A stretch of DNA of 52,665 nt. Source: a virus. Shown piece by piece: positions 1 through 52,665 of the stretch. The DNA is taken from IMG/VR virus record IMGVR_UViG_3300032285_003819, positions 1-52,665 of that record; one strand, 5' to 3'. Below the pieces are notes generated by a model. The model worked only from the letters and a program-made list of their open reading frames with translations. It ran no database searches and was not told the DNA's origin. The position numbers and the translations under genes were made by a program. Within the stretch, counting starts at the first letter, position 1, and each line of letters begins with the position of its first letter.

Positions 1-3000
1 GCTAGTTCCCGAAGTTCCGGAAGATCCACTGGTTCCAGAAGATCCACTAGTTCCTGAAGTTCCTGAAGATCCACTTGTTCCTGAAGATCCACTTGTTCCC
101 GCAGATCCACTTGTTCCAGAAGTTCCAGAAGACCCACTGGTTCCACTGCTTCCACTAGTTCCCCCACCTACGATCAATGAAGCTGAAAACCATGTGCCTT
201 GTCCAGCAGTACTTCCATACAACAATGTTTGCGCTATACTACTGTATGCAGTAAAATCAACATAATCTGTCGTTCCATTTAGATAAACAATTTTGGTGTT
301 ACCTTCACTTTGACCTGTACTAGTATTTGTTCTATCTTGAGAAAGTAAAAATGTATTACCATTTTTTCTAGCTTGAGCATTAGTTTGTTGACCGCTTGTT
401 GAACTAGAAGCGACATCCCACCACAAATTAAGAGTTACTAAATAATAACCACCAATAGTTGGTTTGAATTGATGTGTTGTTCCATCCCACCAATTTTGAG
501 GATCAAAATCATCTATAAAATCTATTAAAACGTCACTACCACCAGAAACAGATTGATTAGCGTTCAATTTACCTTGAACAACATAATTACTTGCTGTTAA
601 ACCACCTCCACTACTTCCAGAAGATCCAGAAGATCCAGAAGATCCAGAAGATCCAGATGTTCCATTGCTTCCAGAAGTTCCCGAAGATCCGCTAGTTCCC
701 GAAGTTCCGGAAGATCCACTGGTTCCAGAAGATCCACTAGTTCCTGAAGTTCCAGCAGATCCACTTGTTCCTGAAGTGCCTGAAGATCCACTGGTTCCTG
801 AAGATCCGCTTGTTCCAGAAGATCCACTAGTTCCTGAAGATCCACTAGTTCCTGAAGATCCGCTTGTTCCCGCAGATCCACTGGTTCCTGATGTTCCAGA
901 AGACCCACTTGTTCCAGAAGATCCACTTGTTCCAGAAGACCCACTAGTTCCTGCATCTCCAGTTCTTGAAAAATCCGCAGCAAGTAAAGCTCCGTTTGCT
1001 GGTAAAGACCCAGAGATATAAGAAACAGGGATCTTATAGTAACCAGTAGCAACAGTTACATTTCCCGTAACTTGAAATAGATTAACCGTAGTTCCAACAA
1101 TGTCTCTGCTATAAATAGTTAACACTCCTCTAGCTGAAGTGGTTGTACTATCATCCCAAGTGTTATACCACCCAGTTTGGTTATTACCTAACTGATCTAA
1201 GTTGTCTATGAAAATTACAGTTACCGCAGATATGGTTGCATTATTGTACGCTAAAATTCCACTGCCAGGATCGGTATCTGTAGTCGTTGTGGAGAAATTA
1301 TATCTAACTCCTCCATTTTGACCACTATATCCACTGCTTCCTGAAGTTCCAGAAGATCCACTAGTTCCCGAAGATCCACTTGTTCCAGAAGATCCACTTG
1401 TGCCAGATGTTCCAGAACTACCAGATGTTCCACTACTTCCAGAAGTTCCGGAAGATCCACTTGTGCCAGATGTTCCAGAACTACCAGATGTTCCACTACT
1501 TCCAGAAGTTCCGGAAGATCCACTTGTGCCAGATGTTCCAGAACTACCAGATGTTCCACTGCTTCCAGAAGTTCCAGAAGATCCTGAACCGCTTCCAGCA
1601 ACTACCTGTCTTTTTATTATATTATTTTCGATTACTAACGAATACAATCCTGTAGTAGATGTTATATTTGGTAATTCAGTAAATATCAGATTATTACTAC
1701 CACTATAATATAACGTACCCGTTGTTAAAGTATCTGAATCAGAAAACTTCGGTATATAATTTGCAGATCCAAAACCATCAATTACTTTTTTCCCACTTAA
1801 TTCTGAATAATTTATTATATTGTTTATATATCCTGAAGATATAAAAACTGGATCTGAAAATTCAGAAACAGTTTCATCTGAATTTATACCTCTAACTCTA
1901 ACAAAATAATTTGAATTTTCTGTTACTGGAAAAACAAAAGAAGGATCGATAAGATTATGTACAAAATCAGTTAAACCAGTAATTCTTCTCGCCAAACAAA
2001 TTCCAGTTACACCCGAGCCTAAATCAGTGAATCCCGATAAATTATTTAAAGTATCATTGACGTACCTAGAATTAGAATACGTTCCTGTAAAAATACTTCC
2101 GCTATACTGCCCACCATATGGCAAAAATTTGAAATTATTATTTCCATCATACGCATAAGATAAAAATACTTGTGAGCTTTGTGAGAATCCAGAAGGAATT
2201 CTTATTTCTGATATATAATTTAAATTATTATATGAACTAGAATAAACTCCAGTTGGAAAAGAACCAAAATTATCTACATAAATAGTATGATCAGGCCATT
2301 GAATACCTGAAGATCCATAAGAAGTAAAAATCTCATCTGAACTTTGATACAGCCCAGTTCCAGTTCCATAAGCAATACTATTTATGTTTTCAATAAAGAA
2401 ATTTTGTATATAAAAATCGCGTTTTACATTATTTTTTCCACTTTCTTCTATAGATATATGAAAAGAACAATCTTGACTAGACAATATATTATTCCATGAA
2501 ACAAAAGCCTGTAAATTTAAATCTTTATCTGTATTGTTAAAATCACTGAACACATATCCTGTTAAATTAACAATTTTTGTCGGAAAAGATGAAGCGTCAA
2601 AAGATAAAGGTTTAATACCTGAAGAATTTATGCAATTACCGCTATATAAATAATTATAAGGAACAAGATGAACAAAATAAGGTCTTCTTATATTGTTATC
2701 TGTATTCAGATTTCCCTTTTGTAAAGTATCTAGATCTGGTATCTGAATATTTGTTATATTAGGATAAAAAACATTCGAAGTGTACAAAAATTCTCCGCTT
2801 ATAGAACTAAAATCTTGTTGTGAAGAAACGAAAACCCCAACATTCTTTATAGAATCAAAATCTTCATAATTAACCGTAAGATTAACATTATTATTTACAT
2901 CTATTTTTTGTATAGAAGCGTTTGTACTTCCATAGTTTACTAACGCTGTACCTGTACTTTTTAATCCGCTGTTATCTACTGATACGACATCTATAAAAAA

Positions 3001-3402
3001 ACTATTTAAGCTTTTAATGTTATCTATTCCACTTAAATTATAAAAAATATTTAATAAATCACTTGTTTCTACAGAATAAGAGGTTTCAGTGAAAACAGAA
3101 GGGCTGTTAAAAATAAAATTTCTGTTTACATCATAAAAATTCAATAAAAATCCAGAAAATCCATTATCAGTAACATTTTTAGTTAATATGTTTTTAGTTA
3201 TTGGTCTTGTTACGTCCCACTTTAAAGACAAAGTATCTTCTTTCAAAGATCCACTAACAAATGAAGTATTTGGATCTAAACCAAAAATAGATGGCGAAAT
3301 AGTATTGTCAGAAAAGGATAGGTTATTGTTAAAATCAAAGTTTAAATTTGATATAACAAAAGGCTCTGTATATACTATATTAACATTGTCCAAAAATGCC
3401 AT
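1..3402 (-). CDS. Collagen-like tail fibre with C1q-like domain (3' end beyond window)
   Basis: Starts at ATG 3402 and stays open for 1134 codons to base 1, so the C-terminus lies outside the window. Residues 1 to about 600 look like tandem Ig/FN3-type modules, ending in a FVRVRGINSDETVSEFSDP segment and a GSANYIPKF motif common in phage fibres. Then follow Gly-X-Y triplets, almost all GTS or GSS (about residues 600-695, 805-935 and 1080 onward). Two globular domains interrupt them: one at about 695-800 (GGVRYNF...TDTDPGSG...WDDST), of a type seen in other phage fibres, and one at about 936-1080 (SDVLIDFIDDFD, GGYYLVTLNLWW) that reads as a C1q/TNF-like jelly roll. It lies just downstream of the J-like gene, whose stop it nearly touches, so a receptor-binding fibre at the tail tip is likely. 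The Ser/Thr-rich triplets could be a glycosylation substrate. Family calls are by eye. Confidence 0.85.
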   Translation of the reverse strand, partial: MAFLDNVNIVYTEPFVISNLNFDFNNNLSFSDNTISPSIFGLDPNTSFVSGSLKEDTLSLKWDVTRPITKNILTKNVTDNGFSGFLLNFYDVNRNFIFNSPSVFTETSYSVETSDLLNIFYNLSGIDNIKSLNSFFIDVVSVDNSGLKSTGTALVNYGSTNASIQKIDVNNNVNLTVNYEDFDSIKNVGVFVSSQQDFSSISGEFLYTSNVFYPNITNIQIPDLDTLQKGNLNTDNNIRRPYFVHLVPYNYLYSGNCINSSGIKPLSFDASSFPTKIVNLTGYVFSDFNNTDKDLNLQAFVSWNNILSSQDCSFHISIEESGKNNVKRDFYIQNFFIENINSIAYGTGTGLYQSSDEIFTSYGSSGIQWPDHTIYVDNFGSFPTGVYSSSYNNLNYISEIRIPSGFSQSSQVFLSYAYDGNNNFKFLPYGGQYSGSIFTGTYSNSRYVNDTLNNLSGFTDLGSGVTGICLARRITGLTDFVHNLIDPSFVFPVTENSNYFVRVRGINSDETVSEFSDPVFISSGYINNIINYSELSGKKVIDGFGSANYIPKFSDSDTLTTGTLYYSGSNNLIFTELPNITSTTGLYSLVIENNIIKRQVVAGSGSGSSGTSGSSGTSGSSGTSGTSGSSGTSGSSGTSGSSGTSGTSGSSGTSGSSGTSGSSGTSGTSGSSGTSGSSGTSGSSGTSGSSGYSGQNGGVRYNFSTTTTDTDPGSGILAYNNATISAVTVIFIDNLDQLGNNQTGWYNTWDDSTTTSARGVLTIYSRDIVGTTVNLFQVTGNVTVATGYYKIPVSYISGSLPANGALLAADFSRTGDAGTSGSSGTSGSSGTSGSSGTSGTSGSAGTSGSSGTSGSSGTSGSSGTSGSSGTSGSSGTSGTSGSAGTSGTSGSSGTSGSSGTSGTSGSSGTSGSNGTSGSSGSSGSSGSSGSSGGGLTASNYVVQGKLNANQSVSGGSDVLIDFIDDFDPQNWWDGTTHQFKPTIGGYYLVTLNLWWDVASSSTSGQQTNAQARKNGNTFLLSQDRTNTSTGQSEGNTKIVYLNGTTDYVDFTAYSSIAQTLLYGSTAGQGTWFSASLIVGGGTSGSSGTSGSSGTSGTSGSAGTSGSSGTSGSSGTSGTSGSSGTSGSSGTSGTS
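601..960 (-). repeat. Degenerate 9/18-bp repeats encoding Gly-Thr-Ser/Gly-Ser-Ser
   Basis: On the minus strand this stretch is a nearly uninterrupted run of GGA-ACT-AGT and GGA-TCT-TCT type codons. It encodes about 120 residues of collagen-like Gly-X-Y within the fibre gene. Copies vary mostly at third positions, which points to protein-level selection. The low complexity also opens spurious ORFs in other frames and on the plus strand. Confidence 0.9.
1397..1585 (-). repeat. Three tandem copies of a 63-bp repeat in the fibre gene
   Basis: The unit beginning CTTGTGCCAGATG (plus strand) recurs at 1397, 1460 and 1523. Copies one and two are almost identical and copy three has a few changes. Each encodes 21 residues, seven Gly-X-Y triplets. 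Such near-identity suggests recent duplication, and unit number could change by slippage or recombination without breaking the frame. Confidence 0.9.
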
Positions 3403-3410
3403 ATATTACT

Positions 3411-3416
3411 TTACAC
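3411..3416 (-). promoter_or_regulatory. GTGTAA start-associated element (fibre gene)
   Basis: GTGTAA lies 8 nt before ATG 3402 and consists of the last sense codon (GTG) and stop (TAA) of the J-like gene. It is one of nine identical hexamers placed before starts in this window; function inferred. Confidence 0.55.
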
Positions 3417-6400
3417 GTTTATTAATTTATAATTTGAGTCAAATGCATAAAAATCAAGATTAGTTTTTGAAGTGATATCTCCAACTGGAGTTTCCCCTAA
3501 GAAAATATTCACTTTAGTTGCGCCATCTCTCAGTATATTAAAATTGAGAGTTTTACCATTTCTTTTTATAATACACATTAAACCAAAAACATTAGTAGAA
3601 CCTATATTTTGTAAATAAGAAAATAAAAAATTGAAATCAATAGTTAATTCTTCATATGCATTATCATAGTATTGCTTATTCAAAACTTCATTTTCTACAT
3701 AAAAAGAATAATCGTAAACATGATTTATAGAACTAACATAACTAATTGGGGCTATTTTAATAGCTAAAGAAATAATAGTATCATCAAAAGCTTCATTTAT
3801 TTCATTATCAGTTGAAAAAACTACCTGTTTTTTGTTGTTTTGTATATTGTCTACATATTCATTTTTCTCAATTATGTTGAATTTTTCTTTGCTATATTTC
3901 ATAGCTGTAACGGCATATTCATTGGAAGACGCTTCATTAATATTTACAATTCTATATAAATCATGATCTGAATCATTTTCATTTAAATACACAGCAAAAT
4001 TAGCATCAGATCTCAAACTAGAAAAAGCTCCATATGATATTTCTGGAAATCTTGAAAAATAAATACTATTTATTTGAGCGTCTGCTTCAAATAAAGCTAC
4101 AACGCCATATAAAGGAGCGCCCTTGGATCTTGCAACAGTTCTTAATAAAGTTTTATTTTGATAATATTTTACGTTTTCTCCATCATACGTTATCTGCAAA
4201 ACATCATCGATTGAAACTGGAGATATATCCGATCCAACTTGAGTTCCATTTTCGTAAATAGACAACAAAGAAGTGTTTTTGCAAACGAAAGAATAATTAA
4301 CATCTGAATAAGAAGCTGGACTTGGCCCAGCATATGTTTCTGAAATTTGCGATATACCACACGAAGCGTATTTAACAATAGAGCTAAACTTAAAAGAAAT
4401 TTGACAATTATCTATATGAGACTGATTAGTAAACGCTTTTTTATTCCAAGATGAACCTGAAGTAGATGAAGCTGTCAAAGTTCTATTAGTATCTGAAACG
4501 ATTATATTAGAAACAACATTCCAAGAAGTAAATGTAGAATTTATTATTTTTAATCTAAGATTGCTATTATCAACTTCAGAAACCGAAAAATTCAATTCTA
4601 AAGGTTTATTATTTATTATTGAAAATATTTTGATTACTTGGCCTAAACAGTTTTCTGGAACTTCTCTATCTATATAGATATATTGATTTTTGAAATCTAA
4701 ACTAGTAACTTTTCCATAAACCACAGAAGCAGTTTTTAAAGAATCAGAAATACGCACAACATTTCCTATTTGCAAAACTGAAGCTTCAAAACCTGTAATG
4801 AAATTTACTATTTCTGATTCTAGCTTTCCTGTTGCCAAATACCATTTTCCTACTCTTTGAGCCTCCGTCTTAGAAGTTATTCCTAATCCCAAAATCTCTT
4901 TTTCAACAATTCCAAACTTTTTTATCATTTGAGAGTCTTCTACATATATTATTTTATCTTTAAAGTTATCTGTTTTATCTGAATAAGTTACTTTTGCAAC
5001 TGTAAAAATATTATTTAAATCGCCTGAAGAATAAGAAAACAAACCATCTTTTACATTAGAGTTTGTAAATATATAAATCGGATCTTGCAAAACATCAGTT
5101 GTAAGATTCAATAGACCATTTTTAAAATAAAATATCCCTCTAAATATTGATGAAAGATCTGTCAAAGCCTTTAACCCTTCATTTTCACTATTCAAAACCA
5201 AATTACAAGAAAAACGATTTTCTAAAAATTCTTTATAATCTGGATGTTTAGCTACACAATAACCGTATTTTATATTCAAAGAATTATCGAATATTGGTTT
5301 TGATGTATAAGAAATACTAACACGTTGATCTTCAGATGAATAAGGTAATGAACCTATTACAGATCCTGAAAAATAACCAGCGATGTAGCTTTTAATTTTA
5401 TCTTCTACGTTCAAAGTAGAATTTTGCACATAATTCAAGATGGCTTTGAATAAATTACCATCCAAATCATTTTCTAAAACTTTTCTAGGACCAAAATCAT
5501 TACATAACTTTAAAGTTGCTGTTCCATTAGAAACTGTAGCTGATAATATAACTTTTTTATAATTTACATTAATCGATTCTGCGGATTCATTTTTTATATC
5601 ATAAAGATACAAAGTATATCCAAACGGATATTTTTCTTGTATTTGAGCTTCTGTTTGTGTAGTTGAGAAAGTTACTGTATTAAAATTATCATCACCGTAT
5701 TTTAAATCATTATTAAAATAAAAAATATCTGGTTCGTATTTTGTTGATACATTAGTAACAATCAATTCATCACAATATTTTGATAAAGTTAATAATTGCC
5801 ATTTATTAAGATCAGATTCATTTAACTGACCTCTAGCCATTCCATACCTACTGTTTGTGCAAAGATCATAAAATATCCATGCAGGATTATTTGTCCACTT
5901 AAGAGTTCTGCCAAAAGATCCAGACCAATCTCCATCATACTCTCTAATCTCTCCATCATAATTGTCAGGAATTTGAATTTTTAACAACTTACAATCATAA
6001 GATCTTACAGGAATTGCATTGAAATGCTTAGAGCTTATTTTATTTTTACACAATACTGAATACGGATAAGAAAATGGATAATCTATTTTTTCAGTTACAG
6101 AATCAACATAAAACGATCTAGTTTTATTTAAACTTTCGGAATCAGATCCTAATCTTGATCTTAAACTATATATATTAATAACTAACTCAGGAAACAAACT
6201 GGATTTTTTATCAATATCTTCTATAGTTATATTAAAAGGCAGAACTACTGTTCCTCCCTTAGCAACAAAACAAGAATTAAACAAGAAATAAAAATCTTCT
6301 CTTTGAGTTAAATTACTGACATTAATGATAAATGTTATTCCTAATGGTAAAGTATTTCCTTTATCATCAACAGAAAATAAGCTATCAACACCAATGTTAA

Positions 6401-6956
6401 CATCTACAGAAGTGCAGTATTTATTTTTTATGTAATGAGAGAATGGTCTACTATAATTTCTATATTTTGCATACCCTTGTTGGGTCGCATTCATAGAAGA
6501 AGAAGCGAAAAAATCATTAGTAATTTTTACATTAGTCTTTTCAGGTGGAATTTCCACTGGCAAAGTTAAATTTTCTTTTGCCGCTAAACGATAAGCACCA
6601 AAAGATATATCATACAACTTCGTTTTATATTCATAAATCGCTTTACATTCAGAAACAGAATTTTTAATTTGATTGCCAACTGTAAAATCTATAGAGCTAG
6701 AAGTAAAATTGTACAAATTTGTTTTTTTATCTCTAACTACTACATCATTATAGTATACTCCATAAGATAACGAATTGATGTCATTAAATCCCAAATCTAT
6801 GTAATTAAGAGTTTGACCATCAGAATTCACTAAACCTTCTATCGGACCTTCTGAAATCAAATCCAAACTATCATAAAACGATTCAGTTTCAAAAGCTTGA
6901 TATGCAGAAGATTCTTTTAAAATTTTTTCGAAATTTTTGGAAAATTGTATTTTCAT
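3411..6956 (-). CDS. Tail tip attachment protein, lambda gpJ-like, with lectin-like insert
   Basis: 1181 aa, the central tail-tip (host specificity) protein family of lambda gpJ. The N-terminus has the family's ISEGPIEGLVN motif (about residue 34). The middle has FRGIFYFKNGLLNL and DGLFSYSSGDLNN, then KIIYVEDSQMIKKFGI and a KTEAQRVGKWYL segment (about residues 610-760), all typical of gpJ. Around residues 820-965 a beta-rich insert (GTQVGSD, DVLQITYDGENVKYYQN) resembles concanavalin/SPRY-like lectin domains and may add glycan binding. It closes the tail hub and probably contacts the receptor. It follows the I-like gene after 12 bp, and its terminal Val-stop (GTG TAA) is the GTGTAA element of the next gene. 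Confidence 0.85.
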   Translation of the reverse strand: MKIQFSKNFEKILKESSAYQAFETESFYDSLDLISEGPIEGLVNSDGQTLNYIDLGFNDINSLSYGVYYNDVVVRDKKTNLYNFTSSSIDFTVGNQIKNSVSECKAIYEYKTKLYDISFGAYRLAAKENLTLPVEIPPEKTNVKITNDFFASSSMNATQQGYAKYRNYSRPFSHYIKNKYCTSVDVNIGVDSLFSVDDKGNTLPLGITFIINVSNLTQREDFYFLFNSCFVAKGGTVVLPFNITIEDIDKKSSLFPELVINIYSLRSRLGSDSESLNKTRSFYVDSVTEKIDYPFSYPYSVLCKNKISSKHFNAIPVRSYDCKLLKIQIPDNYDGEIREYDGDWSGSFGRTLKWTNNPAWIFYDLCTNSRYGMARGQLNESDLNKWQLLTLSKYCDELIVTNVSTKYEPDIFYFNNDLKYGDDNFNTVTFSTTQTEAQIQEKYPFGYTLYLYDIKNESAESINVNYKKVILSATVSNGTATLKLCNDFGPRKVLENDLDGNLFKAILNYVQNSTLNVEDKIKSYIAGYFSGSVIGSLPYSSEDQRVSISYTSKPIFDNSLNIKYGYCVAKHPDYKEFLENRFSCNLVLNSENEGLKALTDLSSIFRGIFYFKNGLLNLTTDVLQDPIYIFTNSNVKDGLFSYSSGDLNNIFTVAKVTYSDKTDNFKDKIIYVEDSQMIKKFGIVEKEILGLGITSKTEAQRVGKWYLATGKLESEIVNFITGFEASVLQIGNVVRISDSLKTASVVYGKVTSLDFKNQYIYIDREVPENCLGQVIKIFSIINNKPLELNFSVSEVDNSNLRLKIINSTFTSWNVVSNIIVSDTNRTLTASSTSGSSWNKKAFTNQSHIDNCQISFKFSSIVKYASCGISQISETYAGPSPASYSDVNYSFVCKNTSLLSIYENGTQVGSDISPVSIDDVLQITYDGENVKYYQNKTLLRTVARSKGAPLYGVVALFEADAQINSIYFSRFPEISYGAFSSLRSDANFAVYLNENDSDHDLYRIVNINEASSNEYAVTAMKYSKEKFNIIEKNEYVDNIQNNKKQVVFSTDNEINEAFDDTIISLAIKIAPISYVSSINHVYDYSFYVENEVLNKQYYDNAYEELTIDFNFLFSYLQNIGSTNVFGLMCIIKRNGKTLNFNILRDGATKVNIFLGETPVGDITSKTNLDFYAFDSNYKLINV

Positions 6957-6968
6957 TATTAACTGTTT

Positions 6969-7517
6969 TTATTCTACAATAACGTAATTTTTATAAAGAT
7001 CGTATAATTCTGGCGCTAATCCATTAGACGCATAGCTTATAAATTGTATATTATTGGATACAACTACAGATCCTATCTTGTATCTACCATAACCTATTGG
7101 AACTGGAACGTTTCTTAAAGACACGTTTTCATAATTACTAAACAATCTTGAAACTGTTTTTATATCTACAGGAGATTTTGGTGTTAATAATTTAGTTATT
7201 AACATTTGAATTCCTGTTCCTATAAGCATTAAAGCTATTCCTATAGCTAATTCAGCAGAACCTAATATAAGCGGAACCACTTCAACTTTTGAATCTTTTT
7301 TCAAAATTGGTGAATTAATATACTCTGGAGGCACAACTTTTCCATCAACATATATTATAAAATGACTTAAATATTCATCTAAAACCCCTAATGTTGAAAT
7401 CAATTTATTACTATTAGCTTGTATAGCTTCAAAAATTTCCAAAACAGTTGAAACATTTAATTTCCAATCTGTTTTTATAAAATCTTCAAAAACACCATGT
7501 AATTTAACGCTTACCAT
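6969..7517 (-). CDS. Tail assembly protein, lambda gpI-like
   Basis: 182 aa. It begins MVSVKLHGVFEDF, followed by a ubiquitin-like fold region (about residues 1-80) ending KVEVVPLILGS, then a Gly/Ala/Leu-rich hydrophobic stretch (about residues 87-110). That order is typical of the lambda gpI family. The C-terminal half (NVPVPIGYGRYKIGSVVVSNN) resembles the segment that in related phages leads into the J protein. It sits between the K-like and J-like genes, the canonical K-I-J order. In lambda gpI is needed for tail tip assembly but is not found in the mature particle. A GTGTAA element precedes the start, within the end of the upstream gene. Confidence 0.75.
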   Translation of the reverse strand: MVSVKLHGVFEDFIKTDWKLNVSTVLEIFEAIQANSNKLISTLGVLDEYLSHFIIYVDGKVVPPEYINSPILKKDSKVEVVPLILGSAELAIGIALMLIGTGIQMLITKLLTPKSPVDIKTVSRLFSNYENVSLRNVPVPIGYGRYKIGSVVVSNNIQFISYASNGLAPELYDLYKNYVIVE

Positions 7518-7521
7518 ATAG

Positions 7522-7854
7522 TTATTTACACTTCATTTCTTTAAACTCGTCTTTGTCTAAAATATAAAGCAGCATATCAATATTATGATATTTTTGATAA
7601 AAAATATCTAATTCAGAAAAAAATTCATTTTTTAAATGACTATGAAATAAATATTTTATCACATATTTGCTTTTGACCTCTAAGTAATCTTTAGGATCTA
7701 TTATAAAATAATTTATACTATCAGGATGTTTATTGTTAATTGGTAAAAATTCAATTCCAACTTTTGACTCGACAATAAAACCGCAAACTTCTTTGGCGCT
7801 ATTCAAATGACAGTAATCTTTTATTGTATTAAGTAATTCATTTTTTATTGTCAT
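7522..7854 (-). CDS. JAMM/MPN peptidase, lambda gpK N-domain-like
   Basis: 110 aa from ATG 7854. An upstream in-frame ATG at 7914 would give 130 aa but overlap the L-like gene by 77 nt instead of 17, and the extra residues do not look like the family. The JAMM metal-site residues are visible: E22 before CGF, then H71-S-H73, S80 and D83. The loop between HSH and Ser is six residues, one shorter than the usual seven. Lambda gpK has a JAMM domain followed by an NlpC/P60 domain; only the former is here. The place between L and I fits a role in tail tip assembly or in cutting peptidoglycan during DNA entry. Confidence 0.75.
   Translation of the reverse strand: MTIKNELLNTIKDYCHLNSAKEVCGFIVESKVGIEFLPINNKHPDSINYFIIDPKDYLEVKSKYVIKYLFHSHLKNEFFSELDIFYQKYHNIDMLLYILDKDEFKEMKCK
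7526..7531 (-). promoter_or_regulatory. GTGTAA start-associated element (I-like gene)
   Basis: The hexamer lies 8 nt before ATG 7517, inside the last codons of the JAMM gene (AAG TGT AAA TAA). It is one of nine such elements; function inferred. Confidence 0.5.
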
Positions 7855-8914
7855 ATTGAAAGGTAGCTGGAAAACCACCATAAGGTAATGTTTTATTAGA
7901 TGTAACGTTTCCATCTTTAGACAAATAGTCTTTAAATCTTAGCAAACAACCTCTTAATGTCTTAGAACATTGATCTTGTTTCCATACATTAGTATTTAAG
8001 TTTGGTTGTTTATTTACAACATTATTTTCAAGACAAACATAAAAATTTTTAGGTTTATTTGATAAAGATATATTATAATTATTACTTTCAACCGTAGAAA
8101 CATTAGGCACAAAATCTAAATAAACAAAATCTCCTTGCATATAAATACCAGTAGCTGACCATTTTTCGCGATATTGCATATTTACCAAACCATAAGTATT
8201 ATTAGCTAAATCTGCTTTATAACTTGCGAGAAACGTTTTATCATTTTCGTCCGCAATTGGAATACCTGCATCATAAACATTACCCCATTGACTTTTAGCA
8301 AAGAAAACACTGCTCGGTTGAGAATTTGATTCTAAATATGATATATTTACTATTGGACCACTATAATCTGGAGTGTTTCCATAATTACATCCATAACATC
8401 TATAACCCCAAGAACATGTATCATTAGTAACCTTTCTTGCAGGTATATTTAAATTTTGTAAATCTACTTTTGTAGACAACTCTATTTCAACATGCTCTTT
8501 ATTTTCTAATTTTTTAAGGTTTACAATAAATTTGTCGTAAGCTATATAAGTTTTAAAATTCGAAGTTCCAAATGGATTTATACCATTATCAAAATTTTCT
8601 ATATCTAAATCTTTAGCCAATATTTTTTTTCTATTAAAAGATTTACCAATAAGATCAGAGCGATCTTTTAAAACATGAGATATATAATTATTTATATTAG
8701 CAATTTTTATTGTTGGTTTTGATTGTTTTCCATTAGAAGATGTTTCTATATTAGACAACTCACATGGAATAAAAACATATTGTTGACCCTGAAAAATCAA
8801 ATTATTAGAAAAGTTTTTAGATCCATGAAATCTTAAGTAACCTTCATTGGATTCTAATTGTAGCTCATATAAATCAAGAACTACATAATTATTTAATTTA
8901 AAAAAGGTATTCAT
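7838..8914 (-). CDS. Minor tail protein, lambda gpL-like, probable Fe-S protein
   Basis: 358 aa of the gpL family, which caps the tube at the tail tip. The N-terminal half has the family layout: NYVVLDLYELQL, FQGQQYVFIPCELSNIE, then KTYIAYDKFIVNLKKLENK and a VDLQNLNIPARKV lead-in to a cysteine cluster TCSWGYRCYGC (about residues 161-173). A second pair follows near the end (QCSKTLRGC, about 313-321), then LPYGGFPA. Lambda gpL binds a [4Fe-4S] cluster through conserved cysteines, so these are the likely ligands. A segment between the cysteine clusters is longer than in lambda. The gene starts 2 bp after the preceding stop and overlaps the JAMM gene by 17 nt. Confidence 0.8.
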   Translation of the reverse strand: MNTFFKLNNYVVLDLYELQLESNEGYLRFHGSKNFSNNLIFQGQQYVFIPCELSNIETSSNGKQSKPTIKIANINNYISHVLKDRSDLIGKSFNRKKILAKDLDIENFDNGINPFGTSNFKTYIAYDKFIVNLKKLENKEHVEIELSTKVDLQNLNIPARKVTNDTCSWGYRCYGCNYGNTPDYSGPIVNISYLESNSQPSSVFFAKSQWGNVYDAGIPIADENDKTFLASYKADLANNTYGLVNMQYREKWSATGIYMQGDFVYLDFVPNVSTVESNNYNISLSNKPKNFYVCLENNVVNKQPNLNTNVWKQDQCSKTLRGCLLRFKDYLSKDGNVTSNKTLPYGGFPATFQYDNKK

Positions 8915-8915
8915 T

Positions 8916-11675
8916 TTAAGATGATTTTCCTGCTATGTTAAAAATGTTTGGCAATCTATAAGAATAAGATGAAGATTTCAAATCAAGAGACGAAGCTGAA
9001 GCCCCGACAAAAAGAGAAAAATATTGGTCAACTAAATAATTAGTTGTCGATAATCTTTCTGTTTCACTTAATATTCTATTGTAAAATAAAACATCAAAAT
9101 AATTAATAGAAAAAGAGCCTGAATTTATTAATTTGAAAGTCGTAGAATTTAATGATTGAATTAGCTGATTAGTGCTAGTAGATGCTGCGCCAGAACTATC
9201 TAATGCATTTATAGTTTCAACCAAGACTCCATTTAAAAATATATAATAAGTAGAAGATATTCTTCTTACATTTAATATGAACGGTCTATATGTTTTGCTT
9301 GTAACTAACGGTTTTGATATTTTCTTTATATCAAGAGCGCCAAAATCAGAATAAACAGGAAATTCAGTATAATTAGTTGGTTCTGGCATTTCTGTTTTAT
9401 TCGCTTGATCAAACAAAGGCATATTCTTAAAATAAAACACCTTATTATCTTTTGGAGTAAAAGTTGTCCATTGAGTTCCTAATTGATAAACATATATCTG
9501 ATTTGTGACTGTATTATTTGGAGTGTTAGTATATGTCCAATCAAACAACTTCATTGATCTATTAGATTTTGTAAGAGCCGTATTTATATCTGAAAATGCA
9601 CACACAAAATATAAATCAACAGATCTGGAATCTATACCAACCGAACTTGAAAAGTCGTAATGTATTTCTTTATTAGAATTTAAAGATAAATAATTATAAC
9701 CTAAACCTTCAAAATTAGTATTTCTAGTTCCAGCGTTAGAACTGGTCATGGTATAAGCTTCTGGCGAAGCTGAAGATCCGCCTTTCCACTCGGTATTACT
9801 ATTTAATTTACTATTAGGAAATCTAAAAATATAATCTGCTGGTAAATAATTATTATATAAATGAAAACTTGCAGATGCATCAGAATTTATATCAATAATA
9901 TATCCTGGTTGTCTATTATCGGTTTTTGTATTTACTGGATAAAAATCAGCAACAAATGCAGACACACTTGTGAATTCTGTTGTTGGAATTCTAACTATTT
10001 CGGGATTATCTTGTTGTTGAGCAAACCAATATGAATTATAATTTCTAGTTAAATAATAACAATTTGTTGGTCCTAATTCGCCATAACCTGGAAAACTAGA
10101 ATAAGCCGATGAAGTTTTATAATAACTAGGATTTAATGTTCTATAATATATGTCCCAAATAGTGTAGATAGATTTTGGAGAAACACTTCCATTTATTGGA
10201 AAATTCGCTGGATAATAATATTCACTATCTTGAGTATTCTGCTCTTTTCCGTAAAACTCATTAATTTGTAATAGAAAACCAGCATTAAAAACGCCAGCTT
10301 TTCCTCCACCTCCTCCAGCATACAATTGCGAACCAACTTGAGAAAATATATTATATTTTATATCAGTTCTTTGAACTGTTTGCGACGATATTGAAAGATT
10401 TGTTTTTAATTTTAAACCTAATGCTGGTCCACCATTTGTACTATCATAAACATTTGGATCGCTATTGTTACTATATAATTGCTGTGTTTTAGTGATTTTT
10501 TCTTTTATTGTTTTAAAACTTGCAGTATATGAATAAGCTCCATTTTCAGCATTTATAGTTACAGCATCTTTATCAAATTTCATTGTTCCACCGTTACCAG
10601 CTCTACCTAAAATTTTTGTATTCGAAGGTATGTATAAATTAATTACAGTGTCATTAGTAGGCAACGCAGTTGTTTTTCCGGTAAAATTATTATAAATACC
10701 ATCTAATTTAATTGCGGCTTTATTAACGTCAGCAGAAGAAAACGAAGAGTTTTCTGGAAAATAAATATTTATTCCAGAATAAAAAGATAAATCATTACTT
10801 CCACCATTTTTCTCTAAAATTACCGCATCCAAATCAAAAGTTGAAGTATAAGTATTAGGATTTAAATAAATATCAAGAGAAATTTTTTCAATTTTAATAT
10901 CAATTGGAGTTCCAGAATATCCTATAGCAACTTGATTTGAAACATTTTGCGTTACATAATCTATACCACTTGCATAAACACTAACGCCAGTATTTCCTAC
11001 TGAATATGTATATAATCTAGCATAATAACTCGTATCAAAAGCTAAACTAGAAATTTCGTCTTTGCCTACTTTAGCGAAAATATCATCATCTCCAAAACCA
11101 TAACATGTAGAATATTTAGGCGTTTCATTCGTATTTACAGGAACATTTATTTTTTTACTATACAAAGGAGTTGTAAAATTAGAATTATCTGCAAAATCTA
11201 AACCATATCCAGTAATAAAATAGTTATGCAAATTGCTACCAGTTATTCCTGTTGGAGGCTTCCAATAGAAATCATATTCTATGCCATTTTTAGGACTAAA
11301 ATTTTTAATTACCCTAAAAGATCTAGGATTTCCACCAGTCAAATTTATTAAACTGCTTCCTGTTGCTTTTATTGTGATATTACCACTAGGGTCTACAGAT
11401 CCATCTTCAACAGAAACTGAGTTAATTATTAAATCCGTAGATTCTTGTTGTTGCACTGCTGTTCTTGTTGGATAATAAAAAAGATCAAAAGACGCGAAAT
11501 CACTTGGTTCTACAATAAAAGAATCAGAAGTTATGTTAAAATTAGTTTGATTACTGTTGGTAATTGTATATAAAACTTGAGAATTACCACTATTTAACAC
11601 AGTAATTGGAAAATGTATTCCGAAACCAGTTAAACAATTTCCAATATTCACTCCAGTAATATTTGTGTAATTCAT
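8916..11675 (-). CDS. Large minor tail protein with Ig-like and LamG-like domains
   Basis: 919 aa, no named family recognised. The N-terminus (about residues 20-110) reads as an Ig-like module of the kind found in surface proteins (GNSQVLYTITNSNQTNF, IVEPSDFASFDLFYYP). The centre is beta-rich and glycine-rich, including an AGGGGGKAG stretch. The last 250 residues resemble a concanavalin/LamG domain, with FILNVRRISSTYYIFLNGVLV and the closing FYNRILSETERL...YLVDQYF helix. It is coupled by a 4-nt ATGA overlap to the M-like gene and lies 1 bp from the L-like gene, so it is probably a decoration or adhesin of the tail tip. Carbohydrate binding is inferred only from the domain shape. Confidence 0.6.
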   Translation of the reverse strand: MNYTNITGVNIGNCLTGFGIHFPITVLNSGNSQVLYTITNSNQTNFNITSDSFIVEPSDFASFDLFYYPTRTAVQQQESTDLIINSVSVEDGSVDPSGNITIKATGSSLINLTGGNPRSFRVIKNFSPKNGIEYDFYWKPPTGITGSNLHNYFITGYGLDFADNSNFTTPLYSKKINVPVNTNETPKYSTCYGFGDDDIFAKVGKDEISSLAFDTSYYARLYTYSVGNTGVSVYASGIDYVTQNVSNQVAIGYSGTPIDIKIEKISLDIYLNPNTYTSTFDLDAVILEKNGGSNDLSFYSGINIYFPENSSFSSADVNKAAIKLDGIYNNFTGKTTALPTNDTVINLYIPSNTKILGRAGNGGTMKFDKDAVTINAENGAYSYTASFKTIKEKITKTQQLYSNNSDPNVYDSTNGGPALGLKLKTNLSISSQTVQRTDIKYNIFSQVGSQLYAGGGGGKAGVFNAGFLLQINEFYGKEQNTQDSEYYYPANFPINGSVSPKSIYTIWDIYYRTLNPSYYKTSSAYSSFPGYGELGPTNCYYLTRNYNSYWFAQQQDNPEIVRIPTTEFTSVSAFVADFYPVNTKTDNRQPGYIIDINSDASASFHLYNNYLPADYIFRFPNSKLNSNTEWKGGSSASPEAYTMTSSNAGTRNTNFEGLGYNYLSLNSNKEIHYDFSSSVGIDSRSVDLYFVCAFSDINTALTKSNRSMKLFDWTYTNTPNNTVTNQIYVYQLGTQWTTFTPKDNKVFYFKNMPLFDQANKTEMPEPTNYTEFPVYSDFGALDIKKISKPLVTSKTYRPFILNVRRISSTYYIFLNGVLVETINALDSSGAASTSTNQLIQSLNSTTFKLINSGSFSINYFDVLFYNRILSETERLSTTNYLVDQYFSLFVGASASSLDLKSSSYSYRLPNIFNIAGKSS

Positions 11676-13672
11676 AGTTTTAAAAGTGTATTGAAATAAA
11701 CATCAGATTTTGTTAAACCCTTAAATTCTAAAAATTTCACTGAAATATCATGATTATCTTTAAATTTATATGAATGATTCCATTCTGGACAATAAACAGT
11801 TATATTTTTATTATAAGGTTCTGGTAGAACAAATTCAAATAACTTAAAACCGCATTGAGAATCTAAAAATTTTAAAATAGCAATAGCTTCTTTATCTGAA
11901 CGATTATTAAAATTCAAACTTAAATCAAGAACATTTTTATTTATACCATCCTGTTTATAACTTACAGATGTCATTTCATATTCATTTTTCAAAAATCTTG
12001 GTTTCAATGGAATAGAAAAATCTAAGTCAGGTTTAAAATAAAAATTTTTCGTGAATAAACTATTTAATCCAGTTGGACTTTGACTTTCATTAATAAATGA
12101 ACCATTTTGTCCAGTAAACCAGTAATAACCTTGATAAGAAGCTAATGAATTATAATAAACAATGTCGTGAGTATAATACATTTTATTCTGATTGAAAAAC
12201 CTTACTGTTGTTTCATCAGTTATTAAATAACCCTTGTAGTCCAAGCTTGAATCATAAGCAGTGCTACATTGAATAGTTAAGTTATTTATATTCGCTTCTA
12301 CAGATTTAGAATCTAAATTCTCAAAATAAATTTTAGCGTTATTTTTATATGGATAAAATAAATCCATTTCAACATTTTGGTAAGAACTGTTATCAGTCAA
12401 AGGTTGATATTCAAAAGTATTCTGAAAGAATCCCGCCAAAGAATTAGCTTGCTTATCTGTCAAACCATTATAATTTAAAACAAAATTAGTTTTCAAATTA
12501 TTTATGTTTGGGATTACATTTACATAATACCCATCGCCATAATTAGCTCTTATAGCTTTTGTGCTAAAATTAGCGGAGCAACCGTATGTTTTATTAAATA
12601 AACTATCAATATTTTTTGTCAAATATTGAGAACCTAATAAGTTAATCGGTGAATATCTATAATCTGAAGCTGTGAAATTTTGACTGGCAATATAAAGATT
12701 ATCATCATTTGTAAAATGTTTCTTAAATAAATACTTTTCTATTTTAATTAATTCTTCTGCACTAGGTTTCAAAGAATAACCTAGTATTTCATAATAAGAA
12801 ATATTACTAGCATCATAATTATATCCAGCACTAGAAGGTATAGGTCCATGTGCATTTTTAGCAGTTCCTATTCTTAAACTAGCGCATCCACTTGCAAAAT
12901 AATTCGTTGTCGTGTTTAATACTTCATAACCATTATTTCTTATTATTAAATTATTTGTTGCATTATTTTTAATTATAGATACAATATTCTTTTTTAAAAG
13001 ATTGGCTGAAGAAAAAGAATTATTTAACGTTGTTGCATTTGGATATAAATTAGCTGGATCATCTGCGATTATTATAAATTCTTGAGAACCGGCCAAAACA
13101 TTAGGATTTGCAGAATTATCTATATTATTTCCATAAACTCCTAAATAACCAGTAGATGCTGAAGAATTATTATTTTCGTCTGTATTTATTATTGTAGAAT
13201 AGTTTGCATAATAATTGTATTGAGTTTTCAAAGCTCCATTTCTTAAACTATCAAATTCATACACAATAAACCAGCATCTATCTCCACTTAAAAAACCACT
13301 AAAATTTGGAGAATCTGAATTTGTTAACAATTGATTGTAAGTATAAAGATCAGAGTTGGCTTCACAAGTAACACTATTCTTATTTGAATTATAGTAAGGT
13401 CTTGATGCTACAGATCCTGAATTATATAAATTTTCCAATGAATGACCTGGAGCAGAGTTAAACCAAGCGTAAATCTTCCCAGAAGAATCAAACGTCAAAT
13501 TATTTAAATCATCTGTATTAAACCACGCAAACATTCCAGAAACATCAGTTGGATAAACGCTATCTCCAGTATAATACTGATAATCAACCAAGTCATATTT
13601 TATATAAGAAGTTGATATATCAAAATTTTTTATTCCAGTAACTGAAAATTGCGTATCTAAAAATTTACTCAT
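11672..13672 (-). CDS. Minor tail protein, gpM-like repeats with LamG-like insert
   Basis: 666 aa. Two segments look like the small lambda gpM fold: about residues 370-470 (ANYGDGYYVNVIPNINNL, NYNGLTDKQANSLAGFF) and 545-666 (NRSDKEAIAILKFLDSQCG, FEFVLPEPYNK, YCPEWNH). Residues 40-325 form a LamG/concanavalin-like insert ending YYEILGYSLKPSAEELIKIE. A lambda M protein is about 110 residues, so this is a much expanded form. It lies upstream of the L-like gene, as M precedes L in lambda, and overlaps both neighbours by 4 nt. It probably forms a ring at the tail end that also displays a lectin-like domain. Confidence 0.65.
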   Translation of the reverse strand: MSKFLDTQFSVTGIKNFDISTSYIKYDLVDYQYYTGDSVYPTDVSGMFAWFNTDDLNNLTFDSSGKIYAWFNSAPGHSLENLYNSGSVASRPYYNSNKNSVTCEANSDLYTYNQLLTNSDSPNFSGFLSGDRCWFIVYEFDSLRNGALKTQYNYYANYSTIINTDENNNSSASTGYLGVYGNNIDNSANPNVLAGSQEFIIIADDPANLYPNATTLNNSFSSANLLKKNIVSIIKNNATNNLIIRNNGYEVLNTTTNYFASGCASLRIGTAKNAHGPIPSSAGYNYDASNISYYEILGYSLKPSAEELIKIEKYLFKKHFTNDDNLYIASQNFTASDYRYSPINLLGSQYLTKNIDSLFNKTYGCSANFSTKAIRANYGDGYYVNVIPNINNLKTNFVLNYNGLTDKQANSLAGFFQNTFEYQPLTDNSSYQNVEMDLFYPYKNNAKIYFENLDSKSVEANINNLTIQCSTAYDSSLDYKGYLITDETTVRFFNQNKMYYTHDIVYYNSLASYQGYYWFTGQNGSFINESQSPTGLNSLFTKNFYFKPDLDFSIPLKPRFLKNEYEMTSVSYKQDGINKNVLDLSLNFNNRSDKEAIAILKFLDSQCGFKLFEFVLPEPYNKNITVYCPEWNHSYKFKDNHDISVKFLEFKGLTKSDVYFNTLLKL

Positions 13673-14475
13673 AGGCTATTTCTTAATGGTGCTAAACGTT
13701 GAGTTATGGACAATGTGCTTTGCAATAATCCATCAGAAGAAGCGTTTAAAGAACGAGATTCAATCACGCCTGAAATATTAAATTTTTTCAATAAATTATT
13801 TTCATAATCTTTTAAATATAAATCGCAATAAGTCGATGTTCCATCTATATTCGCGACATTAGTTTTTTTAAAATAATTTCCTTCTACAGATACTGATTTT
13901 ATTTTATTTGTTTTTGCTACTCTGAACGGAACTATTTCTCCATTAGCGAAAAATGGCAAGCGATCAACTTTTTCAGAATAACTAAAATTAAAAATTTCAG
14001 TAAATCCAAAAACATCACTTACATCCATCAAATAAGTTTGATTAGCATGAGCAGTATTTGATAATGGATTGTTTCTTTTTGCTGATAAAGGCTGTAATCT
14101 ACTTGTACTATTTTCAGCATTTATTTTTCCAAACCAATCAAAATCGGCTTTGATCAAAATAGTAGAAAAATTTGACACTTCAAAACTTAAAGATTTTAAA
14201 TAACAATTATCTATGCTAACTCCTGCAAACGAACAAGGAACTGAAGATTCAGTTGAAGATGTCGGTTCTAAATATGATGGTAAAGTTCCAGTTAAATAAA
14301 ATTCTGTACTTAAAGATCCTATTACAGTATTTTCTGGCGCATATCTCAATAAACTTCCATCTGACAACAGAACTGGAGAAATATTAGAATTTAAAGATAT
14401 TCCAACGGATTTTGAATAAAAAACGTCAGAATTGATCCTGAAATCTATATTTTCATATTTTATGAATTTACTCAT
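13669..14475 (-). CDS. Virion structural protein, tail (unknown family)
   Basis: 268 aa, beta-rich, no signal peptide or membrane segment. Features include LKSLSFEVSNFSTILIKADFDWFGKI near residue 95 and a C-terminal ESRSLNASSDG / TLSITQRLAPLR segment. It has the same general character as the protein at 16224-17168 (AT-rich, Ser/Asn-rich beta repeats), and the two flank a fibre gene. It shares a TAATG stop/start with the fibre gene and an ATGA with the M-like gene, so translation is coupled through the tail-tip operon. A role in the tail tip or fibre attachment is inferred from position only. Confidence 0.5.
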   Translation of the reverse strand: MSKFIKYENIDFRINSDVFYSKSVGISLNSNISPVLLSDGSLLRYAPENTVIGSLSTEFYLTGTLPSYLEPTSSTESSVPCSFAGVSIDNCYLKSLSFEVSNFSTILIKADFDWFGKINAENSTSRLQPLSAKRNNPLSNTAHANQTYLMDVSDVFGFTEIFNFSYSEKVDRLPFFANGEIVPFRVAKTNKIKSVSVEGNYFKKTNVANIDGTSTYCDLYLKDYENNLLKKFNISGVIESRSLNASSDGLLQSTLSITQRLAPLRNSL

Positions 14476-16220
14476 TAAACAACAATATATTTTAAGGAAC
14501 TTGTTACTGTAACTGGTATATTCAATGGAGTATAATCTGATTTAAACAATCTATATTGCAACAATTGTCCAGAAGTAAAACTACCAAATGTAGGAAAAAT
14601 TATTTCAGAAACTTGATTTGCATTTAATGCTAATAGACCGCTACATTTAACATTTGTAAAATCACCAGTAGTACCAATATTATTATAACCACTAACACTC
14701 GTAGTAGTTGGAGTTATAGCATAAAACTGAAAAGCAACGTTTGTAGAAACCGTGCTAGATGTAAATAACTTTACTCTTTCTAATTTGCCATTATACATCG
14801 ATACTCCAAAAGGAGCATCATTATTAAAATTACCACTGCTGATAGCCGATGATCCATTAAAACCAAAAGGATCTATATAAAGATTTGATAATCCAGTTAA
14901 TCTTGAGTTGTATACTTCTATAAAATGTCCTTTACAATAAGAACTATTAGTTGTAAAACTTCCATCAATATCTAAACTACCTGCTGTAGTTAATTTTGCT
15001 ACAACATTTGGGCTTGCGCCATAATAACCATTTGCTATAAATACGAAATCATCAGATCCTCCAAAAGTTGGATCAACATATAAATTTCCTATAGACCATT
15101 TATCAACATCAGCAGTGCTATCATATCTTGAAAAAGTTACAAAAGAATTTCTTGGCCCTGTGTCTCCACCGCCTAAAACTTTATTGCTTCCTATTCCTAT
15201 TTCTATTGTTTTGGCTCCAGTAGTTTGAAAATGAGCTAAAGTATTATTAGTTGGTCCAGTTCCTAGAACATCAAGAGTGTATAATGGATTATTGGTTCCA
15301 AGACCAAAAGTACCATCTCCAGCCATATTATAAACCACATTATAATTACTCAATCCTGAGCTTGGACCAAAATAAAATTTATTAGAATTTAATCCTATAA
15401 AAGCATCGTTAACAGAATTTTTAAATCCTTGAAAAACTGTTGTAGAAGAACTTTGTAATTTTGCTACTTTATCAACTCCACTTATATGAAGAGTGGTATC
15501 AGGGGAATAGTGACCTATAGCAACATATGGTGCAGTAGAGTTATTTTTAACAAAAACACCGTTTTTACCTACATTAACATTTCCAAGATTATTATAATTT
15601 AATAATAAAACTTCATCAGTAGCGCTAGTTTTAATTTCTGTATTATATGGATCAAAATATATAGCATTACCTGAATTTTGAAATTGAATTGATGCACCGC
15701 TAACTAAAAATTTATCAGTTAAAGATGACGTAGAATTAGTGATGCCAAAATTACCACTCTGATCGACAACAAATAAATTAGTAAATGTAGAACCAGCATT
15801 AACAGATGATTCTAAATACAACTTAGTATCATTAGCTTTTTTACTAAATTCGTAATAAGTATTTGGATCTCTTAAAGATAAAGCTATTTTTCTACCAGAA
15901 TTGAGAGTTGATATTCTTATCTGTCCTGAACCATTTGAGCTAGTTACATTATCAGCCACATCTAAAGATACATCAGGACTTCTATCATTTATTCCAACAA
16001 ATCCATACGTTCCACTTACAGATAAACCATAACTGCCTCCATTTTCAAATATAGTCAAGCCTTGACCATTCTGGGCATAAAAACCAGTAAATGATTTGCT
16101 AAATTCATCTTGTGTTATCTTATTGTCTTGAGACGAATCTGAATTCGATATTAGAAAAATATCACTTGAGGCAACACTTGAGCCTAATTTAGGTGATAAA
16201 GATGAAAGTGGTATTCCCAT
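14475..16220 (-). CDS. Tail fibre protein with VGIN/GLGTNNP repeats
   Basis: 581 aa. The opening SLSPKLGSSVASSDIFLISNSD is a common N-terminus of phage fibres. It is followed by repeats typical of triple-stranded beta fibres: FVGINDRSPDVSLDVAD (about residue 74), VAIGHYSPDTTLHISG, and FGLGTNNPLYTLDVLG (about residue 305). No C-terminal S74 chaperone triad is apparent, so autocleavage is not supported. It lies 3 bp after the preceding stop and overlaps the following start by one base. It is probably a side or tip fibre, distinct from the collagen-like fibre at the left edge. Confidence 0.7.
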   Translation of the reverse strand: MGIPLSSLSPKLGSSVASSDIFLISNSDSSQDNKITQDEFSKSFTGFYAQNGQGLTIFENGGSYGLSVSGTYGFVGINDRSPDVSLDVADNVTSSNGSGQIRISTLNSGRKIALSLRDPNTYYEFSKKANDTKLYLESSVNAGSTFTNLFVVDQSGNFGITNSTSSLTDKFLVSGASIQFQNSGNAIYFDPYNTEIKTSATDEVLLLNYNNLGNVNVGKNGVFVKNNSTAPYVAIGHYSPDTTLHISGVDKVAKLQSSSTTVFQGFKNSVNDAFIGLNSNKFYFGPSSGLSNYNVVYNMAGDGTFGLGTNNPLYTLDVLGTGPTNNTLAHFQTTGAKTIEIGIGSNKVLGGGDTGPRNSFVTFSRYDSTADVDKWSIGNLYVDPTFGGSDDFVFIANGYYGASPNVVAKLTTAGSLDIDGSFTTNSSYCKGHFIEVYNSRLTGLSNLYIDPFGFNGSSAISSGNFNNDAPFGVSMYNGKLERVKLFTSSTVSTNVAFQFYAITPTTTSVSGYNNIGTTGDFTNVKCSGLLALNANQVSEIIFPTFGSFTSGQLLQYRLFKSDYTPLNIPVTVTSSLKYIVV

Positions 16221-16223
16221 AAA

Positions 16224-17168
16224 TTAATTATTTAAATAAGCTCTATAGTTTAATTTTACACTTAAAATATCATCTGCGCTTGAAGTAATTTGTTGCGACA
16301 CTAGTTTTGCATTGTTTAAACTTACATCAAATATGTTAATACCAACTGATTTTCTATACATGTACAAAGTATTTCCGCCACCAACCAATAAATCTTGCCC
16401 ATTAACAGCCAATGTTTCATCTTGAAAAACAGTCCCTTTCACATTTATCGAAAAATTATAATCAATATCATTATTTAATTGATCATAAAGCCTTTTAGTT
16501 TCATAATCATCGACTTCCAAACTAAATGTAGCGTCTACTTCTATAGGCAAATTAGATAACACTTCATATGGAATATAATTAAAACCCGGAATTATTGGTC
16601 CAGTAGTTTCACCATTTAAATAACCACTAGGTCTAAATATATAAACAGGTTTTTTAGGGCAATTAATGCTATAATCAAAACTCGTTATTCTATTAGTCGA
16701 AGATCCACTACAAGTTAGTGTTATATCTTTAACCTGTGGAACACTTATATATGGCGCTGTAAAATTACCAGAAGCTGAATATCCTTTTCCTACGTCTCCA
16801 AAAATATTTATTTTAGATGATGTTTTTGGAATTTCACCAACAGCGCAATTTACATTAAAACTCATCAAATAACCACTTTCAAAACCAATGCTTTTTCCTT
16901 GGTAATTTATACTGCCTCTAAAACTTGTAGCTTGTCTACTTAATGTTTCTCCAGTATAATTTAAAAAAGGTTCGTTGTATACAAGATATCGATTGATTCC
17001 AAACTGACATACCGGCACTTCAGATATAACTTGTTTATTATAACCAACACCTATTGTGTTTATTGGACTATAATTAATAGTATAATCACCATCAACTGAT
17101 GTTATTCCAGAAATAGGAGTATTGTTTAAATAAAACCTATTCTCGTAATTTAAAATTACACCTTTCAT
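16224..17168 (-). CDS. Virion structural protein, distal-tail region (unknown family)
   Basis: 314 aa, the first gene after the tape measure; in siphoviruses this position is taken by the distal tail protein or a minor tail protein. The sequence is beta-rich with no motif I can name (PVCQFGINRYLVYNEPFLNY near residue 50, IPKTSSKINIFGDVGKGY near 120, DVSLNNAKLVSQQI near the end). It starts one base after the tape-measure stop (TAA-A-ATG), so it is translationally coupled. A distal tail role is plausible from order; sequence alone does not prove it. Confidence 0.45.
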   Translation of the reverse strand: MKGVILNYENRFYLNNTPISGITSVDGDYTINYSPINTIGVGYNKQVISEVPVCQFGINRYLVYNEPFLNYTGETLSRQATSFRGSINYQGKSIGFESGYLMSFNVNCAVGEIPKTSSKINIFGDVGKGYSASGNFTAPYISVPQVKDITLTCSGSSTNRITSFDYSINCPKKPVYIFRPSGYLNGETTGPIIPGFNYIPYEVLSNLPIEVDATFSLEVDDYETKRLYDQLNNDIDYNFSINVKGTVFQDETLAVNGQDLLVGGGNTLYMYRKSVGINIFDVSLNNAKLVSQQITSSADDILSVKLNYRAYLNN

Positions 17169-17169
17169 T

Positions 17170-20100
17170 TTAGCTTCTTACTCCTGCTAGTGAGCCACCG
17201 AATTGTTTTTCTTTTCTGATTACTTCACTTACAACAGCATAAACTCTTTGATTTAGATTCTTAGATAGTTCTACATCTTGCTGCTCATAGCTTGTTGTAT
17301 TACTACCCATCTTTATAGTACCATCTCTTTCTACTGTTGTATTAAAATTAAATGAATTATTTGCGTTCGTATTATTATTAGTAATAGAACTGCTATTTCC
17401 AGCCGCCATCATTGAAGAGCCACCATTTTGCATACCTGCACCATATCTATTTACTATAGGAGTGTTATATAATCCACCTTCCATATAACCAGGAATTGTA
17501 TCAGAAAGACGAGAACCAATTATTCCACCAGTTTGTCTTCTGAATGGAGAAGATACAAAACTTCCAGCTTTTTGATACCAAGTTTGACCATATGTTGGAG
17601 CAGAAAATAAAGACTTAAATCCTGTCTGAGGAGTTCCACCAAGATAATTAGCAGCATTTAATGGTGTGTCGGCGGTCATCAAACCTTGTTTTACAAATTG
17701 TTTTTGTTGCAAATATTCTGCTTCTGTTCTTATTCCTCCTTGACTATTTATTTTTTCTGTGAAAGCTTTGGCTTTTGCAGCTTGTGCATTTTTCATAACA
17801 TTTGACAAACCCGCTCCTATGGCAATAGTTGCAGCAGCAGCAGCTAATTGACCAATCATTGCGGCTCTTTGTTGTCTTCTTTGTATTTTTTTCTGAAGTT
17901 GTTCTTGTTGATTTTGTCTTTGCGCTTCTAATATATCTTTATACAATGGACTATTTTCTAATCCTTCGCTTGTCATATTAGCTTCCATATTGCCCAAATT
18001 GACAGCATTTGATTGTAATATTCTTTTTTGCTTTAAAGAATAATCGTAAGATCCTTGAGATAAATCTACATTATAAGAACCTCCAGCAGCAAATCTTGGA
18101 GCCATAGAAAAATTCAAAGAATCCAATACTGATGGACCGCCCATAGCAGCTACCGCTCTTCTATTTAAGACATATTCTCCATTCTCCAATAGTGCTGGGT
18201 ATTTATCACCAGTTCCAGTGCCTGATATGTACATACCAGATTGAGCGCGAATTATTCCGCCTTCTTGCTTCATCAACATTTCGCCGAAACCAGCACTTCC
18301 CAAAATTTTATACATACCCGCTCTCATAAATGTTGTGCTGATTTCATCTAAGAATTTAGAAGCAATACCCATTAGCGCATCTCCTAAATTATGAGATTCT
18401 TTAATTGCGGCTTTAACACCATCTACTAAACCATCTGCAAACATACTTGGCAAATTTCTACCAAGTTGATCAACCATTACATCAGCTTGGTTGTTTAAAC
18501 TTTGAAAACCAATAGCCATATTATTTACAAAACCAGCAGATTGCTCAAAATCATTTCTCATTTGTGCTGCTTTAGCTTCAAAAAGAGTTGCATTTGAACC
18601 TATTTGTTTGGACGCTATTTCTAAAGTGGTTATAGTCTCTTGAATAGACGCTTTTGTTTCTTCTGTTAAAGCAGCATCTCTTTTTGTTTTCAATTTATTT
18701 ATCGCATCATTTATTGTCGCATCATCACTAACTCCAAAATTAGATATTTCAGCAAGTTTAACAGATTCTCTAGATTTTTGAAATTGATCTCTATTAATTT
18801 TATTTTTAGCTTTTGCTTCTTGTGCGCCAGTTACAAATCCAGATCCAACTTCTTTCATTCCTGAAAATGGCAAATTAGATAAAATATTTCCTAAATTTTC
18901 AAAGTTTGTAGCGCTAGAATCTATAGAATCAAAAAGAGCTTCTGTATTTTTATTTTGAGCTTCTGTATTAGCGTTTTGAGCAGCTATTTCGATGATAGAT
19001 CTTCTAGCATCTGCGATTGCTTGATTTTCTGCGATAACTTGTTCTTGATCAAAAATAGATTTTAGATCTACTTGTTTAGATTCAAATTCTTGACGCTTAT
19101 TTAACCCTAAATATCTAAACTCTCCACCTGTTTGAATTTTAGTTAATTCAAGTCTTTCGTTTGCGGATATTTTAGCTTTTTCTACAGCATCTCTTAGACC
19201 ATTAGCAGCATTTTTTTGACCTAATGTAATGCTTAATTTTTCTTTTTCTAAATCTATTTGTTTTAAAATTGTTGCTTCGCTTATTTTATTAATAACTTGG
19301 TTATAAGCTAATTCTTGCAATTTATATTTTGTTTGAGATTCAGTTTCTCTTGTAGCATCTTTAAATTGAGTCAAAACTCCTTCTAATTTTGAAGACAATG
19401 CATTGATTTCATCTTCATTTTTTCCAATTATACTTGTAGCAAATTTTTTAATTCCTTCTTTATCAAGACTAGTTCCAGTTGATAGAAAATCACTTATTGC
19501 TTTTTGAGAAGACATTCCTGGTATTAGTTTAGAACCAAGAATAGCTTGAGTTGCTTGATTTTTGAATGTTGCGCTTGTTTGTGCAGTTTTTAAACCTTGT
19601 TCTGTTATAGTTCTTCCTGTTAATCTATTAAATTCTTCAGTTTGAAATCTAGCTGCTGTTCTTGCTTGCGACTGTTTAAAGGAAAATCCACGAACAGAAT
19701 CTAAATTGTTAACAACAGCGTTAAAAACTAAATCATTTATTTCTTTTAATTTTGCAGGAACTAATTGTGCAAAAGAAGTTTTAGATTCGAAAGATTTTAA
19801 AGCTTGAACAGCATTATCTAAATCATCAGATACAGTATCTAATAAAGTTCTTCTGAATTGTGCGAAATTAGACAAAACAGTTTTTTGTTCATCAGATAAA
19901 ACTCCTTTTCCTTGTTCCAAATTTTTTCTATAAGCTTCTCTTGTTTTGTCTAAATTGGTTCTTAATACTCTTCCAGCAGAAGATCCAAGTTCTGTTAAAT
20001 TTTCTCCAATTGCTACTAAATAATCTACAGACTCAGTATCAAGTTGAGAGAAAGTCATCAAAACTTTTCTCAAATTATCTTCATCTACATTACCTGCATA

Positions 20101-23100
20101 ATCCATTGTATTTAACGCATCTTTAAACTGTTTGTATTGGTTTTCGGTTAAATTATTTATATTATCAAAAAAAGCACTATATTCAGTAGCTAATCTTGAA
20201 AAATTAGCTTCATTAGCAGCTATATCAATAGCGTTTCTTGGGCCTGACTTTACAGTTTGATATCCTCTTTTGCCTAAATCTTGTATGCTTAATTGACCTA
20301 AAGCTTTTGATTGCGCTAATGATGATTTTTGAGCTTCTATTTTACCTCTTTTTTCTTCATAACTAGTCAAAGCTGTTGTCAATTTATTAACGTCATTTCC
20401 AGCGGCTTTGAAAGCGTCTTGTAATTTAACATCTTTAATATTTTTAAAATTTAATTCTAAAGATGTGGTAGCCTTCTTAATTACTTCTGGATCGGTAGAT
20501 GTGCCTAAAAGTTTTAAAGTATCGATATAACTTTGACCAGCAGAAATATTTTGCTGAGTAGTAGATTTATATTCTTCAGCAATTTTCGCAAACTCATCAG
20601 CACTTAAAGAAGCCGCGCCTAATGCTTGAGCTAAACCAACCGCTGCACCAGCGGCAGCACCTATTGCAGCTCCCCAAGGTCCAAAGCTTGCTCCAATGCT
20701 TGCCCCCGTAGACAAAGAAGTTAATCCTGAACTTAAAACAGATTGACCAACTCGTTCACCAGCAGTCATTTCTGTTCTTTCTTTTTTTCCATAAACAGCT
20801 TGCTCAATTAAACCGGCAGCTATTGGTCCAGCAAAAGCTAAAGTAGTTGCTGCTGAAGATAATTTTTGATTCAAAGCTTCTTTTTTTCTTTGAGCAACTT
20901 CTTCAATTAATTGTTTTTCTACTTGAGGAAGTATATTATTTAAAATTTTGTTATTACCAGTTAACTTTGAAAGTTCACTAGAATATTGAGATACTTTAGT
21001 TTTGTTTTTGATTAATTCATCAGCTAATTGCGACAAAGCTTTTTCTAGATTTTCTATCGATCTGTCCCAATTTTTTGGCGCATTAGGCAACAGACCTTTT
21101 ACATTAATTTTAGTATCAGCGAAGTTTGGAACAAATCCAGCACTCATTAATCCAGCAGCTTTCTGACCTCTCATTGAATCGCTCAATGCATTACTTAAAC
21201 CACCATGATCAGCAATTGCGGAACTAAATGTTGGCTGACTGCTATTTCTAATGTGTGGGAAAGGTTTAGTATCAAAGATAGCTTTATTGCCGCTCATACT
21301 TTCTTCTAAGCCCATTACTGCTTGTTTATAAGCAAAATTAGGAAGAAATCCTTTGGCGAAACCAGCGAAGCCACCTTTTCTTTCTGAATTTATAAATCTA
21401 TTTAATACTTTTGGATCATTTAGCTTTGATAAATCTGTTTTTGGACTTGATAAAAATCTTAGTTCGCCAGAACTTAAATTACGACCAATAGAAGATTCAA
21501 TATCTTTTATCAACTTCATTAAGTCGCCAGAATAATGAACTGAATTTTTAGTCAAAGTGTCTACATCTATAAAATCAGCAAAATTAGGAATAAAACCATT
21601 TGCAGAAGCCATCGCTAAGAATGCAGGATTTTTTACATAACTATTTAATAAGCTATTTGTTTCTGCGGATAATCCTTTTACAAGATCAGGACTACTTTTA
21701 GCCATTTGAGAATAGCTTGTTCCTGCAAGTTGAGAAAAAGTTTTTCCAAATGCGGAAGGCAATTGATTCTCATGTCCTAATTCATTAAATGTAATTATTG
21801 ATTCTTTTATTTTAGCTGCACCAGCAGGATTAGCTTTAGCAAATCTTTCATATTTGTCGTTTAAATTTCCAGAAATAGAACCAGTTAAATTTGCTTTTGG
21901 AAAACCTTTATATTCAAGAGCTATATCTCCTAAAAACGCATCAAATGCTGATTGTTTTTGATCTGTTCCAGGTTGTAATGCATAACCTCTAATTAACTGA
22001 TCTTTAATTTTTGATTGAGAAACCAATTGCATTGCTTTAAACACAAAATCCTCATACAATGGAGCGAAAATATTATTATCTCCAACCTTGTCTGCACCTT
22101 TAGCACTGCTTCTGAAATTAACTTGTCTAAAAGTATCTACGTCACTTGCTTTAGATATTCCCAAAGTAGGTTGAATAGCATCAAAAGCAGAATTGCCAAA
22201 TTTTTTAAACCAAGGAACTCTTATTGCACTTGTAGGAGGAGCGAAATTAGGTATAAAACCTTTTGAAAAAAAAGGCGATCCAGATGGACTTATTACATCA
22301 TAAGAACCAACATCAATAAAATCATTATTAGTATTACGATAAGATTGATTTGTTGTACTTAAATATTGCGAAATAGCTTTTTGAAAAATATCATTGATAG
22401 AAATTTTTTGTCTAGTTCTTACTTCAGCAAATCTTCCATCTTTTGCGGATAAATCAAAAAATTGATTACCTTTTGCACTTGTATATCCATCTTGTTTTAA
22501 TTCGTCATAAGCTTCAGCTTCCCCAAGCAAGCCTTGAACTTGATTGAGAGCATTACTAAACCCAGCTGTATTTTTAATATTTTTTAAAGCCGTTTCTGTT
22601 TTTGCTAAAGATGAAGGATCAACTTTATTTTTATATTGATCTATAAAAGATTGTAATTGATTTTTATCATTATAAATTTCACCAACTATTGTTCTTGCCA
22701 TATTTTTAAAAAAACCATATGGCAGATCAAATTGTTTTTTTACGATATTTGCAGCAAAAAGATCATCATATTTTGGACCAGTATTAGTTTTTGATGTAAC
22801 AAGATTAGTTTGTTTGGTTTTACTAGCCCATTCTCTACTTCTAACTGTACCTAATGTTTTTAATCCAAAATTAGGTATAAATCCACCATACATATATGGA
22901 TCAACACCTGTTCTATTTATAGCATTTTGTCTATGTGCGCGGCCAGCATCTGAATTTGCTGGAGGATTAATAAAAGGTTGAGCGAAACCGGGAATATATT
23001 TAACACTTTCAGCGGTATTCATTACTCCACCAACTGGAGAATTTACTACTTGACCGGGAGCGTAACCACCAGCTTGTGCGCCAACAACTTCTGCCATTCT

Positions 23101-24762
23101 TGTGGCATTTGGAATATAACCTCCTGCGCGATTTACTTGTAATCCACCAGATCCTTTTACTCTTACTCCTTGCCCAGCTAATTGAGCAGCTAGTTGTTTA
23201 GCAAGAGTTGACTGCATTTGATATTCTGCTGTCTGCTGTCTTGCTATTTGAAGTAATAATTGAGCTTGTGCAGCTTGATTACCCATCAATCCAGAAAGAG
23301 CTTGTGCCGCTGGCCCTTGTTGCTGCATTATTTGCAAAATAGATTGTTCAATATTTTTTCTATTTTGTGTTTCGGTGGTGATACCAGCAATCTGAGGTAA
23401 AGCCTGACTAAGATAAGTAAAAGAATTTTGTATTAACTTGAAAAGAGTAAAGAAAGCAGCAATGGCACCTGGACCAGCTATTACATTACGGATGCCTTTC
23501 AATAAGCCATTTGCAAAAGTAGAACCGGCACCTTCTCCTTCAAGAACTTCATTTATGTTTTCAACGAATGATTTCAACTGCTGTGCGCCATATTTCGCTA
23601 ATGGCTCAAATGTTACTTTACCAATATTATTTGCTAGTTGTTGAGTTGAAGTGGCAGTTTGTTTTAATAATGCATCAAGAGTTAGATTCAATTTAGCAGT
23701 TGCGACTTCAGCTTCATTTGTTGCAGACGCGCCTCTCTGTAAAGCTCCTGCATAAACTCCTTGAGATTTATTTAAATCTCCAACAATTGCTTTTAATATG
23801 TTGACTTGATAAACACCGGCAACTTGTTCTGATAATTGCGCTCTTTGAGCATCAGCCAAACCTTTATAAGCTCCAGCAAAATTTTGTAATATTTGTACAG
23901 CAGGTAATGTATTTCCTTCTACATCTCTAACCGCTATATTAAAAGCTTCTAGTTGATCAAGAGTATCATTACGTTGCAAACGGGTAAAAATTGTTTTCAA
24001 TGCGTTACCAATTACTGCGCCACCTCTTGCAGTGCTTTGTTGAGCAGCAGTAACTAATGCATTTAATTGATCAAGACTAACACCCGCTTCCTGAGCAGCC
24101 TGTCCTGTACGAGATAGAGCTTCAGCCAAATCACCAGCCCCTACTGCATAATCTTGTTCAACTGCCACCAACTTATTTAATATTTGAGTTGTAGTTATTC
24201 CAGTTGAAGCGAAACCGTTTACAGTTGAAGTCAATGCATCAACAGCATTTGCAGTTCCAATTCCAGCCAATCTTGTTAAAGTCAACGCATCTTTAGTTCT
24301 TACCAAAACATCTTCAGCTTTTAAACCTTGGCGAGAAAATTCAAGAGCCGCTTTAGAAGCGTCATCAAATGTAGAAGCGGTTTGTTTACTGACACTAAAT
24401 AAATCTGTACTAAATTTCTGTAATTGATTGGTTGTTAGTCCGAATACACGATTAATATCTGCCAAACTTTTTTCTACTTCAATTGTAACATTAGCTAATT
24501 CTTTGAAACTACGGATAACACCACCTAGAACAGCAGTAGAAGCTCCGAATGCAATAACGCGAGCATTGGAAGCTGCGAGTGCGGCTTCGAAGTCTTTAAC
24601 GTCACCCGTCATTCTTCCAAGAGGTTGGGAGAAAGCGCGTTGATTAACGCTTAAATTAATCTGATTGTTCTGTGCAAACTTTTGATTATATGCTTGAACA
24701 CCAGCTTGAATAGAAGCGGTTAATGCTGCTTGATTGGCGGCGACATTAATTTGAACTGCCAT
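17170..24762 (-). CDS. Tape measure protein with embedded nuclease-like domains
   Basis: 2530 aa. Residues 1-480 match the TP901-type core (TFDDASKAALEFSRQGLKAE, GNALKTIFTRLQRND). Residues 480-1220 form an unusual insert divided by GFIPNFA-type motifs at about 547 (GGYIPNA), 626, 835, 1056, 1138 and 1209. Between them are two regions resembling PD-(D/E)XK nucleases: one with E748, D770 and E780-V-R782, the other with D941 and E950-Y-K952. An Ala/Gly-rich hydrophobic stretch spans about 1345-1385, followed by long helical regions. The C-terminus has the usual GGIIRAQSGMYISG / LLENGEYVLNRRA segment (about 2165-2210). Tape measure length sets tail length, and the protein enters the host with the DNA, so embedded enzymes could act there. 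The GTGTAA element lies 9 nt before the start. Confidence 0.9.
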   Translation of the reverse strand: MAVQINVAANQAALTASIQAGVQAYNQKFAQNNQINLSVNQRAFSQPLGRMTGDVKDFEAALAASNARVIAFGASTAVLGGVIRSFKELANVTIEVEKSLADINRVFGLTTNQLQKFSTDLFSVSKQTASTFDDASKAALEFSRQGLKAEDVLVRTKDALTLTRLAGIGTANAVDALTSTVNGFASTGITTTQILNKLVAVEQDYAVGAGDLAEALSRTGQAAQEAGVSLDQLNALVTAAQQSTARGGAVIGNALKTIFTRLQRNDTLDQLEAFNIAVRDVEGNTLPAVQILQNFAGAYKGLADAQRAQLSEQVAGVYQVNILKAIVGDLNKSQGVYAGALQRGASATNEAEVATAKLNLTLDALLKQTATSTQQLANNIGKVTFEPLAKYGAQQLKSFVENINEVLEGEGAGSTFANGLLKGIRNVIAGPGAIAAFFTLFKLIQNSFTYLSQALPQIAGITTETQNRKNIEQSILQIMQQQGPAAQALSGLMGNQAAQAQLLLQIARQQTAEYQMQSTLAKQLAAQLAGQGVRVKGSGGLQVNRAGGYIPNATRMAEVVGAQAGGYAPGQVVNSPVGGVMNTAESVKYIPGFAQPFINPPANSDAGRAHRQNAINRTGVDPYMYGGFIPNFGLKTLGTVRSREWASKTKQTNLVTSKTNTGPKYDDLFAANIVKKQFDLPYGFFKNMARTIVGEIYNDKNQLQSFIDQYKNKVDPSSLAKTETALKNIKNTAGFSNALNQVQGLLGEAEAYDELKQDGYTSAKGNQFFDLSAKDGRFAEVRTRQKISINDIFQKAISQYLSTTNQSYRNTNNDFIDVGSYDVISPSGSPFFSKGFIPNFAPPTSAIRVPWFKKFGNSAFDAIQPTLGISKASDVDTFRQVNFRSSAKGADKVGDNNIFAPLYEDFVFKAMQLVSQSKIKDQLIRGYALQPGTDQKQSAFDAFLGDIALEYKGFPKANLTGSISGNLNDKYERFAKANPAGAAKIKESIITFNELGHENQLPSAFGKTFSQLAGTSYSQMAKSSPDLVKGLSAETNSLLNSYVKNPAFLAMASANGFIPNFADFIDVDTLTKNSVHYSGDLMKLIKDIESSIGRNLSSGELRFLSSPKTDLSKLNDPKVLNRFINSERKGGFAGFAKGFLPNFAYKQAVMGLEESMSGNKAIFDTKPFPHIRNSSQPTFSSAIADHGGLSNALSDSMRGQKAAGLMSAGFVPNFADTKINVKGLLPNAPKNWDRSIENLEKALSQLADELIKNKTKVSQYSSELSKLTGNNKILNNILPQVEKQLIEEVAQRKKEALNQKLSSAATTLAFAGPIAAGLIEQAVYGKKERTEMTAGERVGQSVLSSGLTSLSTGASIGASFGPWGAAIGAAAGAAVGLAQALGAASLSADEFAKIAEEYKSTTQQNISAGQSYIDTLKLLGTSTDPEVIKKATTSLELNFKNIKDVKLQDAFKAAGNDVNKLTTALTSYEEKRGKIEAQKSSLAQSKALGQLSIQDLGKRGYQTVKSGPRNAIDIAANEANFSRLATEYSAFFDNINNLTENQYKQFKDALNTMDYAGNVDEDNLRKVLMTFSQLDTESVDYLVAIGENLTELGSSAGRVLRTNLDKTREAYRKNLEQGKGVLSDEQKTVLSNFAQFRRTLLDTVSDDLDNAVQALKSFESKTSFAQLVPAKLKEINDLVFNAVVNNLDSVRGFSFKQSQARTAARFQTEEFNRLTGRTITEQGLKTAQTSATFKNQATQAILGSKLIPGMSSQKAISDFLSTGTSLDKEGIKKFATSIIGKNEDEINALSSKLEGVLTQFKDATRETESQTKYKLQELAYNQVINKISEATILKQIDLEKEKLSITLGQKNAANGLRDAVEKAKISANERLELTKIQTGGEFRYLGLNKRQEFESKQVDLKSIFDQEQVIAENQAIADARRSIIEIAAQNANTEAQNKNTEALFDSIDSSATNFENLGNILSNLPFSGMKEVGSGFVTGAQEAKAKNKINRDQFQKSRESVKLAEISNFGVSDDATINDAINKLKTKRDAALTEETKASIQETITTLEIASKQIGSNATLFEAKAAQMRNDFEQSAGFVNNMAIGFQSLNNQADVMVDQLGRNLPSMFADGLVDGVKAAIKESHNLGDALMGIASKFLDEISTTFMRAGMYKILGSAGFGEMLMKQEGGIIRAQSGMYISGTGTGDKYPALLENGEYVLNRRAVAAMGGPSVLDSLNFSMAPRFAAGGSYNVDLSQGSYDYSLKQKRILQSNAVNLGNMEANMTSEGLENSPLYKDILEAQRQNQQEQLQKKIQRRQQRAAMIGQLAAAAATIAIGAGLSNVMKNAQAAKAKAFTEKINSQGGIRTEAEYLQQKQFVKQGLMTADTPLNAANYLGGTPQTGFKSLFSAPTYGQTWYQKAGSFVSSPFRRQTGGIIGSRLSDTIPGYMEGGLYNTPIVNRYGAGMQNGGSSMMAAGNSSSITNNNTNANNSFNFNTTVERDGTIKMGSNTTSYEQQDVELSKNLNQRVYAVVSEVIRKEKQFGGSLAGVRS

Positions 24763-24771
24763 ATCTTGTAT

Positions 24772-24777
24772 TTACAC
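24772..24777 (-). promoter_or_regulatory. GTGTAA start-associated element (tape measure)
   Basis: The hexamer sits 9 nt before ATG 24762, in the 28-bp gap after the upstream gene. One of nine; function inferred. Confidence 0.55.
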
Positions 24778-24790
24778 GTTAAATTATTAA

Positions 24791-25786
24791 TTATCCGAAT
24801 ATTTTCATCATGTCATCCATACTCAAAGATCCGCCTTTCTTCTTAGCTTCATCAGCTAAAGAAAGAGTTTTTTGACCTTTAGCTTTCAATCCGACGTATT
24901 CAAGATCTTCGGCAGTTGCGCCAACTATTGAAGTAGCTTGATTTTCTTTATTGTTTTTTTCTTCTATTGTCTTTTTAGCATTTTCATTAGCATTTACATA
25001 ATCTATAATCTTGTCAGGATCATTTTTGATGTCTTGAGGCATTTTATCATTTTGCTGAAAAACATTTTTAAAAAATCTAGCGTAAATAAGTAATTTTATC
25101 TGATTATAAGTAAGCTCGCAAACTGACTTACCAAAAAATTCAGTAGGATTTTCAGCGAATGGCATGTACAAATTAAAAAAATCTTGCAAAACTAAATACT
25201 GAATCGTGTTGTCATTTATATTTTTATATACTTCTGAGTATTGTTTTATTATGCAAGTTAGTGTTTCTGAATCTATATTATCAAACTCATCTTCTTCAAA
25301 AGCTGGTTTTAATAAAACTTTATCTTTATAAAGACATTTTAAAATATAAAAATCGTTAACTCTTTCTTCAGCATAACTTTCTGCTGTTCTATTAAAAAAA
25401 GAAGCTTTTGTGTTTTTAATGTCATACAATCGTTTTTGCGCTGATTCTATATCAGCGTTTACTCTTTGTATTTCAGATTTTAAATATAATACTTTTTTTT
25501 GTTTATTAAGATTATCAATAAAATCTTCTTCTTGTTTTATTAATGATTCTTGTCGAGTAGACCATTGTTTTTCTTCAATAAGTCGTTTTAAAGTTTCATC
25601 ATTAGTTGGAACACCGCGACTCTTAGCTTCATTAAAATAATGATCGTAGATCTGATCGATATCGACCTGATCTTCCAAAGACAAATGCTTTAAATAAAAA
25701 AGATTCTCTAAAACCTTGATTTCAGAGAATCCGTTTTTAATATCCCGAAAAGCTTTTTTGTACTTATTCTGTTGGGATTGTTCCAT
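24791..25786 (-). CDS. Probable tail assembly chaperone (second gene)
   Basis: 331 aa, strongly charged and helical, with no membrane segments. There are coiled-coil-like stretches (about residues 75-125, NKQKKVLYLKSEIQRVNADI) and an acidic/lysine-rich tail ending MDDMMKIFG. It lies directly upstream of the tape measure, the place of the gpG/gpGT chaperones in lambda-like phages, and overlaps the previous gene by 23 nt. I found no classical slippery heptamer at the overlap, and it has its own ATG, so separate initiation is simpler than frameshifting. Function is from gene order only. Confidence 0.5.
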   Translation of the reverse strand: MEQSQQNKYKKAFRDIKNGFSEIKVLENLFYLKHLSLEDQVDIDQIYDHYFNEAKSRGVPTNDETLKRLIEEKQWSTRQESLIKQEEDFIDNLNKQKKVLYLKSEIQRVNADIESAQKRLYDIKNTKASFFNRTAESYAEERVNDFYILKCLYKDKVLLKPAFEEDEFDNIDSETLTCIIKQYSEVYKNINDNTIQYLVLQDFFNLYMPFAENPTEFFGKSVCELTYNQIKLLIYARFFKNVFQQNDKMPQDIKNDPDKIIDYVNANENAKKTIEEKNNKENQATSIVGATAEDLEYVGLKAKGQKTLSLADEAKKKGGSLSMDDMMKIFG

Positions 25787-26543
25787 CTATTTCTCCAATA
25801 ATTCTGTCGAACTCTTCCTTTTCAGTATTGCTTGTAAAAAACCAATAACTAATTATACTAGCCAACTTACTATAACACTTTTCATAAATTTCATTTTTGT
25901 TTTCTTCGTAATCAAACATTACAGTCTCCTTAGCTTCGAAAGTCTTACCGGGAAATAGCCATTCATATTCAGCATTCTTTTTACTATTATCCTTAAATTG
26001 AGTAAGATTTAGTACATACCAAAGAATTGCTCTATTTTGAGCCTTGATATCTGCTGTATGATTAAACAAAGTCATATAGCTAGTTTCCTTTTCAATCAAA
26101 GTTTTACGACGTTGAAGAATCTCAGAAGTTACAGTTTCTATCTTCTTCTTATAATCTTCATCTCGCTCTGATTCTGGTTTTAGATTTAAAATTGTTAGTC
26201 TGCTCTGGAGATCTCCAATTTCTCCAGCGGCAGAAACCATAATCTTTGCATCACTATCGCTAATCAAACCGCCAGTATCACTATATTTATTTAACAACAT
26301 CGCCTTTGTTAAAATACCGCTTCTGATGCATCTACTCATTTCAATACTGAATTCCATATCAGCATCTTGCATTTGCTTTCTATTTGGCTGAAGAATATTA
26401 ATCTCTACTGGAATTTGCTTCTTTACTTTTTCCTTATAAGTGCGCATTACTTGTTCACCTTGTTCATTAGTTACCGTCTCCGTCTTATCTTCTTCTACCT
26501 CGGCGCTTTTATAAATATTGAAACTATAAAGAGTCTTTGACAT
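25764..26543 (-). CDS. Probable tail assembly chaperone (first gene)
   Basis: 259 aa from ATG 26543. A start at 26582 would add 13 residues and leave only 17 bp to the divergent gene, and MSKTLYSFNIYKS is the more natural N-terminus. The protein has an early variable stretch, KKQIPVEINILQPNRKQMQDADMEF-type segments (about residues 40-65), and long helices after residue 100. It is the first minus-strand gene of the tail block, two genes ahead of the tape measure. Lambda-like phages keep tail chaperones here, so that role is inferred. No catalytic motif is seen. Confidence 0.5.
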   Translation of the reverse strand: MSKTLYSFNIYKSAEVEEDKTETVTNEQGEQVMRTYKEKVKKQIPVEINILQPNRKQMQDADMEFSIEMSRCIRSGILTKAMLLNKYSDTGGLISDSDAKIMVSAAGEIGDLQSRLTILNLKPESERDEDYKKKIETVTSEILQRRKTLIEKETSYMTLFNHTADIKAQNRAILWYVLNLTQFKDNSKKNAEYEWLFPGKTFEAKETVMFDYEENKNEIYEKCYSKLASIISYWFFTSNTEKEEFDRIIGEIDGTIPTE

Positions 26544-26599
26544 AATTTTTAATATAATAAGATAAATTCTATTATTTTTCAACCAGTGTAATCATAAAT
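26544..26599. promoter_or_regulatory. Divergent intergenic region between tail and neck blocks
   Basis: These 56 bp of very AT-rich DNA separate the leftward tail block from the rightward neck block. TATATT-like hexamers are present for leftward transcription, and a GTGTAA element precedes the rightward start. It is the likely site of paired late promoters. Confidence 0.5.
26586..26591 (+). promoter_or_regulatory. GTGTAA start-associated element (neck gene)
   Basis: The hexamer lies 8 nt before ATG 26600. This is the only plus-strand copy of the nine start-linked sites, and it does not overlap any coding sequence, so codon usage cannot explain it. Confidence 0.6.
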
Positions 26600-27055
26600 A
26601 TGGGTACAAGTTTATTATCAACAAGCGAAAAGGAGCAGCTAAATGCTGCTTTTGATGATATACATGAAACGTTTGCTCGCGAAATTACTGTTTATAAAGA
26701 AGCGTCTCAAATAGTTATCATCACAGATCCTAATTTTAATCCATTATATAATACTGCTGGTCAAACTACCTCATATGTAAATACACCAATTTATAGAACA
26801 TTTAAAGCAAGAATATTCTATAACGATGATTTTACAAAAGATTATTGGACAGAATCTAAAGTTGAAGGTCAATTTAAAATGCAAACAGTTACTGGTTCTG
26901 TTAGAATTAAATTACGCGCAATTGATTATGATTTTATCAAAGAGGGTATTCGTTTTGATATCGATGGAAAACGATTTGTATTAATATCTTCTTTGAGACC
27001 ACATGGATTAATAGGAGTTCAATATTACACTATTTACCTCAAGCCAGATCCCTAA
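26600..27055 (+). CDS. Probable neck/head-tail joining protein
   Basis: 151 aa, first gene of a four-gene plus-strand block. It has an N-terminal helix (LSTSEKEQLNAAFDDIHETF) followed by beta-rich sequence with ARIFYNDDF, VRIKLRAIDYDFIKEGIRFDIDG and RFVLISSLRPHGLIG. That pattern (short helix, small beta barrel, hydrophobic loop) is common in head-closure or connector proteins, but I cannot name the family. The next three genes follow at 3 bp, 1 bp and 60 bp and end with the major tail protein, so a role at the head-tail junction is likely. Confidence 0.5.
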   Translation: MGTSLLSTSEKEQLNAAFDDIHETFAREITVYKEASQIVIITDPNFNPLYNTAGQTTSYVNTPIYRTFKARIFYNDDFTKDYWTESKVEGQFKMQTVTGSVRIKLRAIDYDFIKEGIRFDIDGKRFVLISSLRPHGLIGVQYYTIYLKPDP

Positions 27056-27058
27056 GAT

Positions 27059-27646
27059 ATGAACGCTGACTGGATAAAAATGCTCCAAGATTTGCAAAAA
27101 GATAAAGATTATCAAAAAGCTTTAAAAAGCACAATAGATAAAGAATTTGAAAAAATAAAAAATAAATATCTTTTAGAGTTCGATAATCATCCTATTACTC
27201 AAGAAATAATAGCTGGAATGCAAGATATAAATGCCCCTAATAGTTCTGGAACTTTAGGAGGAATTACTAATTTGTATTCATTTATTGGTTTCGATAAAGG
27301 AACTGACCCCATATCTCCAATAAGAATTTTGTTAGAACAGTCTAGTTATAAAATATTGAATTCAACTTTTGGTGCTGAATCAGTTGTTATTTTTAATACG
27401 CCAACTCCCAAAGATATATTCGATGTTACTCCTATGCCTTGGGCTAGTGGAAGAAGTTGGGCTAGAGGCATAGAAACTGGAATTTCAGGTTTAGGCTATT
27501 ATATTAAAAAATTAAGAAACAGCAGATCAGGACTAGGAGTTCAATCTCAAAAACCAGTAAGATCTGGCGCAAGATTTCAAAATACTAAATATATCTCAGA
27601 TTTAATAAATAGATTTAATAACGATCTAAAAAATTTAGAAAAATAA
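27059..27646 (+). CDS. Probable tail completion protein (HK97 gp10-like character)
   Basis: 195 aa, mixed helix and strand. The C-terminal portion, SGLGYYIKKLRNSRSGLGVQ, then KPVRSGARFQNTKYISDLINRF, resembles neck or tail-completion proteins that end in a basic segment and a helix. It starts 3 bp after the previous stop and is followed 1 bp later by the next gene, so the three are coupled. No enzymatic motif or membrane segment is visible. The family call rests on general form and gene order. Confidence 0.45.
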   Translation: MNADWIKMLQDLQKDKDYQKALKSTIDKEFEKIKNKYLLEFDNHPITQEIIAGMQDINAPNSSGTLGGITNLYSFIGFDKGTDPISPIRILLEQSSYKILNSTFGAESVVIFNTPTPKDIFDVTPMPWASGRSWARGIETGISGLGYYIKKLRNSRSGLGVQSQKPVRSGARFQNTKYISDLINRFNNDLKNLEK

Positions 27647-27647
27647 C

Positions 27648-28508
27648 ATGAAACCATCATTTTCCCATAATGTACTTAATAGTTTTTGTTTGTGGCATGA
27701 TAACTTCGTAATGACAAAAGGCGAAGCATACAAAACTTATACAACAAAATTTTATAACCAAATAGACACAAGAGTTGGTGGTGATAAAGTTATATACGCA
27801 TCGCCATATAAACAATGGGTATACGATAAAAGCATAACTGGCGCAACTATTCCAAGCGGATTAACAATTGATGGATCTTTCTTACCAACTGGCACAAGTG
27901 GTATGAAATTAGATTTTGATAATGGAAGAGTTATTTTTAACAGTGGGGTTTCTAAAAATTTAAATATATCAGGAACGTATTCTGTAAAAGAAATAAATAA
28001 TTATGTTAGCAGCGAACCTGAAGACACGATCATTATTGAAAATAAATACATAAGTAATAGTCGTTTTACAACTATAGAAACTGGAATTGCTCCATATCTA
28101 CCAGTCACTCCTTGTACTTTTTCAATTATAGAATCCACTCAAAATGATCCTTTTTCATTTGGTGGAGAAGACGTTACCACTAATCATTTAAAAATAGTTG
28201 CTATTTGTGAAAATTTATATCAACTAGATGGTTTATTAAGTATTTTTGCTGATTCATTTAATGAAATTTTTAGTATCATACCGATGACAAAACATCCTAT
28301 TGATGAGTTTGGCGGTATTAAAACAGGACTATATCCTACAGGTTACAACTATTTAGATTTAAAAAATCAATATAAAGACACAACTCTATTTATTTCTGAC
28401 GTTCAAACTTCAAAATTAAAAGACGATGTAGTCAAAGAATTAAATCCTATTTTATATTTCGGATTCATAGATTTCGAAATAAAGGCTTTCAGATATCCTA
28501 GATTATAA
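27648..28508 (+). CDS. Neck or tail-terminator protein (tentative)
   Basis: 286 aa. The protein alternates beta strands (SGTYSVKEINNYVSS, NGRVIFNSGVSKNL) with a helical region near residues 180-215 (NHLKIVAICENLYQLDGLLSIFADSFNEIF). It ends with beta sequence LNPILYFGFIDFEIKAF. Its place just before the major tail protein is where tail terminators usually lie. It begins one base after the preceding stop. I do not recognise a family; the role is inferred from context. Confidence 0.45.
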   Translation: MKPSFSHNVLNSFCLWHDNFVMTKGEAYKTYTTKFYNQIDTRVGGDKVIYASPYKQWVYDKSITGATIPSGLTIDGSFLPTGTSGMKLDFDNGRVIFNSGVSKNLNISGTYSVKEINNYVSSEPEDTIIIENKYISNSRFTTIETGIAPYLPVTPCTFSIIESTQNDPFSFGGEDVTTNHLKIVAICENLYQLDGLLSIFADSFNEIFSIIPMTKHPIDEFGGIKTGLYPTGYNYLDLKNQYKDTTLFISDVQTSKLKDDVVKELNPILYFGFIDFEIKAFRYPRL

Positions 28509-28568
28509 AAATTTCACAAGATATCTTATATACTGTAAAAACTAATAACATTTTAAACAAATAAAAAT
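28509..28568 (+). promoter_or_regulatory. Leader region of the major tail protein gene
   Basis: These 60 AT-rich bp contain the palindrome AAGATATCTT (28518-28527) and an ATTTTAAA-containing A-rich stretch 11 nt before the ATG. The capsid gene has an identical ATTTTAAA 11 nt before its start. There is no GTGTAA here. It may hold a separate promoter or a translation enhancer for this abundant protein. Confidence 0.35.
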
Positions 28569-29816
28569 ATGGCAAGAAATCGTGTAATTTACCAAAGTCA
28601 AGCGCTTTTTATCGCTCCTAGCTCAACTGGATGCCAAGTTTCCGGTCAAGGAAAAACTTCAGCACCTTTTGGACCAACTACTGCTACTGAATTACTAGCT
28701 GGAGGAAGTCTACTCAAGAAGCTAGATCGCGTTCAAAATTGTAATTTCAACTTTACAATTAACCGTCAAGATATCAACGAGTTCGGTAAACTAGCTCGTC
28801 TTGATTCTATCGTTATGGAATCCCCAACAGTTGGTTTGGATTTCAGTTATTATGTTACTGATGGTCTAAATGAAAGACTATTGGGATTCAACATGTATAA
28901 TACAACTGATACAGCTAACACCAACCCATTGGGCCAATCTATTTCTGGTCTTCTAGCAGATGTACAAGGTAACAATTTTTATATTCTTACTGTACAAGAA
29001 GGCGAAGACGTAGTTGGAACAACCAGTTCAACACTTCCAGCTAATACCAATACTGTAGTTGGAATCGGCAATGGATTTATTAGCGAATACGGTTTCGATG
29101 CTACAGTTGGAGCTATTCCAAAAGCCAATGTAACAATTGAAGCTTTCAATATTAAAGCTGACGCGCTTACTGGAGATACAAATGGAGTAATCACTGGTTA
29201 TTCTCCTGCTATCGATATCACACAAAGCCCCGCCATCAAGTTAACTTCATCTGGAGCAGCTTATGGTTTATCTGGAGCTTTTACAACTGGAGTTTCAAAT
29301 GTAACAGCTTTAAGACCTGGCGATATCTTATTGACTCTACCAAGCACTACTGATGGTATGATTGATGTAAATGGTTCTGGTAAAGCTCATATTCAATCAT
29401 TCAAGTTTACAATTCCATTAACTAGAACAATTCTACAACGTCTTGGAAACACCTTCGGTTTCGCAAGAGTTATTAATGTTCCAATTAATATGAATGTAAC
29501 AGTAAGCGCTATTGTTTCTGAATTGAAGACAATGAATCTTTTTGATAAGTTGACTTCAGCTACTAAAAATAACTTTACTATCCAATTAAATGATTCTAAT
29601 GGAAGTGGTAAAGTTAAATACGGTATCTCTGGAGCGCTTTTGACATCAGAAACATATTCTGAAAATCTTGGTGATAATCAAACAGTTGATCTAACATTCG
29701 GAATTCAACTCGGTGGCGCAAACGATACAGCAAATGGCGTATTCATGTCAGGCTCATATCCTGCTGACAATATTGTTACCGACTTCTTCAAGCTCGGTAC
29801 TGGCAAACTAGGTTAA
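28569..29816 (+). CDS. Major tail (tube) protein
   Basis: 415 aa. Many Thr, Ser, Gly and Asn residues and an extended beta pattern. Its third codon positions are visibly richer in G and C than its neighbours, as expected of a highly expressed structural gene. Segments such as LDRVQNCNFNFTINRQDINEFG near the start, and a C-terminal stretch GALLTSETYSENLGDNQTVDL, fit tail tube proteins with an Ig-like outer domain. It has its own leader, comes last in the plus-strand block and is followed by a strong terminator. Long tail tubes need hundreds of copies, consistent with the expression signature. Confidence 0.7.
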   Translation: MARNRVIYQSQALFIAPSSTGCQVSGQGKTSAPFGPTTATELLAGGSLLKKLDRVQNCNFNFTINRQDINEFGKLARLDSIVMESPTVGLDFSYYVTDGLNERLLGFNMYNTTDTANTNPLGQSISGLLADVQGNNFYILTVQEGEDVVGTTSSTLPANTNTVVGIGNGFISEYGFDATVGAIPKANVTIEAFNIKADALTGDTNGVITGYSPAIDITQSPAIKLTSSGAAYGLSGAFTTGVSNVTALRPGDILLTLPSTTDGMIDVNGSGKAHIQSFKFTIPLTRTILQRLGNTFGFARVINVPINMNVTVSAIVSELKTMNLFDKLTSATKNNFTIQLNDSNGSGKVKYGISGALLTSETYSENLGDNQTVDLTFGIQLGGANDTANGVFMSGSYPADNIVTDFFKLGTGKLG

Positions 29817-29831
29817 TAAACCTCCAAAAAT

Positions 29832-29862
29832 AAAACCCCAGTCGAAAGACTGGGGTTTTTTA
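29832..29862. terminator. Bidirectional rho-independent terminator
   Basis: Stem CCCCAGTC / GACTGGGG around a GAAA tetraloop (29836-29855), flanked by AAAA and TTTT extensions that give a U tract in either direction. It lies between the convergent tail tube gene (plus) and the neck gene (minus) and should stop both. Confidence 0.95.
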
Positions 29863-29876
29863 TTTTACTCTAGTTA

Positions 29877-30395
29877 TTAAACTATATAATTTCCATATCC
29901 ATAAGGATAATAATACCAACCAGAACCTGTAAAAATTGGAGATCCATCTTCACCAGCGACCTGTTTTGGACCAGCCATATAAATATTATAAGCGGCAACC
30001 AACTTCTCCATTTCGGCTTTAGCGTCATTAGCTAAACTACGATAAGTTTTAGCGATTTCATTTTTATTTGTGCGAGTAATCATTGAATCGCCTTCTCTCA
30101 AAGTTATGAAATCAACGCTAGAATCTATTCCACGCAATACTTGACGAGTCTTTTTTGTATAAAACTCATACAAATACATTTGTTTATATATCGCTCTTTC
30201 TTCCTGCTTGAATTCGCCAGTAGGATAAACATAACCATATGAAACGCGATAATTTGTAAAAATCTTAGTATTAAGTAAGCCAATATTATTTTCTATCCAT
30301 CCTGAGATGTAATAAAATTGTGCATAACCGCTATCATAATCAAATTCATTAGCAAAGATTTCATCAGCTATATCATGAACGCTATATTCTACCAT
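29877..30395 (-). CDS. Probable head-tail connector protein
   Basis: 172 aa. Helical N-terminal two thirds (MVEYSVHDIADEIFANEFDY, IYKQMYLYEFYTKKTRQVLRG, KTYRSLANDAKAEMEKLVAAYN), with a Gly/Tyr-rich end (WYYYPYGYGNYIV). Helical proteins of this length next to the capsid gene are typical adaptor (gp6-like) connectors. It is the last gene of the packaging block and ends at the shared terminator. The GTGTAA element lies 9 nt before the start. Confidence 0.5.
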   Translation of the reverse strand: MVEYSVHDIADEIFANEFDYDSGYAQFYYISGWIENNIGLLNTKIFTNYRVSYGYVYPTGEFKQEERAIYKQMYLYEFYTKKTRQVLRGIDSSVDFITLREGDSMITRTNKNEIAKTYRSLANDAKAEMEKLVAAYNIYMAGPKQVAGEDGSPIFTGSGWYYYPYGYGNYIV

Positions 30396-30404
30396 ATATT
30401 ATAC

Positions 30405-30410
30405 TTACAC
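30405..30410 (-). promoter_or_regulatory. GTGTAA start-associated element (connector gene)
   Basis: The hexamer lies 9 nt before ATG 30395, within a 59-bp noncoding gap, so it is not an effect of coding sequence. Confidence 0.6.
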
Positions 30411-30454
30411 TTTTTTATTGATTTTATGAATTAATAAACAATGAATTGATTATT

Positions 30455-30784
30455 TTATAATTGCGTTACATCTTGTTGCACATTCAGTCTGAATTCAAAC
30501 AAAGTTCTATCTAAAATGCCTGTAGAGTAAAAATGTAAATCACCATATAAATTAATTGGAGGAAAATTTCTTGTTACACTTGATGGAATACTAAATTGAA
30601 CTACTCCAGTTCCATTCAATCCTGAAATAACTGTTGGCACAAAAGTATATAACAAATATCCATCTGGATGCGGACGAATTTGTCCAGTGCAAGTTATATT
30701 AGTAAAATCTAAAGTTTCAGAAGTTACAGTTACTGTTTCTGTTGGAAAAGTATCACCTCTTATAACTGATAACTGAGTTGCCAT
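30455..30784 (-). CDS. Small beta-rich virion protein
   Basis: 109 aa of nearly all beta sequence: MATQLSVIRGDTFPTETVTV, GQIRPHPDGYLLYTF, VQFSIPSSVTRNF, and DRTLFEFRLNVQQD. The opening RGDTF pattern is common in small Ig-like phage proteins such as baseplate or decoration modules (compare BppU-like N-domains), but I cannot assign one. It is set in its own small unit, with a terminator behind the upstream gene and a GTGTAA element before its start. A capsid or neck accessory is likely. Confidence 0.45.
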   Translation of the reverse strand: MATQLSVIRGDTFPTETVTVTSETLDFTNITCTGQIRPHPDGYLLYTFVPTVISGLNGTGVVQFSIPSSVTRNFPPINLYGDLHFYSTGILDRTLFEFRLNVQQDVTQL

Positions 30785-30794
30785 TTGTTATCTA

Positions 30795-30800
30795 TTACAC
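30795..30800 (-). promoter_or_regulatory. GTGTAA start-associated element (small virion protein)
   Basis: The hexamer lies 10 nt before ATG 30784 in a noncoding gap just after a terminator. A new transcript would have to start here, which favours a promoter role. Confidence 0.6.
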
Positions 30801-30820
30801 TTTATATCAAAAACAGAGAC

Positions 30821-30850
30821 ATTAAAAAACCCACATTTTATTGTGGGTTT
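30821..30850 (-). terminator. Rho-independent terminator
   Basis: On the minus strand, AAACCCACA pairs with TGTGGGTTT around a six-base loop (ATAAAA), followed by more T. It begins a few bases after the stop of the gene at 30857 and separates it from the next small virion gene. Confidence 0.9.
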
Positions 30851-30856
30851 GTCGTT

Positions 30857-31279
30857 TTAAAGCTCTCCTAATATCTTCAAAGTTTTTTGATGCTTTGGAT
30901 TATTTGGGTCTAAAATTACTGCTGGATTTTGAACTAGCATAGAAATAGTACCCTTGTTAGTAGACTTAAACTCGCGCAACAACTTGTCACGAATATCTTG
31001 TCTTGAACCACTAGCAAAAATACCAATCTTTTCGCACATATGCTGCAAATCAATTAGCGTCATTTCCTTAAGCTTCTCCCTGAACACTTCAAGATTAGAA
31101 GTGCCAAATGGATTGCTCTTTTTAATTCCTAGAATTTCTTCTAGCTTTTTTACCTTTTCAATATCTGGATCAACATTAGTTACCTTTCCATCCGCCAAAG
31201 TTAGATTGTCTAGCTCTGACTTCTTTGGTTGTTCTGGAGCTTGCTTTTTTGAAGTATTCTTTTGCGACTTTTTAGCCAT
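30857..31279 (-). CDS. Small protein with SAP/HeH-like helix-extension-helix
   Basis: 140 aa. A Lys/Gln/Pro-rich N-terminal 20 residues precede a helical domain. About residues 70-110 (EKLKEMTLIDLQHMCEKIGI, then SGSRQDIRDKLLREF) resemble SAP/HeH motifs, in which two helices joined by an extension bind nucleic acid or act as an adaptor. The gene is isolated between two terminators, next to the capsid gene, so it may be a separately expressed head component or DNA-associated factor. No GTGTAA is present; the upstream sequence has TATAGTAT. Confidence 0.55.
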   Translation of the reverse strand: MAKKSQKNTSKKQAPEQPKKSELDNLTLADGKVTNVDPDIEKVKKLEEILGIKKSNPFGTSNLEVFREKLKEMTLIDLQHMCEKIGIFASGSRQDIRDKLLREFKSTNKGTISMLVQNPAVILDPNNPKHQKTLKILGEL

Positions 31280-31312
31280 ATACTATATTAGATAAAATTA
31301 ATAATATTCAAT

Positions 31313-31343
31313 AAAAAAGGCGTTACCCTTTCGGATAACGCCT
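31313..31343 (-). terminator. Rho-independent terminator after capsid gene
   Basis: On the minus strand, a GGCGTTATCC / GGGTAACGCC stem with a GAAA tetraloop and one U-G pair, followed by TTTTTT. It follows the stop of the major capsid gene by about 20 bp. Confidence 0.95.
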
Positions 31344-31366
31344 AATTTATGACGAACTATTTTATA

Positions 31367-32542
31367 TTAGACAATCAAGCCAACTAGAGCGCGGTTGTCG
31401 AGAACCATGCGGCCCTCTTCAACTGAACCATAGTAACCGATCTTACCTTGACGGAGAGTATACTGATCATCGGCAGTGAGTGTGAACTCAGAACCAGAAT
31501 CAGCATCAACAGCGACAGCGCGAACGAGAGCATCGCGTGATCTGTCGAGACCAACTACGATCTGTTCAGTAGCTTGGAATGCTTGAGGATTACCACTGTT
31601 AGCATTAATAGCGTAGTTATCAGCATAAGCAGTAGAACCAGCGACAGTATCGAAGATTGTGGTGAACTTCTTGCCGACACCAAATTCGAGAATTTCCATG
31701 ATAGAAACTCCGAAGAATTCAGTTAGACCAGCTTGGCTGAATACTTGATTACGAATCTCATCGGTAGCGGCAAGAGGAGCGGTTGTTGCTGTATTGTTAG
31801 ATCCAGCAGCAGCAGCTAGAGAACCCTTTGTGTTTACTGGGTTATAAGCCATACCGCGAATTTCTTCGACGATTTCTGGAGAAACGATAAGATCAGTTAG
31901 ACCTCTACGAGCGCCAGAAGGAGTACCACCAACGAATGAAGCGTTGATACGCTTAATCTTGGTGAACAACTTGTTCAAGTCGTTTAGAGTGAAACGGCCA
32001 GCAGCGGCTGAACGGAAAGCATGGTAATTATCAGAAGCAGTGCTGGAATTACCAGTTGAAGCGTTAGCTAGAGCAGTCATCAAGAGGTTAGCAGAAGTTC
32101 TTTCTTGCTTGAGCATGACTTCTTGAGCAATACGGGTGAAAGACTTGCTAACTACGTCTAGACGGCTCTTGGCAGCATACTTCTTGTCGAAAGCGATTGC
32201 GCTATCAAGACGATAGGTGGCAATCTTCAATTCGGAAGAAAGAGGCTGAACGATGTTCTGAGGTAGACCACCAGCAACTGATTGGCTGTATACCTTGATA
32301 TAGTCCTCATCGAAGATGTCATAATAGAGATCTAGAGGAATTGAGGGATTATCTTCAGAATTGAACTGAAGGCTTGTGAACAAGTTAGAGATAGTTGGAG
32401 CATTATTAATAACTTCGGCCAAAACTGGACCAATGAATTCAGCCAAAGCTACTTGAGCTTCGTAGGCTACTTCACGGTTTCTAGAAGCCAATGCTTTGAT
32501 TAGCTCTACTTGTTCATCTGTTCTCTTTAAAACGATTTTCAT
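31367..32542 (-). CDS. Major capsid protein
   Basis: 391 aa. The gene has the expected size and place (after protease/scaffold and decoration genes, before a terminator), and its codon use is distinctly richer in G and C than neighbours, a sign of high expression. The N-terminal region is helical (LIKALASRNREVAYEAQVALAEF), followed by beta/alpha stretches such as IVSPEIVEEIRG near residue 225 and EFFGVSIMEILEFGVGKKF near 275, matching the layout of HK97-fold capsid proteins with a P-domain spine helix. The HK97 fold is assumed from family knowledge. There is no GTGTAA; ATTTTAAA lies 11 nt before the start. Confidence 0.85.
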   Translation of the reverse strand: MKIVLKRTDEQVELIKALASRNREVAYEAQVALAEFIGPVLAEVINNAPTISNLFTSLQFNSEDNPSIPLDLYYDIFDEDYIKVYSQSVAGGLPQNIVQPLSSELKIATYRLDSAIAFDKKYAAKSRLDVVSKSFTRIAQEVMLKQERTSANLLMTALANASTGNSSTASDNYHAFRSAAAGRFTLNDLNKLFTKIKRINASFVGGTPSGARRGLTDLIVSPEIVEEIRGMAYNPVNTKGSLAAAAGSNNTATTAPLAATDEIRNQVFSQAGLTEFFGVSIMEILEFGVGKKFTTIFDTVAGSTAYADNYAINANSGNPQAFQATEQIVVGLDRSRDALVRAVAVDADSGSEFTLTADDQYTLRQGKIGYYGSVEEGRMVLDNRALVGLIV

Positions 32543-32560
32543 GTTCTTAAATATTTAAAA

Positions 32561-33235
32561 TTAGATGGTGTAAGATGATGTACAATCAATTTGAACTAGA
32601 GCGAACTTAGCTCCAGCAGTACCAGTACCAGCGAAATAATCGCTCTTACCGTTTTGACTAATTCTTGTACCAGTAGCTAGTACACGACCGATGATGCTGT
32701 ATTGACCAGTGAGTGGTGAAATAGCGCTTGCAGCATAACCAGTAGCCTTACCAGCGTTAGCAGAAATAGCCAAGTGAGAATTTGGAGCCATGTTGGCATC
32801 AACCCAGTCAATAGCTGTATCAGCTAGTGTGAAGATACCACGGGTAGCTACAGGAACAGCTTGTCCAGAAAGAACAGCTTGTAGTTCGGCTCTCTTGATT
32901 GGATTATAGAGCAACTTCTCACCATTTTCATCAGTGAGTAGTGTTTGGTTGAGGGTCAAACCTAGAACTGGAACACCAGCGGTAGCCGCAGTGAAAGTTA
33001 GAGGAACGGAAGGATACTGAGCAGCACCAAGGAATGGATAGTCAGTATTTCCGAGATAAGAATTAGCAGCATAAGTAATAGGATCAAGATCCATATTACC
33101 GGCTGAAACCTTAACGAATACACCAGCTGAACCGTTACCATTTGTAGATGGTACAGAGTCAGCAGTGTCGCTTGCGAATAGATTTACAACATCAAATTCG
33201 CTATATTGTCTGAATGGATATAAACGTAGTGACAT
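32561..33235 (-). CDS. Probable head decoration protein
   Basis: 224 aa between the protease/scaffold gene and the capsid gene, the usual place of a decoration or stabilisation protein. Rich in Ala, Thr, Gly and Val with beta strands and little charge (GVFVKVSAGNMDLDP, GVPVLGLTLNQTLL, QYSIIGRVLATGTR). Codon use is like the capsid gene, which implies many copies. The spacing is 5 bp from the scaffold stop and 18 bp to the capsid start, so the three are probably co-transcribed. Confidence 0.65.
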   Translation of the reverse strand: MSLRLYPFRQYSEFDVVNLFASDTADSVPSTNGNGSAGVFVKVSAGNMDLDPITYAANSYLGNTDYPFLGAAQYPSVPLTFTAATAGVPVLGLTLNQTLLTDENGEKLLYNPIKRAELQAVLSGQAVPVATRGIFTLADTAIDWVDANMAPNSHLAISANAGKATGYAASAISPLTGQYSIIGRVLATGTRISQNGKSDYFAGTGTAGAKFALVQIDCTSSYTI

Positions 33236-33240
33236 ATATT

Positions 33241-33969
33241 TTAAAATTTAACTGTGATATTTTCTTTACTGAAAGCTTTTTGAAGTCTTTCCTTCCAAGA
33301 AACTTGGCTTTCTGTTGGAGAAATAGTTTCATTAGGTACTGCTGGCTCTTCGCGTTTGGCATTTGCCAAAGCTGTTTCAACCTCAACAACCTTTTCAACT
33401 ACTTCCTTGCTAGTATTAGCTTGAGCTTGGTGTTGAACCTTACCCATTCTCTTTACTAGTTCAGCTTCTAACTTTTCTTGGAAAGCTTTTTCTTGTTCTG
33501 TCTTGAAAGACTTGCTCTTGTGTCTATAGACAACTGCAAGCTTTTCTTTATATGAAGCGAAAGCTTCATCAGTGGTATCTAGAGCGGAAATTTCCTTAGC
33601 TAGATATTGACGATCAATGTCGTCGAAATCGTATTCAGAATCTAGAAGGCTCATTCTAGAACTATAAATTTCTTGAGCGGCCTTAGCAGACATTGTGCTT
33701 TCCAACTCATTCAACTTAGCTACAGTTTCGGAAAGTTTTTTGTTATTCTCTTCTAGATCTTTCTTTAGTTTTTCAGCTTGTGAAATGGCTTCAGCTTTTT
33801 CTGTTTCAGCTTTTTCCATGTCTTGCTTGATTTCTTCGTTCTTGAGTTTAATGTTTTCAGCGATTTTAGCTGAAATAGAAGCTACAGCTTCTTCAGTAAA
33901 CTTGTTTGAGTCTTGCTTTTCAGCGGCAAGAACCGCTTTTAGTGCAGATATAATTTGTTCTAAATCCAT
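33241..33969 (-). CDS. Possible free scaffold from internal start
   Basis: An in-frame ATG at 33969 (residue 291 of the fusion, MDLEQIISALKAVLAA) would give a 242-residue scaffold without the protease, like lambda Nu3 inside gene C. The support is the sudden change to expression-type codons at this point and an A-rich leader (ACCAAAACTAAAATT) before the ATG. No GTGTAA and no clear Shine-Dalgarno site are seen, so this remains a proposal. Confidence 0.4.
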   Translation of the reverse strand: MDLEQIISALKAVLAAEKQDSNKFTEEAVASISAKIAENIKLKNEEIKQDMEKAETEKAEAISQAEKLKKDLEENNKKLSETVAKLNELESTMSAKAAQEIYSSRMSLLDSEYDFDDIDRQYLAKEISALDTTDEAFASYKEKLAVVYRHKSKSFKTEQEKAFQEKLEAELVKRMGKVQHQAQANTSKEVVEKVVEVETALANAKREEPAVPNETISPTESQVSWKERLQKAFSKENITVKF

Positions 33970-34839
33970 AATTTTAGTTTTGGTATTATTTACAGTGTTA
34001 ATTTGTTCTTGTGAAAATATTTTGTTATTTAAGTCTAGTAAATCTAGTGAATTTACTTCGATGCATTCATTTTGTTCAGCTTCTGTATCTTGCTTAATTG
34101 ATTCTGACTCACCATCATCAACCACAACTCCTTGAACATCTGCGGCTGGATTACTAGTAAAACCAATGCCTAAAGGATATATTCTTCCAGTAACTAATCT
34201 ATAAACTGGAGTTCCATCATTCATAGTACCAGGACCATCAAATCCTTTTAAATATTTTTTGAATTCGCTTATTTGCTCCTTTTTTGTAATGATTTCCGCT
34301 TTCTTCAAATCCAAACTTCCAACTGCAATATAATATTCATTGAAACCAATTTCCCAACTTGCGCTTATTCTTTCAAATAAATTAGAATCTGGATTGTTTG
34401 ATTCCATGAGAGCATCTGCAAATTCACGATCAACTGTTTTATAAACAACAGCGGCTAGGGCAATATTAAATGGATCTAAACTTCCCTTAACATCTTCATC
34501 TGACAAAATTCTATTATCACCATAAGAAGAAAAAGCGGAATTAACAATGTGACCAACTACTCTTTGCTTTTTATGCTCAATATTTGTTGGCTTATGAATA
34601 AAATATTTCTTAAAAGCAATTGCGGTATTCGTATCGATACCATCACCATTTTTATTAAAACGATTTACAACAGCAGCGTTAAATGCTGCACCAACTAAAT
34701 CAACATTCTTATCCAAATTTACGGTTGATGGAATTAAAGACTTTAGAGGTTCTAGTGAAGCTTGAGATAGCAAAATGTTTCTATCAAAATTGACAGAAGC
34801 AGTAACGATATTCTCAAATGATGTTTTGTAAAGGAACAT
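33241..34839 (-). CDS. Prohead protease-scaffold fusion
   Basis: 532 aa. Residues 1-210 fit a phage prohead protease: HKPTNIEHKKQRVVGHI (about residues 82-98) holds the likely catalytic His, and ERISASWEIGF (about 154-164) the likely Ser, matching the family's SxE-type motif. After a variable linker, residues about 290-460 are a long coiled coil (AKIAENIKLKNEEIKQDMEK, EKLKKDLEENNKKLSETVAK), typical of scaffolds. The C-terminal tail is basic. Codon use becomes richer in G and C from about residue 291 on, and a Met there could start a free scaffold. The protein should organise capsid assembly and then be removed by its own protease. GTGTAA lies 12 nt before the start and overlaps the portal stop. 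Confidence 0.8.
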   Translation of the reverse strand: MFLYKTSFENIVTASVNFDRNILLSQASLEPLKSLIPSTVNLDKNVDLVGAAFNAAVVNRFNKNGDGIDTNTAIAFKKYFIHKPTNIEHKKQRVVGHIVNSAFSSYGDNRILSDEDVKGSLDPFNIALAAVVYKTVDREFADALMESNNPDSNLFERISASWEIGFNEYYIAVGSLDLKKAEIITKKEQISEFKKYLKGFDGPGTMNDGTPVYRLVTGRIYPLGIGFTSNPAADVQGVVVDDGESESIKQDTEAEQNECIEVNSLDLLDLNNKIFSQEQINTVNNTKTKIMDLEQIISALKAVLAAEKQDSNKFTEEAVASISAKIAENIKLKNEEIKQDMEKAETEKAEAISQAEKLKKDLEENNKKLSETVAKLNELESTMSAKAAQEIYSSRMSLLDSEYDFDDIDRQYLAKEISALDTTDEAFASYKEKLAVVYRHKSKSFKTEQEKAFQEKLEAELVKRMGKVQHQAQANTSKEVVEKVVEVETALANAKREEPAVPNETISPTESQVSWKERLQKAFSKENITVKF

Positions 34840-34851
34840 ATTATTAATATT

Positions 34852-34857
34852 TTACAC
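34852..34857 (-). promoter_or_regulatory. GTGTAA start-associated element (protease/scaffold)
   Basis: The hexamer lies 12 nt before ATG 34839 and is formed by the last Val codon and stop of the portal gene. One of nine; function inferred. Confidence 0.5.
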
Positions 34858-36912
34858 AGAAAGCTTTGTACTGTGATATAACAATCCTGCTGCATATGTA
34901 TCCAATTGATGTTCTGAAGCCATTTCTTGAATCTCTGGAAGTATAGAAAGCTTATCAAGAAAAGTTGGATCGTTTACAACAGCTTCAGCTTTTTCTTTCC
35001 ATGAAACACCTTCACATCCAACAATAATAGCCTCTGTAATACCTTCAGCTAATTTTCTTTGATCTGAAGACAAAGTCTTTTTAGAATATTTTTTCTTTAA
35101 AGCTACTTCTACAGCAGCATTCAACACTTTAGTTTGATTTAATACTTTAGCTATAGCATCTTTGGCAAACACGGAAGCCTTAGCTCCCATAGGACGACCT
35201 TTTTCTTTTGGAACATTCTTTTTATTGAATTGATTTGGATTAGTATTTTGCTGAGAAGGTGGTTCACTATTTGAATCACTAGGCACAACTGGAACTCCTC
35301 CAACCATTGGATTATAAAATCCTTTCTTTCTATCTTCTAGGAATTTAGCTTGAGCAGCACCCAACTCTTCTTCAGTAGGATAAATACCACTTTCAATGAC
35401 TTTAAGACCTTGTTCAGGAGGAAGGATGCCCAACTCCATCATTCTTGTGACTACTCTGTTGAATTGAGTTTCATCTTTTATAGAGACTTCTTCGAATTTA
35501 GCTTTAGGACATTTGCCTTTGAATCCTAAATTTTTAAAGATAGCTTCTATCTCTGGTTGCAAAAAGTCATTTATAAATGCATTTCTTGATTCTTTAAGTC
35601 TTTCAAAAAATACTTGCGCTTTTACGGTTGTATTAGCGAACTTTTCAGAACCAATCAATATATTCTGCAACCCTTCTTTGATATCTTCATTAACAATCTT
35701 ATACTTTTCATAACCAAGAACTTTATGCATGTCAGGAATAACAAATTCAGCTTTAGTAGTATAATCAGCAACTAGAACGCGACCAACAGATTGGTTGTTC
35801 AAAAGATTTTGCATTGCTTTGATATTTCTATGGTTAATTCCACCTTTAGCTGGTTCTGTTCCTACAGTAATAAGAAGAATTACATTTTCGATAGTGCGGC
35901 AAATAGCTTGATCAATTTTTTTCATTTCTAACTTGAAGTTAATATCATCAAGCACAGGAAATCCAAACGGAATAGCAAAAGGCTCATAATCTTGCTTTTT
36001 ATAAAAAGAATATACAATATTAGTAGGATCTAATTGTATCTTAAGACCATCACGCGCCCATTGACCATTTTTAATCTTATTTTGAGTTTGTTCATCAAGT
36101 GAATCAAAGATCATTTTATCATGATCATTTTTTGGTGTGCGAAGTCTTTCCAATTCATACTCGGAAAGTATCTTTTGATACAACATTACCTTCCAACTGC
36201 TTGATCTATTAACTGTTAAAAAATAAGGGTTAATTAAAATATACTGAACTGGAATTCTATTCTTAACATCATAAGGAGTTGGATAAGGCAATAAGCTTAC
36301 ATCTGTTGTATATGATTGACCATCATAGTTAGCATATGTTTCTAGAATTTTTTGAAAGTCGTCGATTTCAAATTTAGCGTTTATCTTATAAAAAAATACA
36401 TTTCCACTTCTATAATACTCGCGAAAATATTGATCCTTAACATTCCACATTCTTACAGATTTCATCCATTTTTGGAAAAAATCTCTAGACTTCTGAGTTC
36501 CGCCTTCTAAATAAATTTCTGCATTAGCAAATTCAGACATGATATCAATAGCATTTCTGAAAATAGCAACATTCGCATAAGCTTTCTGACAAAGCTCAAT
36601 AGCATCACGAATATTATATCCATTAATCGAGGTCTCGAAAGGTAAAATACCTTCACGAATATTTGCGTATTTATAAATTTTTGGCCCTACATATGCCAAA
36701 TTTCTTCTTAAAGTCGTTTCGGCGCTACCACCACCACCGTTTCTATCTCCATCTGATGCGCGAGTTTCATGAGTATAAAATGGTTCACCAACAAAATTAG
36801 GTTCAGAATCTTGTTGCGCTTGCATTAAATTTTCCAATGGTTGTGGTCCTTCAGAATTACCTGAAGAAAATTTGTCCCAATATCCTGACTTTTTTGTGTA
36901 TTTGCGACTCAT
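34852..36912 (-). CDS. Portal protein
   Basis: 686 aa between terminase and protease. The N-terminal 70 residues are polar and flexible with a GGGGS run. The core reads as a portal: FRNAIDIMSEFANAEIYLEGG and the FFQKWMKSVRMWN segment, then a QYFREYYRSGNVFFYKI strand near residue 160 and helices NINFKLEMKKIDQAICRTIE-like around 325. A C-terminal Lys-rich helical extension (ALKKKYSKKTLSSDQRKLAE) resembles T4-type portal tails. It forms the dodecameric ring at one capsid vertex and is the docking site for terminase and neck. A hairpin and a GTGTAA lie upstream. Confidence 0.85.
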   Translation of the reverse strand: MSRKYTKKSGYWDKFSSGNSEGPQPLENLMQAQQDSEPNFVGEPFYTHETRASDGDRNGGGGSAETTLRRNLAYVGPKIYKYANIREGILPFETSINGYNIRDAIELCQKAYANVAIFRNAIDIMSEFANAEIYLEGGTQKSRDFFQKWMKSVRMWNVKDQYFREYYRSGNVFFYKINAKFEIDDFQKILETYANYDGQSYTTDVSLLPYPTPYDVKNRIPVQYILINPYFLTVNRSSSWKVMLYQKILSEYELERLRTPKNDHDKMIFDSLDEQTQNKIKNGQWARDGLKIQLDPTNIVYSFYKKQDYEPFAIPFGFPVLDDINFKLEMKKIDQAICRTIENVILLITVGTEPAKGGINHRNIKAMQNLLNNQSVGRVLVADYTTKAEFVIPDMHKVLGYEKYKIVNEDIKEGLQNILIGSEKFANTTVKAQVFFERLKESRNAFINDFLQPEIEAIFKNLGFKGKCPKAKFEEVSIKDETQFNRVVTRMMELGILPPEQGLKVIESGIYPTEEELGAAQAKFLEDRKKGFYNPMVGGVPVVPSDSNSEPPSQQNTNPNQFNKKNVPKEKGRPMGAKASVFAKDAIAKVLNQTKVLNAAVEVALKKKYSKKTLSSDQRKLAEGITEAIIVGCEGVSWKEKAEAVVNDPTFLDKLSILPEIQEMASEHQLDTYAAGLLYHSTKLSV

Positions 36913-36958
36913 GTTAATAATAGTTACACATTGTAACTTTAAAAGTGACTTTTTAACT
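36913..36958 (-). promoter_or_regulatory. Intergenic hairpin and GTGTAA element before portal gene
   Basis: On the minus strand AGTTACA-ATG-TGTAACT is a perfect inverted repeat with a 3-nt loop, and its right arm contains part of the GTGTAA (36924-36929) that lies 11 nt before ATG 36912. An upstream TAAAAAGT/ACTTTTA pair forms a second small hairpin. It could be an operator, an RNA structure controlling start access, or a weak terminator of the terminase gene. Confidence 0.5.
36924..36929 (-). promoter_or_regulatory. GTGTAA start-associated element (portal)
   Basis: The hexamer lies 11 nt before ATG 36912, in noncoding DNA, and is embedded in an inverted repeat. One of nine. Confidence 0.55.
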
Positions 36959-38824
36959 TTAAGCTATGAATATCGGTTCGAAAGTATCCATAACGTCATC
37001 AACCTGAGCATTACTCATATCGAAGAATATTTTACAAAGCCAATTACCTAATACTAATGCAGAATAGCTATCTTTTCTAGGTTTATCTGGTCCAGATTTA
37101 CGTTTTAAATTAGCTGGAAGATCAAAATTTTGCATACCTTGTGCCGAAGTTGTTATTTGTATAAGAGCGCACTCTGTTTTTGTAAGCAAAATCATATCTG
37201 ATAAATGTTCAACAAAGTCAATCATCTTAGCTTCTTCATTTTCTTTTTCAGTATCTAAAGCATTAGAAAATTTAAGATCTGTAATACCAATATGCTTCTT
37301 AGTTTGATTTCTAAAATTATCATCTATAGCTCTACTAGCAAAATAAGTTCGACGATGATCAAAATTAGCTTGCAACATTTCATTTGCCACTCTTATCCAA
37401 CCAGAAGTTGGTTTTCTTAAGAAGACGTATTTGAAATCTGATCTGTTATACTCACTTTTTGCAGAATAAAGGTTCTGCGTATATTCTTCAGGTCGTTCGA
37501 ACTCAGTTGTTATTGGCTTGAGATTTATTTTAGCATCTTTAAACAACTCACTCTCGTTACAAGAATTCATAAATTGAACGCCACCGTTATAGTCCATACA
37601 AATGCCAACTACATTAAAGTTTTGTATTAAATATAAAAAGTATTTAATATGATCTTTTAATGAAGATCCAGAAAGAGCATAAGAATGAACTAAAGTATTC
37701 ATTTGTTTTTCTCTATTTATTTTTAATACTTGAATTGCAAAATCGTCAGAAGATTCTGTTTCTGACCATGAAGGATCAACAGCTAATATATATTCATCTT
37801 CTGGATAACCAACAACTTCTACAGAAGGAAGCTCACCATCAGGAACCGTACATAAAGCCATTTTAGATATTTTAAAATATCCTGAACTATCATCACTAAA
37901 TTGTGCGCCAAACTCTCGCAAAAACTGAGACTCGCTCATCGTAGCTTTAGCTTGATTGATTAAGTTTTGATCGTATAGCTGAACTGGAGCGCAATCATAA
38001 GAAAACTGCATAATACAACGTTTTGTTTTTTCATTATTTTTAGGATTGAATATTAAGTTATCATATTGTTCGTATAGCTTATATAAATATTCAAATTTAA
38101 AAGATGCAGATGATAATGCAATTAATTTATTATTAGGCCAGATATATCTGTCATTCTCAGTCATCTCTCCTTTAGCAATCAATTGTGATTCTAGATTATA
38201 TAATTCTTCTCTCTGAGTTGGGTTTTGAACTACAGACAAAAATGGTACAATGACTTCATTATAAATGCGTTCAGGCATCAATAAAAACTCGTCAATAATA
38301 ATACGATGAAAACGAAATCCGCGCAGCTTTTCACCATCACCTAATGGCAAAGCGCGAATACGGCTCTTACCAATCTCCATTACCCATTCATCATTAGATT
38401 TGGATATTTTTGTAATGCATTGTTTTAAAAGATAGGCTTCTGGTTTGGCAGCAATATCTTCTATCTTTTTGAAGATCATTTTTGACTGACGAAATGAGCG
38501 TGACAATATACCAGTCTCAACTCCCTGATTTAATATCGCATCAAGCACAGCATAAATACCAGTAGTATAAGATTTACTCATACCACGCGACCACACTCCT
38601 AGAAAATAGTCACTTTCCAACATGCCTTTAATAGCCATATGTTGAAATGGAAATAATTTAACTCCTGTTATTAGATCCGTAGCAAAAGTTGTATTGTTTC
38701 GAAGAAATTGATAAAACAATAACTTCGCTTCACGCTCTTCTAAATAACCAGGAATCTTAGCTAATTCCTCATTGGAAATGAGCTGCGATTTCCTTGGTAC
38801 TTGGTTGCCTGTTTCCCAACTCAT
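36959..38824 (-). CDS. Terminase large subunit
   Basis: 621 aa; ATP-driven DNA packaging motor and nuclease. A Walker A variant WSRGMSKS (residues 78-85) and Walker B IIIDE (175-179) are visible. The nuclease domain begins near residue 350 with ILAVDPSW, and an SDDFAIQVL strand follows, with further acidic residues downstream (GICMDYNG). Its start overlaps the ERCC4-type gene by 56 nt, an unusually long overlap; the next in-frame Met (residue 63) lies after a natural N-terminal stretch, so ATG 38824 is preferred. The portal follows after a 46-bp gap that contains a hairpin. Confidence 0.9.
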   Translation of the reverse strand: MSWETGNQVPRKSQLISNEELAKIPGYLEEREAKLLFYQFLRNNTTFATDLITGVKLFPFQHMAIKGMLESDYFLGVWSRGMSKSYTTGIYAVLDAILNQGVETGILSRSFRQSKMIFKKIEDIAAKPEAYLLKQCITKISKSNDEWVMEIGKSRIRALPLGDGEKLRGFRFHRIIIDEFLLMPERIYNEVIVPFLSVVQNPTQREELYNLESQLIAKGEMTENDRYIWPNNKLIALSSASFKFEYLYKLYEQYDNLIFNPKNNEKTKRCIMQFSYDCAPVQLYDQNLINQAKATMSESQFLREFGAQFSDDSSGYFKISKMALCTVPDGELPSVEVVGYPEDEYILAVDPSWSETESSDDFAIQVLKINREKQMNTLVHSYALSGSSLKDHIKYFLYLIQNFNVVGICMDYNGGVQFMNSCNESELFKDAKINLKPITTEFERPEEYTQNLYSAKSEYNRSDFKYVFLRKPTSGWIRVANEMLQANFDHRRTYFASRAIDDNFRNQTKKHIGITDLKFSNALDTEKENEEAKMIDFVEHLSDMILLTKTECALIQITTSAQGMQNFDLPANLKRKSGPDKPRKDSYSALVLGNWLCKIFFDMSNAQVDDVMDTFEPIFIA

Positions 38825-39728
38825 TGTCTAAAAAGTATTGTATGTCTACCTGCCATAGTGACTTACCATGATATAATAATTTAGGTATAATATCTAAAGA
38901 TTTATTTCTACTGCCTGTAAATATAAACTGTATATGTCTAGGATATTTATGACATAAATTACGCATGTTATGAAAAACATATTCCAGATTTGTTTTTCTA
39001 TTGTATTTCTTTTGATTGAAAAGAATAGTGTTAATACTACTTTCTACAACCACAAATAAATAACAGTTAAGCTCCACAGCCTTGATCAACTCTCTTTCAA
39101 ACCTTTCAACACCAGAAGCCATAGTCCCTAAAAAGTCTGATTCACTTTTTCTATCTACAAAAGTATTAGTAAAATACTTTTTATCAGCTATTAAATAATC
39201 GCCAACAAATATCTTCTCTACTTTAGACTTAGGGAATTCTAAAGGATCTTGCTCTCTCGTATCTACAAGAATTGGCAAATGCGAAACATCTGTACTTTTA
39301 AAAAGTTCTGGCAAATTTTTATTATATAAAGGCTCAATGTTTAATAATTTACAAGCTGATGTATAAGAATTAAAATGTTTCTTATAAATATTTAAACTAG
39401 GCATATCTAAAGTTATCAACTCATTGTGAAATGGCGCAAAATGATAATGTTTTTCATCTATCCTCTTTTTCAATATTTCAATACATTTAGTTTTAACTTT
39501 TTCTTCGTTTTCTGACTTTTCCCATTTCAGAAATTCAGAATAGTCAATAAATTCGGTTTCAAAATATTGTTTTTTATTCTTAAATGGAATTTGCTGTCTG
39601 TAATATAGAGACAACCTAGGATAATGCTTGCAATAATACTCAGCTTGATAAAGATTATGCTTTTTCAAATGAGCATGAAAAGATTTATCATTTGTGAAAG
39701 ACTCGCTACAGATTTTACACTGAATCAT
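38769..39728 (-). CDS. ERCC4/XPF-type nuclease with N-terminal C2H2 finger
   Basis: 319 aa. A classic C2H2 zinc finger is at residues 4-24 (C4, C7, H20, H24). About residues 150-200 carry the ERCC4-nuclease signature: LVDTREQDPLEF, then FVGDYLIADKK and FVDRKSESDFLG, matching the DTRE, GDY and (E/D)RKS blocks around the metal site. Family members cut branched or flap DNA. The middle (residues 60-145) is basic and unassigned. It is tightly joined to terminase (56-nt overlap) and to the upstream gene (ATGA), which suggests it prepares replicated DNA for packaging, as branch resolution is required then. That role is inferred. Confidence 0.8.
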   Translation of the reverse strand: MIQCKICSESFTNDKSFHAHLKKHNLYQAEYYCKHYPRLSLYYRQQIPFKNKKQYFETEFIDYSEFLKWEKSENEEKVKTKCIEILKKRIDEKHYHFAPFHNELITLDMPSLNIYKKHFNSYTSACKLLNIEPLYNKNLPELFKSTDVSHLPILVDTREQDPLEFPKSKVEKIFVGDYLIADKKYFTNTFVDRKSESDFLGTMASGVERFERELIKAVELNCYLFVVVESSINTILFNQKKYNRKTNLEYVFHNMRNLCHKYPRHIQFIFTGSRNKSLDIIPKLLYHGKSLWQVDIQYFLDNELGNRQPSTKEIAAHFQ

Positions 39729-40795
39729 ATAGCATCTTCTTTGGAAATGCCTAAAATTCTAGCTTTCCATGCAGACATATTTTCCAAACGATCAGCTTCT
39801 TCTTTGATTGTGCGTTTTTGCATATCAGCAATTTGAATCATCATTTTACGCTCTTGCTCATCTTGAAAAAGTTCTACAAGATTAAGAATAGAAGCATTCT
39901 TTTGATGAGTTTGTTCTACTCTCTTAGAGCGTTCACCATTTAGTTTTTGAATGCTCTTATCTATTCTACCAGCACATTGATTATACTCTTCTGAAATTGT
40001 TTTAAGAACCTCAGTCAAACGCATTGTAAAATCTTTTTGATCTTGAGTTTCATTAAACATGTCGTTAATTTTATTTTTCTTAATATCTATTTGACGCAAA
40101 TTGATATAATCCATGCACACATTTATGTATAAATTTATTTCATCAACTGTCAGATCAGGTTTATCCCATACAGAACGAACGAACTCAGCTTCAAACAATT
40201 CCTTATCTGTAGAACTATTATAAGAATCGTAATTACCAACAAATCGCGGACTAGACAAATAAGTAAGCAATTTTTCCATACATTTTCTATGTTGCAAAGA
40301 CAACTTTTCTTCTGAAATATTTTGACCAGCCCATTTATTAACTTTATTTATGACCGTCTTTATAGAACGTGGAACAGAATATTTATCTCCAACTCCTGAT
40401 TCGTTATCCACAAGATAATCAGGATACTTTTCTTTTATATATTTTTGAACTGCCCTATATTCAGCAGTTATAAATATATTTATATTTTCTAATCCAACAA
40501 ACTTTTCATGAAATATCAATTCTGTTACTTGACGAGGAGTAATTCCTGTCTTGATATTTTGGTCTATAAACTCACAATTTTCTTTTGATAAGATTTCAAC
40601 TGTTTGTGTTGGCTTTGATTTTTCTTGTTTCTTTGCGAAACCAGTTGTTATTAAAAAGTCTCTTACGGCTTTAGCTTCTTTTGATCTACCTGTTAGATCT
40701 TCTCTATTAAAAACAAGATTAGCCAGCACAACGTAATCTTGCGTTCCTTCGTTTATTTTTCTTAGTATAAACGCTTTATTTTCGTCAGTTAACAT
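39725..40795 (-). CDS. Unknown protein upstream of terminase, possibly small subunit
   Basis: 356 aa, mainly helical and charged. Two segments look like related helix-turn-helix-like units: near residues 1-50 (GTQDYVVLANLVFNREDLTG) and 70-110 (TGITPRQVTELIFHEKFVG). The C-terminal third is a probable coiled coil (DKSIQKLNGERSKRVEQTH, ERKMMIQIADMQKRTIKEEA). N-terminal DNA-binding domains with oligomerising helices are typical of small terminases, and the gene precedes terminase with one gene between. There is no specific motif, so the role is a suggestion. It starts 1 bp after the sigma gene stop. Confidence 0.4.
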   Translation of the reverse strand: MLTDENKAFILRKINEGTQDYVVLANLVFNREDLTGRSKEAKAVRDFLITTGFAKKQEKSKPTQTVEILSKENCEFIDQNIKTGITPRQVTELIFHEKFVGLENINIFITAEYRAVQKYIKEKYPDYLVDNESGVGDKYSVPRSIKTVINKVNKWAGQNISEEKLSLQHRKCMEKLLTYLSSPRFVGNYDSYNSSTDKELFEAEFVRSVWDKPDLTVDEINLYINVCMDYINLRQIDIKKNKINDMFNETQDQKDFTMRLTEVLKTISEEYNQCAGRIDKSIQKLNGERSKRVEQTHQKNASILNLVELFQDEQERKMMIQIADMQKRTIKEEADRLENMSAWKARILGISKEDAI

Positions 40796-40796
40796 A

Positions 40797-41510
40797 TTAA
40801 GAAGAGAATATATCGTTTTCTTTCAGTAGCGCTTGAGCTTTTATATACAACATTTTCTTTAAATTTTTTATTTGCTTGTAGCCAGCTTTTCTACCTTTTT
40901 CATTTGTTTTAAATTTTAGAATTTTAGCAACTTGATCATCTGTTAAATTATCTATAAAAAACATTTTATAAACAAAGTAATGTTTATCGCTTAAATGATT
41001 TTTCATCAAGTCGTGTAACTTATTTTCTGCATTTTTATAGTCATAACTAGCGGCAGATTCGCAATTCATAAAATAATTCTTATGATTTTCCAAACTTACA
41101 GTTATCTTAACATCGTAAGCAGACTTTTTTATCTTTTCCCATTTCGCATATAATGGACACTCATTACATTGCTTACTGCTTGGAGTAAAACCACAAGACA
41201 TCTCAGACCCAGAATCGCCTTCTTTATTTTGATTGAATGGACAAGACAAACAAGGACGCGCAAAACTTGTATAATTATTACGAATAATATTTCTGATCTG
41301 ATTCGTGACTATACGGTTCACCCAAGGCTCAATAGCTCGCGATTGATCCCATAGATGCCATTTTTTATAGATATGGAGCTTTATTATTTGCTCTATGTCT
41401 TCAAAATCAAACCAAGTAATCGCTTTTAACTTCCATTTATTTTTACGCTTTTTGATTACTTGGTCGATTGTTTCATACATTTCTTCAAACTTTTTCTTTT
41501 TACGATTCAT
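40797..41510 (-). CDS. Phage sigma factor (ECF-like) with Cys-rich insert
   Basis: 237 aa from ATG 41510 (a TTG start one codon earlier is possible). Residues 30-80 match sigma region 2 (WFDFEDIEQIIKLHIYKKW, EPWVNRIVTNQIRNIIR). Residues about 175-230 match region 4 (FFIDNLTDDQVAKILKF, then a basic recognition helix GYKQIKNLKKML). Between them, instead of a plain linker, lies a cysteine cluster (C87, C90, C106, C115, C118) that looks like a Zn site. The protein should redirect host RNA polymerase to phage promoters, probably late ones. It overlaps the Zn-ribbon gene by 11 nt, suggesting a working pair. The GTGTAA elements are candidate targets. Confidence 0.8.
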   Translation of the reverse strand: MNRKKKKFEEMYETIDQVIKKRKNKWKLKAITWFDFEDIEQIIKLHIYKKWHLWDQSRAIEPWVNRIVTNQIRNIIRNNYTSFARPCLSCPFNQNKEGDSGSEMSCGFTPSSKQCNECPLYAKWEKIKKSAYDVKITVSLENHKNYFMNCESAASYDYKNAENKLHDLMKNHLSDKHYFVYKMFFIDNLTDDQVAKILKFKTNEKGRKAGYKQIKNLKKMLYIKAQALLKENDIFSS

Positions 41511-41904
41511 CAATATCTTGTAGTTGTCTAGAACTACATTCTTTAAGAGACTGCGCTAAAAGTTCTTCTTTAGTGAGTTTTTTGTAATTACTGCTTAACC
41601 TAGAAATCGATCTTTCGTTTGGATCTATTGGAGCGGAATTAAATAAATCTTTTGCAGAATGTTTGTTTCCTGCTGGCTTTTCAATTTCATAAGATAGTCT
41701 GCTTGGCTTCACAAATGTAGTTGGAATTCCATCTTCATCTACATCTCTAGCTTGTGGACGAGAAATATTTCTAGGTTGAACTGTTTGTTGCAATGCGGGT
41801 TTTGCAATATTGGAAAATCCACCAAGCGAATTTCCACAATTTGTACAAAATTTCGATCCTAAAATATGTTTACTACCACAATTTGAACAGTAAATGTTAC
41901 TCAT
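41500..41904 (-). CDS. Zinc-ribbon protein paired with the sigma factor
   Basis: 134 aa. A four-cysteine zinc ribbon is at residues 6-23 (YCSNCGSKHILGSKFCTNCG: C6, C9, C20, C23). The rest is polar and probably disordered until a helical end (YKKLTKEELLAQSLKECS). It overlaps the sigma gene by 11 nt and follows PhoH by 12 bp. T4 uses two small proteins (gp55 and gp33) with RNA polymerase for late transcription; this pair may be analogous, but there is no sequence link to gp33. Its start is preceded by GTGT directly joined to the ATG, not the usual spacing. Confidence 0.6.
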   Translation of the reverse strand: MSNIYCSNCGSKHILGSKFCTNCGNSLGGFSNIAKPALQQTVQPRNISRPQARDVDEDGIPTTFVKPSRLSYEIEKPAGNKHSAKDLFNSAPIDPNERSISRLSSNYKKLTKEELLAQSLKECSSRQLQDIDES

Positions 41905-41916
41905 ACACTTATTATA

Positions 41917-42666
41917 TTAGTGGATGTTTGTTTTATCTAATTTCTTAAATACGCTTACAATATATTTTAGAATTTCACTACGCATAATGTCTTCTTCATC
42001 GAATTGAAAGCAATAAATTCCGCGATCTTCACTTTCTTTATTATTAAAAAGATCATAAACCCTCATGAAACCAGACTTATTGCCAATGTCTGATTGCATC
42101 GCATCTCCGCAAATAAACATTTTTGTATTTTCGCCAATACGAGTAAGAAGAGTAATTAGTTCTTTACTACTGTAATTCTGCGATTCGTCTGCGATAATAA
42201 TCTTATCATTCCAAGTCGCTCCTCTTAAGAAATTAATTGGTAAAGCTTCTATGAATCCATTTGTTTCTAGATATTTAGATTGAGACATTGGAAGAAGCTC
42301 ATCTAATTTATCATACAACGGCATCATGAATGGGTTAAATTTCTCATCTACTGTTCCAGGTAACGAACCTAACGCTCTTTCACCTGATTCAGCGATAGTT
42401 CGTATATATTTCAACTCTGACTTAGGATTCATATTCAAAATATGAAGCGCACAGTATACAGCTAAAAATGTTTTAGAAGAACCAGCAGGGCCATTAATAA
42501 AAATAATCTTTGTATTCTTATCAAAAGCTATTTGAGCGAAACTTTTTTGTTTGTCTGTTAAATTGAAGTTTCTAATATTTAACTTGACTGATCTAAAATG
42601 ATTGTCGGCGATAATTTCATTTAGATCTTCCTTTTCTTTTTGAATTTTCTTTTTTTTGGTTGACAT
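41917..42666 (-). CDS. PhoH-like ATPase
   Basis: 249 aa, a typical single-domain PhoH-family P-loop ATPase. Walker A is GPAGSSKT (residues 59-66) and Walker B IIIADESQN (about 155-163). The intervening GERALGSLPGTVDEKFNPFM and LTRIGENTKMFICGDAMQSD blocks are characteristic of the family. PhoH proteins are frequent in phages; RNA- or stress-related roles have been proposed but the exact job is not settled. It heads the minus-strand block, with a divergent glycosyltransferase 27 bp away. GTGTAA lies 13 nt before the start. Confidence 0.9.
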   Translation of the reverse strand: MSTKKKKIQKEKEDLNEIIADNHFRSVKLNIRNFNLTDKQKSFAQIAFDKNTKIIFINGPAGSSKTFLAVYCALHILNMNPKSELKYIRTIAESGERALGSLPGTVDEKFNPFMMPLYDKLDELLPMSQSKYLETNGFIEALPINFLRGATWNDKIIIADESQNYSSKELITLLTRIGENTKMFICGDAMQSDIGNKSGFMRVYDLFNNKESEDRGIYCFQFDEEDIMRSEILKYIVSVFKKLDKTNIH

Positions 42667-42693
42667 GTTGTTTAAGAGTTTACACTATATTAT
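42667..42693. promoter_or_regulatory. Divergent promoter region, PhoH and glycosyltransferase
   Basis: Only 27 bp separate two divergent starts. The core AGTTTACACT reads as AGTGTAAACT on the minus strand, so the motif is close to palindromic here. TATATTAT directly precedes the plus-strand ATG. A shared regulatory site is likely. Confidence 0.5.
42680..42685 (-). promoter_or_regulatory. GTGTAA start-associated element (PhoH)
   Basis: The hexamer lies 13 nt before ATG 42666 in the divergent gap, the longest spacing of the nine sites. Confidence 0.5.
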
Positions 42694-43740
42694 ATGGTAT
42701 TTCACTGTTTAAGTGTTCCTTATTCTCCTACTAAAAAAGATATATCATTATGCGCTTTTGTGCAAAAAGTTTATAAATTTTGCAACGAAATGACTAAACG
42801 CGGCCACATTGTTTACCATTACGGCCATGAAGATTCTATCGTTAATTGCACAGAACATATTAATGTTATTAATAATGATATATTAAAAGAGAGTTATGGC
42901 AACTTAAATGATTGGAAAGAAAAAGGATTTAATCAGAATGTAGACACTAAAGCCGTTAATATATTTAATAATAATTGTATTTTTGAATTAACAAAAAGAA
43001 TAAAATCTAAAAATGAATTTATACTATGCTGGTTTGGATTCGCTCATGAACCATGTGTTAAATATTTTTATAATAAAGCTATAGTTGTGGAGCCTAGTAT
43101 AGGTTATGATAGTATGTTTGCACCAATTAAAATATTTGAAACGCATAGTCAAATGCATAAAATGCATGGCAACTCATGCACAACTATAGGATTAGGATCT
43201 GAATTTGTTGTGCATCCAGGTTTTGATCCTAATGATTTTTTATATAAAAAACAAAAATCAAATATAGCTTTATTTCTCGGTAGAATAACCGAACAAAAAG
43301 GTGCTAAATTAGCTTATGATATTTGCAACCACACTCAACAAGATATTATTTTTGCAGGACCAAACATACTAGGTTTAAAAGATACTAAACATTGCAAATT
43401 TATTGGTTATGTCGATCCAATTAAAAGAATGTATTTACTAAGCGAAGCTAAATTTTTATTTGCACCATCTTTATTTATAGAACCTTGCAATTGGACAGTT
43501 ATTGAATCTCAATTTTCAGGAACACCAACTATAACAACAAATTTCGGAGGATTTACCGAAACTATATTGCAAGGAGAAACTGGATTAAGATGTTCAAGCG
43601 TAAATGATATGATTTACTCTGTTCAAAATATAGATAAATTAATTAACCCTGAAAATTGCTATAAAAACGCAATTTCAAAATTCACATTACAGAAACAATG
43701 CGATTATTATGATTATTTATTTAAATCATTAATGCATTGA
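42694..43740 (+). CDS. Family GT4-like glycosyltransferase
   Basis: 348 aa with a GT-B fold pattern. The C-terminal domain has FLGRITEQKGAKLAYDIC (donor-site start, about residue 190), QQDIIFAGPN, then FIGYVDPIKRMYLLSEAKFLF and EPCNWTVIE, an E-x7-E motif, with GTPTITTNFGGFTE after it. These are hallmarks of GT4 retaining transferases using nucleotide sugars. It is the only plus-strand gene of the locus, and its last 28 nt overlap the 3' end of the TibC-like gene on the other strand, so antisense interference is possible. Donor and acceptor are unknown. Confidence 0.85.
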   Translation: MVFHCLSVPYSPTKKDISLCAFVQKVYKFCNEMTKRGHIVYHYGHEDSIVNCTEHINVINNDILKESYGNLNDWKEKGFNQNVDTKAVNIFNNNCIFELTKRIKSKNEFILCWFGFAHEPCVKYFYNKAIVVEPSIGYDSMFAPIKIFETHSQMHKMHGNSCTTIGLGSEFVVHPGFDPNDFLYKKQKSNIALFLGRITEQKGAKLAYDICNHTQQDIIFAGPNILGLKDTKHCKFIGYVDPIKRMYLLSEAKFLFAPSLFIEPCNWTVIESQFSGTPTITTNFGGFTETILQGETGLRCSSVNDMIYSVQNIDKLINPENCYKNAISKFTLQKQCDYYDYLFKSLMH

Positions 43741-44564
43741 TCTATTTTTTCTCTAACATTTTCAAAAGATATCGTTTTACTACATTCAAAATCTTTATTT
43801 CTTGGACAATAAATCCAATTGCTTAAAATTCCTTTGACATTATCAACAGCACTATCATTAAGACATCCATGACAAACATTTTTATTTATCACTCTATAAC
43901 AATTATTAGCAAATTCGTTATCCTCATTAGTACATCCAGAAATCAATATAACTTTTTTATTTAAAGCCCATGCTAACCATGATAATCCACTGCTTATTCC
44001 AATAAAAAAACTACAATTTTTTATTTGTTGAACTCTATAATCAATAGGATAATCACCTGTTTCGTTAATAGCGTCTTCTGGGATTTTATTGAATTTTTCT
44101 TTAATTCCAAATTCCTGATATTTATCTATGACATAAACGTCATAATTCAATTTTTTTAAATAACGAACAACTTTTTGCCATCCAACAGGATTATTCCAAT
44201 ACTTCATTTGAGAAGTTGAATGAACACTTATGCAAACATATTTCTTTTTTTTATTAAAACTGTGTCTGCTTGTTGTATTAATTAATGGAATAAGTTCTTG
44301 ATAGTCCAAGCCTAATGCGTCACAAGCTATTTTTTGCATAGGCCCTTCTCTAAATATAAAACACACATCTTTGACTATATCGAAAATATCTTCATAATTA
44401 ACATCGACAAAAAAAACATTTGTATTATCTGAATAAAATAAGAAATGCCACTTTGTCTTCACATAAACTTGTCCTCCATATTTTTTTTGATAAGCGTCGG
44501 CATAAATAGAGAAAGCTATATTATCACCTAAGCTATGAGTTATAAAATTAATTAATGTTTTCAT
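43713..44564 (-). CDS. TibC-like O-heptosyltransferase family (stand-alone)
   Basis: 283 aa, similar to bacterial autotransporter O-heptosyltransferases (TibC/Aah family, GT9-like). Visible blocks: NFITHSLGDNIAFSIYADAY at the start, SVHSTSQMKYWNNPVGWQ (about residue 152), FFIGISSGLSWLAWAL (about 205) and ISGCTNEDNEFANNCYRV. The C-terminus has C-x2-C (VCHGC) then WIYCP and FECS, four cysteines matching the iron-finger position in TibC. Family enzymes attach heptose to Ser in autotransporter repeats; the sugar and substrate here are unknown. It overlaps the fusion gene upstream by 17 nt and the plus-strand GT4 gene by 28 nt. Confidence 0.8.
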   Translation of the reverse strand: MKTLINFITHSLGDNIAFSIYADAYQKKYGGQVYVKTKWHFLFYSDNTNVFFVDVNYEDIFDIVKDVCFIFREGPMQKIACDALGLDYQELIPLINTTSRHSFNKKKKYVCISVHSTSQMKYWNNPVGWQKVVRYLKKLNYDVYVIDKYQEFGIKEKFNKIPEDAINETGDYPIDYRVQQIKNCSFFIGISSGLSWLAWALNKKVILISGCTNEDNEFANNCYRVINKNVCHGCLNDSAVDNVKGILSNWIYCPRNKDFECSKTISFENVREKIDQCINDLNK

Positions 44565-46551
44565 TTTTTAAATCGCTTATGCAATGATCTATCTTCTCTT
44601 TCACCATTTCAAATGTTATTTCTCTGCTACATTCAAAATTTTTATTTTCAGGACACCAAGACCAATTACTATATTCAAATTTATATTTTTTGTTATTAAA
44701 ACAGCTGTTACAAACATTCATGTTTTGCACACAGTAAGGAGTAAAAAATTCAAAATTTTGAGCTACTGAATTATTTATACGCACAACTTTTTTACCCAAT
44801 CCCCACGCTAACCAAGAAAGACCAGAGCTTAAACCAATAAAAAATTCACAATTATCAATTATGTTAATTATCTCATCAAATGAGTCATTACCAGCAAAAT
44901 AATCAACATTATCTGGACATTTGTTAATATAAGGAGTTCTACCAAAACTATAATATTTATCAACACAAATTACTTTGTAACCTAAATTTTTCAAATAATC
45001 AACTATTGTTGTCCATCCTTCTGCATTATTCCAATATTTAAATTGACCAGTAGTTTGAACAGCTATGCAAACATATTTCTCACAATCAAATTTTTTTTGT
45101 TGATTAAAGTTTTTAATTTTACAAGGCTCCTCTTCATAAGTTAAACCTAAAATCAAGCAAGCTATTTCTTGTAAATTTTTACTTATCCAATCCATATTAT
45201 CGAAACAACCTATTTTAAAATGAATATTTTCATTGCACATCTGTTTCTGAGTGTAATCAAAGAAATTTAATTCAGGATAAGTTTGCTGTAATATATTTTT
45301 ATATGGAGTAAAATAATTAACTTTTATATTTTTTTCTCTAGCATATCTAGCAACAATCGGAGTCCATGCAATAAAATCGCCAAGACTATTTGATTCATTG
45401 GTTATATTAATCGTTTTTTTTTCTGACTTGTTTTTTAAATGATCGATTGCTATTTTTGCAGCTTTTTCCCATGTGAAATTTTTTCTTATAAAATCGCTAT
45501 CTTTTAATGCTTTTTGTTTATAAAATTCATAGCTATTATAAACTTCAAGCATCTTCTTTTTTAAATCATTATAATCTGGATTATAATATCCAAACATAGT
45601 ATCATTTTTATCTAAGATTTCTCCATGAACTTTTACGGCTATTCCTAATCCTTTTGCAAATTCTAATTGACCAGAACAATTTGAATATATTGATGGTATT
45701 CCACAAGCTAAAGATTCAATAAGAGGAAGATTCCAACCTTCTGATCTAGCGCATGATAAAAAAACACTACTACTTTTTATCATTTTTATCAATTCGCATC
45801 TCTCTTGAAAATCAATTATTTTTATATTTTCGCAAGTAATATTCATTTCTTCAAGTCTTTGTTTTGTAGATTTATGACTGTCATCTGGAAAATTATTAGA
45901 ACACGAAAGTAATAATTGGACATTACTATTGTTTCCAAATAATTCAACAAAAGCTTGCACTATTTCTTTTGTGCTTTTTCTTCTTTCCCATTTTCCTAGT
46001 ACTAAAAAAGTAAATTTATCATTATTTTTCAAATCTTCTGGGAAAAGTTCATTTGGATCTATTCCTTCTGGTACGATTCTTATTTTTTCACGCGAGAATC
46101 CTTGCCTTATTAAACAATCATATTGCCAATGAGTAGGAACCCAAACTTGATCAGCAAAATTTAATTTTTCAAAAAAAGAATTGGGGTATGTGGTTTTTTC
46201 CCAAACATTATAAAATATTTTTTTACCAGAATAATTATCATTATAATATTGATGAAAACAATCAACCAAAACTATATCAAATTCATGATCAAAATTATTA
46301 AGACCATTATAAATAGGCACATCGAACTGCCCATTTTCAAAAGAGCATGTTTGTAAAGCTAATATTTTTTTATCCAATTTATCTACAGAATCCCCATGAA
46401 CCTCTTTTGAATTAACCCCTTTCCAGTTTGAATCTACAGAATAATTTCTAATTTTGACATCCGATTCTTTAGATAAAGCTCTAAAAAAATTTCTAGAATG
46501 AATTGCGTATCCAGTCCTACCAATATAACAACAATGACCTAAAATTTTCAT
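44548..46551 (-). CDS. GT4 - TibC-like glycosyltransferase fusion
   Basis: 667 aa, two enzymes in one chain. Residues 1-370 are a GT4 transferase (FLVLGKWERRKSTKEIVQAF about 185; ARSEGWNLPLIESLACGIPS about 270). Residues 380-660 are a second TibC-like domain: NSLGDFIAWTPIVARYA, AVQTTGQFKYWNNAEGW, FFIGLSSGLSWLAWGLGKKV, and the four-cysteine end (CNSC, WSWCP, FECS). It is clearly related to the neighbouring stand-alone enzyme, so one arose by duplication. Fusion suggests two consecutive sugar transfers to the same acceptor. It overlaps its neighbours by 4 and 17 nt. Confidence 0.8.
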   Translation of the reverse strand: MKILGHCCYIGRTGYAIHSRNFFRALSKESDVKIRNYSVDSNWKGVNSKEVHGDSVDKLDKKILALQTCSFENGQFDVPIYNGLNNFDHEFDIVLVDCFHQYYNDNYSGKKIFYNVWEKTTYPNSFFEKLNFADQVWVPTHWQYDCLIRQGFSREKIRIVPEGIDPNELFPEDLKNNDKFTFLVLGKWERRKSTKEIVQAFVELFGNNSNVQLLLSCSNNFPDDSHKSTKQRLEEMNITCENIKIIDFQERCELIKMIKSSSVFLSCARSEGWNLPLIESLACGIPSIYSNCSGQLEFAKGLGIAVKVHGEILDKNDTMFGYYNPDYNDLKKKMLEVYNSYEFYKQKALKDSDFIRKNFTWEKAAKIAIDHLKNKSEKKTINITNESNSLGDFIAWTPIVARYAREKNIKVNYFTPYKNILQQTYPELNFFDYTQKQMCNENIHFKIGCFDNMDWISKNLQEIACLILGLTYEEEPCKIKNFNQQKKFDCEKYVCIAVQTTGQFKYWNNAEGWTTIVDYLKNLGYKVICVDKYYSFGRTPYINKCPDNVDYFAGNDSFDEIINIIDNCEFFIGLSSGLSWLAWGLGKKVVRINNSVAQNFEFFTPYCVQNMNVCNSCFNNKKYKFEYSNWSWCPENKNFECSREITFEMVKEKIDHCISDLKNENIN

Positions 46552-48722
46552 ATAATAATATAATTATGTCTTATATATCTATAAAATCCATACGAGTAAC
46601 TTTTTACTTGGTTCTGTATTTTATTAAAATTTTCTTCTAAAATTTTATCTAATTCATGTTTATTATCAAAATAATTTTCTTCTAAATAATATAAAATAAT
46701 TTTAGCTTTATTATTGTTTGATTTTATTTTATCAACCGTGTCTTTTATAAAATTTGAATTCAAAAAATAATCGCAAATTATCAAATAAAAATCAGAATCG
46801 TAATTACAATCAAAATCTATTTTACAATCAGAATATAAATTTCTGAATTTATTTTTTTGATCCAAACTTAAATTTTGCGAAATAATGGATATAGATTTAT
46901 TATGTAAAATATTTATTCCTAAAATCAACAAACCCGAAGTTTCTTTATAAATATCATTAAAAATATAATAAGGATCATAACAATTATTTTTTAATTTATT
47001 ATATGCTAAATCAAAATTCGCATTGAAATTGGGTTTTGCTGGAGAATGAGAATCAGAATCTTGTCTTAATTTCCAATTGTATAAGCATCTAGGTATATGC
47101 ATCCATTTACCCAAACTATTAAAATACATAACTCTATATGAATCTTCAGAAACAGCGTTAAAATCATTTATTTCGAAATTAATTTCTTTGATATTTTTAA
47201 AACATCTTAAATGGCTAAAAGCATAATAAGAAATATTATTCAAATAATTTATATTTGGATGAAATGATGGTAAATTATCTAAAAGATTTTTGTTATTTTT
47301 TAGCAAAGATATAGAATGAAAATTATTATTTTCTGTTTTTATAAACTCACTGCTTATAAACACAGCTTCTGGATAAGACGATGCGAATTTATTATAAATA
47401 TTTAAAAAGCTTGGATCAAATTCGTCATCACAATCTATCAAAACTATATAGTCAAATGAAGAATCAAAAAATTTATTAGGTTGCCAGAACATTTCTTTTT
47501 TACGAGACTGTTCTACATATTTTACATTTTTAAAATATTTTATTTTTTCAAGAAGCATTGATTTAGTATTATCAGAACTAAAATCATCAGTTATTATCCA
47601 CTCAAAATTATCGTAATCAATTTTAGATATTTGATCAAATATAAAATCTACAAATTTTTCTGCATTATAAAAAGATGTATAAAGACCGAATTTTTGCCTT
47701 TTTAAAGGATAAATATTATTCATTTTAACACTAGAAAGATCGTATTTTGGATACACTATAGATTTATTTATAGATGTAATATCGATCTCTTTAAATTTTT
47801 CTAAAACATCATTATAACTAGGATGACATTTAAAAGTTTTATATTTTTCTAAACAATCTGGTAAATAAGGAGTAGCATTTATAGTTCCCCATTCTTTTAC
47901 TGAATATTTTACATCACTTGTGCAAAAAATTTTGCAATCTCCTCCTATAAATTTATATTTATAATCTCTTGATCTTTTTCTTATTGGATTGACATATCTA
48001 TAATCTGATGCAGTTCCTACTTGTATTATCCATGCATCAGTCGTACCAGCCACATGAAGCGGACCAGAATCCATAGTAATTATACAAATAGAATTATTTA
48101 TCAAATGCCACATATCACTGATAGAAGAACCATCATTAGAGTAATTGATTATATTATTACCTTTTGGCACAAAACATTTTTTTTCAATAATTCCTTCAGA
48201 AGTTGGTTCTAAATAATCTTTTCCAATTACTACTATATTATAACCTAATTCACTTATTTTATCGGCAAGATTCTGCCAATTTTCTTTGCTCCAAGTTCTA
48301 TTCTTCCAATTAGAGGTAGTATGTATACAAACATAGTTATTTAGGCTTTTAATATCATATTTACAATGTTCATCTGCAAAAAAATCTAAAGTTAATTCTT
48401 CATCTAATAAATCAAAACCTAAATCAAAAGCGCAACTTCTTCTTCTATCACAAGTATGTATTTTTCTAAGAGATTTAATTCTAGAATCTTTGAAAAAACT
48501 TTCCATTTCAAAACAAGATAAAACTTCATATTTAGATTCGTCCACTTCTTCTTCTAAAAAAAAATTAGAATCTACATAAGGATTATTTTTAAAAAGACTG
48601 GGGTATTTAGATTTTACACTTATTTTTCTTCCATAAGCTTTTGATAATTTTCTTAAAGCTGGAGTAGCGCAAAGAGTATCGCCCATACCATAACCATGTA
48701 TCTTTAATAACACTTCTTTCAT
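46548..48722 (-). CDS. GT9 - GT2 glycosyltransferase fusion
   Basis: 724 aa. Residues 1-330 are a GT9 (heptosyltransferase-type) domain: IHGYGMGDTLCATPALRKL, CIHTTSNWKNRTWSKENW and MDSGPLHVAGTTDAW (about residue 217). About 355-560 form a GT2 domain: FGLYTSFYNAEKFVDFIF, WIITDDFSSDNT and the metal-binding LIDCDDEFDP (about 427-436). The last 150 residues, with the LLILGINILHNKSISII segment, look like a separate alpha/beta domain I cannot name. A three-part enzyme of this type is probably soluble, since no membrane segment is seen. It follows the DUF6165 gene with a 4-nt overlap. Confidence 0.8.
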   Translation of the reverse strand: MKEVLLKIHGYGMGDTLCATPALRKLSKAYGRKISVKSKYPSLFKNNPYVDSNFFLEEEVDESKYEVLSCFEMESFFKDSRIKSLRKIHTCDRRRSCAFDLGFDLLDEELTLDFFADEHCKYDIKSLNNYVCIHTTSNWKNRTWSKENWQNLADKISELGYNIVVIGKDYLEPTSEGIIEKKCFVPKGNNIINYSNDGSSISDMWHLINNSICIITMDSGPLHVAGTTDAWIIQVGTASDYRYVNPIRKRSRDYKYKFIGGDCKIFCTSDVKYSVKEWGTINATPYLPDCLEKYKTFKCHPSYNDVLEKFKEIDITSINKSIVYPKYDLSSVKMNNIYPLKRQKFGLYTSFYNAEKFVDFIFDQISKIDYDNFEWIITDDFSSDNTKSMLLEKIKYFKNVKYVEQSRKKEMFWQPNKFFDSSFDYIVLIDCDDEFDPSFLNIYNKFASSYPEAVFISSEFIKTENNNFHSISLLKNNKNLLDNLPSFHPNINYLNNISYYAFSHLRCFKNIKEINFEINDFNAVSEDSYRVMYFNSLGKWMHIPRCLYNWKLRQDSDSHSPAKPNFNANFDLAYNKLKNNCYDPYYIFNDIYKETSGLLILGINILHNKSISIISQNLSLDQKNKFRNLYSDCKIDFDCNYDSDFYLIICDYFLNSNFIKDTVDKIKSNNNKAKIILYYLEENYFDNKHELDKILEENFNKIQNQVKSYSYGFYRYIRHNYIII

Positions 48723-49078
48723 GTAAAATGTTTAAATTCTAGAACGCTAGAATTGTAATTTTTATTTATTTCTGATTTTATCTTGAATCGCGCATCGTTA
48801 TTTTTATAGACGCTTCTGGCTAACTCTACGAATTCTGTATCGAATTCATTATTCTTTTCTTTTATTCTTATATCATCTTCGATATACCATAATTTTTGAT
48901 TAACATTTTGCAAATCAGTAAAATACCTCTGTTCAATATTAAAAGGTTTAATAATTTCATTTATTAAATTGATTTCTTCATCAATTTTTATAGAAGCATT
49001 TGGTATATTTTGTTTTTTTATTTTTAATATTGTTATCTTGTCAACTGCTTCGCCGATAGAAACTGGAATTTGTATCAT
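48719..49078 (-). CDS. DUF6165 family protein
   Basis: 119 aa from ATG 49078, chosen over an in-frame ATG at 49111 because it follows the FkbM stop by 7 bp and begins MIQIPVSIGEAVDKITILKI, the family's usual N-terminus. Other conserved blocks are LWYIEDDIRIKEKNNEFDTEF and LARSVYKNNDARFKIKSEIN. The function of DUF6165 is unknown; its members often neighbour glycan-related genes, and the setting here agrees. It overlaps the GT9-GT2 gene by 4 nt. Confidence 0.75.
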   Translation of the reverse strand: MIQIPVSIGEAVDKITILKIKKQNIPNASIKIDEEINLINEIIKPFNIEQRYFTDLQNVNQKLWYIEDDIRIKEKNNEFDTEFVELARSVYKNNDARFKIKSEINKNYNSSVLEFKHFT

Positions 49079-49085
49079 ATATATT

Positions 49086-50060
49086 TTATGCAAGAGAACG
49101 ATTTTTTGCAAAAATAATTCCCAACTTTTCTGATTTTACGATTACCCTATATTCAAAACCATTTTTCTCAAAGAAAGAAGTTAAATTTTGAAAATGACCG
49201 TGATATTCAACAGCTATTTTTCTGATATTATTTTTTATATAGTCAGCATTTTGTTCTGTGAAAATATAATGCTCTCCTCCTTCACAATCGCACTTAAAAT
49301 AGTCAATTTTTTGAATATTATTTTTGTTTATAAAATCTAAAAATGAGTAGCCTTGAATTTTTTGCTGAGGTCTATTTCTATCATACCAATTAATATTTTC
49401 ATTATCTGCTATAAAATTAGCTGGATCTGTATCAGATAACAATACTAAATATTTTTCTTCTGTTTTATTGGATATAGCTACATTATTCAACACAACTTGT
49501 GGAAAATGAGCGAAATAATCTTCGAGAATAGAAAAAGATTTCAATGAAGGTTCGCAGCAATAAATTTTTGAACATTTATTGTTTATTGCTTTTGTTATAA
49601 AAGCTCCAATATTTGAACCAATATCTAAAACAACATCATTCTTTTCTAAGGAAAAGAAATCAGAATCATATTCTTTAAAACAAAAAACTTCCATAAAACT
49701 ACTCATTTCTATTCCATCATTAATATATTTTAAAATTTGTGGAGCTTCTGTCAACGCATCTGACATTTTAAAATTAGAAGAGTAAAAAGATTCTGAAAAT
49801 ATTAACTCCTCATCATCAAAAATTTCTAATCTCAATGAATTAGATATTTTTTCGCCAATTGAATGTCCTATAAAATAAACATAATCTTTTATCAATATCA
49901 TATCATCATAATGATAAATAAAATTAAAAAAACCATCTTTCAGTTTTACTGATAAAATTTTATTTTCATATTTTGAATCATTTAATTTGAAATGAATAAC
50001 TGCTTTTGATGGATTCAAATTAAACTCTATTCCAGTTATTGTAAACAGTTCTTTTTTCAT
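49086..50060 (-). CDS. FkbM-family methyltransferase
   Basis: 324 aa. Residues about 1-120 are a beta-rich leader unlike usual FkbM proteins. The catalytic domain then shows the S-adenosylmethionine motif VVLDIGSNIGAF (about residue 143), YCCEPSLKSFSIL, and YFKCDCEGGEHYI (about 247), typical of the FkbM family that O-methylates sugars or natural products. It starts at the A of the epimerase stop (TAATG), so it is coupled. In the locus it probably methylates the sugar assembled by the transferases, capping or masking the chain. Confidence 0.85.
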   Translation of the reverse strand: MKKELFTITGIEFNLNPSKAVIHFKLNDSKYENKILSVKLKDGFFNFIYHYDDMILIKDYVYFIGHSIGEKISNSLRLEIFDDEELIFSESFYSSNFKMSDALTEAPQILKYINDGIEMSSFMEVFCFKEYDSDFFSLEKNDVVLDIGSNIGAFITKAINNKCSKIYCCEPSLKSFSILEDYFAHFPQVVLNNVAISNKTEEKYLVLLSDTDPANFIADNENINWYDRNRPQQKIQGYSFLDFINKNNIQKIDYFKCDCEGGEHYIFTEQNADYIKNNIRKIAVEYHGHFQNLTSFFEKNGFEYRVIVKSEKLGIIFAKNRSLA

Positions 50061-50869
50061 TATGTGATGTTATTTAATTTATTAATATTCGCACATGAGT
50101 GTCGCACTTCTTGTTTAGCTTCCTTATATATTATATCGCTACTGAACTGTTTTGCTAGCGTATTTATCGAAATAGAATTGCCGGTGCCAATATTGAAAAT
50201 TTCGTTTTTGATTTGTTTATTTAATAGGTTAGAGATATGATTACATACATCGTTGACGCTTATAAAGTCTCTTGTTTGTTCGCCATCTCCATATATAGTC
50301 AATGGTTCTTTCTTCTGAAAAGCAAGATTGAATGCCGTAATCACTCCAGCATATTGCGGATTCTGTCCTTGACCAAATACATTAAAAAATCTAAATATTA
50401 AATAATCGATGCCCCACAATTGGCAATACATTTGTATATACTTCTCGGATACTAATTTATCTAATCCGTATGGGCTATTAGGCTCTGTAGAATCTGTTTC
50501 GCTAACTGTTCCTTCTTTATTACCATATACTGCTGCACTAGATGAGAATAAAAATTGTTTGATGCCGTGAAGTTTGGCGGCTGACAATATCTTTATAGTC
50601 AAGAATGTATTATTGCCGAAACTATTTACTGGATCTTCAAATGATCGCGGCACACTTACCATTGCTGCGAGATGAATTATGCAATCTACTGCCTTAAATA
50701 TGTTATCGTTAACGTCGATATCTAATATGTCTATGATTTTTTGCTTGTCAGTAGGAAGTGCGGTGCTAATAACTTTATCCAAGTTATAAACGTCATGTCC
50801 ATCGCTAGACAATTTATTTATTAGATGCGTACCGATAAACCCGCTGCCGCCAGTAATCAATATTCTCAT
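50060..50869 (-). CDS. NAD-dependent sugar epimerase/dehydratase (short C-terminus)
   Basis: 269 aa, extended SDR family. The NAD(P)-binding motif TGGSGFIG is at residues 6-13. The catalytic Ser lies in LFSSSAAVYG (about 107-116), with Y134 and K138 in YGLDK. RFFNVFGQGQNPQYAGVI and GDGEQTRDFISVNDV are typical of UDP-sugar 4-epimerases and related dehydratases. Usual length is about 310; this one stops after ANINKLNNIT, about 40 residues short at the C-terminus, where substrate contacts and the final helices lie. It may still be active or be a remnant. It overlaps both neighbours (ATGA, TAATG). Confidence 0.85.
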   Translation of the reverse strand: MRILITGGSGFIGTHLINKLSSDGHDVYNLDKVISTALPTDKQKIIDILDIDVNDNIFKAVDCIIHLAAMVSVPRSFEDPVNSFGNNTFLTIKILSAAKLHGIKQFLFSSSAAVYGNKEGTVSETDSTEPNSPYGLDKLVSEKYIQMYCQLWGIDYLIFRFFNVFGQGQNPQYAGVITAFNLAFQKKEPLTIYGDGEQTRDFISVNDVCNHISNLLNKQIKNEIFNIGTGNSISINTLAKQFSSDIIYKEAKQEVRHSCANINKLNNIT

Positions 50870-51222
50870 ATGTTGTATTCTATGTTATTTTCCGTGTTTA
50901 AGTATTCAATAGCGTTATATAAGATAGAAATGTTATCATCAAATCTACCAATTCCTAAATTACAGCTATTACATATATAGCCGCGAAATGTGTTATCGAA
51001 GTGACAATGATCTAATATCCATGATGTTGTATGTTTTTTGCATATTGGGCAATCGCCGGGAGGAGGTGGGGGGTTTTGAGACCGTAGGTTTCGGCGCAAT
51101 GAACTGAGTTCGTTATTGCATGATTTGCAAGTATTCTTTCTGCCAGCGTCACTTGTGGAAAAGAATGGGAATTCACTTATATCTTTTTCAATTTTACAGC
51201 TGCGGCAGATCTTTGTACACAT
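50866..51222 (-). CDS. Endonuclease VII-like HNH nuclease
   Basis: 118 aa. The N-terminal zinc-finger-like part has C6, C9, C32 and C35. After a five-proline linker (51-55) comes the recombination endonuclease VII signature: CPIC (58-61), LDHCHFDNTFRGYICNSCN with D71-H72 and C84/C87. T4 gp49 of this family resolves branched DNA; smaller relatives act as homing or nicking enzymes. It is the first gene of the sugar operon and overlaps the epimerase by 4 nt. The place suggests either a hitchhiking homing-type gene or a second branch-cutting enzyme besides the ERCC4 protein. Confidence 0.8.
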   Translation of the reverse strand: MCTKICRSCKIEKDISEFPFFSTSDAGRKNTCKSCNNELSSLRRNLRSQNPPPPPGDCPICKKHTTSWILDHCHFDNTFRGYICNSCNLGIGRFDDNISILYNAIEYLNTENNIEYNI

Positions 51223-51352
51223 TTATAGTATATTGTATATATAAAAGCTTGGGTTTTTATAGTTTTTGTTTTAAAAAATAAGAGGTCGTTTATTTTTTTT
51301 GTTTTTTAATAGGGATTTATGGCTTGTTTTTGTTTTGTTTTTTTAAATGGCC

Positions 51353-51482
51353 GGGGGGGGTATGGGTTGTGTTGTTATTGAGATAAGAAAGAGGTAGATG
51401 TAATAAATAGATATAAGATATAAGTTAGGTATATTGGAGAATATATAAGATAGAATAAAATGAGTTGAGAGATTGAGAATAG
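51353..51482 (+). other. 130-nt cytosine-free tract
   Basis: From the G8 run to the first C of AGCC at 51483 the plus strand has only A, G and T. A leftward transcript would contain no G over this span. Even in AT-rich DNA such a stretch is very unlikely by chance. Confidence 0.8.
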
Positions 51483-51547
51483 CCTCCCCCTGCCTCAGCT
51501 CCAAAAAGTCAAGAGAAAAAAATTTCAAAAAAACGGTAGGGGTCGGA

Positions 51548-51568
51548 GGGTTGGCACGGTTCCTGCTG
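51548..51568 (+). repeat. Left arm of a 21-bp inverted repeat
   Basis: GGGTTGGCACGGTTC-C-TGCTG is the reverse complement of 52608-52628 with one mismatch (20 of 21). The two arms enclose the whole plus-strand small-gene cluster. Confidence 0.85.
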
Positions 51569-51627
51569 GCCGCAGACCCCCCTCCCCCAGGCCATCGGAA
51601 AAAAGTGAAAAAAGTTATCTGAAAGTG

Positions 51628-51656
51628 TTGACGGCCACCGAGTTTTCCCCCATAGT
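51628..51656 (+). promoter_or_regulatory. Sigma70-like promoter giving a leaderless start
   Basis: TTGACG (51628-51633), 17-bp spacer, CATAGT (51651-51656). The ATG at 51663 lies 7 nt after the end of the -10 box, so transcription would begin at or next to the start codon. Confidence 0.55.
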
Positions 51657-51662
51657 GTGTCC

Positions 51663-51902
51663 ATGCAAAACGAGATTGTGATTCTGAAGGTCAGCAAGTT
51701 CAAGACGGTCGCGCTGGTTGGTGTGACGTACCGCAAGGCGGACGGCACGACTGGCGTGTCACACGGTAAGACAGAGGCGGAAGCAATTGCAAACATCAGC
51801 GTGGTGATTCCTGCGAAAACGCTTGACTTCGCCCCGCTTGCAAAGCGCAGCACTAGCGGAAGCTACTTCCGCAACAACAACGGGATGATGGTTGAAGTCT
51901 GA
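51663..51902 (+). CDS. Small hypothetical protein, higher G+C
   Basis: 79 aa from ATG 51663; a GTG two codons earlier is less likely because the promoter's -10 box ends there. The sequence (IVILKVSKFKTVALVGVTYR, HGKTEAEAIANISVVIPAK) has two beta strands then a helix, with a basic polar end. No family recognised. Codons are much richer in G and C than in the phage structural genes, which suggests transfer or a different host-expression regime. It is followed 54 bp later by another gene of the same type. Confidence 0.6.
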   Translation: MQNEIVILKVSKFKTVALVGVTYRKADGTTGVSHGKTEAEAIANISVVIPAKTLDFAPLAKRSTSGSYFRNNNGMMVEV

Positions 51903-51921
51903 AAAAAGTCTGAAAAAAAAG

Positions 51922-51950
51922 TAGACAGGAAAGAGTTTCTACCCTACCTT
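51922..51950 (+). promoter_or_regulatory. Second promoter of the same form
   Basis: TAGACA (51922-51927), 17-bp spacer, TACCTT (51945-51950), then six bases and ATG at 51957. Both spacer length and distance to the ATG equal those of the promoter at 51628. Confidence 0.5.
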
Positions 51951-51956
51951 AACACC

Positions 51957-52115
51957 ATGACGAATGACTTCGCCAACATCAGCGCCGAGAGCAACCTGAG
52001 TGACATGATCGCCCTGTCCGCAGCCGAGATCATCGAAGCCAACGCATGGTTCGATGAGCGCAACGAAAGCGCAGTGACTCAGATGGACAACGACGAAATA
52101 CCTATGTCATTCTAA
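51957..52115 (+). CDS. Small acidic protein with SSB-tail-like C-terminus
   Basis: 52 aa, translated directly from 51957: it begins MTNDFANISAESNLSDMIAL, has a predicted helix (AAEIIEANAWFDERNES), and ends QMDNDEIPMSF. The acidic, hydrophobic tail resembles the protein-binding tip of bacterial SSB (MDFDDDIPF), which docks repair and replication proteins, but no OB fold is present. Codon use is G+C-rich like the preceding gene. It has its own promoter with a leaderless arrangement. No known family; the small size leaves some doubt, but composition and ending support a real gene. Confidence 0.6.
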   Translation: MTNDFANISAESNLSDMIALSAAEIIEANAWFDERNESAVTQMDNDEIPMSF

Positions 52116-52164
52116 TAACACAAAACAGTAGTAGTAATACTACAAAACCTTTTTTACAAATAAT
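52116..52164 (+). promoter_or_regulatory. Leader with small inverted repeat
   Basis: GTAGTA-A-TACTAC (52131-52143) is a compact inverted repeat between two small genes, followed by CCTTTTTT that could act as a weak terminator, and an A/T-rich leader before ATG 52165. Confidence 0.4.
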
Positions 52165-52377
52165 ATGACTCAAACTACTAAAGTTATTAGTTTTACTGAC
52201 AAGAGCGGTATTCGTAAATACGTTCTTACTGTGTTCAAAGGCAAGAACGAAAACAACACGCCTATCGTTTATCCGAAAGGTTTGTCAGTTGGAGACTACA
52301 CTAGGTACTGGCTCGCAATACAAGAACAGTATGGTCAAGTCTGTATTCGTACTGGTTATCGCCTTAACCAACTTTAA
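52165..52377 (+). CDS. Small hypothetical protein
   Basis: 70 aa, basic and beta-rich (TTKVISFTDKSGIRKYVLTVF, LSVGDYTRYWLAIQEQYGQV, CIRTGYRLNQL). There is no motif I can name. It has intermediate base composition between the G+C-rich pair before it and the AT-rich phage genes. It is preceded by an A-rich leader and is separated from the next small gene by 14 bp, so the two are probably co-transcribed. Confidence 0.55.
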   Translation: MTQTTKVISFTDKSGIRKYVLTVFKGKNENNTPIVYPKGLSVGDYTRYWLAIQEQYGQVCIRTGYRLNQL

Positions 52378-52391
52378 TAATAAAACAATAC

Positions 52392-52574
52392 ATGAACAAC
52401 CTCAAAGACATTGACGCTAACGAGATTGCCACTATTCGCATTGCACTGTTAGACAAGATTGATAACATTAAAACTTACATACAAATGTCTAATGATTTGA
52501 AACAACCCATTAGTGCTAAATACTGGGAAGAATCACTAGACAAACATACAACACTGTTAAACAAGCTGTACTAA
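52392..52574 (+). CDS. Small helical hypothetical protein
   Basis: 60 aa, almost wholly helical with heptad-like spacing (IATIRIALLDKIDNIKTYIQ, AKYWEESLDKHTTLLNKLY). A dimer or small coiled-coil regulator would fit, but there is no defined family. It follows the previous gene by 14 bp and is followed by structured noncoding DNA. Composition matches its upstream partner. Confidence 0.55.
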   Translation: MNNLKDIDANEIATIRIALLDKIDNIKTYIQMSNDLKQPISAKYWEESLDKHTTLLNKLY

Positions 52575-52584
52575 TACAGCCGCC

Positions 52585-52606
52585 GACCTTGTAGTAGTAC
52601 AGGGTC
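52585..52606 (+). repeat. Hairpin after small-gene cluster
   Basis: GACCTTGTA - GTAG - TACAGGGTC forms a nine-pair stem with one T-G pair. It has no T tract, so it is not a standard terminator; RNA stability or protein binding are possible roles. Confidence 0.6.
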
Positions 52607-52607
52607 G

Positions 52608-52646
52608 CAGCAAGAACCGTGCCAACCCCCTTGGCACGATAGTTGC
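52608..52646 (+). repeat. Imperfect hairpin, right arm of inverted repeat
   Basis: CGTGCCAA and TTGGCACG form an 8-bp stem around a C-rich loop, with a 5-bp outer stem AGCAA/TTGCT beyond a 4-nt internal loop. Its left part (52608-52628) is the inverted copy of 51548-51568. Confidence 0.7.
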
Positions 52647-52647
52647 T

Positions 52648-52665
52648 CCCCCCCCCCCCCCCCCC
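52648..52665 (+). other. Terminal run of 18 C
   Basis: The window ends in an uninterrupted C homopolymer. This may be where assembly stopped, a library artefact such as homopolymer tailing, or a true low-complexity tract. No biological role should be assumed. Confidence 0.8.

Follow-up and report, generated by a model that had tools for sequence, protein, structure and literature searches.

By analyzing the window, that is the whole stretch of 52,665 nt considered here, which corresponds to an IMG/VR virus record, we found that its tape-measure gene is divided into modules by a short recurrent linker, that related phages differ in this gene by whole linker-module units, that the modules keep residues of catalytic type, and that unrelated nuclease-type families occupy the same slot. 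The explanation that we favor, and consider probable, is that this tape measure is a carrier of exchangeable, mostly nuclease-type cargo that acts in the infected cell. A sequence-only reading of the same DNA had proposed two PD-(D/E)XK nuclease-like regions in the protein, and had supposed that they might cut host DNA or competing elements or be inhibited decoys. The cassette role of the linker, the exchange of modules and a further conserved residue (E904) go beyond that reading.

The tape-measure protein (2530 aa) is encoded by the ORF at 17170-24762 on the minus strand, as are all features of this gene given below. It matches the Pfam profile PhageMin_Tail (E = 6.5e-26) and a tape-measure PHROG (7e-46). 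Since the genome also encodes a lambda-J-like tail protein and a large terminase, the window phage is most likely a siphovirus. Upstream of the tape-measure gene, on the same strand (24791-26582), two genes (259 and 331 aa in the aligned set) share an overlap of about 23 nt. Their layout resembles that of tail assembly chaperone pairs with a frameshift, and they have no PHROG match. Elsewhere in the window we noted a PhoH gene (41917-42666) and a glycosyltransferase-like gene cluster (42694-50060), including a family 9 glycosyltransferase and an FkbM methyltransferase, which is unusual beside virion genes.

Five copies of the linker subdivide the central part of the protein. Three read GFIPNF, at residues 627-632 (22867-22884), where homology to relatives stops at the 3' edge, at residues 835-840 (22243-22260), where a homology break coincides with the motif, and at residues 1056-1061 (21580-21597). 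They are followed by GFLPNF at residues 1138-1143 (21334-21351), again together with a homology break, and by GFVPNF at residues 1209-1214 (21121-21138). The copies stand exactly at module ends, so that the array starts with an opening module (residues ~554-626; 22885-23103), continues with module A in slot 1 (residues 633-834; 22261-22866), module B in slot 2 (residues 842-1055; 21598-22239) and an optional module of unassigned role in slot 3 (residues 1062-1137; 21352-21579), and ends with a closing module (residues 1144-1208; 21139-21333). Both A and B are thus bracketed by linkers, and the limits that the sequence-only reading had given to its two domains (633-834 and 842-1055) do fall between the GFIPNF motifs at 627, 835 and 1056. 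The window tape measure holds two nuclease-like modules and one of unassigned type, while its relatives carry disparate enzyme types.

From 432 distinct contexts, the linker consensus is [AS]-x-G-[FY]-[IV]-P-N-F-A, with A or S at position -2 in 83% of them, and a logo of the joint reads A/S at -2, S/G/K at -1, then GFIPNFA. A variant, GFIPHFA, was seen in one relative (L091). Scanning DNA for the motif returned at least 120 viral stretches, and most of the listed ones sit in long ORFs with several copies. Codon sharing among motif copies of one ORF was 0.705 against 0.584 expected, somewhat above expectation, so that the constraint is mainly on the protein, with some likeness at the DNA level. 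In the open-access literature, we found no paper containing the motif string and no description of motif-bracketed modules in tape measures.

By comparing the window with its relatives, which are sequences from viral contigs, we first observed that identity over the first 540 residues is mostly 89-94% in close relatives (67% in L009). Identity of the opening module is mostly 82-91% (68% in L009) and that of the closing module 82-100% in all, with 92-100% in close relatives and 82% in L009. Despite these conserved flanks, slot 1 of the same relatives contains unrelated modules. Second, DNA identity to the window, measured over 30-nt segments, changed from about 0.9 to background level at each linker: it was mostly 0.8-1.0 until the motif was reached and mostly 0.2-0.5 just beyond it, with the mirror image at the next motif. 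Third, pairs of relatives showed the same behavior. For L015 and L019, one flank aligns over 11.9 kb at 92.5% identity and the other over 10.4 kb at 97.9%, yet the modules in slot 1 differ and the alignments terminate on the 18-nt motif; the difference between L010 and L012 is one clean linker-module unit; and L010 and L015 have in common a 1.55-kb block (B and the next module) that is 99.5% identical inside flanks of 91-92%. The slot 3 module of the window is likewise found in L015 (95%), and other relatives have a different module there or none. Because homology breaks on the 18-nt motif and the differences are clean units, these alignments demonstrate, at the level of sequence comparison, that linker-module units are substituted, gained or lost as wholes among related phages and that the breakpoints fall at the linker, which works as the standard joint where units are exchanged. 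The linker may in addition be a hinge or a processing site. Across 10 loci, the genes flanking the tape measure were the same whatever the module, and no module-specific immunity or self-protection gene was found there.

Behind the closing module (residues 1216-2530; 17170-21120), identity to the relatives that are ~90% identical N-terminally falls abruptly to 21-37% over residues 1216-1900 and is mostly 40-60% over residues 1901-2530, so that the C-terminal part of the ruler probably also exchanges or evolves fast. The closing modules of many relatives (e.g. L046 and L093) come in two alternatives, both strongly conserved, of the types NPLGLxVxNxxDEP and PHxRNxxQPxFxSAxxDHGG. When we scanned bacterial genomes with the closing-module pattern, we obtained two short Flavobacteriaceae MAG contigs (L167 and L168), both with linker-type tape-measure genes that include a PD-(D/E)XK-like module. 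This hints at Bacteroidota hosts, two short contigs being too little to name a host.

The residues on which the nuclease proposal had been based, namely E748, D770 and E780-V-R782 in module A and D941 and E950-Y-K952 in module B, are all present at these positions of the ORF translation. In a single sequence, such an acidic pattern is at about chance level, as D-x6-20-[DE]xK starts at 17 places in the tape measure compared to a mean of 10.9 in shuffles. We took the pattern as real on the basis of its conservation in relatives, ranking alignment columns by their divergence from background and blind to the motif. For module A, seven sequences were aligned, the distant ones being 18-32% identical to the window. 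The predicted active-site residues D770 (22453-22455), E780 and E748 (22519-22521) ranked 1, 2 and 3 among 201 columns and were invariant, as was K795, located 13 residues past R782. Position 782, in the predicted (D/E)xK element (22417-22425), was either R or K. The replacement of Lys by Arg that had been pointed out for module A thus applies to the window, L163 and L009, while K is found in L160 and in the distant L165, L166 and L025, so that the clade of the window departs from the canonical Lys.

The AlphaFold2 model of module A (mean pLDDT 73.8, and 80-96 across most of residues 41-205) displays in order a strand, helices, a long helix with E748, a short strand, a strand next to D770, a strand with E780, a helix and a strand. 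This predicted order agrees with the helix-three strands-helix-strand core of PD-(D/E)XK enzymes, without proving it. Structural matches were weak. The best Foldseek hits in the PDB were NucS (2vld, E = 0.24) and PvuII (1ni0, 0.46), both with low TM-scores, and VIA returned the cap-snatching nucleases of Lassa, Pichinde and LCMV viruses as well as FAN1 (Z 4.5-6.0), in a list that also holds unrelated helical proteins at similar Z. There was no significant match in a viral fold library. Taken together, the conserved columns and the predicted topology make the assignment of module A to the PD-(D/E)XK type well supported.

For module B, 19 sequences were aligned. The predicted active-site residues D941 (21940-21942), E904 (22051-22053) and K952 were invariant and ranked 8, 12 and 17 among 214 columns; position 950 of the (D/E)xK motif (21907-21915) was only D or E, and K970 was invariant as well. 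The AlphaFold2 model was poor (mostly below 60 in the core region, pLDDT 66.3 overall), fold searches with it gave no significant match, and profile comparison did not link module B to other module families. Support for the PD-(D/E)XK type is thus moderate in the case of module B and comes from its conserved residues. Searching PDB and Pfam with sequence profiles returned nothing useful for either module. The restriction-endonuclease core that had been anticipated in both structures is consistent with the model of A, for which fold matches are weak, while the poor model of B says little about it. We also looked in homologues for loss of the acidic residues and found them kept in every homologue of A and of B. 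As most of these residues were picked beforehand from one sequence and then found conserved, they represent a prior prediction that held, and we consider their conservation the strongest evidence that both modules are of PD-(D/E)XK type.

Extending the census, we grouped 347 modules into 96 clusters. In the relatives of the window, slot 1 is occupied by seven sequence clusters, six of them PD-(D/E)XK-like: A itself, a distant relative of it with E-V-K (L025), cluster 27 with D-A-K, cluster 25 with E-A-K, cluster 51 with E-S-K and cluster 8 with D-A-H. In cluster 8 (L003, L013, L132 and L082), H or Y stands in place of the catalytic Lys within a well conserved DAHSGxGH, which could be an altered catalytic center. 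The seventh cluster is of staphylococcal-nuclease (SNase) type (L010, L012 and L020). A homologue in L141 matches the SNase Pfam family with E = 1.9e-9 and 38.4 bits against a cut-off of 21, while the L010 module (0.014) is below the cut-off; a thermonuclease of the PDB is matched at 1.8e-4, and the catalytic D, D, R, D, E, R set is kept in the cluster (n = 4). That two unrelated nuclease folds occur in slot 1 argues strongly for nuclease activity being the selected property.

In the larger set, E, D, (D/E), K and a second K rank among the most conserved columns of cargo families numbering 27, 16 and 9 sequences, and the top columns of the largest families include G, F, E, D, (D/E), K and K. 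A search with a PD-(D/E)XK signature was positive for 14 of 61 cargo families, compared to 2.4 expected from shuffles; this signature was drafted after reading the sequences, and the count is a description rather than a test. By signature or by profile link, a PD-(D/E)XK-like module occurs in 82 of 100 architectures from uncultured viruses. Modules are mostly without assigned function across this set; a few others have profile matches to GNAT acetyltransferases (7.3e-8), HATPase (5e-5) and a cytidylyltransferase-related family (3.4e-8). Modules that looked by eye like ADP-ribosyltransferase, kinase, HAD or metallopeptidase domains got no support in Pfam or PDB sequence searches.

Could these modules be something else than nucleases? 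It is very improbable that the acidic residues are a chance pattern in segments unrelated to nucleases. The near-chance frequency in one sequence and the failure of Pfam and PDB sequence searches to give a useful match to either module would fit such an explanation, but the residues named in advance turned out to be the top three columns of A and to be invariant or D/E-only in B. More weight, although we still find it unlikely, has to be given to modules being nucleic-acid-binding or structural parts of the ejection machinery, in which the nuclease-type fold would line the channel or be bound to the leading end of the DNA, with no need for catalysis. Their being close to a core component (82 of 100), the many proteins made just of an opening segment, one module and a closing segment, and the presence of R782 in A and of His for Lys in cluster 8 (L003 and L013), suggesting that catalysis is dispensable in some, speak in its favor. 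However, residues of catalytic type are the most conserved columns of A and belong to the most conserved ones of clusters 2, 5 and 6, D/E swaps preserve the chemistry, and an unrelated SNase fold with its catalytic set is found in the same slot. The earlier idea of an inhibited decoy is similarly disfavored by catalytic sets kept across divergent families, although R782 leaves room for it in the case of module A.

Two other explanations concern where and for whom the modules would work. Instead of working in the next host, they might do so in the cell that produces the virions, for instance on host DNA at a late stage of infection or while particles are assembled. The gene does lie among tail genes, its product is made before assembly, and delivery is here what we infer. 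On the other hand, phage DNA not yet packaged would be endangered by an active nuclease fused to a virion protein, a separately encoded enzyme would be better suited, and the lambda tape measure gets to the inner membrane of the next host (PMC13190303); we hold this explanation to be improbable. Even less probable is that the modules are selfish in-frame nuclease elements, similar to homing endonucleases or inteins, that spread into tape-measure genes. Nuclease-type modules indeed swap within an otherwise conserved gene, and homing endonucleases interrupt the tape-measure genes of other phages, a known site (PMC10448857). Yet the joints (A/S at -2, S/G/K at -1, GFIPNFA) do not have intein-like ends, a screen of 88 modules at E ≤ 0.01 gave no homing-endonuclease Pfam family, other modules resemble acetyltransferases, ATPases or nucleotidyltransferases, and several units are chained with their linkers retained.

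Several known systems resemble parts of this arrangement. The polyvalent proteins of phages and conjugative elements are multi-enzyme polypeptides for which injection together with DNA, as infection begins, has been predicted (Iyer et al. 2017, PMC5512222). Like the tape measures described here, they combine several kinds of enzymes in one long polypeptide, among them GNAT-type domains and domains acting on nucleic acids. In contrast, a tail ruler is here the carrier, PD-(D/E)XK-like modules predominate and each joint bears a fixed linker; we found no mention of tape measures, SNase or the restriction-endonuclease fold in the text of PMC5512222. By this analogy, the window protein would belong with the known injected multi-enzyme phage proteins, injection being in its case presumed, and the linker-bounded cassette architecture would be the new element.

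Effectors of the Sle1 type, delivered by contractile injection systems, also combine a tape-measure-related carrier with diverse, exchangeable domains, one of which can be transplanted and inhibits growth of E. coli, presumably via nucleic acids; according to the available part of that source, they differ from the window protein by serving a bacterial nanomachine, by their C-terminal cargo, by an immunity partner in one case and by having no linker motif (PMC13277306). Bacterial polymorphic toxins similarly associate a constant carrier with exchangeable toxin-like domains, nucleases being common (PMC3482391), whereas the cargo of the window is internal, chained and phage-borne, with no adjacent module-specific immunity gene in the 10 loci. 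Finally, tape measures of SPbeta-like, Staphylococcus and Lactococcus phages have an N-terminal domain homologous to that of the window (20-30% identity), and some have annotated transglycosylases or endopeptidases; none of them matches the cargo region of the window. More generally, no annotated phage record matched this cargo region, the other matches being to the N-terminal domain only.

Thus, we favor as probable the explanation in which the tape measure carries exchangeable cargo into the infected cell. One would not expect a tail tube to accommodate a folded domain of 200 aa, and threading must therefore be assumed. The modules would be carried in the tail as part of the tape measure, either non-native or threaded. 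They would pass into the cell along with the DNA or ahead of it, then fold, and cut nucleic acid (the host chromosome, plasmids or rival phage DNA) as infection starts; rapid change of modules would track differences in host or competitor. The lambda tape measure adjoins the inner-membrane protein ManZ during injection (PMC13190303), which indicates that tape-measure material does reach the inner membrane. Counting against our explanation, B is without fold support or profile link, the matches of A are below significance and R782 replaces the catalytic Lys. More speculatively, we suggest that in widespread uncultured tailed phages the tape measure might be a loading rack, on which enzyme cassettes, mostly nucleases, are swapped at the GFIPNFA joint, this joint being cleaved during or before entry and freeing first-wave weapons into the new host.

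If the modules are delivered, the ruler of these phages would also be a delivery vehicle, and replacing a single unit of a single gene would alter the set of injected enzymes. With the linker as a handle, such proteins can be picked out of raw sequence, the limits of modules can be set for cloning, and the sites of processing or unfolding joints can be predicted. Many unannotated nuclease-like families are thereby opened for testing, and these tape measures may offer a natural model for loading foreign proteins into tails.

Follow-up and report, generated by a model that had tools for sequence, protein, structure and literature searches.

TibC-like glycosyltransferases of aquatic phages occur with Ser/Thr collagen-like fibres and may glycosylate them

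The nearest characterised relatives of the phage enzymes described here are TibC and AAH (bacterial autotransporter heptosyltransferases, BAHT; PDB 4rap and 4rb4), which modify repetitive Ser-rich protein (PMC4358343). TibC is inactivated by deletion of its N-terminal barrel (PMC4358343). Its Arg286 contacts adenine and gives the enzyme its preference for ADP-sugars, and activity is abolished or largely diminished when this residue is lost. For collagen-like proteins, the precedent for a glycosyltransferase gene adjoining that of its substrate is SgtA/BclA3 of Clostridioides difficile, in which Thr/Ser residues within Gly-X-Y triplets are O-glycosylated (PMC7157674). Viral enzymes can likewise glycosylate viral collagen, as does the lysyl hydroxylase/glucosyltransferase L230 of Mimivirus (PMC9614988), and mycobacteriophage glycosyltransferases have been proposed to act on the phages' own virion proteins (Freeman et al. 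2023). These systems differ from the phage locus: SgtA is a GT-A enzyme that places GlcNAc on Gly-Pro-Thr, whereas the phage enzymes are of the GT-B, TibC type and their associated triplets are proline-free; L230 belongs to another enzyme family, targets hydroxylysine and comes from a eukaryotic virus; and the mycobacteriophage targets are reported to be the C-termini of capsid and tail tube proteins, unlike the collagen-like fibre considered here.

We analysed a sequence of 52,665 nucleotides from an aquatic phage (IMG/VR record IMGVR_UViG_3300032285_003819; hereafter, the window) for which an earlier note had proposed that two TibC-like domains with a four-cysteine end may decorate the phage's own fibre. 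Both domains were recovered exactly where the note had placed them. The first, TibCa (43713..44564, minus strand; 283 aa), consists of the catalytic domain alone and scores 202.7 bits against TIGR04414 (Aah/TibC), for which the curated equivalog cut-off is 200 bits. The second, TibCb, is not a protein of its own, as the note could be read, and represents instead the C-terminal half (residues about 372–655) of a 667-aa fusion (44548..46551, minus strand) with a GT4 domain (residues about 1–370; PF00534, 4.5e-14); its TIGR04414 match covers residues 354–655 with 227.1 bits, while matches to Streptomyces and Rhodococcus phage enzymes are limited to the GT4 half. TibC is the closest solved relative of both domains (best matches 4rap/4rb4 for TibCa, 4rap as top PDB match for TibCb), and its cysteines 339, 342, 358 and 370 align with four cysteines in each, delimiting putative iron fingers at 43782..43874 (C231, C234, C253 and C261 of TibCa) and 44629..44712 (C614, C617, C633 and C641 of TibCb), both on the minus strand. 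These four cysteines are invariant in 102 of 102 phage TIGR04414 domains. In the alignment, the catalytic base of TibC (D110) and its donor-site residues T226, K230 and W305 are also retained in both window domains. AlphaFold models, built from alignments of window and viral-contig sequences only, return TibC as the top structural match for both (TM to query about 0.82 and 0.87), compared to TM values of 0.46–0.65 for lipopolysaccharide (LPS) heptosyltransferases. The outcome that the earlier note had named as refuting its proposal, ordinary GT9 LPS-core transferases lacking the iron finger, is rejected on this predicted fold, the four cysteines and the profile scores, as neither domain exceeds 33.6 bits against the WaaC, WaaF and WaaQ equivalogs (cut-offs 134–467). 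We regard these enzymes as a phage branch of the BAHT/TIGR04414 family.

This branch departs from TibC in several respects. The TibC barrel (residues 1–97) is absent from both window proteins, one of which is fused to GT4 and the other stand-alone, although it is present in 54 of 102 phage domains, including full-length enzymes that sister phages encode at the corresponding position (TIGR04414, 327.9 and 324.2 bits); L001 and Mel-JY01 are among the phages with a barrel-bearing enzyme. The segment of the beta-hairpin thumb aligns without gaps in both window domains, with the hydrophobic F265/V266 tip of TibC, which forms a dodecamer, changed to E/K and P/Y. R286 is retained in TibCa and replaced by Ile in TibCb; across the family, it is kept in 75 of 76 bacterial domains vs 58 of 102 phage domains, i.e., lost in 44 of the latter. 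Because the window proteins lack the barrel and TibCb lacks Arg286, the label "heptosyltransferase" is unsupported. Synthesis of ADP-heptose by the phages was rejected as well: a GmhA-like gene was found in 1 of 25 phages (below cut-off) and an hldE nucleotidyltransferase in 1 of 25 (above cut-off), and the epimerase of the window is no clear heptose epimerase. The heptose part of the earlier note is therefore unsupported, and we consider heptose a possible but not favoured donor sugar.

The proposed substrate is a collagen-like tail fibre encoded at the left end of the window (1..3402, minus strand), which is cut by the window end and matches PF01391 (Collagen, 5.5e-32) and tail-fibre PHROGs. 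As the earlier note had described, it is built of Gly-Thr-Ser and Gly-Ser-Ser triplets, 89 of them in long runs, in which position X is Thr/Ser in 95% and position Y is Ser in 91%; arrays of these triplets are located at 1–162, 610–951 and 1333–1584. On the linear record, about 40 kb separate the truncated fibre from the enzymes. In the same lineage, ten sister contigs run into an open reading frame (ORF) with such triplets. The non-repeat domain of the fibre is shared with HTVC010P and DSL-LC01, for which we found no Gly-Thr-Ser arrays in the stretches read and no TibC-like match.

We next evaluated the pairing of enzyme and fibre beyond the window, using 50 viral contigs picked solely by their Gly-Thr/Ser-Ser collagen triplets (GTSG contigs). 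TIGR04414 was encoded in 25 of these 50, vs 0 of 49 arbitrary viral contigs and 0 of 49 viral contigs with Pro-type collagen (a first control pattern was too rare, with five contigs, and was replaced, three of those contigs being kept). When only contigs of 60 kb or longer are compared, the enzyme was found in 20 of 25 GTSG contigs and absent from five, compared to 0 of 29 controls. The reverse test was consistent, with triplets in 26 of 50 TIGR04414 contigs vs 1 of 49; the 24 without the pattern are mostly fragments. The two features also lie close together: in 18 of the 25 positive contigs, an array and the enzyme are no more than about 10 kb apart (7–10 expected). The positives are not clones, as the 27 domains are all distinct at 90% identity and form 18 clusters at 60%. 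In the cultured Microcystis phage Mel-JY01, the TibC-like gene (4747–8427) sits between two GTSG arrays, and in a marine group an array is directly downstream of the enzyme on the same strand. An adjoining collagen-like gene, as for SgtA/BclA3, is seen in many relatives and in Mel-JY01, and in the window the two are about 40 kb apart. A substrate of the autotransporter type was rejected for phages, since a simple motif search for strand-loop-strand arrays, the partner of TibC, detected none in 112 viral loci and was positive at 19 of 80 bacterial loci. Overall, co-occurrence, the reverse test and proximity lend strong support to the note's central idea of a pairing between TibC-like enzymes and Ser/Thr collagen-like fibres, and this is the part of the self-glycosylation claim that held. 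However, GT2 enzymes were enriched in the same contigs (18 of 50 vs 3 of 49), so that the association, measured against controls unmatched for host, size and habitat, may partly reflect large, glycan-rich aquatic phages in general.

The TibC-like genes are embedded in a larger set of glycan genes. A GT4 glycosyltransferase (42694..43740, plus strand; PF00534, 1.1e-13; phrog_3408) is convergent with TibCa and adjoins PhoH, and is found in sister phages at 67–84% identity, while TibCa occupies the same place in sister phages L001–L006 at 75–85% identity. On the other side, all on the minus strand, are a 724-aa fusion of a GT9-like domain and GT2 (46548..48722; PF01075, 3.8e-10; PF00535, 2.1e-14), which scored below the TIGR04414 level in the profile search; a DUF6165 protein (48719..49111; PF19662, 3.7e-9); an FkbM-type methyltransferase (49086..50060; PF05050, 6e-10; TIGR01444, 54.7 bits with a cut-off of 37.7); and an SDR protein resembling nucleotide-sugar epimerases/dehydratases (50060..50869; PF01370, 3.6e-56), whose GalE (147.8 bits) and heptose epimerase (120 bits) matches are both well below cut-off. 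DUF6165 genes frequently adjoin TibC-like genes in relatives, and all ten GTSG contigs with DUF6165 also encode TIGR04414, the two genes being 6–9 bases apart in three. A chimeric right end of the window is unlikely because the ORF at 51509–51853 is related to ORFs in L002 and L006.

Because, among viral fragments, this enzyme family occurs almost only with Gly-Thr-Ser-repeat fibres, these phages probably sugar-coat their own fibres, and we favour, with some reserve, the interpretation of the locus as a module for protein O-glycosylation. The TibC-like enzymes would transfer the first sugar onto Ser (possibly Thr) of the Gly-Thr-Ser/Gly-Ser-Ser fibre inside the infected cell, either ahead of assembly or while it is under way, and the glycan would be extended and capped by the neighbouring GT4, GT9, GT2, FkbM methyltransferase and sugar epimerase. 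Such sugars might stiffen or protect a proline-free collagen rod, or vary its surface.

Glycosyltransferases in phage host-recognition regions are, however, usually viewed in the literature as altering the host surface (PMC7029224), and here the module could, in the course of infection, modify the host's LPS O-chain, its capsule or its glycoproteins, e.g., to block superinfection, with the fibre linked to it as part of a common host-recognition cassette. Polysaccharide loci are also built from GT4, GT9, GT2, FkbM and epimerase genes, their variability resembles that of the cassette middle, which differs among sister phages, and the GT2 enrichment points in the same direction. Yet TibC and AAH act on protein, phages with Pro-type collagen fibres showed no association, and the cluster contains no recognisable membrane or export gene, which together make a host-surface role rather doubtful. 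That the acceptor is another protein of the virion, i.e., of the capsid or the tail sheath or tube, and the collagen fibre a bystander seems improbable. In one T4-like lineage (L049, L056, L079, L080 and L082), the TibC-like gene is just upstream of a gene for a tail-sheath-like protein with a Ser/Thr-rich insertion, assigned as sheath from its C-terminal sequence; the Ser/Thr-rich ORF beside the enzyme in L049 and L080 was accordingly rejected as a fibre. Mycobacteriophages are reported to glycosylate capsid and tail tube (Freeman 2023, cited in PMC12619734). The sheath case is nevertheless a single lineage with 75–98% identity, and the co-occurrence is specific to Ser/Thr collagen. Phage glycosyltransferases can also hypermodify DNA, as proposed for freshwater phages (PMC10202952). 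Glycosylation of phage DNA bases as protection from nucleases is nevertheless very unlikely here, given the predicted TibC fold with its iron finger, and PADLOC identified no defence proteins.

Ser/Thr collagen-like fibres and glycosyltransferases are both common in aquatic phages and have mostly been discussed separately, the enzymes as modifiers of host surface or DNA. A specific pairing, if true, would show what a TibC branch present in over 100 viral contigs does, extend virion glycosylation beyond mycobacteriophages to a widespread trait of aquatic phages, and explain, in a testable way, what keeps proline-free collagen rods folded. More tentatively, many large aquatic phages might possess self-contained O-glycosylation by TibC-derived enzymes of altered donor specificity, in which nearly every proline-free Gly-Thr/Ser-Ser triplet carries a sugar, these sugars stabilise the rod as hydroxyproline does animal collagen, and exchangeable downstream cassettes yield a phage-specific fibre glycan. 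Since Mel-JY01 is in culture and carries adjacent enzyme and fibre genes, the question is directly testable.

The window corresponds to a linear IMG/VR virus record of 52,665 bases carrying a lambda-J-like tail module, a tape measure protein of 2530 aa, a large terminase, PhoH and a sugar cluster spanning 42.7–51.2 kb. The first gene of this cluster is a plus-strand GT4 (42694–43740), followed on the minus strand by a TibC-like protein of 283 aa (TibCa, 43713–44564), a 667-aa protein joining GT4 to a C-terminal TibC-like half (TibCb, 44548–46551), a 724-aa GT9-like and GT2 protein (46548–48722), DUF6165 (48719–49111), an FkbM methyltransferase, a nucleotide-sugar SDR and endonuclease VII. Four C-terminal cysteines (DCKIFC...PDCLEKYKTFKC) also occur in the GT9-like domain of the GT9–GT2 protein, at about residues 260–320, possibly a third, more distant metal-finger module outside the TIGR04414 profile. 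The record terminates in an unbroken C run (52648–52665), probably a sequencing or library artefact.

Both TibC-like domains scored above the curated cut-off of 200 bits for TIGR04414, the Aah/TibC autotransporter heptosyltransferase profile (TibCa, 202.7 bits; TibCb, 227.1 bits), and a chance match can be discounted given E-values of 8.5e-60 and 3.2e-67. TibC (4rap, 4rb4) was the top solved relative of each by sequence, and the TibC-like reading of the earlier note is borne out by AlphaFold models (mean pLDDT 81.7 and 86.9 for TibCa and TibCb), whose predicted folds matched TibC at TM 0.82 and 0.87, compared with 0.46–0.65 for LPS heptosyltransferases. TibC uses Asp110 as catalytic base and Thr226, Lys230, Arg286 and Trp305 at the donor site, holds a ferric ion by four cysteines, and switches specificity through P300S (PMC4358343). 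In the alignment to TibC, D110, T226, K230, W305 and the four cysteines are present in TibCa and TibCb alike, and both have Ser at position 300, as in AAH; position 286 is Arg in TibCa and Ile in TibCb. After dereplication, all 102 phage domains carried D110, W305 and the four cysteines, whereas R286 was kept in 58 of the 102 vs 75/76 bacterial domains, which suggests that some of the phage branch has a relaxed or altered choice of donor nucleotide. A FastTree tree separated phage from bacterial sequences with three label changes, on long branches that leave the deep placement unsure.

The N-terminal barrel, needed for TibC activity (PMC4358343), is absent from both TibCa and TibCb. At the same locus, four sister phages (L001, L003, L005, L006) have two such genes, one TibCa-like and barrel-less, the other encoding a barrel-bearing enzyme of 395 aa (327.9 and 324.2 bits against TIGR04414 for the two scored), and in the Ser/Thr-collagen set a barrel-like segment lies upstream of nearly all TibC-like domains, usually behind a GT4 domain. 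Because such barrel-bearing versions occur, we regard the window pair as a reduced form and its members as putative enzymes, which may work singly or as a hetero-oligomer, or may be inactive. The sister-phage cassette lies between conserved flanks, with endonuclease VII at one end and GT4, PhoH and terminase at the opposite end, while the genes between comprise GT4–GT4–FkbM–TibC fusions (1493 and 1736 aa), FkbM–GT2 proteins (≤1367 aa), or the window set, a pattern that looks like swapping of glycan-building modules. The opposite-strand GT4 gene, beside PhoH (41917–42666), is 67–84% identical in all sister phages, and genes past TibCa vary.

We then evaluated co-occurrence of TIGR04414 with Gly-Thr/Ser-Ser (GTSG) collagen-triplet arrays in 50 viral contigs chosen solely by a DNA pattern for the array. 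TIGR04414 was detected in 25 of these (24 above cut-off), vs 0/49 contigs chosen by arbitrary sequence patterns and 0/49 chosen by Gly-Pro collagen arrays (Fisher p = 1e-9; 9e-15 with controls pooled). These controls were unmatched for host, habitat and family, and GTSG contigs were longer on average; for contigs ≥60 kb, the counts were 20/25 and 0/29, leaving five GTSG contigs of this size without TIGR04414. In the reverse test, 26/50 TIGR04414-chosen contigs contained an array vs 1/49, the pattern being missing from the other 24. The 27 TIGR04414 domains compared were all distinct at 90% identity and formed 18 clusters at 60%. GT2 enzymes were likewise enriched (18/50 GTSG contigs vs 3/49), and a general glycan repertoire therefore accounts for a share of the signal, with TIGR04414 the sharper marker.

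Enzyme and array also tended to be neighbors. In 18/25 positives, an array was present in the region, at most 20 kb long, that surrounds the enzyme gene; chance predicts 7–10 if the array cluster is ≤10 kb (P 1e-4 or lower) and 12 if it is 20 kb (P 0.005). In a marine group, the array begins 0.6–2.5 kb downstream of the TibC-like gene on the same strand, with DUF6165 between the two in G155; in an uncultured 735-kb phage they are ~6 kb apart. In Microcystis phage Mel-JY01 (PP395634.1), a GT4–methyltransferase–TibC gene (317 bits), annotated merely as FkbM methyltransferase, is flanked by two GTSG arrays; the phage's 1016-aa GTSG fibre ORF (L011:2-3049) carries no fibre label in the deposited annotation, where opposite-strand hypothetical CDS cover most of it.

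In ten sister contigs from the window's own lineage, terminase is followed by a capsid-like gene and then by a GTSG ORF, and the contig stops within that ORF or shortly after it; the window fibre (1–3402, minus strand) likewise ends its contig, at base 1. The repeats thus evidently break metagenomic assembly, so that both such fibres and their co-occurrence with TIGR04414 are probably underestimated. Contig ends of L589–L597 tend to fall inside Gly-Thr-Ser arrays. In L589–L598, the GTSG ORF lies behind the capsid-like gene (window counterpart 31367–32542; region 29877–32542) and two small genes, unlike the window, where it follows the J-like tail gene; depending on the phage, this collagen may form either a head fibre or a tail fibre. 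The non-repeat domain of the fibre is shared with HTVC010P and DSL-LC01, in which we found no GTS arrays in the stretches read and no TibC-like match.

DUF6165 was present in 10/50 GTSG contigs, all ten TIGR04414-positive, and lies 6–9 bases from the TibC-like gene in three (G020, G029, G042); a role as carrier or partner subunit is conceivable. In a T4-like lineage without the array pattern (L049, L056, L079, L080, L082), the TibC-like gene is directly upstream of a sheath-like gene bearing a Ser/Thr-rich insertion, so virion targets besides the fibre are possible, the sheath-like protein being a candidate for a second kind of substrate.

The components are of known kinds: in C. difficile, the gene for SgtA adjoins that of BclA3, a collagen it O-glycosylates (PMC7157674), mimivirus L230 provides virus-encoded collagen glucosylation (PMC9614988), and mycobacteriophages offer a known case of virion glycosylation (as cited in PMC12619734). 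Glycosyltransferases of the Pelagimyophage recognition region were interpreted by their authors as host LPS modifiers (PMC7029224). A full-text search of a literature library returned no paper joining bacteriophage, collagen-like, O-glycosylation and triple helix, and within that library neither a TibC branch in phages nor its link to proline-free collagen fibres seems to have been described before.

We propose that the TibC-like enzyme would glycosylate Ser/Thr on fibre chains inside the cell, with the glycan extended by GT4, GT9 and GT2 enzymes and methylated by FkbM. ADP-heptose genes are rare in these phages, so heptose would need host supply, and a different sugar donor is at least as likely. 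Across 5,807 triplets from TIGR04414-bearing contigs, X was Thr/Ser in 87% and Y was Ser in 78%, and at neither position did Pro rank among the eight most frequent residues. Lacking hydroxyproline, a collagen helix has to be stabilised in some other way, which O-glycans could do, by analogy with glycosylated collagens.
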